A stretch of DNA of 64,000 bases, from positions 1,665,351-1,729,350 of the forward strand of contig RPFO01000436.1 of NCBI GenBank assembly GCA_009746045.1. The letters run 5' to 3'. Positions 1 through 64,000 of the stretch are shown piece by piece (within the stretch, counting starts at the first letter, position 1; every line of letters starts with the position of its first letter). The translations under genes and the position numbers were made by a program. Origin of the DNA: Mesostigma viride. Lineage: Eukaryota; Streptophyta; Mesostigmatophyceae; Mesostigmatales; Mesostigmataceae. The notes beneath the pieces are model-generated. The model saw only the letters and a program-made list of their open reading frames with translations, was not told the origin of the DNA and did no database searches.

Positions 1-600
1 GATGCTAGCAATTACGATGATGATACCCGAGGTAGTCTATACCTGGGATCGAGAGCTTCTTCTTGTATGGCAATGCCGGCAGGGCGATGACGGTGACGGC
101 CGTCACCGTCATCGCTCTCGACGGGCGTGATGAAAAGTACCTGGTTGATAGGCGGCAGCTATTCACAATATAGGCCGTTTTTTATTACTCCGAATAAAGA
201 GTTAAGAGGTTGGCCCTCGGCAGGGCGATGACGGGGCGCTGACGGGGCGATGACGGGGCGATGACGGGGCGTTCACGCGCGTGATTAATAGAACCTGTTT
301 GATAGGCAGCGGCTATTGGTAATATACTTTGTTGATTAAGAGAAGAGTTTAGATGTTGGCCCGTCGAGGGCGATGACGGTGACGAGCGTCACCGTCATCG
401 CCCTCGACGGGCGTGATGAAAAGCCCATGTTTTATATGCGGTAGCTATTGGTAGTCCGTAGTATATAGGTCGTTGACTATCACTCCGAATAAAGAGTTAA
501 CAGGTTAAGGCCCTCGGCCGGGCGATGACGGGGCGATGACGGGGCGTTGACGCTCGTGATGAATAGGACCTGTTTGATAGGCGGCGGCTATTGCTAATAT
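1..600. repeat. Satellite-like block with long perfect palindromes
   Basis: No gene is visible. The block consists of diverged repeats of a unit containing the phrases CGACGGGCGTGATGAAAAG (near 119 and 405), CTCCGAATAAAGAGTTAA (near 197 and 483) and GGGCGATGACGGGGCG. Two inverted repeats stand out: a perfect 32-bp palindrome at 84-115, and 25-bp perfect arms with a 2-nt loop at 360-411. Both are built from GATGACGGTGACG and its complement. The left edge of the array lies outside the window. Confidence 0.7.
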
Positions 601-603
601 ATA

Positions 604-1024
604 GGTCGGATATTTGTGTACCACCCCCCTCCTTCCCGCGGCAGGTACGCAGCGACCCGCTGTTGTCCTGGCTGCAATTGTGTATCACTTGTACGGTATT
701 TGTGTATCACTTGTACGGTATTTGTGTATCACTTGTCCTCCTTCCCACGGCAGGTACGCAGCGACCCGCTGTTGTCCTGGCTGCAATTGTGTATCACTTG
801 TACGGTATTTGTGTATCACTTGTACGGTATTTGTGTATCACTTGTCCTCCTTCCCACGGCAGGTACGCAGCGACCCGCTGTTGTCCTGGCTGCAATTGTG
901 TATCACTTGTACGGTATTTGTGTACCACCCCCCTCCTTCCCACGGCAGGTACGCAGCGCCCGGCTGTTGTCCTGGCTGCAGTTGTGTACCACCTGTACGG
1001 TATTTGTGTACCACCACCCTCCAT
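604..1024. repeat. Minisatellite, irregular 85-120 bp unit, four copies
   Basis: The phrase GGCAGGTACGCAGCG recurs at about 640, 750, 860 and 946, joined by variable numbers of a sub-repeat TGTGTATCACTTGTACGGTAT. Open frames through it on both strands are only consequences of the repeat. Each unit contains CGGCAG followed by GTACGC, a 3' and a 5' splice-site look-alike back to back. No host exon was identified around it. Confidence 0.8.
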
Positions 1025-2171
<1,147 letters not shown>

Positions 2172-2889
2172 TCCCACCCCCCGCTCTCTTGTCCCTCCCG
2201 CACCCCTCCTCTCTCTTTCCCTTTTCCTTGGCTGTTGAGAAGGACTGGGGTGAAAACTCCAGACCGTTGGTGGCTGCCTTCAAGCAGGAAGTTTCAAGGA
2301 TCAACAAGTTTTTGTGAGCTGTCTGATATGGTCACTGCTGCGACAAAGGTGAGTTATCTTGTTTTTCATGTAATTTTTTTGCTGTAGCTAGGTAAGCCGG
2401 CCATTTTGTACTCCCCTTTCTTTTGCTCTCACGATTTATTCTTGTTGTGGTTTATATGGTCCCGTTAAGTGGCATGCATTATCATTATCCACATTAGTGT
2501 GAGAAACCATCCGCAGTGTTGTAGCTTGCATCTATAACAACAGTTTTTGCTGCCGCCGCCACTGCTATTACCAACATTAAGTCATTCTTGCTTTCTAAGC
2601 ACTCTTTTTCCTCTTAGGCTGTTGGTTGGGATACCAGCCACCCTTGCACGCATAAATTCAAGCACCGGGTGCATGTGAAAACACAACCAAGGCAAGAATG
2701 TCCCCCTCTCGCAATATCCCACCCACGCAACGCACCCAATGCAGCAAGAATGGGACCACCTTGTTGCCATGAGCTCTAGCACCGTTGCCACCCCTAGCTT
2801 TCTACTGTTCCCGTCCATCCTTATTTACACTGGCTGCTTTGCTTGCATTTCTGGCTCAGTGCCAGTTTGCACTTGCTAGCTTGCTAAGA

Positions 2890-3300
2890 CAATAATGCAG
2901 CTTGCAAACGGCAAGGGCAAGCACCCGGGTAAGAGCAAAGGCAACCGCACGAGCAAAGGAAAGGGAAACTGGAAGAGCAAGCACAAGGCCAAGGAAAGGA
3001 CAAAGGCACTTGTGCTTGCCAAAAGGGCAGGCTCAAGGGAAATGACAAGGGCAAGGGCAGGGGCAGGCACAAGGGAAGCGGATAAGGGCAAGGGCAGGCG
3101 CAAGGGAAAGAGATTAGGACAAGTCAAGCACGAGGGAACGGACAAGGGCAAGGGCAGGCACAAGGGAAAAGATGAAGACAAGGGCAGGCACTAGGGAAAG
3201 GATGAGGGCAACGGCAAACACTGGGGATCAAAGGATAGGGGCAAGGGCAGATGCTAGGGTAACAGTTAGGGCAAAGGCAGGCACAAGAGAAGAATAAGGG
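2890..3300. repeat. Purine-rich degenerate minisatellite
   Basis: Strongly strand-asymmetric sequence built from GGGCAAGGGCAGGCACAA-like words; the plus strand is almost without runs of pyrimidine. It encodes a Lys/Gly-rich open frame on the plus strand (2895-3194), but codon structure follows the repeat and no domain is seen. Confidence 0.75.
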
Positions 3301-3530
3301 GCCGTGAAGTATAAGTGGAAATGCGGGTGGCGACATGGGGTTCGATCGGGCCTGCTGATGCAAATGCAGATTTCAACTGCAGTGACAAACACAAGCGTAG
3401 ACATAGGCAACGACAAATTCCTTGCATGTGTGCCTTGCTCTTCACCGGCTGGCTCGTTTGCTAGTTGTCTAACAGTTTCTACCGATAAACATCACTTGCC
3501 ATTGTAAGGTCTGCCTTGCTGCCGTGCTAG

Positions 3531-3762
3531 TGGGTAGCTGGGTGATCGTGCTTGTTCCTTGTCAAGGGAGGGATGCATGTGGAGTAGGTGGGTGGGTGTG
3601 CTTGTTCCTTGCCAAGGAAGGGATGCACAAAGGTTAGATAGGTGCACGTGCTTGTTTCTTGTCAAGGGAGGGACGCACAAAGGGTAGGTGGGGGCACATG
3701 GTTGTGCCTCGTCAAGGGCGGGATGCACGAAGGGTAGGTGGGGGCATGTGGTTGGTCCTTGT
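3531..3762. repeat. Minisatellite, ~58-bp unit, four copies
   Basis: Four diverged copies of a unit containing TGCTTGTTCCTTGTCAAGG, then AGGGATGCACAAAGGGTAGG. No gene is assigned. Confidence 0.85.
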
Positions 3763-4485
3763 CTTTTCACCGCCCAAGCGATGGCGATGTAGCATGCATT
3801 ATACATTTATTCGTGCATTAAAAATCACTTTCCTTACAAGCGGCCTTAGCCGACTCCATCTGCCGTTGCCATTTCTCCGTATTGCATTGTCCGGACACGG
3901 TTTTTGTGTCGCAGGTCTTCCCCCGTAAAGGCACAAGCTGCCTGCGCGCGGAATTATGTGCAGACACCTCGGTTTCCAACACGACGGCTTCCCGCACATA
4001 TCGAGCTCTGGATGTACAACATCTTCCCCCGGCGCACTTGCTCCCGGATGGAGCTTCTGTGCGGTGCCGACATCCCCGGAGCTGTCCTAAGCACCGCATG
4101 GAAACAGTATTTCAAGCCACGAAGAGAAGCCACGAATTTGATATTGACTTGATATTGTCGTCAGAAGACTTGATATGCTATTTTCTGTGAAGGCGTTGGA
4201 TTTTTGTGCATGACATGTAATCCTGCATTTAATAATGAAATTTTTTATGAAATAGGAACTCGTCTTGCATGAGCCTTGCTGCAAATGCCATTCATTTTTT
4301 TCCCCCGGGTAAATGGGTGTTAGGGGTTAGGTTGACCGAAATGATAAGTGAAATCAAAGTGAAATTCTGATAAGTGACATGCGTACTGCAATTCAGAACG
4401 ACATAGCGACATGATTGTAGTACCGGTAGTGTACGCGAGAAGCATACGACGTCGTAACCTACGGGACCGAGTACCGGGATCGTAA

Positions 4486-4660
4486 ATTACCAACTCGTAA
4501 ATTACTACCTCGCAAATTACTACCTCGTACCTTACTACCTCGTAAATTACTACCTCGTACATTACTACCTCGTACATTACTACCTCGTACATTACTACCT
4601 CGTAAATTACTACCTCGTAAATTACTACCTCGTAAATTACTACCTCGTAAATTACGACGT
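4486..4660. repeat. 14-bp tandem repeat (ATTACTACCTCGTA)
   Basis: About eleven near-perfect copies, with A/C variation at the position after CGTA. The minus-strand frame across it repeats Tyr-Glu-Val-Val and is an artefact of the array. Diverged copies continue to about 4760. Confidence 0.93.
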
Positions 4661-4760
4661 CGGATCTTACCTCGGATCTAACTCGTAGCTGACGAGAAAG
4701 ATCCGAACTCTTATACAAACGGTAAGAGTAGTCTGTGCCGTAAATTACCACCTCGTAATT

Positions 4761-5553
4761 TACGCCTCGGATCCTTTTTACTACCCTCGGACGAAAAGTA
4801 TAGTGATTGTACATGTTAGCCCATGACCCCCTGCCTAATACTGCAGCTGAAAGGCTGCAGTGGCAGCTGGGTAGTTTTCTGACAGTGAGAAGCACTGGTC
4901 TAGAAAGTTGGGACATGATGAATGTGTTATTTATTGAATAAAACTTTGTGAGACACTTGATTGGATGACCATGACATGCTGGGGCCTGGAGCACCCATCT
5001 CACTCAGTTAAGAAACCATGCTTGAGACATGGGGCCTTTTTAATGCATCTCTTGTACATGTGTGAGGTGACCTTGGGGTCCTAGTAGGTTATCTGACAGT
5101 TTTTTTAAGGCATTGGGAATGGCTGCGTCCAGTTGATGGCTATGTGTGTTTCTGTTGAAACCCAAAGAAAACTTAAAGTGGGAGTTAGTCTAAGTCTCCC
5201 GCCTGTAGCCTAAGTGGACACGTGCCAGCACCGCCGGCGCCCAATTGGGTACTGGGACGGTGCTGGACTAGAGCAGTCGTGGCATGGACACGTGGCTATA
5301 CTCAGTATGTGATGGGCCGGTACCACAGTACCGGGACTGTAGTTGTCATGTTAGGACTGACTAGATCAGGTTGTAACTGATAGGTTAGTCCATCCAGGAT
5401 CAGTAAGTTAGGCTTAACTTACGCAAAGTCTGGTCAGCCGCAATTGACGGCTGACCAGCGGTATATGTGCCATTCTATCCTAATGCCAAGGTGTCTCGTC
5501 GTCTCCACACTAGCCATTTGGCATCGTTTGCGTGCACTGAGTTTCCCAAGCTC
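4761..5553. other. No gene recognised; short inverted repeats
   Basis: Contains GGTCAGCCG and its complement around a 7-nt loop near 5432-5456, and a GGCCGGTAC inverted pair near 5316-5336. No coding signal is seen. Confidence 0.4.
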
Positions 5554-5814
5554 TCAGCCTGCACTAACTCCCCGGGGGGGAGCCGTCTCGTCCTCCGGCT
5601 TCTCAGGGGAGGGGGGTAGGTCGGTCGGCCTTGCGGCCGCCGTCCCCTCCTCCTGGCAGACATTGTTGTTCTTTTTGTTTTTCTTCTTTTTCTTTGAAAT
5701 GGCCGCATCTCCAGCCGGCTTCTTATTGTTGTCTTTGGGCATCCGCCGATCCTGCCCGTCATCATCGTCGTTAAAGTTAAGCTTCTTTGCGACATTCTTG
5801 TTAATGATAGCCAT
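5554..5814 (-). CDS. Small Lys/Asp-rich hypothetical ORF
   Basis: An 86-codon frame from a good ATG. The predicted peptide begins MAIINKNVAKKL, then an acidic DDDD cluster, a run of Lys-Lys-Asn residues at about 40-50 and a Pro-rich end. The composition suggests a disordered nucleic-acid-binding tail or a first exon, but no family is recognised. It lies among decayed repeats, with a poly-pyrimidine stretch on the plus strand encoding the Lys run. It may be noncoding. Confidence 0.2.
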   Translation of the reverse strand: MAIINKNVAKKLNFNDDDDGQDRRMPKDNNKKPAGDAAISKKKKKNKKNNNVCQEEGTAAARPTDLPPSPEKPEDETAPPRGVSAG

Positions 5815-6711
5815 TGGTAGCAGATAAAATTCAAGTTAGAATACGAATGACCGACTTGGTACAATGCTTGAGAACACAGAGTGCTGAGAGCAATGAATTG
5901 CTTGGTTCATTAGAAAATAGGTTTACCCTTTATCAACGTTCCTCTCACTGGCTGCGCCGCCAGTGACCGTTGGGTGCAGACCGTTGGCCCGAGGCCGCAC
6001 GATGACAGGTCGCAGTCTAGTCACTGCATCGTGTGATCACAGATCAATGCACGCTGCAGTACGGTCCCTATCTAGGATACTCTAGTACCGTCCAATGACA
6101 ATCCCTTAGGGCATGAACGAGCCAGGTACGACAGCGTATTTGCGTGTTGTTTGCAGCGGAATACGTATCCCATGCATTATAAATGACGATTTTATGCATG
6201 CATATTTCAGCAAGCTTCCATGCCTGTTGTAAAGAGTGGTATTAGCCCTGAAGTGCCCAGCTTATGGCATTTCTTTGGAGTTTATCACTCCGTCAGTGCA
6301 GGTAGGCAACGTGTTTGTATTCCAGCACTTTTGGCAGCCTTTGATGGCTTGTTATAATGCATTACTGTGTTGCATGTCATAGATAGCTGTTTACACGCGC
6401 GTAATCCACACACATGTATGAGCACGTTATATATGTAGGGGTAATGGGTTATCCGGGTGGTCTGACCCAAGGAAACCACCATTGGACTATCCAACTAAGT
6501 TGTCCAATGTTGGTATTGAGATTCCCTACCCTTCCTGGGAAGTTAGGGGGGGGTAGACTTTTCCTTGGGAAAAAAAGATCGTCTTTTGGCCAACTTTGAG
6601 TAGAGCTATCATCCAAATGCTTTGATAAACCCGTGATATTATTGCATATTCTGAAAGCCCTTGAAGTGTAGATACTCCTAGCATCTTGGTTGGGGGTATT
6701 TGGAGTATAGT
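5815..6711. other. No gene recognised
   Basis: Mixed sequence without long frames or recognisable mobile-element ends up to the repeat fragment at 6712. Confidence 0.4.
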
Positions 6712-6787
6712 AAAGATAACGGCAGGCTCGAGCTACCATGGTCCGGATTCTCCCGATTTCTGGCCTGCGCTGGTTGTCTCTTTGATA
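6712..6787 (-). mobile_element. Terminal fragment of foldback family (72-bp unit)
   Basis: Reverse complement of the unit that also occurs at 12599-12671 and 26409-26480, including the shared words AGATAACGGCAGGCTCGAG and CCTGCGCTGGTTGTCTC. It ends abruptly at both sides, as the other solitary copies do. Confidence 0.8.
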
Positions 6788-7032
6788 GTGGCCTGTGAGT
6801 TATGATTTTTTTCATTTTCAGGGGTACGAAAGTGCCAAAAATGGGTCAGCGGACTAAGGGTTAATTAATTATTAGTTTGGTTGTTTGGTTACCGAACAAC
6901 TGTTGAACTGGCTGCGAAATTTAATAATTCTTTGTTTGTTTTGTATAACAAGTAGACCCGGTAGGTATAACAAGTAGACCCCCTACTGGTACAATCATCT
7001 TGTACCCACGCCCTGTCCGGCGTCCCCGTTCT

Positions 7033-7465
7033 AGCGATGCACTAGACCCAGGGCTTCTGAGAACACCGACTCCGACTAAAAAGCGTGGACTAAATTGCTG
7101 GCGCGGCGCGTTTTGGGGAAATTAGTCGGACTCCGACTAATCTACTAGTATAGTACCCCGGCTATTTTCGCTAAAACAAGAAAATAGTCGGGGTAGGTTA
7201 GTCGGTGTCCGACTAGCTTAGTCGGGGTGTGCCTCTAGCCATGCTGGCATCCGTACCGGCTTGGAAGTGTGGCTCCACCGGCGTTAGAGGCCACTTACGC
7301 GGCCTGAGCGTGCGGCGCGGCGCTGCTGCTGTCCGTCCCGAGTCGGTGTTCTCAGAAGGGGGAATTCGTGCCCGTTTTTCGGCTCAAGTCCGACTATTGG
7401 TCCGACTAAATTAGTCGGAGTTGGTTAGTCGGAGTCGGTGTTCTCAGAAGGGGTCTACTAGCTGT
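7033..7465. mobile_element. MITE-like element with ~30-bp inverted ends and nested palindromes
   Basis: The left end (CTTCTGAGAACACCGACTCC, from 7049) is matched by its reverse complement ending at about 7452. Outside this, CTAGACCC and GGGTCTA(CTA)G continue the pairing imperfectly. Internal TTAGTCGG words form further palindromes, including a 19-bp perfect one at about 7121-7139. No transposase frame is present, so this looks like a non-autonomous DNA element. A target duplication could not be fixed. Confidence 0.65.
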
Positions 7466-8560
7466 AACCGACCTGACTGACCACGACCACACGCCACCAA
7501 ACAGACCCATTTAGATACCCGGCCCACCCAGTTAGATGAGATGCTTAGGCTGACACACGGATTTCCGGCCTGCGCGCCGCGTATTGCCTACCGCGGCTGA
7601 GCGGGACACCTCAGTACTGTACGGCGGCAGGTCGTACGGTCCTGAGGAGTCATGTGGACTGATGTGCAGTTAGTGCCAGACTGCACATGCCAAGACTCTA
7701 GCTCGACCCGCCAGATCCGGGTTATCCGGGTCTGACGGGCCGAGTGTAGTTGATGCTAGTGACGTGGTCGCATGGCAGTGCAGTGTACAGTTGTCCACTG
7801 GTAGACGCTGCAGTCGGCGTTGCCATAGGCATATATAGGCGTAGCACTGCCGGGTGTGCCACAGCACCGAGTTGCACACGCAGACACAGCGTTCCATTCT
7901 GAGCTCGTTGGGCGTTCATTGTATTATTTACATAATACACATTCTCTTCACTCTCATTTTCAGTGAGTTGTCTGCCTTTAGCCGTCGATCGGCTTCCAAC
8001 TTGGACTGCGCATGGGTACTCCGTACTAATTCAGCATGCCACGCTGGACAGCCTGCGCAATGGCAGCTAGCGAAGCACGCGGCCGCTGGTATAAACACTG
8101 AACCGCTGAGGCCAGACGGACAATCAGCCCAATTAACCCATGACAGTTGACAGTTCTAGGTATACTAGCCAGCGGAACTGTCAATGTCAATTGTGACTGA
8201 ACCTAGGACACACTAGTGCGGCCACACGGTGCCACGATACTACGCCGTGTGTCACCACCCCTTTGCGCCGCGCGTCACAACTACAGCGCGCCACGCGTCA
8301 TCACGACATTATGCCACACGGCATCACCACATTGCGCCACGTGGCAATGTCTGATTGGCCGCTACTAGTCAAATAAATAATCAGTCCCAAATATGAAATA
8401 GAGATGTTTGGTATTGGGCTCAGCCACAACGCTGAGCTTCACATCCCAATACTTCCCACAGGTCCAGCCACCAAATATATATCCTAACACCCCCCCCCCG
8501 GCCCCCCCTAGCTCCGCCTCCACCGACTCCATCACCGCCCAGCCCCGCAACATCGACCAG
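7466..8560. other. No gene recognised
   Basis: No conserved coding sequence. A cluster of CGCCACRYGGC-like words at 8215-8345 (GCCACACGG, GCGCCACGCG, GCCACGTGGC) is the only visible structure. Confidence 0.4.
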
Positions 8561-8572
8561 CGCCTTAAGGAC

Positions 8573-9640
8573 AAATTATGCCATCGCCATTGAGGTCTTG
8601 CAAAACACCGCAGGCCTCACCGCCCAGGCGCGGTGAAGGACATTGCCGCCAAGCCAGCCCCTGCTGGCCTGGCCGGCGATGCTGGAGCTCCGGCCCCGGC
8701 ATCCCGACCTGGGCGGACATGCTTAAGCAGCACACCACCTCCACCACCTCCGCCGTCGCAGCCCAGCTCGAGCAGCAGACGCTCGACCTCAGCAAGGAGG
8801 CCGAGCTCGCCAAGCGCAGCCTTACTTAACGCCATACTCAAGAACTTCGACATGGAGGAAGGTGAGAATTCCGAGAAGCTTGCACGTGCGTTTGAGAGCA
8901 AAATCCTCGCATGATCGCATGGGCCTTCTTGCATGGTGAGATTAAGCTGACCGCCCACCGCCTTCCCCGCGCGCGGGGTATAAGGCAGGGGCGCCCCCGC
9001 TTCTTCTCATCTTTAAGAGCCCAGCGGACAAGATTTCGTTCCTCAGACGCCGCAAGCGGCTCGAGAACACTCACTTCAACCTTGACGACGACTTGACCCT
9101 CATGCACTGTGGCGCAGCAACAACGGCGACGGGAGCTATGGCCGACCTAGTAACCTCCAGCTCCGGCAGACCAAGGCGGGGCAGCCGGTGTACTGGAAGG
9201 GGGCGGCCATCTACGTCGGCCACAAGCCCTGGCATGCGACCCCCGCGGCCCCAGCGACTCCAGACGCCCCAGCTTAGGGGAATATACAGCAGTCGTAGTG
9301 TAGCATAGATAGATCGACCGTGGCCATGTACATGCCCGCCTCCTACAGGCATTATACCAGCTGATTCACGAGCATTATTTAGCCATGTACATGTGTGTCT
9401 ATGATGTGCCACACTCCAGATGATGCCTAGCTTTATTTAGTTATATGCTGTGCCCATGCAGAGAGCTGCTCTCTGCTGAGACGCCACGCTCTAGCTTTTG
9501 TATAGCCATGCTGATCTGATCCCCCCCCATGATGGGATCCCCTTCGCTGGGTTGAACCCGAGACTCTGGGGGGTGCAGCCGTGCAGGTGCCCTTGGGGCA
9601 CCTAGAGCAAGTGTCGTTTACATTCCCACCCTTAATTGGA
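8573..9640 (+). pseudogene. Decayed LINE ORF1-like element, copy 1
   Basis: Homologous to the copy at 60392-61310. Shared blocks in successive frames are WADML...TTSTTSAVAAQL, a Leu/Glu-rich helix (QTLDL...EAELAKRSL), NFxMEEGENSEKLARAFESK and, near the end, VYWKGAAIYVGHKPWHAT. The helix followed by a basic RNA-binding-like half resembles ORF1 proteins of non-LTR retrotransposons; that assignment is an inference. Frames change several times (about 8829, 8914, 9050), so it is not translatable here. The 3' part shares CTCTCTGCTGAGA and AGGTGCCCTTGGGGCACCT-type words with 43190-43470 and 61140-61310. Confidence 0.55.
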
Positions 9641-9699
9641 TGCAGGAAGTAGCTTAGAATGTATTATAGGCCATATGCCCCTTCTTAATATCATAAAAC

Positions 9700-11640
9700 G
9701 CAGCACAGGCAGCGTTCGTATTTTCCGGATACAAGCTACGGCGGAATCCCCGTCAGCCGCCTTCCCTCCTCCTGCCGATGGGGAGGATTCAGCGCCTCAC
9801 ACCATTACGCAACCAGTCGAAGCCATGCGGAAACCATTGCGACGCAGCCACCGACTGACGAGGTGGCCATTAACGCCTCCTCCAAGCGGCATTGCTCCGG
9901 CCCAGCCGACGAGATGGATAGCCAGATCCCTCCGCCTTCGGCTCCTTTTTCCAGCGAGGTAATCCGTGAGGAAGACCCCCTGGACGCTACCGACGACGTT
10001 GTTTTTAACCCAGCGTCTTTCATGCCCGGGCTGGATGTACTCGATCGAGCACGCGTTCTTTTCGCTTTCCGCCTCGAGCAGGCGCAGGCCATCCTGCGCT
10101 ACCTGGCCGACAACGAAATTGCCATCTATTCTCCTGGCACGTCCGGCGAGACCATTTCAGTGGACGACATTGCATGCCGAGCTGGATGAGCCCCAGCTTC
10201 GCCTTTCTGTTTCCTTGAGCCACGCGCAGGCCCCTTGCCTCCGGCCGGGCACTCATTGCCGCTTTCCAAGACGCCGAGCACGGTGCCCACCGCCAACACT
10301 CCTATTGCTTCCCCGGAAGCAGACCTGCTACAGCTCAACCAGAAAGTCGAGGACATGGCAGCCCAGCTAGGCGCCCTGTCAACTGCTATGCTCCAGGACA
10401 CCGCCGAGCTACGCACCAGCATGGCTGAGGTGAAGGCAGCCCTGGCCACCTCGCCCCAGCAAGCCGCCCCCACACCTACCAGCTATGCTAACATGGTGAA
10501 GCAGGCGGACATTGCCAACATGATGGCGGACGCCGCACGCAGGGGGGCAGCGGCCCACAAGACCGCTGTTGAGGAGGACCAACGCTCACGCAGTATTGTG
10601 GTACGTTATTTCGAGCGAGGTCGCGCAGCACCCGGCCGGAAACGGACCTCATGCTTGCACAACGCCTGCACCACAGCCTCATAGTGGGCCGGCTTCATTT
10701 GGGCAACGAACGCATCCGCATTGAGTCGGCAGCCTGGATGGCAGGCCAACCTGGCCCCATCCGGGTGACCTTCAGGAACGTGGCCAGCAAGGTGAAAGTC
10801 CTGCAGGCCCGCTCCTGGGCGGGAGCATGAAACGCGCCCAGCCTCGACGACCTACTCTCCCCAGCCCAGCTCGTCATCATAGAACGGCTTGCTGGGCAGC
10901 GACGCAGCGGTCCAGGCCAGGCGCGATGGCATGCATTCGCACCTACGTCCGCCTTGTCAACTGACACCCCCGTTCTCTTCATCGACGGGAAGCGCACGGC
11001 TGTGCAGGCTCCTAACAAGCGGCCGGCACAAGCCCCACCCCAATTAGCACGCCCCAGCTGCATCGTCGTCGTCAACTCACGTCCCCGGTATGGAGGGCGC
11101 CCGGTAAGGGCACACCCTCGCGGCCTCGCGGTACAATATGCTTTGGGCACAGCCTTTATTAATAAACAAGCCCCTTCCCATCCTCATGTCGCACCGTGCG
11201 AGCATGACCAGGATGCAAGGTCGCCAGGCACGGCACGGTCTACCTTCCCGCCAGTTTACCAGCCTCAAACGCCTCCTGGCCCGCCTTGAGCGGGATGAGG
11301 CTCAGTTGACACGCCGGCGACCCCAGACAGGACGGAGACGACGCATATCCGCCCTGAAAGAAAGACTCGATCCATGCGTTGACAAACATCAACCCCAATC
11401 GCCACCCTCCCCCCCCACACACACCCTCCACCCCCACCCCCACCTCCAGCACTACCCTTCTCCACCCCCACCTCCACCCGGGCCACCCCCCCACAAATAG
11501 GGCAGATAGATGTTGTAGATAGCTGTTGTAGATAGATTAGACCGGTATAGGACTGTTTGCACCCATCCATCCATCCATCCATCCATCGGGGTTAATGCTC
11601 CGTGACTCCCCAACGGGAGCACGAGTTTAATTAAGTAATT
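9700..11640 (+). pseudogene. Decayed LINE ORF1 with coiled coil, plus LINE 3' tail
   Basis: Open frames at 9863-10189 and 10235-10684 and later fragments read as one degraded protein. It has an acidic N-terminal half, a heptad-like coiled coil (about 10330-10440, containing KVEDMAAQLGALS) and then a segment around 10700-10800 resembling the RNA-recognition part of LINE ORF1 proteins (WMAGQPGPIRVTFRNV). Stops and frame changes interrupt it. From about 11500 the sequence is a 3' tail: (ATCC)n, then a GC-stem hairpin GACTCCCCAACGGGAG, then TTAATTAAGTAATTAAT. No reverse transcriptase part is present. Confidence 0.5.
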
Positions 11641-11644
11641 AATA

Positions 11645-12052
11645 TTCTGATCAGGCCGGCACTCCGCAAAGGTGAAAACCATTTGCGTTCAGTGCCGGGC
11701 CGCGGAAAACGCGGAAAAACGCGATCTGCAAATGAATCCGACCGGAATCGAACTGGGGACCTCTCGCACCAACTTTCGCTGACTATAGGACGGACGTCTC
11801 CGGTTACCATGGCATCGCCAACTTACACCTACAGTCATCCGCAAAAGTTCTCCTGTCCGGGGAGTGATGCAAGCCTTTCGGATTTGGTACTAGATAAATC
11901 ACTCGAGATCTGTGTGTAGGAGTACTACACACGTGTCTGCACGCGAGACTTGTTCAGTCTCGCAACGTGAGACGGGCTGAACACGGCTGGATCCTTCTTT
12001 TATTAGAAGGGGGCGTAGCCGGTACTATCGTCTATCGAAATCAGCCAAGCGT
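11645..12052 (-). mobile_element. SINE with truncated tRNA-like core, copy 1
   Basis: Four copies exist in the window (this one, 12053, 42728, 59732). On the minus strand, 11794 to 11737 reads like a tRNA lacking most of its anticodon arm. TCCGTCC and GGTCGGA can pair as an acceptor stem with one mismatch. TAGTCAGCGAAAGTTGG resembles an A box, and AGTTCGATTCC matches the B-box consensus. The A-to-B distance is only about 14 nt, too short for a real tRNA. The copy also holds short hairpins (GGAGTACTACACAC, CGAGACTTGTTCAGTCTCG). Classification as a tRNA-derived SINE is an inference. Confidence 0.6.
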
Positions 12053-12352
12053 ATATTCTGATCAGGCACTCCGCAAAGGTGAAAACCATTTGCGTTCAGT
12101 GCCGGGCCGCGGAAAACGCGGAAAAACGCGATCTGCAAATGAATCCGACCGGAATCGAACTGGGGACCTCTCGCACCAACTTTCGCTGACTATAGGACGG
12201 ACGTCTCCGGTTACCATGGCATCGCCAACTTACACCTACAGTCATCCGCAAAAGTTCTCCTGTCCGGGGAGTGATGCAAGCCTTTCGGATTTGGTACTAG
12301 ATAAATCACTCGAGATCTGTGTGTAGGAGTACTACACACGTGTCTGCACGCG
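12053..12352 (-). mobile_element. SINE copy 2, tandem to copy 1 and truncated
   Basis: Nearly identical to copy 1 from TATTCTGATCAGGC to GTCTGCACGCGAG, then it stops where copy 1 continues with the CGAGACTTG hairpin. In the minus-strand sense it therefore lacks its first ~100 bases. The two copies are head to tail. Confidence 0.75.
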
Positions 12353-12359
12353 AGAGATA

Positions 12360-12598
12360 ATAATTAATATACCCCTCTCTGGGCTATTAATTAATTAGAC
12401 TCGTGCTCCCGTTGGGGAGTCACGGAGCATTAACCCCGATGGATGAATGGATGGATGGGTGCAAACAGTCCTATCGGTCTAAGCTATCTACATCAGCTAC
12501 CTACAACATCTATCTATAACAGCATCACTAACTACAAACATCTATCTAAACAGCATCACGCTCTCTGGGCTATGTGCTACATATACTCCCAACGGAGT
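12360..12598 (-). mobile_element. LINE 3' tail, opposite orientation
   Basis: Reverse complement of the tail at 11500-11640: TTAATTAAT, then CTCCCGTTGGGGAGTCACGG, then GATGGATGAATGGATGG. A second tail motif (TGTGCTACATATACTCCCAACGGAG) follows at 12570-12593. Two LINE tails thus face each other across the SINE pair. Confidence 0.65.
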
Positions 12599-13530
12599 TA
12601 TCAAGGAGACAACCAGCGCAGGCCAGAAATCGGGAGAATCCGGACCATGGTAGCTCGAGCCTGCCGTTATCTTGTCCGCGTGTTCGAGTCGTTCAGGATG
12701 ATGAAGATGAATGGTGATGGAAATGTGTATCCTTGTGCATTGAAATTATGGCTGGCTTACGTGTAGAGCGACTAGATGACCTTGACGGTGGGGCCGGAAA
12801 CAGCATGCTTGATCAGGGCGTGTGTTTCGAGCCTAACTGGCCGGGAGTGTCTAGTGGTGAGCACCATTGCTGCGATCGCTCTCCCACCATTGACGAGGAA
12901 ATACCCGCAAATGGAAAACCACTGAAAAGGTCTAGCTAGTCAGTCATCACGTTAGCCATGCCATGATTCCAAACCAATAGGAGTTATGTTCCTAATTAAT
13001 TAATTAATTAATGGCTGGCTGCATACGAGGGCTAATTAATTAAAAGGCTATGGCTGGTTGTGTACGTGCGTGAGCGGTGCAACTTTTCTGGCATACGTGG
13101 GCTTTTGGTTCCTGCCGCACATTTGAAAGTGCTGTCCTCCGGATTTTCGCCTTTGCACCGTGTGCAGTTCTTGGACGTTTGGAAACATGCTAACGTAATG
13201 ACTGACTAGCTAGACCTTTTCAGTTGTTTTCCATTTGCGGGTATTTCCTTGTAAATGGTGCGAGAGCGATCGCAGCAATGCTCACCACTAGACATTCCCG
13301 GCCAGTTAGGCTCGAAAGTCGAAACACACGCCCTGATCAAGCAAGCTGTTTCCGACCGTCTAGGTCATCTATAGTCGCTCTACACGTAAGCCAGCCATAA
13401 TTTCAATTCACAAGGCTGCACATGTCCATCTCCATTCATATTCATCATCCTGAATGACTTGAAAACGCGGACAAGACAATGGCAGGCTCGAGCTACCATG
13501 GTCCTGATTCTCCCGATTTCTAGACAACCA
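12599..13530. mobile_element. Foldback element with ~335-bp inverted arms
   Basis: The left arm at 12627-12960 is repeated in inverted orientation at 13189-13526 with about 90% identity by eye. The spacer of about 230 bp is rich in TTAA. No protein is encoded. Related pieces lie at 13539-13651 (inner part of an arm, same orientation as the left arm), 32067-32330, 26409-26480, 6712-6787 and 42243-42286, so this is a dispersed family. The outermost 72 bp also occurs alone. Confidence 0.8.
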
Positions 13531-13672
13531 TGTTATGTTATGTATGGCTGGCTTACGCGAAGAGCGACTAGATGACCCAGACGGTGGAGCCGGAAACAGC
13601 TTGCTTGATAGGGGCGTGTGTTTCGAGCCTAACTGGCCGGGAGTGACGTCTAGCATCTTCTGTCAATAACAA

Positions 13673-13742
13673 CGTGATTTCGCATATCCATGGATCCAAG
13701 GTGCTCTGTGACAGCACCTTCGATCCATGGATCCGCGAAATC
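13673..13742. repeat. Near-perfect 70-bp hairpin
   Basis: GTGATTTCGC...ATCCATGGATC...AAGGTGCT is followed after a 7-nt loop by its reverse complement with about two mismatched positions. It could be a tiny foldback insertion or a transcribed hairpin. It lies downstream of the Rieske gene. Confidence 0.85.
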
Positions 13743-14113
13743 ACAAAGACATATGTGTTAAAGCGTGTCACCAATAACTTTCTTCACGAGATTCCAGACG
13801 GGTGTGCATATGTGAAGAGAGGAAATATTTTCAGCATAGCACTTCATTACGGATGATACATACAAAGTATGCTGGCAGCACCAAATATAAAGGCCAGGCT
13901 GCTCAGTTTGTATGGAAGAAATATACATGCACTTGCCTGGCATCATCATACAATGCGGTCTATCTTGCAGCCCAGCTTATTCCGCAAAATGCTATCAAAG
14001 GCTCCGGCTTTGGAAACTCTTTATGGAATCATACAGGAGGGTTTGCACAGCTGCAGTAGGGGATGGCACAACACCATGCAAACATTACTAGACTGCGAGG
14101 TTTTCTGGAGATA
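13743..14113. other. 3' flank of the Rieske gene
   Basis: No coding signal. This should hold the 3' UTR of the minus-strand Rieske gene; no TGTAA motif was found on that strand here. Confidence 0.4.
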
Positions 14114-14953
14114 TTAACCGATCAAAACCTTGTCGTCATCCAGGAACTTGTATTCCGGCACCTCCAAGTTGTAAGGTGCGGGGCCTTTACGGATGCGGCC
14201 AGAGGTGTCGTAGTGGGATCCGTGGCATGGGCAGAACCAGCCATGGTAATCGCCGGCGTTAGGCAACGGGACGCATCCCAGATGCGTGCAGACTCCCACC
14301 ACCACCAGCCACGACGGATTCTGTACACGCTCGTCATCAGTCTGAGGATCCCGCAACTCGGCAACGTTTACCGTCTTTGCCTCAGCCACCTCTTCGTCCG
14401 ATCGGTGGCGAATAAAGACGGGCTTGCCCCTCCATTTCACCGTGATAGTGTTGCCCACCGGAATTGCACCCAGACCTACTTCCAGGGAAGCCAAGGCCAA
14501 CACATCCTTCGTGGCGGTCATGCTGAGCACAAGCTTCAGCACCATAAGGCGCAAGGCAGACGCGTACACAAAGCGACCTCCAGACAGGACGAAGTAGGAA
14601 AATGCCCGCTTGCTCTCGTCACCAGCACGGAATCGCTGATGTACCGACTCGTCATACTGAATGTTCGCGGTTGGGTTCTTCAGCGCGGCCTGGGCAGCCG
14701 GCAAGTCGGATGACCCTACAGCATCGGCAGCAAATGACCTGCTACCTTTCCACGGGGCGGGCATGGCAAAAGTTCCAGCATTTCCCCTGTTTGCATTGAC
14801 CGCCTCCACAAGGTTGGACACCAGGCTTCCAACAGAGTGCGCCCCCGAATGATACTGGCTGGTGGCCACAGCCAACCCCGGCAAATTGGCAGTCGCATTG
14901 TGGAAGCCGATTACGCGGCTTCCTAAAGAACGCGAAAACACCCTGGCGAACAT
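14114..14953 (-). CDS. RIP1: Mitochondrial cytochrome bc1 Rieske iron-sulfur protein
   Basis: Intact single-exon 279-residue protein, normal length for the precursor. It carries the 2Fe-2S cluster that passes electrons from ubiquinol to cytochrome c1 in respiratory complex III, on the outer face of the inner mitochondrial membrane. The first ~75 residues are Ser/Arg/Ala-rich with few acidic residues, as expected for a mitochondrial presequence. A tether and single membrane helix lie at about 100-148 (YDESVHQRF, then the hydrophobic stretch at 118-146). The cluster-binding boxes are CTHLGC (222-227) and CPCHGSHYD (241-249), and the Pro loop is GPAP. All ligands (two Cys, two His) and the two disulfide Cys are present. 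The gene is divergent from MAD2 with 856 bp between the start codons. Confidence 0.96.
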
Positions 14954-15809
14954 GGTGCCGCGTAAAGACGGCCTTTACCAGGGGTTCGGGTAGGCCGTAT
15001 TCCCACTGCCTCCTGCCTGCCCGAAGAAACCAGCACGCAAAGCGTCACGACTGCCCTTGTCTACGCTCTGTGTGCATGGGCCCGGAACGAGCATGCGCGC
15101 ATTGCGGACGGTGCCAGTATGCAGGGCCATGCATCTATGCGCCCAACGACGAAGGTGATGCGTGCAGGTTGCGTCGCGCCGCGTCGCGTGTGCGGGGCGT
15201 CGCCGCGACCGGTCACCGGCCAGTCTGTCGGCCACGCCCGGGACCGCACAGCCGGACCTGACTGATGATTCTGCCGGAAGCTGGGTATGTATTGTAGCAC
15301 GACTGGCAGCAGAAAGCCTCGAGCACCGCATGTGTTGGTGCATGAGTTTCGTCTTCAACGGCTCGATTCTCCTTTTCGTGCGTGAGAAGGACGACCTCGC
15401 GAATGCAGCACTACGATAGAACATGCCACTCGTAGACAATTTTGAGCGCTGCCAAACTGGAGAAGGTTGGGCTTGTGAAGGAACATCTAGGTTGGCGGAG
15501 TAGCCTTCTTACAACTTGCAAAGAAAGAAATATAGCGGCTGGAACGGGAAGAGCCGTTATCTTGTTTTCAATTGGACTGGCAAGATCAATTGCGTACATT
15601 GTTACTGCCTGCCACCTCGTGTGCCTGTAGCCTACCAGTGGAATAGTCAAAATAAAAATGACGAGATACAACGAGGTCTGATAAGTACCGTTATATGCGA
15701 CCAAATATTTGCGTTATTGGAATAGTTCCATGCATTTGAGGCCCTTTTGAATTGTTCAGTTCTGGTAATGTGGATTTGATCCCTAGTGCACAGGTATTGT
15801 CGCTGGCGA
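14954..15809. promoter_or_regulatory. Shared upstream region of RIP1 and MAD2
   Basis: Divergent intergenic DNA containing both promoters by position. No TATA box or clear element could be assigned. Short open frames here (for example 14975-15439 minus) have no recognisable motif. Confidence 0.35.
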
Positions 15810-22461
<6,652 letters not shown>

Positions 22462-22716
22462 CAACTCATGCTGTCATGATGTGCTGAAGGACAACTTTTA
22501 TGGGAAGGCCAGTTGAATGGAACATGCACCTCGCTGTGCTTTGACGTCTCCCCCTTGACGATGCCTGCTGGTGTCTTAAATTTGAAGGCTAGGAGAATTG
22601 CTCCTGGTGTTCAAGAGGGAACATTTGGGGAGCTTTTATTAACATTATGGAGTTTTGCAAGCATTCCTGACGCTCAGATCAATCGTGCTTCTCTATGCCA
22701 CGAAGCGTGAGCGCCT

Positions 22717-22721
22717 TGTAA
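22717..22721 (+). terminator. TGTAA polyadenylation motif of MAD2
   Basis: TGTAA lies 256 bp after the MAD2 stop. In Chlamydomonas and relatives this pentamer acts as the polyadenylation signal. Use here is inferred from position. Confidence 0.4.
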
Positions 22722-23110
22722 AGACTTTGTATCTAAGCATATGGCTTTCCTCTCAGACAGCTACCCTAGTCCTTCCACGACGTTGGATCGCCACGCGTCC
22801 TGGAATAGTTGTCTCACTTAATATGGCTTTCTGAGTTTGGGGCTCATTCAAAAAAATTGGCGCTTCGCTAGAAAAGCTATAATTTATGGTGAATAAGTAG
22901 AGCTGGTATCTATATCTTTAACCCGTGTTTTTTTACAACGCGATACATCGCGTTGTAGGGTTCGAACGCGATGTATCGCGTTGTAATCTGACACGTGGCA
23001 AACCTATTAAACATGCGATTTTTTGTCTGAAACTTTCAACATAGGTCAGAAACATCTCATAGAATTCAAGAAAAAATCCTGGTATTTTTGGTAATTTTTT
23101 TGTGACAGCT

Positions 23111-23560
23111 GCAAAAAAAAATTAAAAAAATTAAAATTAAATTATTAAATTATAACATGCCTCCGTGGGGAGGTCATGTAGCACATATTCCATGATGGAT
23201 GGGGTGGAGGAAGCCGCGTAATCGAACTATACTAACGCTAGGCTATCTAGAAAATCCTAACTACACTACTCATCAAAACGCCTCCTCCGCTTGGGGGGAG
23301 GTGGCTTGCCCACAGGGTCGGGCGTGTGCGCCTTGACAATCTTCTTCCACCGCGTCTTGTCCTGCATGACAGTCCAAAGACGGGAGAGAGAGTGTATGCG
23401 GTGCTCAAATTGGGCTGGGACCACTAGGTCGTCCAGCAACATCTGAACGTAGTTGGTGACAGGTTTCCCTACCCTTTTGGGGATGTCCGCGGGGCCAGGC
23501 CAGGTCAGAATATGCCGCCCTGGCTGGCCAAGCCGCTGGGGGCCGGCCAGACCATCAAAC
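23111..23560 (-). pseudogene. 5'-truncated LINE, C-terminal fragment
   Basis: The minus-strand frame beginning near GLAGPQRLGQPGRHIL and ending KPPPPKRRRRFDE matches the C-terminal end of the LINE protein at 24215-25467. It is followed (leftwards) by the same 3' UTR, the tail hairpin CCTCCGTGGGGAGG and an A/T tail. Here the C-terminal frame is open where the longer copy has a frame break. Confidence 0.8.
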
Positions 23561-24214
23561 AAAAATGTACCACTGAAATAAGGCATTTTCGCGGGACAAA
23601 GGTGAAGACGACGGCGATGGCGGCAGGTAGATCTTGCCAGTTTTCGCGCGAATTTCAGTGGCTGTTGGGTGGCACGACCATGATGATGCGTTCAAAGGTT
23701 GATAATTAGGTTTCTACGAGTTTGTTGAGGTACTGGGGCAAAGGAAACGTAGTTTTTTCCAGTTTCTCACCCAACTTTCATGCGGAAACCCTGGAAACCG
23801 GCATACATATTATTACGTCAAGACTCGGGTCTGCTGCGGCACCATGCTTGGTATTTCCATGGTGTTTCGACTTCTTAACACAAGTTTATTCATTCCGAAC
23901 GCCCGGACTCTCGGCTAAACCGACATTTGTGCAGACTTTTATTGGGTAGCTCCGGGCATGATGGTGCCTGCAAATAGCGTAAGGCGTGACCGTGGCTATT
24001 GCTACGGTATGCTGTATTTTCATTGAAATGGCCTCTGCCACCGGCTCAATATTGCTTGCAGGCGTAAGTATATCGTGTTTCTACCTAGTTTCTGCCAGTT
24101 TTCCACTTATTTCTACCGACCTCTGCCCAGCCTCTCTAAGACCGCCATCCTACTCGACGTTGCTTGCATGTCAGCCATAGCAGGTTGCAGTTGTGCAGTA
24201 TTTAGGTGCTGTAT

Positions 24215-25620
24215 ACGCCTTCCCCCTGACAGTTTGCCGCTGGTCTTCATTTTTGTTGACTATATCAAGGCCTTTGACACGGTTCTCTGGGAGGCTCTTT
24301 GGGCCATCCTAGCTCTGGATCGGGTACCACCTGCGTTTATTGCTGCCATTCGCCGACTGTATGAGGGCTCACAGGCAGTAGTGCGGACTGCGGAAGGCAC
24401 CACTCCACCATTCCCCCTTCACCACGGGGTGTGGCAAGGTTGTGTCCTGTCCCCATACCTGTTCATTATTGTCGTGGATCACGTCATGCGCCGGGCACGT
24501 GCGCGCTTTACTGCTCTTAAGGGGTTCGAGCCAGGCTTGGACATCCTTAACGTGAAAGAGCACGGCGGGGTTAGACCTGGTTACCGCCTTGCCGACCTGA
24601 TTTATGCGGATGACACCACCCTCATCGAGAGCCCCGAGCACATTCAGACCTGGCTGGACTGTCTGGGCCTGGAGGCGCGGGCGGTGGGGTTGGAGATTAG
24701 TGTCAAAACTGAGGCGATGGTGATTGGGGCCTCCAGTACACCACCGCTGCCGCGCCTGCTCGACGGGACGGAGGTCCCGTTCCGCGACCGCTTCAAGCTG
24801 TTGGGGAGCTGGCTTCCTGACACTGCCGACGATGTGGACACCCGCATCGGCCTTGCCTGGGCCAAGCTCCGTTCGCTCACACCCTACTGGCGCTCGAAGG
24901 GCCTGGGCGGGCACCGCAAGCGCATGCTCTTCAAGGTCCTCGTCCTCACGGTGCTCACGTATGGCGCCGAGGCGTGGACCCTCCCACCCAAACTGGCAGC
25001 TCGGCTCGACGGCACGGTTTACAGGATGCTCCGACAGGTCCTTAACGTAGGTTTTTCCGAGCGTCCGTCATCAGAATCTTTGTATCATGGCATGCCTCGT
25101 ATTTCGGACGAGATTAGGCAGCGTAGGATAGCATTTGTAGGACACCTTGCTCGCACCAGCCAGGTCGACACCGCCCTTGGCCTGGCCGGCCCCCAGCGGC
25201 TTGGCCAGCCAGGGCGACACATTCTGACCTGGCCTGGCCCCGAGGGCATTCCCAAAAGGGTAGGGAAACCTGTCACGACCTACATCCAGATACATTGCTG
25301 GACGACCTAGTGGTCCCAGCCCAGTTTGAGCACCGCATCCACTCTCTCTCCCGTCTTTGGACTGCCATGCAGGACAAGACGCGGTGGAAGAAGATTGTCA
25401 AGGCGCACACGCCCGACCCTGTGGGCAAGCCCCCTCCCCCCAAGCGGAGGAGGCGTTTTGATGAGTAGTGTAGTTAGGATTTTCTAGATAGCTTAGAGTT
25501 AGGATAGTTCGATCACGCGGCTTCCTCCACCCCGTCCATTATGGAATATGTGCTACATGGCCTCCCCACGGAGGCATGTTATAATTTAATTTAATTTAAT
25601 TTTAATTTTAATTTTAATAC
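24215..25620 (+). pseudogene. LINE reverse transcriptase, 5'-truncated
   Basis: Reverse transcriptase of a non-LTR retrotransposon. Motifs are FVDYIKAFDTV (catalytic Asp), GVWQGCVLSPYLF and DLIYADDTTLIE (catalytic YADD). They are followed by the thumb and a C-terminal stretch typical of LINE polyproteins (RRIAFVGHLART). The frame is open to 25310 and continues shifted to 25467 (ending RRRRFDE), so one frame break lies near 25290. No endonuclease domain or start is present, which marks a 5'-truncated insertion. The 3' end carries the hairpin CCTCCCCACGGAGG and a (TTTAA)n tail at 25580-25620. Confidence 0.9.
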
Positions 25621-26408
25621 GTCGTCAAGCCGTGCATATATCGTGAGGATTGGATGTTGATGGTTTATTCTGCGTTGATTGTGCAAGAAGATCAGCTAGG
25701 TGCCCATAATCATGGTGTATAATCATGTGTTGTTAGCATCTTGCCACCATTTGCTAGCATGCATTCCAGCGTCATCTTTGCCTGCATGTAAGCTCATGGA
25801 TCACTCAACCTATCCAAGCCTTGCATTACACGTGCCTCTTTCTTTCAGTATTGCACGCGTTATGGAATGAAAACCCAGCACCTCCGTTCCCATGCACGAG
25901 GCATGTGCTCAACACGTTGTGAGAGTGGATGATGCTTTGGCTATGGCTGCCTGATTCAGTCATATTAGGTCATCCATTCATGATGTTTGATGCATGTTTG
26001 ATGCTGTATAACTTATACAACACCTATTTTCAACGTTTTGACCCTCCAAGCTCACTATGGCCCCGTTTATGGGGCTCGTGTCGTTGCGTCATGTTGTGAA
26101 GGGCTCTCATTTTTCCCACTGCGTTGTAATTGTGATGCTAATGAAAAATAGCTCCAGTGGCCCAATGGGCCTGAGTTTTGTTTCACAGAGCCTGCATATG
26201 TTGCCCATAGCTCGTGCAAGAAGCCAGATTTTTTTCATGAACCATTTGTGAATAAGCACATGACTTGTGACCTAGGGTCAAGAAATCGCGGTCATGGTCA
26301 GACCCCCCTGTATTCAAACCAGTGTATCTCTCTAATGAATTAGCATTTTGTAGGTCTGAGTAGCTCAAAAAATCCTTTGATTTATGGGCTTTCAGGAAAG
26401 TATATACA
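25621..26408. other. No gene recognised
   Basis: Unique-looking sequence inside the palindrome-ended element. Repeated GCATGC and CATGATG words are present, but no coding signal. Confidence 0.4.
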
Positions 26409-26480
26409 TCAAGGAGACAACCAGCGCAGGCCAGAAATCGGGAGAATCCGGACCATGGTAGCTCGAGCCTGCCGTTATCT
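26409..26480. mobile_element. Solitary 72-bp foldback end with 10-bp direct repeats
   Basis: The unit TCAAGGAGACAACCAGCGCA...GCCGTTATCT is flanked on both sides by AGTATATACA (26399-26408 and 26481-26490). This is the sequence that forms the outer end of the foldback element at 12599. The flanking repeats indicate that it inserted as a discrete piece. Confidence 0.8.
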
Positions 26481-26588
26481 AGTATATACATGACCATGAA
26501 AAAAAATTTTCCTTAGGTGCTAAACGCGTTCTAAAAAAAGCTTACAACGCGATATATCGCGTTCTAATTAAAAAAACACGGGTTAAGA

Positions 26589-26998
26589 TAGTCGACTAAA
26601 TTCCATGCAAGTTGTGAATCTTCTTTCCTTCCACGGAGGTGGGACGTTGGCTGCCCCACCCGACCCCTCTTGCTGCAATGCAGCCTTCAGTAGCTGAAGA
26701 TACTGCGCTGGTAGTCTCATTGATAGCACAGCTTTAAAGTTACGAGGAACCCAGGCCCCTGCATGGGGCAAGTAGGCATCGTGGGCTGGTCATCTCATTG
26801 ATCATGTGATCATGCCTGCCCCAGCATCACCACACACCCATAAAACATTCAGTGATAAAACATCTCAGATGGGCTGTGTGTCCCTAAAATAATTGGAAAC
26901 AACTGCCATAATTTCACCTGAATAAACAACCCCAACTAACCTTGCATGCTTCTTATTAGCATGTCGGCCAGCCGCCAGTCACAACCCCCCTGGCAGCC
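26589..26998. other. No gene recognised; 3' flank of the minus-strand gene
   Basis: Non-coding by appearance; should contain the 3' UTR of the gene ending at 26999. Confidence 0.4.
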
Positions 26999-28303
26999 TC
27001 ACCCCTTCACCTCGTACAGGTAATCCCCAAACACCCCACTGGAGGTGTGGCGCCCCCGGGCGCGGTTGAGCTGGTACTCCTCGGCCAGCTGCGAGCGCAC
27101 GGGGACAGATGTCAGCGTTTGCAGCTCCCGCTCATACTCGCTGCGCCCCCTCTCGCGCGTGTCATCAAACTTGCCAGGGCCCGGGCAGATGCCCCCTGAG
27201 AACGCGTACTCAAAAACGCCGCGCGACGACTCGTTCAGGCGGCCCGGGTTCAGCCGCTTGCTGGACGCGTTCAGCCGTGGGGGCGGCCCCAGCTCCACCG
27301 CCCCCGCCCCCATCTCGCCCTCCGGGTGTGCCACACCCAGCACCCTGGCGCGCGTGTCCAGGGGCCCGGTCAGGGGGCACTCGCTGGACAAGTGCCGCAG
27401 GCGGTGCTGCTCCCGCTCGGGGCACGACCAGGAGGTGACCACCCCCTCATGCACGTAGTTGTTCTGCACCGCGCCGCACTCCACCGTCTTGGTCTTGCGC
27501 GGCCGCGGCAGCACCGCGGCACCCGGGTGCACGATCCCCGCCCCCAACCCGATCAGGTCGTGCCGCTGCAGCAGGTGCGAGTAGGCACTGAACTTCTTGC
27601 AGCGCACCACCTCCAGCTCGCGCTGGTCCGCGGGCCCCGCCGTCTTCTTGCGTCCGCGCGGCCCCTCCTCCGGCTTGCACAAGCTGCCCGCCGCATCCGG
27701 GGGCGGTGGCTGCTTGCCCCGCTGGCCCCTCCGTATCGGCAGGTCGGGCGTCTCCAGCCTCACGCGGTGCTCTATGTACCGCCGCACGCCACGCGCCTTG
27801 GTCGCATCCCCCTCCAGGATTGGGTCACGTGCGCGGTAGTTCGGGCCGGGCCCCGTGGGGCTACCCACGCGCTGCAGGTGCGGCACCTTGTCAGAGAAGG
27901 GCATCCACATGTCGTACGAGTCGCTGCCGCTGCGGCTGGCGGGCGCCGAGATTGGCCTACGGCCGCGCCGCTCCCACGCGGTGCTGCTGCCCAGTGCACT
28001 AGCGGTGGGGGAGGCAGCGCCTGCCTGGGGGTGGGGGGTGCCAACGTTGGGGGTGGCTGTAGAGGTGACCTTCGTCGCTACTTGCTGCGGCTGCAAGGGC
28101 AGCCTGAACTGCTGTTGGTGCTGCTGTTGCTGTGGCTGCTGCTGCTGCTGCCGCTGCGAGGGTTGTGGTGTGGGTTGCGCCGCAGGCTGCTGCTGCCGTG
28201 GGGTCGCTGGGTGTTCTGGGCGCGGGGGCGGGGGCGGCCACTCCCCCGGCTGCCGCTTGGTGCGGCCTGGCTTCATCTTGGGTGTCAGGATGCGAGTGCC
28301 CAT
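26999..28303 (-). CDS. Unrecognised Gln/Pro-rich protein
   Basis: Open frame of 451 codons from 28354. I prefer the internal ATG at 28303 (MGTRILTPK), because the preceding residues look like read-through of an upstream acceptor (GTGTGCCAG). The N-terminal third is disordered: PPPPP, then a long Gln-rich tract at about 45-80. The C-terminal two thirds is compositionally normal, rich in charged residues, with motifs such as YDMWMPFSDK, LLQRHDLIGLGAGIVHPG, GPGKFDDTRER and SSGVFGDYLYEV. No catalytic signature, membrane helix or known domain was recognised. The absence of stops over 1.3 kb of non-repetitive sequence supports coding. Earlier exons may exist. Confidence 0.65.
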   Translation of the reverse strand: MGTRILTPKMKPGRTKRQPGEWPPPPPRPEHPATPRQQQPAAQPTPQPSQRQQQQQPQQQQHQQQFRLPLQPQQVATKVTSTATPNVGTPHPQAGAASPTASALGSSTAWERRGRRPISAPASRSGSDSYDMWMPFSDKVPHLQRVGSPTGPGPNYRARDPILEGDATKARGVRRYIEHRVRLETPDLPIRRGQRGKQPPPPDAAGSLCKPEEGPRGRKKTAGPADQRELEVVRCKKFSAYSHLLQRHDLIGLGAGIVHPGAAVLPRPRKTKTVECGAVQNNYVHEGVVTSWSCPEREQHRLRHLSSECPLTGPLDTRARVLGVAHPEGEMGAGAVELGPPPRLNASSKRLNPGRLNESSRGVFEYAFSGGICPGPGKFDDTRERGRSEYERELQTLTSVPVRSQLAEEYQLNRARGRHTSSGVFGDYLYEVKG

Positions 28304-30719
28304 ATTGGACGCTTGCTGCTGGCACACACGCAGGATGGGGTGGCCAGAAAACACATGGTGTGTAGCAGCGTGGGAGAGTGAGAGGGTGTGGACACAATCT
28401 CAGGGTAAGCAAGGCTGGACACCCGGGGGGGGGGAGGCAACTGGGTGAGTTGGTGGCGGGTGTAGGAGGGAAACGCCAGCTTGTGTGCGCATGGCCATGA
28501 ATGCAGCGGTGAATGCAGTCCTGGCAATAAGGGAGGGTGCGGACCAGGAGTCACCACAGGGTGAATCCTATGAGCTGGTGTGAAGAGACAGGCATGCAAC
28601 AGCCATGGTGGGTATGGCCTATGTGGCTGCCAAGTGGGGCTGTCTTTACATGGAAAAGGGGAGGTGTGACAGGGGTGCACCTGTCAACATGCGCTGCAGG
28701 TAGTGATAGAACACGGGCTGAGGATAAGAGAGATCAGGGAAAAACTGACAGTCACCGTAGTAAAACGCAAGGGCCTAGGGATATTGTCCACATTGGGCAG
28801 GCATTGATGGACCAGTATACACATGTTCCACATTTCCACACAGTCGTAGGCCCCGGGGGGCATTAAGAGAAATCAGGCATGCTTTGGAAGGTGGTCTACG
28901 ATCAAATCAAGCCATACAAAGCAACACAAACGTATACAGCACTCAGGAATGACAATGCCATGCCAGACACTTCAATAGGGGTTGTGGGCTATCGTGGACA
29001 GACCATTTGGCCTGGGGCAGTACACAGTCGGCATCATCAGTGACGACACACACTGAGCTACTAGCAGCACCAGTAGGAACCCAGTCAGCATCAGATCACA
29101 CCCTGGTCACGCCGAGTAAATGCTCCCTTCATCCGCTCCTAGCATGACATTTGACGCATTACGGAACGTGGTTGATGTATCTAGTTTTGCGCCGCACTGG
29201 CAAAAACAGCCCCCATAATTTCTTCAAGAACGCGGACGGAACGATGGAGACGGTGGCAATTACCTCAATAACTCGTCTCTGCGATACTAAAACTCCAATC
29301 TAAGCGCGACCGAAGGCATTCCCTTGCCCCGTGACAACTATCACCGCTTCAAAGGTCCTAAGCCAGCTATGGCAACGCCATGGCCATTTGCAGACAGATA
29401 ATAGTCCACTCCTTAACGGGGCAGACAAGTAATTACTCCTTCGCAATCTAGCCAACCCAAATTCTGAAGCCTGCCAAATTGCGTCTCGGCGTACGGTCAC
29501 GGCTAGAAATTCGAATTGAAACGTCAATATCACTTTAACGACGCCAATAAGAATCTTTGCTGCTGGTTGAAAAGGATGGCAATCCCAGAAGAAGAAATGA
29601 CACAAGAGGTTGAACTAAGGCACCGTGCTCCTGCTGTAGCTAAGAGCTAATTAACATTCACAATGGCCAACTGCCAGAATCTCCTGTGAATGTGAGGGAT
29701 GCCCAACATGCACCCCGCCATTTCCCGGAAATTATGTAATACCTAATCCACCAAGAATCACCCTGAAGCCACAACCACTTTTAACCAGCGCCCCAGCGCC
29801 TACATGGCCGTAAAGCGCTGAAGCCGTTGGCATTCCCGCACTACCGACAGTCGCCCCCGTTATGCGATGCGCGGTTGCCGCAGTCAGGAGGCAACTAATG
29901 TCGCGTCGGGTCATCCACCGCGCCGCGCCACACTGCCATCGCGGGTGACGTAAACTTGTAACTCCGGAGTCAACCTGAGTCAACACAAGACCTCTGAACT
30001 CTACACGTAAAGACTAAAGAAAGTAAGCAACAACGTAACGTTACAAAGTTGCGCAAACATCGATCTGTCCCCGTCCAGGAATCTTGCTCAGATAGATGGC
30101 AAATGCACTGAATGCACCAGCACGCTTTGCCATCTGGCTTCAATCCAGGCTTACAGCATATAATTTGTGGCCGGCCCTTGCCTCCCGCGTCCTCTTCCGG
30201 CGCAAACGTGTGCGAACGCCATGTATCTCCCTATGAGATCGAGTATCTTAGCTTCTCGCAAATGCAGCTGAAACGGAGCGAGACAGGTTAGTGGTCCGTT
30301 AACCTGTTGCCGATCAAGAATATTTCAGTATCTACCAATGATATGAAGGACTATAACCCATAGCGGAAAAATGTGCACGAGACGCCAACTTGGCCCATAG
30401 AAGATGGGATTAGAGTTGTTGGGAATTGTTAACTGTCCTTCACAACGGTGTCGGAACACGACGGTCTCCAACCAGTCGACCTTCGACCCTTGTTTTAGTT
30501 TTCGAGAACTCAAGGGAACCCGAGCGTTTGCAGCGATAAAAGCCTCGATGGGTGCACTTTGCTAACTAGGTATTGCATTCCGTGCAATGCACGAGGTAGC
30601 TGCGATGCAGAGAAAGAAGTGGTATGAATTCCGGGTTGGGGAGACAAGATAGCCTGCCCGTTTCCCCGTGGACTTGGTGAAGAAAGTATTAGAAAACGGA
30701 CTACTTTCCTTGAAGCACT
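28304..30719. other. Divergent intergenic region, no gene recognised
   Basis: Lies between the Gln-rich gene and the thiolase, so both upstream regions are here. Short frames (29300-29605, 29732-29986 minus) show no family resemblance. No tandem array is present, in contrast to the neighbouring introns. Confidence 0.45.
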
Positions 30720-41631
<10,912 letters not shown>

Positions 41632-42242
41632 GGGCTGTTTCGGACCACGCGGGGTGTTCAAGTACACTCCTTTTGGCAGTTATGATAAATTTATTACTGA
41701 AGGGGCTGACAGAGGTGTAGCAAGAAGCGGCGCGCAGTTCCAGATGGGAGGGTGCTGTTGACGCTGCACGGTTTCGCACAAACGATTTCTGAGTATTTGT
41801 TGCCCGTCACACCTTGCCCCGTATTGTCACCGTAACCCTTGTGTGGACTCTGCGCATCTCAAAGGTACCTGAAGGTCGTGTCCAAAATGGCCTCTTGCAA
41901 GTGCTCACAATCATGGTGTATCTCATCCAGTGTAGTGGAGATGCGCCGCCTGCTCTGTGACAAGTATTTCAGTGTACATGAGTGGATGTACGTGGTAACG
42001 TTGATTGTGGCCAAAGAATGATTGCTAGACAGCTAGACAGCTCGCCTGCATGCAGGCTTGAATTCATGAGGACATCCGATGCTGGAGCCGCAAGCTAGCT
42101 GGTTCCGCCGTCAAATGTTTATTAAACCCTTCCAGGGTTGCTTACCCCCCAAAAGTTCTGGACCGATAAAATATATTATTCTTAATAATTGTCTCACTAA
42201 AGATGCTAGCTCAATCCCTGCCCTGATACAATTTGTACATTA
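41632..42242. other. 3' flank of the thiolase gene
   Basis: No coding signal was seen. No TGTAA occurs soon after the stop; the first candidate is near 42305. Confidence 0.4.
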
Positions 42243-42286
42243 ATTCAGGCCCGATTTCTTGCCTGCACTGGTTGTCTCCTTGATTA
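42243..42286 (-). mobile_element. Foldback-family end fragment
   Basis: Outer ~42 bp of the 72-bp unit in reverse orientation (CCCGATTTCTTGCCTGCACT, then GGTTGTCTCCTTGAT). Confidence 0.7.
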
Positions 42287-42727
42287 AGGCGATTCAGCTA
42301 ACTTTGTAATAATTCCGATCCCGACCGTGACGACGACCCCGATTCCGGCGCCGTCAATTTGTAAGTGTCAGGTCATTTTTGGCCGCAAAAGAGGCCACTT
42401 TTTGCCAAGTCCGGACCTGCTATGTGTAGCTTGTGTCTTTGGGTTACGCAAGCTGCCCTGGCCGGCGCGCGCAGACGTCCCTGGGCCTCCTGGCGGGCAA
42501 TTAGTGAAAGGCGCGAATCAGATGATGCATTAACTTGCAAGTCCAATATGTTAATTTGCAGCCTGCGGACTGCGGTATATAGCATGCAGGGCGGCGCACC
42601 GACATGAGTGACATGATGGCACATTTGTGGTGTCAGTAAAACACAGGCCGGCACTCATCACGGCACTGTCATGTGGCTGGCCAGCCGGGCTGGCTACACT
42701 ACTAGTTACGGCCCGGCGGGCAGGCGG
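42287..42727. other. No gene recognised
   Basis: Moderately GC-rich DNA without recognisable coding or repeat structure. Confidence 0.4.
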
Positions 42728-43110
42728 CGTGTATTCTGATTTGGCACGCCACAAAGGTGAAAACCATTTGCGTTCAGTGCCGGTCCGCGGAAAACGCGAT
42801 CTGCAAATGAATCCAGGCCGGAATCGAACTGGGGACCTCTCGCACCAATTTTTGCTGACTATAGGACGGACGTCTCCGGATCCTAAGGCATCGCCAACTG
42901 ACACCTACAGTCATCCGCAAAAGTTCTCCTTTCCGGGGAGTGATGCAAGCCTTTCGGATTTGGTACTAGATAAATCATTCGAGATCTGTTTGTGTAGGAG
43001 TACTACACACGTGTCCACTCGAGACTTGTTCAGTCTCGAAACGTGAGACGGGCTGAACACGGCTGGAACCTTCTTGAGAAGGGGGCGTAGCCGGTACTAT
43101 CGGCGTGTAT
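42728..43110 (-). mobile_element. SINE copy 3
   Basis: Same family as 11645-12052, with the tRNA-like core (GGAATCGAACT...GACTATAGGACGGACG) and the CGAGACTTGTTCAGTCTCG hairpin. It differs from copies 1 and 2 by about 5% by eye and ends with CTTGAGAAGGGGGCGTAGCC. Confidence 0.75.
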
Positions 43111-43189
43111 GATTGCGGCAGCCCGCCTTTCTCAAAACTGAAAATCATCATGAGAAGCCGCGCCCAGCCTACAATGGGACCTCCCATGG

Positions 43190-43535
43190 ATGATGCATTA
43201 AGAATTTAGCCATGCGATGCCTATGCAGGGAGTTACTCTCTGCTGAGATGCCATGTGTACACCAGCTATAGCCTAGCCACATACCCTCCACCCCATATGT
43301 CATGCAGGCCTCAAGCCCCCCCTGGGTGCCTGTGCTTGTTAAGGAGCTCATGAACCATCATGGCGGTGCAGGTGCACCTTGTGCACCCAGAGCAGGTGAT
43401 AGTTGTACATCCTCCACCTGCAGGTTGTAGCCCTGATTGTATTACAAACCCATAGATGCCCCTTTCTCAGGGCTATGTGTTACATATGCTCCCAACGGAG
43501 CTATGATTTTAATCAATTAATTAATCATGAGAAGA
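43190..43535 (+). mobile_element. 3' part of the ORF1-type LINE, plus LINE tail motif
   Basis: Shares GCAGGGAGTTACTCTCTGCTGAGA, the TATAGCC/TAGCC words and GTGCAGGTGCACCTTGTGCACC with 9450-9620 and 61140-61310. It is followed by TGTGTTACATATGCTCCCAACGGAG and TTAATTAAT, the tail motif found at other LINE ends. Confidence 0.55.
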
Positions 43536-43704
43536 AACATGGTATGGGAAAACAGGAAACTGAAGCAGACTTTGGGCGGCTTTGATCATCGTCGCGTTTG
43601 TGGTATCGACCATCATGGAGAGCTCCTGCCCGTCGGTGTCGACGCCCGTGTTGTCACAGCCGGCGTGGCTTGCCATGCAAAAACGCTGTGACCAACCTGG
43701 TGTG

Positions 43705-43990
43705 ATATTAAATTAAATTAAATTAAATTATAACATGCCTCCGTTGGGAGATCATGTAGCACATAGTCCTTGATGGTGGGGTGGGATGGAAGGAGCCGCG
43801 TAATCGAACTAACCTAACCCTAATCTAGCTAGTCTAGAAAAATCCTAACTACCCTACTCATCAAAACGCCTCCTCCGCTTGGGGGGAGGTGGTTTGCCCA
43901 CAGGGTCGGGCGTGTGAGCCTTGACAATCCTCTTCCACCGCGTCTTGTTCTGCATGGCAGTCCAAAGAAGGGAGAGAGAGTGGATGTGGT
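43705..43990 (-). pseudogene. LINE 3' fragment
   Basis: Reverse orientation: (AATTT)n tail, hairpin CTCCGTTGGGAG, 3' UTR and the last ~40 codons (ending KPPPPKRRRRFDE) of the LINE whose reverse transcriptase is at 24215. Strongly 5'-truncated. Confidence 0.85.
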
Positions 43991-43999
43991 GTGATATGA

Positions 44000-44170
44000 C
44001 ATAATTAATTAATTAATTAGTAACATAACTCCGTTGGGAGTACATGTAGCACATATCCCGGAGAAGGGGCACATGGCCCAGCTAAGGGGATCCCGGCACG
44101 GGGGAGGAAGATCATCATGGCTATATGACATAAGCGATATATGACATAAGCGATATGACATAAACTGCCA
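44000..44170 (-). mobile_element. LINE-like 3' tail of a second subfamily
   Basis: (TTAA)n, then AACTCCGTTGGGAGTACATG and TAGCACATAT as in the LINE tails, but the adjoining sequence is different. Includes a short ATATGACATAAGCG tandem repeat at about 44120-44165. Confidence 0.5.
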
Positions 44171-44480
44171 CAACCACTACTAAGTTGCAACGGTCTAATC
44201 TGAAAGACTTAATGGTTGATCAGGCCACTATGTGTGCTAGTGTTCCCCAGAAAACTGCACCCCGTCTCTCTTTTCTGAAATGAAAAATTTTCCTCAATTG
44301 CTATCACTATCTGATTTGAAGTCTAAAAGCTTTCAATTAAATCTTGCGTCCAGGATCCTTTGCAGATGGATGTAGTCTCTTTCATGTAAAGGATGAGCAG
44401 ACGCTTACCATGCGTCGCTCTAGACCCCCGTTGATTGGCCACGAATTAACTGACCATCTAAGGACACCTATTGAGATGTA
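44171..44480. other. No gene recognised
   Basis: Plain A/T-rich flank of the element inserted at 44485. Confidence 0.4.
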
Positions 44481-44484
44481 TCCC

Positions 44485-45470
44485 TGTCGCGTCCGTGATC
44501 TATCACGTCCGCAATTCAGATTCTAGCGTAATTCTGACGTCCGCAGCCTTGTGCGGGTTGCTATACCGCGGCCCGGTACTGACGCCGCGGATCTCAGTTG
44601 TACTCACACGCCAAGTCCGCTGAGTTTGCTGACGGAACTTTTGGGCGGACCTGAATTTCACTGACATTCGTCACAAGGGCAGTTTGCCGAATGCTGGTAC
44701 GCAGCAAGCCGGCGTCGCACTGAGCAGATGTGCAATTTCAGGATTTCAACGTGGGACACCAGACACAAATGCAAGGAAGCCCCAGGCGGTGCCTGGCATA
44801 GCCGATAGATTTGCCCTTGTATATTTGTGTTCGCTTGACAGATAAAGCTTGAAGTTAAGCTTGTCGGAAATTAGACAATGTTATGATTGGCTGATGTCTA
44901 AAGTGGCGCTAGTGGCACCAGCCGCCAGGCTTGAGCTTTGAGCAGTATAGAAGGATGAGCAACGAACCATGGTGGTCGTTGTTCGTCCGTTTCTCTCCCT
45001 CACAACTGGTTTGTTGTCTTCATGGGGTGAAATAGTTCGAGCAGCCCGGAGCAGCCCCCGTGAGTGGTTGCATGCAGTCAGTTGCCATGAGGATGGACTG
45101 ACGGATATGACAATGTATTGGTTTTGTTAAGAATGTGTGTAAGACTGAGAACGAGACAAGGGACAGGGCCTTCGGGCACCCTGGTCGTCGTTGGCAAGAA
45201 TGCCAGTAGGAACTAGGTCGGGAACACACGCGCACTGCCGCCACAAGGGGCCTGCAGTGGCGTCAACCAAGGGACCTCACAGCTGCTCTTATAACTACAA
45301 CATTACAACTCGACACTCTTTGTAATTCGTCATGTATCTCATTGGAATTGAAATGTCTTTTGGTTGCTTTAATGATAAAGCATGGTCTCAAGAATCGGCT
45401 GGTTGGGCCGGATTGCCTGTCATGAAGGTGGCGGTGCCATAAAGGACCGCACCTTTCATTCTCATTTTAA
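44485..45470 (+). repeat. Terminal block A1 of the small element
   Basis: 986 bp, identical by inspection to 45915-46900. Begins TGTCGCGTCCGTGATC and ends CTCATTTTAA. A TATA-like GCAGTATAGAAGG near 44942 may mark a promoter. Confidence 0.9.
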
Positions 45471-45817
45471 ACGGACGAACAACCCATGATGGGTTCCGCA
45501 GTCCGGCCAGCCTGGGGTTCCTCCTGCTTCACCCAGGGAAGCACAAGGAAGAGGTTATTGCTTCGGCCTTCAAAAGCATCTGAAGAGGTTAGGCTTTTCC
45601 CTGTAAAAAGCCATTGAAGGGGTTATTGCTAAGCCTTTAAAAGCATGCATGTTAAGGTTGTTGCTGATCCTGGAAAAGCATCTTTGAGCAGCTGGATTTT
45701 TTTTTTTTTTTGCTGCTGCCTGGAATGACGCCCTCTTTGGGCTTCCTTCTTTTGTGTGAGCTGCCTTTCTTTCACTTTTTGCTCTCACGTTGTTGTGAGC
45801 TAAATAGTGGGGGGGGA

Positions 45818-45912
45818 GGTGGCATGTCTCACACATGATTACTGCTGATAGTGGATGCATTCCAAGTAGCGGTAATGACCAGTCCAGGATGATATGGCAC
45901 GCAAACGCGACA
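45818..45912 (+). repeat. Block B1 of the small element
   Basis: 95 bp starting GGTGGCATGTCTCACAC directly after the purine tract and ending ACGCGACA. Followed by GC and then the start of A2. Confidence 0.9.
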
Positions 45913-45914
45913 GC

Positions 45915-46900
45915 TGTCGCGTCCGTGATCTATCACGTCCGCAATTCAGATTCTAGCGTAATTCTGACGTCCGCAGCCTTGTGCGGGTTGCTATACCGCG
46001 GCCCGGTACTGACGCCGCGGATCTCAGTTGTACTCACACGCCAAGTCCGCTGAGTTTGCTGACGGAACTTTTGGGCGGACCTGAATTTCACTGACATTCG
46101 TCACAAGGGCAGTTTGCCGAATGCTGGTACGCAGCAAGCCGGCGTCGCACTGAGCAGATGTGCAATTTCAGGATTTCAACGTGGGACACCAGACACAAAT
46201 GCAAGGAAGCCCCAGGCGGTGCCTGGCATAGCCGATAGATTTGCCCTTGTATATTTGTGTTCGCTTGACAGATAAAGCTTGAAGTTAAGCTTGTCGGAAA
46301 TTAGACAATGTTATGATTGGCTGATGTCTAAAGTGGCGCTAGTGGCACCAGCCGCCAGGCTTGAGCTTTGAGCAGTATAGAAGGATGAGCAACGAACCAT
46401 GGTGGTCGTTGTTCGTCCGTTTCTCTCCCTCACAACTGGTTTGTTGTCTTCATGGGGTGAAATAGTTCGAGCAGCCCGGAGCAGCCCCCGTGAGTGGTTG
46501 CATGCAGTCAGTTGCCATGAGGATGGACTGACGGATATGACAATGTATTGGTTTTGTTAAGAATGTGTGTAAGACTGAGAACGAGACAAGGGACAGGGCC
46601 TTCGGGCACCCTGGTCGTCGTTGGCAAGAATGCCAGTAGGAACTAGGTCGGGAACACACGCGCACTGCCGCCACAAGGGGCCTGCAGTGGCGTCAACCAA
46701 GGGACCTCACAGCTGCTCTTATAACTACAACATTACAACTCGACACTCTTTGTAATTCGTCATGTATCTCATTGGAATTGAAATGTCTTTTGGTTGCTTT
46801 AATGATAAAGCATGGTCTCAAGAATCGGCTGGTTGGGCCGGATTGCCTGTCATGAAGGTGGCGGTGCCATAAAGGACCGCACCTTTCATTCTCATTTTAA
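45915..46900 (+). repeat. Block A2 of the small element
   Basis: Second copy of A. The B1-GC-A2 junction forms the 18-bp palindrome ACGCGACAGCTGTCGCGT (45905-45922), which looks like two element ends joined. Confidence 0.9.
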
Positions 46901-46995
46901 GGTGGCATGTCTCACACATGATTACTGCTGATAGTGGATGCATTCCAAGTAGCGGTAATGACCAGTCCAGGATGATATGGCACGCAAACGCGACA
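46901..46995 (+). repeat. Terminal block B2 of the small element
   Basis: Second copy of B, ending ACGCGACA at the element boundary. The target duplication TCCC follows. Confidence 0.9.
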
Positions 46996-47099
46996 TCCCT
47001 CTGCTCTAGTAATTTATAGCCTCGTGACTTGTCTCATGGATAAGTCAGATGGTTCACAGCTGCAATTTGAATTGCCCTTTTAGTTAATTATATTGGTAG

Positions 47100-47720
47100 T
47101 CGACCTTGTACAATCACATCCGCAATATTGTGTTGTTGCCCACGACTGAGGACGAACACACCCTCACACAAGGAAACGGATGTCAACAAGCCTTGCCTCA
47201 AGATGTGAGGACAAACGAAGGCTCGACATGAAGGTACATGAAAGAGACTACACGCTGCCGGTGTCTCTTTCCCACACATGTAGTCAAGCCCACATGCACC
47301 AGTCACCAAAGCAACACACGCTTGACACACGCTTGCCAGAACACGATAAACGTTTGTCGTGATTCCTGACACAACAAAACCGCATTCCAGAAATGCCGTC
47401 CTGACATTTTCACCACACGTAAGAGCATCTAAAAAATGGCATCGTGGCAAACTAAAATTGCCGCCTCACTGCCCGTTTTATCTGGCACACATCCAAGCAT
47501 TTTTCTGTCCAGGACATATCTAGTAATGAGTGCCGAACTACCAAACCTGAAGGTCGCATGCAGCATATAATATCTTCCGCACGATCTGCACTTTCACTCG
47601 TGACTGGCGACACAATTGACGCTTCAAGTGAGACGTGTAAAGGGTTGTCGTAAGCTGCGGCATCTGTGCCATAAGAGGTAGCCAGGTTGAAATCCTGCCA
47701 GAAACACAATCCCGACTCCC
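47100..47720. mobile_element. Diverged relative of block A of the large element
   Basis: Shares words in order with 48562-49732, such as AGAGACTACACGCT, CACACGC...TGACACACGC, AAACCGCATTCCAG, GCCGTCCTG, CATATAATATCTTCC and TCTGCAC. Spacing is comparable but there are many differences. It is probably an old solo terminal block; its edges cannot be set. Confidence 0.4.
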
Positions 47721-48415
47721 CTAGTCTAGCCTAGGCTCCACCACGCCCTTAATTCCTCATTCCTGGACAACCCACATAACGTTGTCCAGGACCTGTCTCA
47801 ACCAAGTCCTGACTGTGCGTCGCCCCTATATTGCCTGAGCGCCCATGCTATTCCAAGTAGCCTAACCAGCGCATCTCAGTGTCCCAATAACTACTGGTGT
47901 GCTGATTCTGTCGGACGCAACTCCATGCGTAACTCACGCACTCAGTGGCAGCGTCCCTACGCTGACTGCTCCCGATGTGGTCTGTTGCTATCACTGACAA
48001 GACCTATACTGCATTACTGTAATAATGGCATTCCAACCCTTGTCACCCGTAGTGACCTGTCGCATAGCTATTGCCAGGCTGCACCAAGATGAAATTAAGT
48101 GCGTGCTTAGCTTACCGACTTCCACGCATAGCTGGTTCTTCCTTGATAGCATCGCTATCAAACGAATTGCTTCACAGCGATTCCTGCATTGCGCCCTTTG
48201 GCAATCATACCCCGAGCCTGGCTAGGGTCTGTTGCGACACGAACATTCACAACACAAAAGAGTACCGGCAGTGCCCTTGGCCCGATATGGTATCTTGTTG
48301 AGTCGACTGGCATTGGAACCGGTTGGTATCCGGGGGTAATGCCACAACCCCCTGACGTTGAACTGCTTCAGCGCTACAACGTCTCCGTTATTAAGTGTTT
48401 CCCACACCAGTTGTC
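47721..48415. other. No gene recognised
   Basis: Flank of the large retroelement; no coding signal or repeat array is seen. Confidence 0.4.
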
Positions 48416-48419
48416 TATA

Positions 48420-48561
48420 TGTCGCGTCTGCGTACCACAATCTCCGGCGCTACCATGGCGGCTGGCCATGCTCAGCTTTGGTAAAACCCAAATGAGCTGA
48501 GCTGACGTGCCTGCCTTAACTGCATGCCCGGTGGGGTGGGCGAGGACCTGTCCCATGATTC
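48420..48561 (-). repeat. Terminal block B2 of the large element
   Basis: About 142 bp, matching B1 except for one substitution and a 3-bp indel in a G-rich stretch. Its outer end TGTCGCGTCTGCG (plus-strand reading) abuts the TATA duplication. Confidence 0.9.
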
Positions 48562-49732
48562 AACGAAAGGAGAGTTCTCAGCCGAGGACAAGGAATTGTC
48601 CCTCGTGCCTGATGACCACCTTAATGCTTTTTCCTCCCATGATATAGAACAATGTTTTCACAACACACACTTTGCACAGTCTGATGATGAAGCCGCACAT
48701 GCGGAATTTATTGAGAAAGTTAATACAATTACAACACGTTGATAGTCTCAATATCGATGCACTCCATGCTCACGAGCCCGCAGTTAGGCAGCGCTCCATG
48801 ACATGCTACCGGCCTTGCTCCCAAGGAAAGGGAGAAACACGAAGGCCACTAACGAGAGACTCGAAGAGACTACACGCTACGTGAGAGTCCTCTTCGACTA
48901 TGAATCAAACCATTCGTCATGCCACACGCATGACACACGCCACACTTGTCAGTCCAGCCAGGAATGCCAAAACTATCTTGCTGCCTGAACCATGCAAACA
49001 GAAACCGCATTCCAGTTGCCGTCCTGGCTTACTACCACACATGCCAACAAAAACAGGAAGGCATCCCGACAAATCTAAATTGCTACCCTGTTGCCGATCT
49101 CATCTCCTAGAGGCTCCGGCATTTCTGTCCCTGGGAATGTCCGGCATTTAGTCACGACCACCAAGGTCGAAGCATAATATCCTTCAAACAATCTGCACGC
49201 TCACACCTTGCGTGTGAGTGGCCCAGCAAACATTGCTTCTAATCTTTCCTTTCTAGAAGAAATCCCTTTGTAGGGCTGCCAGCGATTTCGCATTCATTCC
49301 AGCGATCTGGCTCCGCACCGCAAATTGTCCTTTTCCATTTTCTGTCCAGTCCTCATAACGTTGACCCGCTATTCTACACCACAAAGACACCTGGCCTGTC
49401 AATAGCCTCGGCGCTGTTGAAGTCCAGCAGTCCAGCTCCAGCTCCAGCTCCAGCTCCAGCTCCAGCTCCAGCTGTCCACTAACTCGCGTATGATCCTCTC
49501 GACGCTGCGCACTTGTGCTGCCGTCCGCTCAAGTACGTCAGTGCTGCGCGCCCAGCCGTGCCTGGCCCGGCGCGCGCGCACGTGCACTTTCGTCCGCTCT
49601 TATGCTGCAAGTGCTAGTGTCCCCCCCCGGTCACTAGCCTTTGTCGAAAATGCGCAGAAAACAAATTCCTTGCGCACGTCACCGGTATTGTGCATAGTGG
49701 GCGCCCGGATGACATAGCTCGCGTCCGTGACA
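48562..49732 (-). repeat. Block A2 of the large element
   Basis: 1171 bp, partner of 57986-59159. Contains a (CCAGCT)n run at about 49434-49472 and ends GTCCGTGACA on the plus strand. Short frames inside are not conserved coding. Confidence 0.92.
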
Positions 49733-49734
49733 GC

Positions 49735-49873
49735 TGTCGCGTCTGCGTACCACAATCTCCGGCGCCACCATGGCGGCTGGCCATGCTCAGCTTTGGTAAA
49801 ACCCAAATGAGCTGAGCTGACGTGCCTGCCTTAACTGCATGCCCGGGGTGGGCGAGGACCTGTCCCATGATTC
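49735..49873 (-). repeat. Block B1 of the large element, preceded by the purine tract
   Basis: About 139 bp. In the element's direction the purine tract GCGAGGGGGGAA (about 49882-49871) runs into B1. Plus-strand synthesis would therefore start at B1 and not at a TG end. Confidence 0.85.
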
Positions 49874-49898
49874 CCCCCTCGCTGGCTCTCATGGCTCC

Positions 49899-50238
49899 TC
49901 ACATGGCCAGCGACCGTGCCAACACCACAGCAGCTAAGGAAATGGTGACGCTACTGGTTGCGAAACGGGCAGCGACACAAACTGGGCAAAACCACTGGCC
50001 CGCTGGCACGGTGGTGAGCGCTGGCTGCAAGCAGTGCATGTGCCACCCACAATTACAGTGATCACACAGCAACATGGTATCCCCCTGGTCTACGCGATGG
50101 CAAACCTGACACTGTGCGTCCTTGACCCGCCTGGCCGTGTGCGGGGCGAGGTCAGGCAATAAGTTGGGCAACGAACACGGACTGAGGTTGCTTACGTTAT
50201 CGGTGGTGCGACTGCCGTCGACGCCCTCCAAATGGCGA
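49899..50238 (-). CDS. PHD finger at the C-terminus of the polyprotein
   Basis: A C4HC3 zinc finger: CQVC, then LLCDHC, WHMHC and WFCPVC at the spacing of a PHD finger. These domains read histone H3 tails, including their methylation state. It follows the integrase after a frame change at a G run (plus-strand CCCC 50239-50242) and ends about 25 bp before the purine tract. A chromatin reader fused after an integrase could steer insertion, as chromodomains do in chromoviruses; that role is inferred. Aromatic-cage residues cannot be judged from the sequence alone. Confidence 0.85.
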
Positions 50239-50242
50239 CCCC

Positions 50243-50802
50243 AGATGGCTTGATGGCGACGATCCGCAAGATGGTCGGCCCCGCAGTCACGTCAAGAGTG
50301 TCGGTCAGCTGCGTGCGGAGAAAGACGAACTGCCCCGGACGAAAATGCAGCTGACGGGCCATGTAAGCGCCCCCCCGGCGCTGAGCGTAGCGCAGGGTAT
50401 CTCGGTGCTGGGCGATGAACAAGTTGTTCATGGCGATGGGCATAACCTTGCGGAAAGTAGCCGCCCGTGCGGTCACCTCAGCCAGAAACTGACTGGCGTT
50501 GTCAAACGCCATAGGGGTGGGGTGTGCACTCTGCGCCTCCGTGGGGAGCAAGGGTGCGCGCCCAAACAACAGGAAATACGGGGAGAAACAGGCGAGCGAC
50601 TCCTGGGGTGACATTCGGTAACCCATGGCTATCCACGCCAGTTCACGATCCCACATAGTGAATGATGCTGACTGCAGGCTCCACTTGCGCAAAGCCTGCT
50701 TGACAGTCTGCACCAATCTCTCAGCCAAACCATTGGCCTGAGGATGCTCGCGAGAAGTGCGACGGTGATCAATGAGACATGCATCCAACAATTCCTGAAA
50801 TT
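50243..50802 (-). CDS. Integrase C-terminal part (catalytic Glu and tail)
   Basis: Continuation of the integrase in a shifted frame. It starts with the ELLDACLIDHRRTS block and the catalytic Glu in HPQANGLAERLVQ, then a conserved tail (YMARQLHFRPGQFVFLR, the GPY/F-like region) and ends close to the PHD frame. The break from the preceding frame coincides with a G5 run (plus-strand CCCCC 50803-50807), where one additional G would restore continuity. Confidence 0.88.
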
Positions 50803-53489
50803 CCCCCGAAACTCCCCGCCCTGGTCGGTGACCACCTCCGCGGGGGCGCCAAACCTGGCGATGATGTCGGCGAAGTGCTTGGCGGTGGTGGCGGCCTGCT
50901 TGTCAGCAATGGGGATGAGCTCGACCCACTTGCTAAAACTTTCGACACACACCATGACATACTTGTGGCCATCTGCACTTTCATCAAAGGGCCCACACAG
51001 GTCTACGTGCCAGCGGTAGAAGAGCCCTCTGATGGGTAGGCTCATCAATTCTTTCGCATCGTGGTCCACATTGAACCTGGCCTTCACCCGGGCACACTGC
51101 GCGCAGCGAGCGACGACCTGCGCGACTGTGGCACGCATGCCGTTCCACCAATAAGAGGCGCGCACTAGCGCCAAAGTGCGGTTACCACCCAGGTGGCCAT
51201 ACCGCTCATGGGCTTGCTGGACGATGGCGACCCGCTTGTGAGGCGGCGGCACCACCACTTTGCGCTTGCCGATCATTTTGTGGAGGACCCCGGCATCCCA
51301 CGAGTAGGTGACCGCCCTATGTTGCACCCTATTCAACTCAGCGTCACGCTGGGCTGAGGACCAATCAACAGGGGTTGGGGTGAGAGCTATCCCTTGGACC
51401 TGCTCCAACACACGCCCATCGAGCCACACATCACCCATGTTGCATTCCACTGTGAGATGGCCAACCAACACCACCTGGAGTGCTAGGTATCGTGCCAAGG
51501 TATTGTCAATGTCAAAGGACGGAGAATTACCTTCCTCCAACGCGAGGAGGCCAGCGGCAGGGGTGAAGGGAGAAGGGTGAACTGCATTGCAGCTTGCCGC
51601 AAAGTCTGCGACTGTATACTCGACTGCGCGCCAGTCTGCCTCGGCGTCGGCGTCAGCGAAGCCTGCAGCATTAACAAAAACCACAGACCCAGGCGAGCTC
51701 TCGGCCCCTAGGGCCCGCGCACCAGTGTTGTCAACAGTGGTTGGTAGAGCATACCTGGACAGGACGTCCGCGTTGGAGTGATCCACACCTGGCCGATGGA
51801 CGATTGTCAGGTGGTACTCCTGAATGATCATTGCCCACCGGGCCAGCTTACCCGTGAGTTTGTCGCTGGTCATCAACCACAATAAGGGCTGGTGATCAGT
51901 GACAAGTGTGAACACCCGCCCAAAGAGATATGGCCTGAAGTGCTTGATGGCCCACACAACGGCTAACGCTTCCCCCTCGTAGGAAGAGTACCGACTCTCG
52001 GCAGAGTTGTTACTCCGACTAGCGTACGCGATAACATGCTCGCGCCCCGCATCGTCCTTTTGTGCTAGCACAGCCCCTAGGCCTACCTTGGACCAATCGG
52101 TGTAAAGAATGAAGGGCAGAGCATAGTCGGGGGCGCGTAGGATAGGAGCGGCAGTCAGTTCCTGTTTGATGGTATCGATGGCTCGCTGCTGAGCCGGACC
52201 CCACGCCCAGACATTGCCCTTCTTCAACAACTCAGTCAGGGGTTTGACTTTGGTGCTGAAATTCTGAATATATCCTCGATAATAGCCAGCTAGCCCGAGA
52301 TACGCGCGCACCCCCGAGATGTCGATGGGCACTGCGGCGTTGCTGATGGCTTCCACTTTGGCTGCCTCAGGGGTCCGGCCACCTGGTACAATCTGATGGC
52401 CAAGAAACCCTATGGTCTGTTGGGCGAACTTGCACTTTTCAGGGTGCAGCCGCAGGTTGGCCTTATCTAGGGCGATCCGAACCTGATCGAGGTGAGCTAA
52501 GTGCTGGTCAAATGTCTCGCTAAAGACAATGACATCGTCTATGTAGCAGGCTGCAAATGGCAACCCTGCCAGCACCTGGTCCATGGCACGTTGGAACACC
52601 GCACTAGCGTTGCGATGTCCGAATGGCATGCGAACCCACTCGTACAGACGGGTCCCACCCCAAAAGGCCAGCTTGCGCTGATCTGCCTCTACGACCTTGA
52701 TCTGATGGAAGCCGCTACGCAAATCTAGCGACGACACATACTTGACCTGGGGAGATATTTTATCCAAAACATCATCGACCCGAGGCATGGGGTACCTATC
52801 AACAGGAGTGTGCGCGTTCAGCTGACGCAGGTCAGTGGCCATGCGCATACCTGTCCACTCGCCTGTGATGGTATCCTTCTTGGGTGCGACCACCGTGGCA
52901 GCTGCATAACTGGAGGATGAAGCGCGGATGATCCCAGCTGCCTCTAGCTCTCGACAGTTAGCATCTACGAATTCCAGCTCAGCCAAGCTCAGCCTATGCT
53001 GCCGCCTGAATAAGGGCTGATCCGTATCTAGTGGGACCCCCATGCAGCCCCCGTTGTAGCACCCTAGTTCTTCACTGCTGAAAGCGAATACTGAGCGTGC
53101 AGAATGCAACCAGTGCTCCATAGCCTTGCGTTGCGTGGCGGTGAGGTGCTCACCTATGGCCCATATGTGAGAGGCAGCAGGATCTGCGACTGCGGCACTC
53201 CTACTGTCGAGACAAGGCCCCCGGACAGCGGCATCGTGGAAAAGGGAAAATGCGGCTACACCGGGTGTGACGCTCACCTGCTGAATGGCACGGACTGCGC
53301 GACCGACCGATTGCTGCAGGGTGGGCGCTCCAGCGAACACCGTGCTGGACAACAAGGACGTCATGAGGATAACGCTCCATAGTTGAAGCAGCCGCGATCT
53401 CCATGGCGACCCAGTGCCGCCGGACGCTGTTGGCCGGACACCAGCCGCGTGGGCACTGACAGGCGGTGGCGGTGTGGGGATATCTCCCC
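50803..53489 (-). CDS. Reverse transcriptase, RNase H and integrase core
   Basis: Part of a long frame open from about 53977 to 50629. After the methyltransferase end come a Pro-rich linker and a hydrophobic stretch (about 53390-53330, LWSVILMTSLLSSTVFAG), then the RT. RT motifs are MRMATDLRQLN, YVSSLDLRSGFHQI, LYEWVRMPFG and the catalytic YIDD at about 52537-52548. RNase H has LYTDWSKVGLG (Asp), YEGEAL (Glu) and VTDHQPL (Asp). Integrase has an HHCC zinc site (HERYGHLGG...CAQCARVK) and two catalytic Asp residues, WHVDLCGPF and VVTDQGGEF; the Glu is in the next frame. These are Ty3/gypsy hallmarks. The frame has no stop in about 1,100 codons, so it has been under recent selection. Confidence 0.95.
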
Positions 53490-54490
53490 CACCCTGGCGC
53501 ACTTGCATTGCGGCCCGCAGAACATACCCAACCTGGAAGGCTGACATGGCTTGCCCAACGAGAGACCACCTAGTGGCCTCTAAAACCCCCTCAGCGGCGG
53601 ACGCCCCCACATGGAACCCCATGCTCACCTCCCGAAACTCAGCGGGCGGCTGCACCAACAAACCCGTACCGGTGTCCCATACCAAACCCTTGCCCCGGTC
53701 CCTGTAGGCCGATGACCCCTGGTAACTAACCAAGGTGGGAAGAGCGCACATAGGCTTACCTACGTGATTGACGGGTGCGTAAGGGTGCCGATCGGCGACA
53801 TCTACACGCTGCGTGACCAAATGTGGTGGCAGCGCCACCTCCGCGGGCATGCCGTCGTGCTGTCGTGTGATCGCATCTACCACTGCCTGGATGGTGGTGG
53901 TGAGTGCAAGGTTGGTCCAGAATGCGCGGTACCTGTGGGTGAGCCCGCCCAATCCTGCATTGTCGCACGTGACTGGGCCCCTAAGATGTCCACGATCTGG
54001 GCCCAGTCCTTCCTCACTACCTCGTGAGGGCTGTCGTCGGCCACCACGTTCTCAAAAAGATACGCTAGTGGCTGGTCCTGCAGCTGCTGCAAGAGTCCAA
54101 CGACTCGAAGCAGATCCCAAAACAACCCGCTCCTAGGATCCGCAAGCCCGCGTCCTACGCCGGCCTGACTCAACCCTTGACATTCCCAGCCCGCGAGGAC
54201 GAGGTCTATCCTCTTGTGCCGCCTCAAAAGGCCTCGCACATGAACCTCCCCAATAGCACGGATATCCTGAGGGCACTCCCCAAACGGATCTGTCCACGCA
54301 GACGGAGGAACTGAGATGGATACAGGGCAGACAGCTGGGCACAGTGATGCCTATACACTGCCCGAGCGGTAGGAGACGGCTCTACGGCGATCAACGTGTG
54401 GCACGTACCGCCTGCAGCGAGAAAGCCAGCCAGCCCCCCTCCCATCCCAGCAAACAATTCTAGCAATACAACCCCTCGGACAAGACCCGC
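53490..54490 (-). CDS. C5-cytosine DNA methyltransferase domain in the polyprotein
   Basis: Motifs occur in canonical order over three frames. Motif I is LLELFAGMGGGLAGFLAAG (SAM binding) and motif II IAVEPSPTARAVY, in frame a (54490-54282). Motif III DIRAIGEVH, motif IV LVLAGWECQGLSQAG with the catalytic Cys, and motif VI FENV are in frame b (54277-53982). Motif VIII THRYRAFWTNL, then a target-recognition stretch, PTLVSYQGSS (IX) and a C-terminal RWSLVGQAMSAFQVGY (X) are in frame c, continuous with the RT. The usual Pro before the catalytic Cys is Glu (WEC). The HRxRxFWxNL form of motif VIII recalls DNMT3-like enzymes. Order is not the permuted DRM order. Both internal frame changes lie by G4 runs and would each be closed by one added G. 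Confidence 0.9.
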
Positions 54491-55841
54491 GACTCTGCCA
54501 CAACATCGGCACAGAAGTTACCTTCGTTGTCGCGACAGCCACTTGGGACTGCGATTGCCGCGGGAGATGAGAGAGTTGTTGCTGCCGCACCGCGTTGGTG
54601 ACGTGCTGACGCAAAAGGGCCTGCCGCGCTTGCGGCTGCTGTCGCGCCGCCCACGTGCTGTGCAATGAGGCCCGTCCCACCAGCGCTGTTGGGATGCACG
54701 GCCGATGCTTATCACGCACAGCCCCCCCAGCTGCCGTGACCTCCCCCATCCGTACCTCCACCACCGCGTCGTGCGAGCCAGCCTCGACCCGGTTGACCGT
54801 CGAGACACGCACTGCCCCAGTGTCCGAGCTGTAGCAGCTCACCGGGATGCTTGCTTGGCGCATGGCGTCACCGTCTCTGTCAACGATGTACACCGCGCGG
54901 CCTTCCCACATGCGTACCTCGAGCCGCATGGGAAACATGACCTCCATGCCGACCAGCACGTCATACGATGACTGCTCGGTCACAAGGGCATTCACAGGGA
55001 TGCAGGCCATGTCGGATGGCCTGAGCGGGTTGAGGATGACCATTACCTGGACCGCAGTCATGGCAAAGGGTTTAGCGGCAGGGCCCTGCCAGCCCGCCAC
55101 GGACACATGACTGTCCCGCAGCCCGCCATTCTCCCTGGTTAGGTTGAGCAACTGGGCCAGCCGAGCACTGATAACGAGTGGCTGGGCCCCGCTGTCCAGT
55201 TTCACGACCAATTCATGGTCAGTACTGTAGACCACGTTGCTCAGGGGCTCCCCGTGCCCCTGCGCCTGAAACGCCATTGCTGGCTCGCCATCCGGATATG
55301 AGGTGACAGTGGGTGCCCTAGGCACTACGCACGCCCGCTGCGCGTTGTCCAAGACACCATGAGCGACATGACCCACGATTACCGAAGCCGATGCAGGGCG
55401 ATGCCCGACAAATGTGGCTGTCTCAGCGTTGTGCAACCTACGGGCGTCCATTGTGTCAGCGTACCGCTGTACCTCTGACGCATGCGACCCGAGCACCTCC
55501 ACGGCCCGCTGACCGAACCACTCGACCACTTGCCGGGGAGTGTATGCAGGCGTGTCCACGACCGATGGCATAGGGTATAATGGCAACAACCTGCGCCGCT
55601 GCTCTGCCCCAGCAGGATTGTCGTGTTCCAGGGTGGAGCCGGTCCGAGCGGGAGCCATGCGAAAGGACTGAGGCAACTGCCCCACAGTCTCACTTGGCTG
55701 CCCCACCTGAAACGACGGTGGTGCACGTGCTTGCTTCCCGCGCGCGCCAACTGCGTGGATGTCCAACGCCATCACGTCGGCTGGCCGCCAGAATTCCTCG
55801 TCCCTGTATTGAACCTGCGATCCCCCATCCTCCCTTTCACG
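54490..55841 (-). CDS. Retroviral-type aspartic protease region
   Basis: Open frame with a single protease active site, VVKLDSGAQPLVISARLA at about residues 235-252 of the frame starting at 55934, and the second conserved element SYDVLVGMEVMFPM about 90 residues later. The N-terminal part (YRDEEFWRPADVMALDIHAVG onwards) has no recognised domain. After the protease comes a basic Gln/Arg-rich linker leading to the methyltransferase, with a frame change near 54490. This is the only frame change that one added G does not simply close; it needs a net shift of the opposite sign. Confidence 0.85.
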
Positions 55842-55847
55842 CCCCCC

Positions 55848-56075
55848 GCCTCGCCCGTCGGCTGAATGATGACCACCCCCGCGTCCACCTTCTTGTCCTC
55901 CACGTCCGCAAAGTGCACCCCCGGCGCTGGGCACTGCCCCGCCAGATGGGTGCGGACCGTTGCCGGGTGTGACTTCTTACACGCCTTGGGACAATCACGT
56001 TTGATGTGCCCATCCTGACCGCACAGGAAGCAGCCCGATTTGCGCGCATCCGTCCTACCCGTCTGTGAGGACGTG
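55848..56075 (-). CDS. Nucleocapsid CCHC zinc knuckle
   Basis: CFLCGQDGHIKRDC is a C-x2-C-x4-H-x4-C knuckle, which binds genomic RNA in Gag proteins. It lies in the -1 frame relative to gag, reached at a G7 run (plus-strand C7, 56076-56082). It leaves that frame at a G6 run (55842-55847). Either a programmed -1 shift or a missing G could explain the first change. Confidence 0.85.
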
Positions 56076-56082
56076 CCCCCCC

Positions 56083-57750
56083 AGCTCGCGTCGGCGGAGC
56101 GGCAGCGTCCTTGTTGCCGCCAGCGGCGTTACCCTGGGTTGCATCATGCGATGAGGCGTTGCGAGACCCCCCTTGGTTCCTGCTAGCACCGTGGCCGCCT
56201 TGCGGGCGCGCTTGTCTTGTGGCAGACGACTCACCCGACTTGGCCTTGGTCAGCGCGTCGACCTTGGCCTGCAGCTCGGCCACCACCGTGCTTACCGAGA
56301 TCCGGCCTTGCGCGTGTCGTCGCATCATGGCCCTGACCTCAATGCACAGTGACCGCAATCGCCACGGCTGGCCGTTGGGCGGCGTGGGCAGCTCCATCTC
56401 CTTGGAGCCTAGCGCTTGCAGCCATTTCTGACACGCCAGCTTTTCGGACCAGTCCTCCACTTCGCCGGCGAACTCCATGAGGCGCTCGTAAGATTGCTCC
56501 GGGGTTTCACCCTCGGCTATCTTGAAACTGCGCCACTCACGCTCTGCCTTGATGGTCTCCACCGGGTATTCCTGGCGAAGGAGGCCCCACAGTTCCTCGG
56601 CAGGGTCGACACCATACATGATGTTGTCATAGTCGGGCTGGCCACGCCCGTCGAAGCCGAACCACACGTCCGTGTGACGCGTGTACAGCGAGACCTCTCT
56701 CCACTGCTCCACCAGCCTAGCCACTCGCCTCAGCGTAAGGCCGTGAAAGAAGAAATGCATGTTGTTCATGACAAACTCATGCATTACAGCGCCTTGCGTA
56801 GTCATGTATTGCAGATCAATCCATGACTTGTACGCGTTGTAGGCCTGCGCCAGCGTGGCCAGATTGCCGGTTGTGGAGAACTTCTCGCGCATGTCCACCC
56901 GTGGTAGGGTGGGCATCTTCGCGCCTTCAGGTATGAGGCGCACCCTTTGCGGGTACTGCACCCCATCGGCATCCTCCGGCGGTCGCTGAGCTGCGCGTCC
57001 CTGCGCCAGCGTGCTTGGGCGTGCTGCCTCCCGTACTCGGAAAGCCAGCGGCGTGGTTATGTCCTCCATGGGCGGAATGCGCCCGATTGGCACACTTGAC
57101 CACCGTGCAGTCGACCCGCCGGTCAGCGCCCCACCGCCTCGCCCAAACGGAATTGAGACCCCGCCTGGCAGCATGCGTCCTGGTGCACCCCTGCGTGGGT
57201 CCATCGCGCGCGCCAGCCCTGCCCCGTTCTCCTCGTGCAATCCGTCTCGAGCTTGATCGAAAGGCAGGCGCCTGGGCGCCAGCGTATACTCGCCCCGTGG
57301 CTGACCATCCGCCTCACCAAGCAAGTCGTGTTGGGTTAGCGACCCAGCCAAAACCCCCGGTTCCATCGGAGCCCTTCCCGCCGCATTACCTGAGGTTGGC
57401 GGCTGGTCCCGCTCCCTCGGCTCCGCGGCAACACCACTTGGGCCCGGCATCGATGCCTGCCCGTCCCATGGTGTGGACTGCAGATGACGACCCTCTACGG
57501 CCACCAATCTGTCGGTCACTTCCCGCATCTGCAGCGCCAGTTGCTGCTGCAACTGTTGCGACTGTTGCTGCATCTGCGCTTGCATCTGCGCGAACAGCGC
57601 CACCATACTCAGCGGCGCTTCTTGGTCGCGACTCTCACCCACTGCGGGTACGGCGGGAGGAATTCCGCCATTCGACCCCGGAGCGGACGTGTTGGCATCT
57701 GCTCTATTTGCATCCGCCATGGCTCGAGTCTGCGCTCGCGTCAGTGGCAT
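56083..57750 (-). CDS. Gag structural protein
   Basis: Start chosen at 57750 (MPLTRAQTRAMADANRA), because the upstream residues are Cys/Trp-rich and atypical; an ATG at 57720 is also possible. A Gln-rich coiled coil (QMQAQMQQQSQQLQQQLAL) occupies about residues 55-80, followed by a Pro/Gly/Arg-rich linker. The capsid-like domain lies at about 290-450, with the retrotransposon-gag pattern (WREVSLYTRHTDVWFGFD, EYPVETIKAEREWRSFKIAEGE, SYERLMEFAGEVEDW, CQKWLQALG). A basic Gly/Asn/Arg tail leads to the knuckle. Confidence 0.85.
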
Positions 57751-57985
57751 GCACCAGCTGACCGATGGGCAAAACAAGAACCAACAAGCCTAGGTTAGCC
57801 TGCCAGAAAAAGACAAGAGCCAGCAAATTCTGGCTAGTTCTATTTTCTTAAAATCTGTCTCAAGACACTTCCTTTACAAACTGTCAGCCAGGCCGTTCCC
57901 TGTACTGCTGATGGTTGATAAACACTAAAGCCAACGTCTTGGCTTCGAACAGGAGGAAGCAGACTACCGGGTAGTCTCTTCGAGT
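57751..57985 (-). other. Leader of the large element with a hairpin next to A1
   Basis: Between A1 and gag. A 7-bp stem with a 3-nt loop (AGACTACCGGGTAGTCT, 57961-57977) begins 9 nt inside A1, where a tRNA primer-binding site would normally lie. I saw no match to the usual TGGTATCAGAGC-type initiator-Met site. Confidence 0.6.
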
Positions 57986-59159
57986 AACGAAAGGAGAGTT
58001 CTCAGCCGAGGACAAGGAATTGTCCCTCGTGCCTGATGACCACCTTAATGCTTTTTCCTCCCCTGATATAGAACAATGTTTTCACAACACACACTTTGCA
58101 CAGTCTGATGATGAAGCCGCACATGCGGAATTTATTGAGAAAGTTAATACAATTACAACACGTTGATAGTCTCAATATCGATGCACTCCATGCTCACGAG
58201 CCCGCAGTTAGGCAGCGCTCCATGACATGCTACCGGCCTTGCTCCCAAGGAAAGGGAGAAACACGAAGGCCACTAACGAGAGACTCGAAGAGACTACACG
58301 CTACGTGAGAGTCCTCTTCGACTATGAATCAAACCATTCGTCATGCCACACGCATGACACACGCCACACTTGTCAGTCCAGCCAGGAATGCCAAAACTAT
58401 CTTGCTGCCTGAACCATGCAAACAGAAACCGCATTCCAGTTGCCGTCCTGGCTTACTACCACACATGCCAACAAAAACAGGAAGGCATCCCGACAAATCT
58501 AAATTGCTACCCTGTTGCCGATCTCATCTCCTAGAGGCTCCGGCATTTCTGTCCCTGGGAATGTCCGGCATTTAGTCACGACCACCAAGGTCGAAGCATA
58601 ATATCCTTCAAACAATCTGCACGCTCACACCTTGCGTGTGAGTGGCCCAGCAAACATTGCTTCTAATCTTTCCTTTCTAGAAGAAATCCCTTTGTAGGGC
58701 TGCCAGCGATTTCGCAGTCATTCCAGCGATCTGGCTCCGCACCGCAAATTGTCCTTTTCCATTTTCTGTCCAGTCCTCATAACGTTGACCCGCTATTCTA
58801 CACCACAAAGACACCTGGCCTGTCAATAGCCTCGGCGCTGTTGAAGTCCAGCAGTCCAGCTCCAGCTCCAGCTCCAGCTCCAGCTCCAGCTCCAGCTGTC
58901 CACTATAACTCGCGTATGATCCTCTCGACGCTGCGCACTTGTGCTGCCGTCCGCTCAAGTGCGTCAGTGCTGCGCGCCCAGCCGTGCCTGGCCCGGCGCG
59001 CGCGCACGTGCACTTTCGTCCGCTCTTATGCTGCAAGTGCTAGTGTCCCCCCCCCGGTCACTAGCCTTTGTCGAAAATGCGCAGAAAACAAATTCCTTGC
59101 GCACGTCACCGGTATTGTGCATAGTGGGTGCCCGGATGACATAGCTCGCGTCCGTGACA
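57986..59159 (-). repeat. Terminal block A1 of the large element
   Basis: 1174 bp, about 99% identical to 48562-49732. Differences include C for A in CTCCCCTGATAT, an extra TA after GTCCACTA, and one C in a C run. The outer end GTCCGTGACA abuts the TATA duplication. Confidence 0.92.
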
Positions 59160-59731
59160 TATATTGCGCAAGCATTCTTGGCTACCACGTATCCATTGCA
59201 GCACCGAGCGACCCGCCCGATCCCTGCAACTGGCTGTCCGCGACAGATCCCGGAGCTTGTGCATACCACCCCCCGCCGGGGCCCCCGTTTCCGGGGTTGG
59301 GGGGTGCATGGGTGGGGTCTTGACCCCCGCCCCCCCCCCCCCATTTTTTTTAGGGGGCCGGGGGGGGGGTTACGTCCCCCCCCCCCCAAATATAATAATA
59401 ATAATTATTATTATATTTTATATTCTCCCAGGCGGGAATTCTCCCGCGCTGCGAGGCGGGAATTCACCCGCGCTGTGAGTGCTGTCACTCAAGAACTCAA
59501 AAAGGGGTGCGGAGTGGTGGCCGCTCATCACCGAAGTTGCCTCCCTGGCCACTGCCGCTCACTGATCACCCCTCTGCAATTTTCATCCATGTCGGCCTCA
59601 AGGCCTGTCAGTCTTGTGAACAACGACGACTATGATCATGTGCTATCCTTATCCCTATTACACGTGCTATCCTTATTCCTGGTATTACATTCAGTTTGGT
59701 TTACACACTTGGCATAAATGTAGTGTCAGCT
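59160..59731. other. Low-complexity G/C runs and (TAA)n; no gene
   Basis: 59320-59395 has long C runs alternating with G runs, then a perfect (TAA)n/(TTA)n palindrome near 59390-59418 and a twice-repeated GGCGGGAATTC motif. Nothing coding was recognised. Confidence 0.6.
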
Positions 59732-60095
59732 TATTCTGATTTGGCACGCCGCAAAGGTGAAAACCAGTTGCGTTCAGTGCCGGTCAGCGGAAAACGCGGA
59801 AAACGCGATCTGCAAGTGAATCCGACCGGAATGGAACTGGGGACCTCTCGCACCAACTTTCGCTGACTATAGGACGGACGTTTCCGGACCCTAGCGCATC
59901 GCCAACTTACACCTACAGTCATCCGCAAAAGTCTCCTTTCCGGGGAGTGATGCAAGCCTTTCGGATTTGGTACTAGATAAATCATTCGAGATCTGTGTGT
60001 GTAGGAGTACTACACACGTGTCTGCACGCGAGACTTGTTCACTGTTCAGTCTCGCAACGTGAGACGGGCTGAACACGGCTGGAACCTTCTTTGTC
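59732..60095 (-). mobile_element. SINE copy 4
   Basis: Same family as at 11645. The tRNA-like core carries a change to GGAATGGAACT, which weakens its B box. It has a GTTCACTGTTCAG duplication in the hairpin. Confidence 0.75.
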
Positions 60096-60149
60096 ACCTT
60101 ATGTCTACCAATGATTGTCTCTTTTAGTCTAATATTTAAAATCTCCCGA

Positions 60150-60391
60150 CTGAGTAATGTAATTTAATTTAATTTTTAATTTTAAAAGGCAGCATGATCA
60201 TCAAAAGTTAATTAATCTTATGAGTCGCGCGGCCGGGTCCAACATGATCATTAAATAAAAATGTAGATTAAATTATAACATGACTCCGTTGGGAGATCAT
60301 GTAGCACATATTCCCTTGCTGGATGGATGGAGGTGGGCAGAGCCGCAAAACCGAACTAATATAACTCTACTAAGCTAATCTAATCTAGAAA
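60150..60391 (-). pseudogene. LINE 3' UTR fragment
   Basis: ATTAAATTATAACATGACTC, the CTCCGTTGGGAG hairpin and the adjoining TGTAGCACATATTCCC...TCTAGAAAA match the 3' UTR at 23140-23260 and 43730-43850. It is cut off before the coding region by the element starting at about 60392. A/T-rich direct repeats precede it. Confidence 0.7.
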
Positions 60392-61310
60392 ATGATCGAT
60401 CATGGTCAAGGTGCTCCTCCCATCACGACCTGGGCGGACATGCTTGCAACATATACCACCTCCACCACCTCCGCCGTCGCAGCCCAGCTCCAACGGCAGA
60501 CGCTTGACCTCCGCGAGGAGGCCGAGCTCGCCAAGCGCAGCCTCAACGTCATCGTCAAGAACTTCAACATGGAGGAAGGTGAGAATTCCGAGAAGCTTGC
60601 ACGTGCGTTTGAGAGCAAAATCCTTGCACGCATGGATGGGCCTCGATCCTTGGTGAGATTAAGCTGACCGCCCACCGCCTCCCCCGCGTGCGGGGTAAGG
60701 CCGGGGCGCCTCCGCTTCTTCTCATCTTTGAGAGCCCAGCGGACAAGATTTCGTTTCTCAGACGCCGCAAGCGGCTCGAGAACACTCCCTTCACCGTGGA
60801 CGACGACTTGACCCTGGCGCAGCAACAACGGCGACGGGAGCTATGGCCGACCTACCTCCAGCTCCGGCACACCAAGGCGGGGCAGCCGGTGTACTGGAAG
60901 GGGGCGGCCATCTACGTCGGCCACAAGCCCTGGCACGCGACCCCCTCGACCACCGCGGCCCCAGCGACTCCAGAAGCCCCAGCCTAGGGGAATACAGCAG
61001 CAGTAGTGTAGAATAGTTAGACAGTGGCCTTGTACATGCCCGCCTACTATAGGCACTATACCAGCTTAGGCCTAGCCTTTTTAATCATGTACATGTGTGC
61101 CTATGATGTGCCACACCCCAGATGATGCCTAGCTTTATGCAGTGCCCATGCAGGGAGTCACTCTCTGCTGAGAAGCCATGCCCTAGCTCTTGTATAGCCA
61201 TGATGATCTTCCCCCACATGGCATGCTCCCCCTTAGCTGGGCATAGCGTGATAGACCATGAGGGTGCAGGTGCCCTGGTGCACCTAATTAATTAAGGGGA
61301 TCGACGGTCC
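60392..61310 (+). pseudogene. Decayed LINE ORF1-like element, copy 2
   Basis: Better preserved than the copy at 8573. The frame from 60392 (TTWADMLATYTTSTTS, coiled coil QTLDLREEAELAKRSL, MEEGENSEKLARAFESKIL) shifts near 60660 into 60688-60987. That frame contains LLIFESPADKISFLRRRKRL and ends VYWKGAAIYVGHKPWHAT. The layout of an N-terminal helix, an RNA-binding-like middle and a basic C-terminal half resembles non-LTR ORF1 proteins. A single frame change separates the two halves. The 3' UTR continues to the TTAATTAAGG tail at about 61290. Confidence 0.55.
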
Positions 61311-63766
61311 CGGCGCGATAATTTTTGGCGCCGAAAAATTCGCGGTACCCGTCCGTACCGTGAAAAAGTGGTCACTGCACGGTGCGCGCACCCCTACCGG
61401 AGCTGGCCATGGCGACGTGCTTTCAGGCAGAGTAGAAAAAGATAGCTCGCGGAATGCAGAGAAACTGAGCGAATCTTAAAGACGATGAGTAAATGATACT
61501 ACTTCGTAGCGGAGTTCGCGTTTTTTGCAGTGTCGATGATTTTACTGATGACCATCGCCACGGGGGTCCAATCTGATGTTTTCGTCGAGAGGAATAAATT
61601 AGAATGCACGCTGGCGGCGGTGATTGTCAGGTTTTATGGGCTTTACCTAGCGTCAAGGATGCGTTTAAATTGTTATTGGTAAAGCTTTAAAAAATTTGCT
61701 GGGTTTCGGCAAGATTTCCGTCATGATCGGTAAGACACTCTCCAGGCTCGCGGGATGCGCGTCTTATTATTCCATGGAAGGTTGTTCTTTCCTGCGCCGC
61801 TGGGCGAAGGACAATGCCGGTAATGGTACGATCGTGTGCTCAGCGTGACCCTATGAATGTTTCGCTTCCTTTATGGGTTATCAACGCAAGTTTTCGGCTT
61901 CTTTCCGTGCAGTTAGCGCCAGGAATAATGCCATTCCGTGCTGCGCATCGCCAGATTCCTGGCACCTTTCAGTGGTGTTTATGTACGTTGCATGGCTGGG
62001 ACGTGTCAAAGCGTGACCGTGGCATATCGTCAAGTTGTCAGGGATTTGCTGAGTGGTTTCTTGGAAGGAGATTGCTAACAGCACTCAGTTTTTGTGTGAA
62101 TATTGACGCGGCCAACAATTGCGCTGGAAAGAAAGGTGGCAGTGGTTTTTCTGAGGGGCATACTGCATGGGTGGAACTGCACGTAGGTAGGGGTTATCGT
62201 TGTCTTGTTGGCCTTTCTCCCACTAAAATGGGAGAGCCCTAATTCATATGCTAGCAAGGCAAGGTAACCTTGGTGAGAAGCCTTGGCAAGCAGCATGTAT
62301 GATAATTCTGCTTTCTCTGTGGACTGTCTGTTGTTACCCTTGTTGGGCAGTTAGTGGATATGGCTTTCTAGGGTGTGTTTGAGCTTGGTTTTGGGATGAT
62401 GCCCACACCATAAACCTGGAATATGCTTTAGAAGTGTCGGCTAGGCATGTAGAGCTACCTGCCTCATTGTTGTGCACACACGCAACAGGTTGCCCGTGTC
62501 GAGGTAAGGCAAGGGCACATGACGTGCCCAGCCACCTCCTTGTACATTGTGGTCGAATTGGGCATGGTCAGGAGCCTTTTGGATGGCATAGGAAGTGTTA
62601 GTGTGCCTTAATACTCACTAATGCCTTCCTTAGCGTCTGCACAGGTGGCCAACTGCCAAAATTAATAACTGCTACAGCTGAGCTCAGAATGCCACCAAAC
62701 TTTGACAGTGCGTTCTATGGTCATGACAAAATTTGACTATCACTTTTTAGGCCTAATTGATGTGTTATGAGTGTGTATGGGGACGCCCCGCCTAAAAAAG
62801 CGTATTTTTGGCCCAAAAATTAATAACTCAAAGGGATGTGCTGATTTTGTTGATCCAATTAGGTAGAAACCATGTCCCATGACATTTTTATATGGGTATT
62901 ACTTTTTTCATGCAACGGGTTCTCCCACTGTTCTGGGCAAGATGTGCCCCGGACAGCGTTTTTTTCTATTTTTAGCTCATAGCCGGTGTATGGCTGTGTA
63001 ACAAGCAAAAATGACTTTGTTGTTACATCCTTTGTTTTGTGAATGTTTGGCTTTTATTCGAGGACTTTTGGATCAGTATTGAGAAAGTTATGAGGTTTCT
63101 AAGACGATGGTACTTGGAGCTGATACTTTGTCAGCCAACTGATAGGAACCCTCATTGGTCGTGGCCTGATCCACGTAGGGTTGTAGTTTGTTGGCTGATA
63201 CTACTGATAGTAGGGGCCCTCATTGGTCGTGGCCTGATCCACGTGGGGTTGTAGTTTGTTAGTTGGTACTATTGAGTCTTAAATGCTCCTTTGGGACTTC
63301 AGTGCTCACGACAGATTTGGATCTCATGGAAAGATTCTGCCAGGCTGTGTGTGGTGTTGTTCTGTTTTGTGTGACTAGGATGGATACGAAGATCTTGCAT
63401 AGGATTCCATGGTTCTGATTGGTTCTCTTCAGGCTAAGGTTGGAGCAAGCTCGACAAGCACGTCGATATCAAGGACGTGGGGTCGCCATTGTTGCTACGT
63501 TGGTTTTGATTCACCATGGTATAATAAAGCTTGGCTTTGTTGTCCAATCCATAAGAGCCCCTTGGCTATAGACGTCCTTCAGTTCCACAGAGGTCGTCTA
63601 TACACGAGCTTGTCTTTGTGTCTACAAGGGGTTGTGATTCCCTAAATCACGTGCTGTGGAATTTCCATCTCAACGTTGCTCGGATACTTGAAGTTCTGCG
63701 ACTCAGGAAGCAACCCAGGTAAAAGATCTTTCATATTGGACTGTGGATGATGTTGATGATCATTTT
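61311..63766. other. No gene recognised; possibly LTR of an element leaving the window
   Basis: No conserved protein. It contains a G/C hairpin (TTTTTGGCGCCGAAAAA near 61322) and a 73-bp tandem duplication at about 63140-63275 (CCTCATTGGTCGTGGCCTGA...). The right part may be an LTR, judged from the candidate primer-binding site that follows. Confidence 0.35.
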
Positions 63767-63780
63767 TAGTCGTTACATTG
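63767..63780 (+). other. Candidate retrotransposon primer-binding site
   Basis: TTACA is followed by TTGGTATCGGAGG. The usual initiator-Met site is TGGTATCAGAGC, so 10 of 12 positions can be matched. The CA end and this site would place the 3' edge of a 5' LTR at about 63766. No coding region lies within the remaining 220 bp to test it. Confidence 0.3.
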
Positions 63781-64000
63781 GTATCGGAGGATCTCTACTT
63801 TGGTGTTTCTCTTGAAGTCGCAACCTTCCGGGTAGTACAACGTTGATCAGATGTCTGTCATCCGAGAAGATTCATAGAGTTGCGGAAAACTTACGGTGTT
63901 ACAGACTGAGACACATCCTGATGTGACTGTCTTGCTCTGTAACACTAGAAGTCAGCCGTAACCGTTGTCTCTACTAGGCAGACGATCGCGACTCCATGTG

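Follow-up and report, generated by a model that had tools for sequence, protein, structure and literature searches.

A split-repeat Ty3/gypsy element of Mesostigma viride, laid out as if its cDNA were end-joined and then cut at an LTR palindrome, suggests an unusual integration route

Introduction

How could a retroelement with a DDE integrase come to carry its direct repeats in the order A1-internal-B1-A2-B2? To our knowledge, elements of the PAT/DIRS/Ngaro order are without target-site duplications, whereas the Mesostigma viride element considered here has 4-bp ones. It lies in a stretch of 64,000 nucleotides (the window), whose positions are used throughout. The best explanation, to which we assign a probability of about 0.8, is that the ends of the cDNA become joined and that the DNA is opened at an inner palindrome, in either order.

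Results

The main element consists of the following parts.

59160..59163, no strand: TATA target-site duplication, A1 side
48420-59159, genes on minus strand: whole Ty3/gypsy element, order A1-internal-B1-GC-A2-B2
57986..59159, minus: A1, 1174 bp, starting TGTCAC; presumed to act as promoter, R and U5
49874..57985, minus: internal region, 8112 bp
49735..49873, minus: B1, 139 bp, ending CGCGACA
49733-49734, minus: GC spacer between B1 and A2
48562..49732, minus: A2, 1171 bp
48559..48564, minus: A2/B2 joint, GTT/GAATC, proposed fused cDNA ends; varies among insertions
48420..48561, minus: B2, 142 bp, ending CGCGACA and abutting TATA
48416..48419, no strand: TATA target-site duplication, B2 side

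The order of blocks A1 ... B1-GC-A2-B2 at these positions, as well as the TG...CA ends, had been proposed in the original prediction, and both were borne out, as was every other anatomical point. The boundaries were recovered and the repeats proved nearly identical, with 4 mismatches and 3 gap columns over 1174 alignment columns between A1 and A2, and 1 mismatch and 3 gap columns over 142 between B1 and B2. The direct repeats are split, and the internal region is not flanked by two full TG...CA LTRs. A chance match of the TATA copies, likewise predicted to be a duplication, is excluded; 4-bp duplications are general across the genome copies.

Four open reading frames of the main element were considered.

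55837..57777, minus: gag-like frame, 646 aa (translation and protein match)
54351..55934, minus: frame with a weak aspartic-protease match (Pfam, under Pfam's own cut-off)
50629..53952, minus: Pol, with reverse transcriptase (RT), RNase H, H2C2 and first part of the DDE core (rve) (Pfam)
50192..50791, minus: probable remainder of the integrase in another frame (list of frames; frame-shifted copy)

The gag-like product matches a protein labelled Mesvir1 with 99% identity across 77% of the query. Within the single Pol frame RT and RNase H precede the DDE integrase, and its relatives of solved structure include Ty3 Gag-Pol, which is the best match, and the PFV integrase. In the window copy the integrase frame is shifted near the integrase end; the 50192..50791 frame gave no Pfam match, and we presume it to be the rest of the enzyme on the basis of its catalytic-glutamate motif. 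Searches of viral contigs, one using only Pol and another an alignment of 15 Pol sequences, yielded no relative that could be confirmed. The RT, RNase H, H2C2 and rve matches agree with the earlier claim of a DDE integrase rather than a tyrosine recombinase; no tyrosine recombinase was reported by Pfam in the four frames scanned.

The latter result bears on a PAT- or Ngaro-like route, in which the B2-A1 joint would be copied from the B1-GC-A2 splint and the element inserted as a templated circle. The A1-internal-B1-A2-B2 order, also present in PAT, Ngaro and VIPER according to the available parts of PMC6681497 and PMC4157794, would fit such a route. Nevertheless, we consider it very improbable, since besides the recombinase result it is opposed by the 4-bp duplications at insertions, by primer and polypurine sites that border the internal region in the fashion of LTR elements, and by the variability of the A2/B2 joint, all described below.

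A second element with the same layout, absent from the original description of the locus, lies about 1.4 kb from the main one and has the following parts.

44481..44484, no strand: TCCC target-site duplication, left
44485..46995, plus: whole second element; longest stop-to-stop frame 119 aa
44485..45470, plus: A'1, 986 bp, identical to A'2
44978..44992, plus: self-primer stretch in A'1, 15-nt complement
45469..45483, plus: primer-binding site, last 2 nt of A'1 and 13 nt beyond
45471..45816, plus: internal region, 346 bp, with G-run at its end
45817..45912, plus: B'1, 96 bp
45909..45918, no strand: palindrome GACA-GC-TGTC, B'1-GC-A'2
45915..46900, plus: A'2, 986 bp
46900..46995, plus: B'2, 96 bp, one base common with A'2
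46996..46999, no strand: TCCC target-site duplication, right

One copy of its family is known. It shares with the main element the GACA-GC-TGTC joint, and has TCCC duplications. The best explanation is supported by these two distinct elements of the window, which are alike in layout, GC spacer, palindrome and possession of a 4-bp duplication.

The main element has its palindrome at the corresponding place.

49729..49738, no strand: GACA-GC-TGTC at B1-GC-A2, proposed integrase attachment site (sequence and genome copies)

Exact matches of GACAGCTGTC in the window are two, at 49729-49738 in the main and 45909-45918 in the second element, and the 11-mer CGACAGCTGTC, for which 0.04 matches would be expected, occurs 3 times when both strands are counted.

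Signals for reverse transcription were found at both borders of the internal region of the main element.

58283..58297, minus: self-primer stretch in A1 (element 863-877), 15 nt perfectly complementary to the site that follows A1
57971..57985, minus: primer-binding site, first 15 nt beyond A1, complementary to the A1 stretch
49873..49881, minus: polypurine-tract-like CGAGGGGGG directly before B1, last G counted as the first base of B1

In both window elements the boundary between the first A block and the internal region is thus formed by 13-15 nt complementary to a stretch within A, as in Tf1, and a G-run directly precedes the first B block. A complement of 15 nt was reached by none of 1151 control windows for the main element (largest 12) and by none of 286 for the second (largest 10). 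RNA folding paired the self-primer with the primer site in the leaders of both, with pair probabilities of 0.83-1.0 for the main-element leader folded from the self-primer point onward. A TATA-like sequence occurs about 32 nt upstream of the self-primer in A'1; none is evident upstream of that of the main element. This self-complementary, repeat-adjacent primer site and the G-run at the border with B1 lead one to expect B-GC-A as the reverse-transcribed LTR, and, with such an LTR, A2/B2 would be the fusion of its two ends.

These breakpoints also bear on the proposal of two tandem AB repeats, one of which received the internal region as a separate element. Admittedly, A-internal-B has the form of an AB block interrupted by 8.1 kb; on the other hand, no duplication occurs where the internal region meets A or B, the breakpoints coincide with the primer site and the polypurine tract, and the layout is found again at many sites, so that this already contradicted reading has a practically negligible chance of being correct.

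Copies in the 440-Mb genome were collected with an AB query, and 40 AB places were scored. As this query spans the A/B joint, it shows only joint-bearing copies and is neutral between the two openings of a circle. GACAGC (B-GC) stood upstream of A in 30 of the 40 places, and the remaining 10 were solo AB blocks flanked by identical 4 bp. Merging by equal flanks left 36 distinct insertions (27 split copies and 9 solos), none of which had GC-TGTC directly after AB. Duplications of 4 bp flanked each of the 9 distinct solos. They were also present in 11 of the 13 full copies that were paired, the other two (L014 and L004) having no matching flanks as first paired. The split layout, recovered in 27 distinct insertions among the 40 places scored, is thus no isolated case.

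A joint-independent count took up the A1 starts of the 40 highest-ranking among 565 candidates, of which 33 could be located and 7 could not. Thirty-one of those located (27 distinct flanks) adjoin flanking DNA without a preceding B-GC, as needed by the split order; the remaining two (L081 and L082) are preceded by B-GC and belong to a tandem array on C2000. Conventional BA-internal-BA copies, the outcome that would count against the original prediction, were therefore absent from the 33 located starts, apart from the two tandem units. A query across internal-B1-GC-A2, limited to the best 40 of 969 candidates, returned 41 rows: 39 continue into GC-A from query position 1, one does so from position 15, and one is a partial second match. 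Split copies are favoured by this query, which is therefore uninformative on single A-internal-B insertions.

Could a conventional LTR element have been rearranged by recombination after insertion? Recombination between A1 and A2 would account for the solo AB blocks, and the tandem array would be explained by unequal exchange. We find this hardly credible, since the layout is common to 27 distinct insertions and to the second element, the 4-bp duplications sit at the permuted ends, and, among the 33 located starts, B-GC precedes A1 solely in the two tandem units. The PAT-type route, the rearranged conventional element and the insertion into tandem LTRs were all rejected, for the reasons given with each.

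The A2/B2 joint was bare and exact in 27 of the 36 distinct insertions and aberrant in 9, in 8 kinds. Letters resembling the primer site or the polypurine tract occur in four of the aberrant joints: L053 holds 13 nt of the primer site, L025 has ACTCG plus 7 nt, L018 an extra AC, and L015 keeps a polypurine-like remnant, a G-run similar to the CGAGGGGGG region. Another joint (L005) has lost 4 nt. Minor deviations, for example GATC in L006 and TT in L029, might have arisen by mutation after insertion. The position of the primer site and G-run and these variable joints support the earlier suggestion that the element corresponds to a two-LTR circle opened within one of its LTRs, the circle itself being a putative intermediate.

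In every scored copy the opening point appears to be the palindrome GACA-GC-TGTC inside the upstream LTR, and we propose that it is cut there by the integrase. All 27 distinct split insertions were opened at this same palindrome, about 140 bp from the expected cDNA end; the other palindrome would lie about 1.17 kb from it. Equal use of both palindromes in a symmetric two-LTR circle was rejected, as the other opening was seen in 0 of these 27; because the two are identical in such a circle, a bias must be assumed.

Discussion

The proposed route may be summarized as follows. In a Ty3/gypsy lineage the integration site would have shifted to the inside of the LTR. The RNA would start in A1 and end in A2, and reverse transcription is probably self-primed, as strongly indicated by the complementarity between the A stretch and the site where A1 ends. 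Judging from the primer and polypurine positions, the product would be linear DNA, [B-GC-A]-internal-[B-GC-A], whose outer ends would be fused without a template, presumably into a circle, leaving the variable genomic scar at A2/B2. The integrase would then cut both strands of CA^GC^TG in the upstream LTR. The two CA ends so produced, recessed and having the 5' GC in common, would be inserted by the enzyme with the observed 4-bp duplication. The product, A1-internal-B1-GC-A2-B2, would hold all that the following round requires.

A variant of this explanation, compatible with its broad form, reverses the order of events: the integrase would cut the left-LTR palindrome of linear cDNA and insert both ends, and host repair would join the free A end to the fragment of about 140 bp of B in the chromosome. 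Neither the product nor the variability of the joint would differ, and the nearness of the cut site to the DNA end, about 140 bp in the main element and 96 bp in the second, might explain the choice of the left LTR. However, every insertion would require that the complex retain the small fragment and that an open break be repaired. We regard cutting first as possible but doubtful, and consider a circle formed first and then cut roughly twice as probable.

On the broad explanation of joining and opening, we hold with moderate confidence that end-joined cDNA is a regular, perhaps obligatory, integration substrate of a DDE lineage, with the palindrome encoded in the LTR and the split layout remade by end joining in each round, and that, in two or more families of one genome, a PAT-like order evolved without tyrosine recombinase. 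This confidence is kept down because the AB query detects only joint-bearing copies.

With Ty3/gypsy elements (Ty3 and its green-lineage relatives) the main element shares the order of Gag, protease-like region, RT, RNase H, H2C2 and DDE integrase, as well as TG...CA ends and a short duplication. It differs from them in that the LTR expected from reverse transcription would not have these TG...CA termini, and in that its repeats are split into A and B. Split direct repeats in the order A1-internal-B1-A2-B2 are those of PAT, TOC, Kangaroo, Ngaro and VIPER, as far as the available parts of PMC6681497 and PMC4157794 describe them; unlike these tyrosine-recombinase elements, the main element encodes a DDE integrase and is flanked by 4-bp duplications. 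Thus, split direct repeats need not mean a tyrosine recombinase, which bears on the classification of such elements, and the layout also bears on repeat-finding programs built to expect two flanking LTRs. No description of a DDE retroelement with split direct repeats was found in the open-licence literature searched, and the sole match on circularly permuted gypsy elements deals, in its accessible part, with an assembly that may contain a one-LTR circle.

In Tf1 of fission yeast, 11 nt of its own RNA are complementary to the primer site (PMC7175516, in the part available). The Mesostigma elements resemble it in having a sequence complementary to their own primer site, of 13-15 nt and in an RNA whose 5' end is putative. 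The LTRs of Tf1 are ordinary, unlike the split repeats of the Mesostigma element. In IS3/IS911 transposon circles a DDE enzyme acts on abutted ends a few bases apart, as proposed here, although these are DNA transposons, without the reverse transcription of the Mesostigma element.

Joints of retroviral two-LTR circles can contain primer-site or polypurine remnants, as do the Mesostigma joints. Another likeness is a palindromic junction as integrase target, proposed for the Mesostigma element; cleavage of the palindromic two-LTR junction by PFV and HIV-1 integrases, a precedent for the proposed route, is described in the available portions of the work on them. Whether joined two-LTR DNA is a substrate of retroviral integration has long been disputed, and such DNA is often termed a dead end (PMC5314604, as far as available). 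The present family is a natural one with two-LTR-type joints in dozens of insertions, each recording one reverse-transcription event. Unlike the retroviral circles, whose palindrome is the new end joint itself, it places the cleavable palindrome within the LTR and has its end joint elsewhere.

Structure of the two elements

The main element, a retrotransposon of the Ty3/gypsy type, was originally described as consisting of split repeats in the order A1-internal-B1-GC-A2-B2 between TATA duplications, and alignment of the blocks in the window bore this order out.

Features of the two elements (blocks of the main element in gene orientation)
48420-59159, genes on minus strand: main element, TATA at both flanks
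A1, 1174 bp: first block
Internal region, 8112 bp: between A1 and B1
B1, 139 bp: followed by GC
A2, 1171 bp: after B1-GC
B2, 142 bp: last block
44485-46995, plus strand: second element, 2.5 kb, split plan as in the main element
A', 986 bp: two identical copies
B', 96 bp: two identical copies

Aligned with each other, the A blocks show 4 mismatches plus 3 gap columns, and the B blocks 1 mismatch plus 3 gap columns; we regard both pairs as young and as stemming from a single event. The open reading frames comprise a gag-like one, one whose protease match falls below Pfam's cut-off, and a Pol frame with Pfam matches to RT, RNase H, H2C2 and rve; an additional frame, shifted in the window copy, probably holds the remainder of the integrase. 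Among solved structures, the relatives of Pol by sequence include Ty3 Gag-Pol (the best) and PFV integrase. A EukProt protein labelled Mesvir1, which we read as denoting the streptophyte alga Mesostigma viride, matches Gag with 99% identity over 77%. A PHD finger occurs in many Pol relatives (P0001-P0120), and a C5 DNA methylase domain in some; a Cys/His-rich stretch at 49900-50090 (minus) resembles this PHD finger.

In the second element, which the original description did not cover, CGCGACA-GC-TGTCGCG joins B'1 to A'2, TCCC flanks both ends, and the longest stop-to-stop frame is 119 aa; a single copy of its family was seen. Local alignment of A/A', B/B' and the two internal regions gave scores of 46.5, 16 and 20, versus 37.5, 14.5 and 27 as the highest values among 60 shuffles, so that any kinship of the two elements would be faint, in A and B, at the very best.

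Other repeats in the window include long arrays of 4-base units at 20936-22338 (about 800 bp of CTCA, then about 600 bp of CTAA), and an inverted repeat (23121-23554 and 25178-25618) whose arms of about 440 bp are 93% alike and separated by 1.6 kb; it may be a DNA transposon and has further partial matches near 43703-43991 and 60245-60393. A repeat of about 350 bp is dispersed over the window in four copies, which are about 90-99% alike, at 11642-12355, 42727-43102 and 59732-60092.

Copies in the genome

A query with the AB block (A directly joined to B) yielded 751 candidates in 440 Mb, of which the best 40 were scored and all read (30 loci and 10 fetched places). Since the genome searches score the best 40 candidates, the proportions hold for the best-matching copies and, as the query includes the A|B joint, for copies bearing it; they are informative on which palindrome was opened, because an AB block would remain whichever of the two was opened. 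B-GC precedes AB in 30 of these 40 places (split copies), the remaining 10 being solo AB blocks between two identical 4-bp flanks, and GC-TGTC follows the block in none of the 40. Merging of equal flanks left 36 distinct insertions, 27 split and 9 solo, with the duplication kept in all 9 solos. Such solos are the product expected if A1 recombines with A2.

A second query, across the A1|internal boundary, is free of the joint bias. The A1 start was located in 33 of the best 40 of 565 candidates (27 of the 33 fetched with 131-base stretches, 5 earlier loci and the window itself); L064, L071, L074, L075, L093, L097 and the incomplete L099 yielded no A1 start. B-GC was absent before A1 in 31 of the 33 (27 distinct flanks; 4 starts share a flank with another place). 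Among these located starts, B-GC ahead of A1, as expected of a conventional copy, was seen only at L081 and L082, units of a tandem array. This array, A-internal-B-GC-A-internal, comprises L085, L082 and L081 (G000:C2000, ~178000-196000), its A1|internal points are spaced 9387 and 7655 bp, and it could derive from unequal exchange or a multimeric DNA intermediate. At L109 and G000:C380:7951-8759, B-GC-A matches lie merely ~0.5 kb apart, in a copy with A partly missing or rearranged.

The expectation that full copies carry 4-bp duplications held for 11 of 13 paired copies (TATA, AAAA, TGCC, GGTG, CGGG, AGGG, TTCT, GAAG, GGGG, TGGT and CGCC) and failed for L014 and L004. L006, L010, L022, L030 and L014 were paired by contig and orientation with ends 19-24 kb apart, so other insertions must lie inside them. 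L004 was initially paired with L033, an A1 that lies at the distance expected and is flanked by GCGT. A further A1 of this contig and strand, L072, is flanked by ACCC, which is also found after L004; GCGT, the flank of L033 and L061, is found again after L008. All five lie on contig C1956, where the GCGT-flanked copies adjoin gag-like sequence; read after the fact, one element apparently sits within the gag of a second one, and an inversion is involved. The GCGT and ACCC flanks recur at L007, L036 and L073 on contig C929, the arrangement being present twice in the assembly.

Reverse transcription signals and joints

The first 15 nt past A1 form a perfect complement of A1 positions 863-877; in the second element, A' 494-508 has its complement in a stretch of 15 nt that runs from 2 nt before the A'1 end to 13 nt past it. 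No such complementarity occurs in 1151 internal control windows of the main element (largest 12) or 286 of the second (largest 10). In leaders folded from the self-primer on, these stretches pair with probabilities of 0.83-1.0 and 0.60-1.0, respectively. At 58283-58330 (minus), the self-primer stretch is directly preceded by an imperfect inverted copy of itself (TCGAAGAGGACT). A G-run ends at the start of B1 in both elements. Given the positions of the self-primer site and the G-run, the standard scheme would yield B-GC-A as the reverse-transcribed LTR. Its outer ends would then be (G)AATC and GTT, and it would enclose the insertion's TG...CA ends at the palindrome GACA-GC-TGTC.

The B-GC-A joint showed no variant among the 40 AB places: GACAGC precedes A in the 30 split ones, this being the criterion by which they were classed, and the other 10 have duplications and no B before A. 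At the A2|B2 joint, 27 of the 36 distinct insertions (best 40 of 751) have a bare A-end|AATC junction, 10 of them with CTTT in place of CGTT, a type also seen in one A1 (L048), and three (L028, L051, L052) with base differences nearby. The joint is aberrant in the other 9.

Aberrant A2|B2 joints
L001, L013: GTT+G+AATC
L006: GTT+GATC
L005: four bases lost
L018: GTT+AC
L029: GTT+TT
L025: GTT+ACTCGTCTCGGT
L053: GTT+ACTCGAAGAGACT, 13 nt of the primer site
L015: GTT+CGTGGGGGGGG, polypurine-like

Among 19 additional stretches, the joint was present in 7 (6 bare, some with nearby base differences, and L115 aberrant), a B end in 7, with GC-TG after it in none, and neither in 10. Unjoined cDNA ends would leave just such remnants of the primer site and the polypurine tract, and we therefore read the A2|B2 joint as formed afresh in every round.

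Proposed route of integration

Joining of the ends of a putative linear cDNA into a circle, followed by cutting of the palindrome of the upstream LTR, would give exactly A1-internal-B1-GC-A2-B2. Such a product would keep the presumed promoter, the primer site and the polypurine tract, together with the two halves of the palindrome and a second A in which to terminate. If both strands of CA-GC-TG were cut after CA, presumably by the integrase of the element, two recessed CA ends with 5' GC would result; DDE integrases make recessed CA ends by removing two bases. GC is missing at both outer ends of the main element. The main rival to joining before cutting is that the palindrome is cut first and the ends are joined later. 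In either case, the upstream palindrome was the one opened in all 27 distinct split insertions (best 40 of 751); our guess is that it is chosen through its nearness to the cDNA end (~140 bp versus 1.17 kb). PFV and HIV-1 integrases cut a palindromic two-LTR junction (PMC1180852, PMC1905944).

Relation to known elements

Searches of an open-licence literature library found no description of a DDE element with such a split-repeat layout. Both elements resemble self-primed Tf1, whose RNA pairs its first 11 bases with the primer site (PMC7175516), in that their own sequence is complementary to the primer site. The repeat order of the main element resembles that of PAT, Ngaro and VIPER elements, which have tyrosine recombinases (PMC4157794, PMC6681497); membership in these groups was rejected, since two of their defining features do not hold for it. 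Its proteins are like those of Ty3/gypsy elements, its repeats depart from the conventional LTRs of that group, and we regard it as a variant of Ty3/gypsy.
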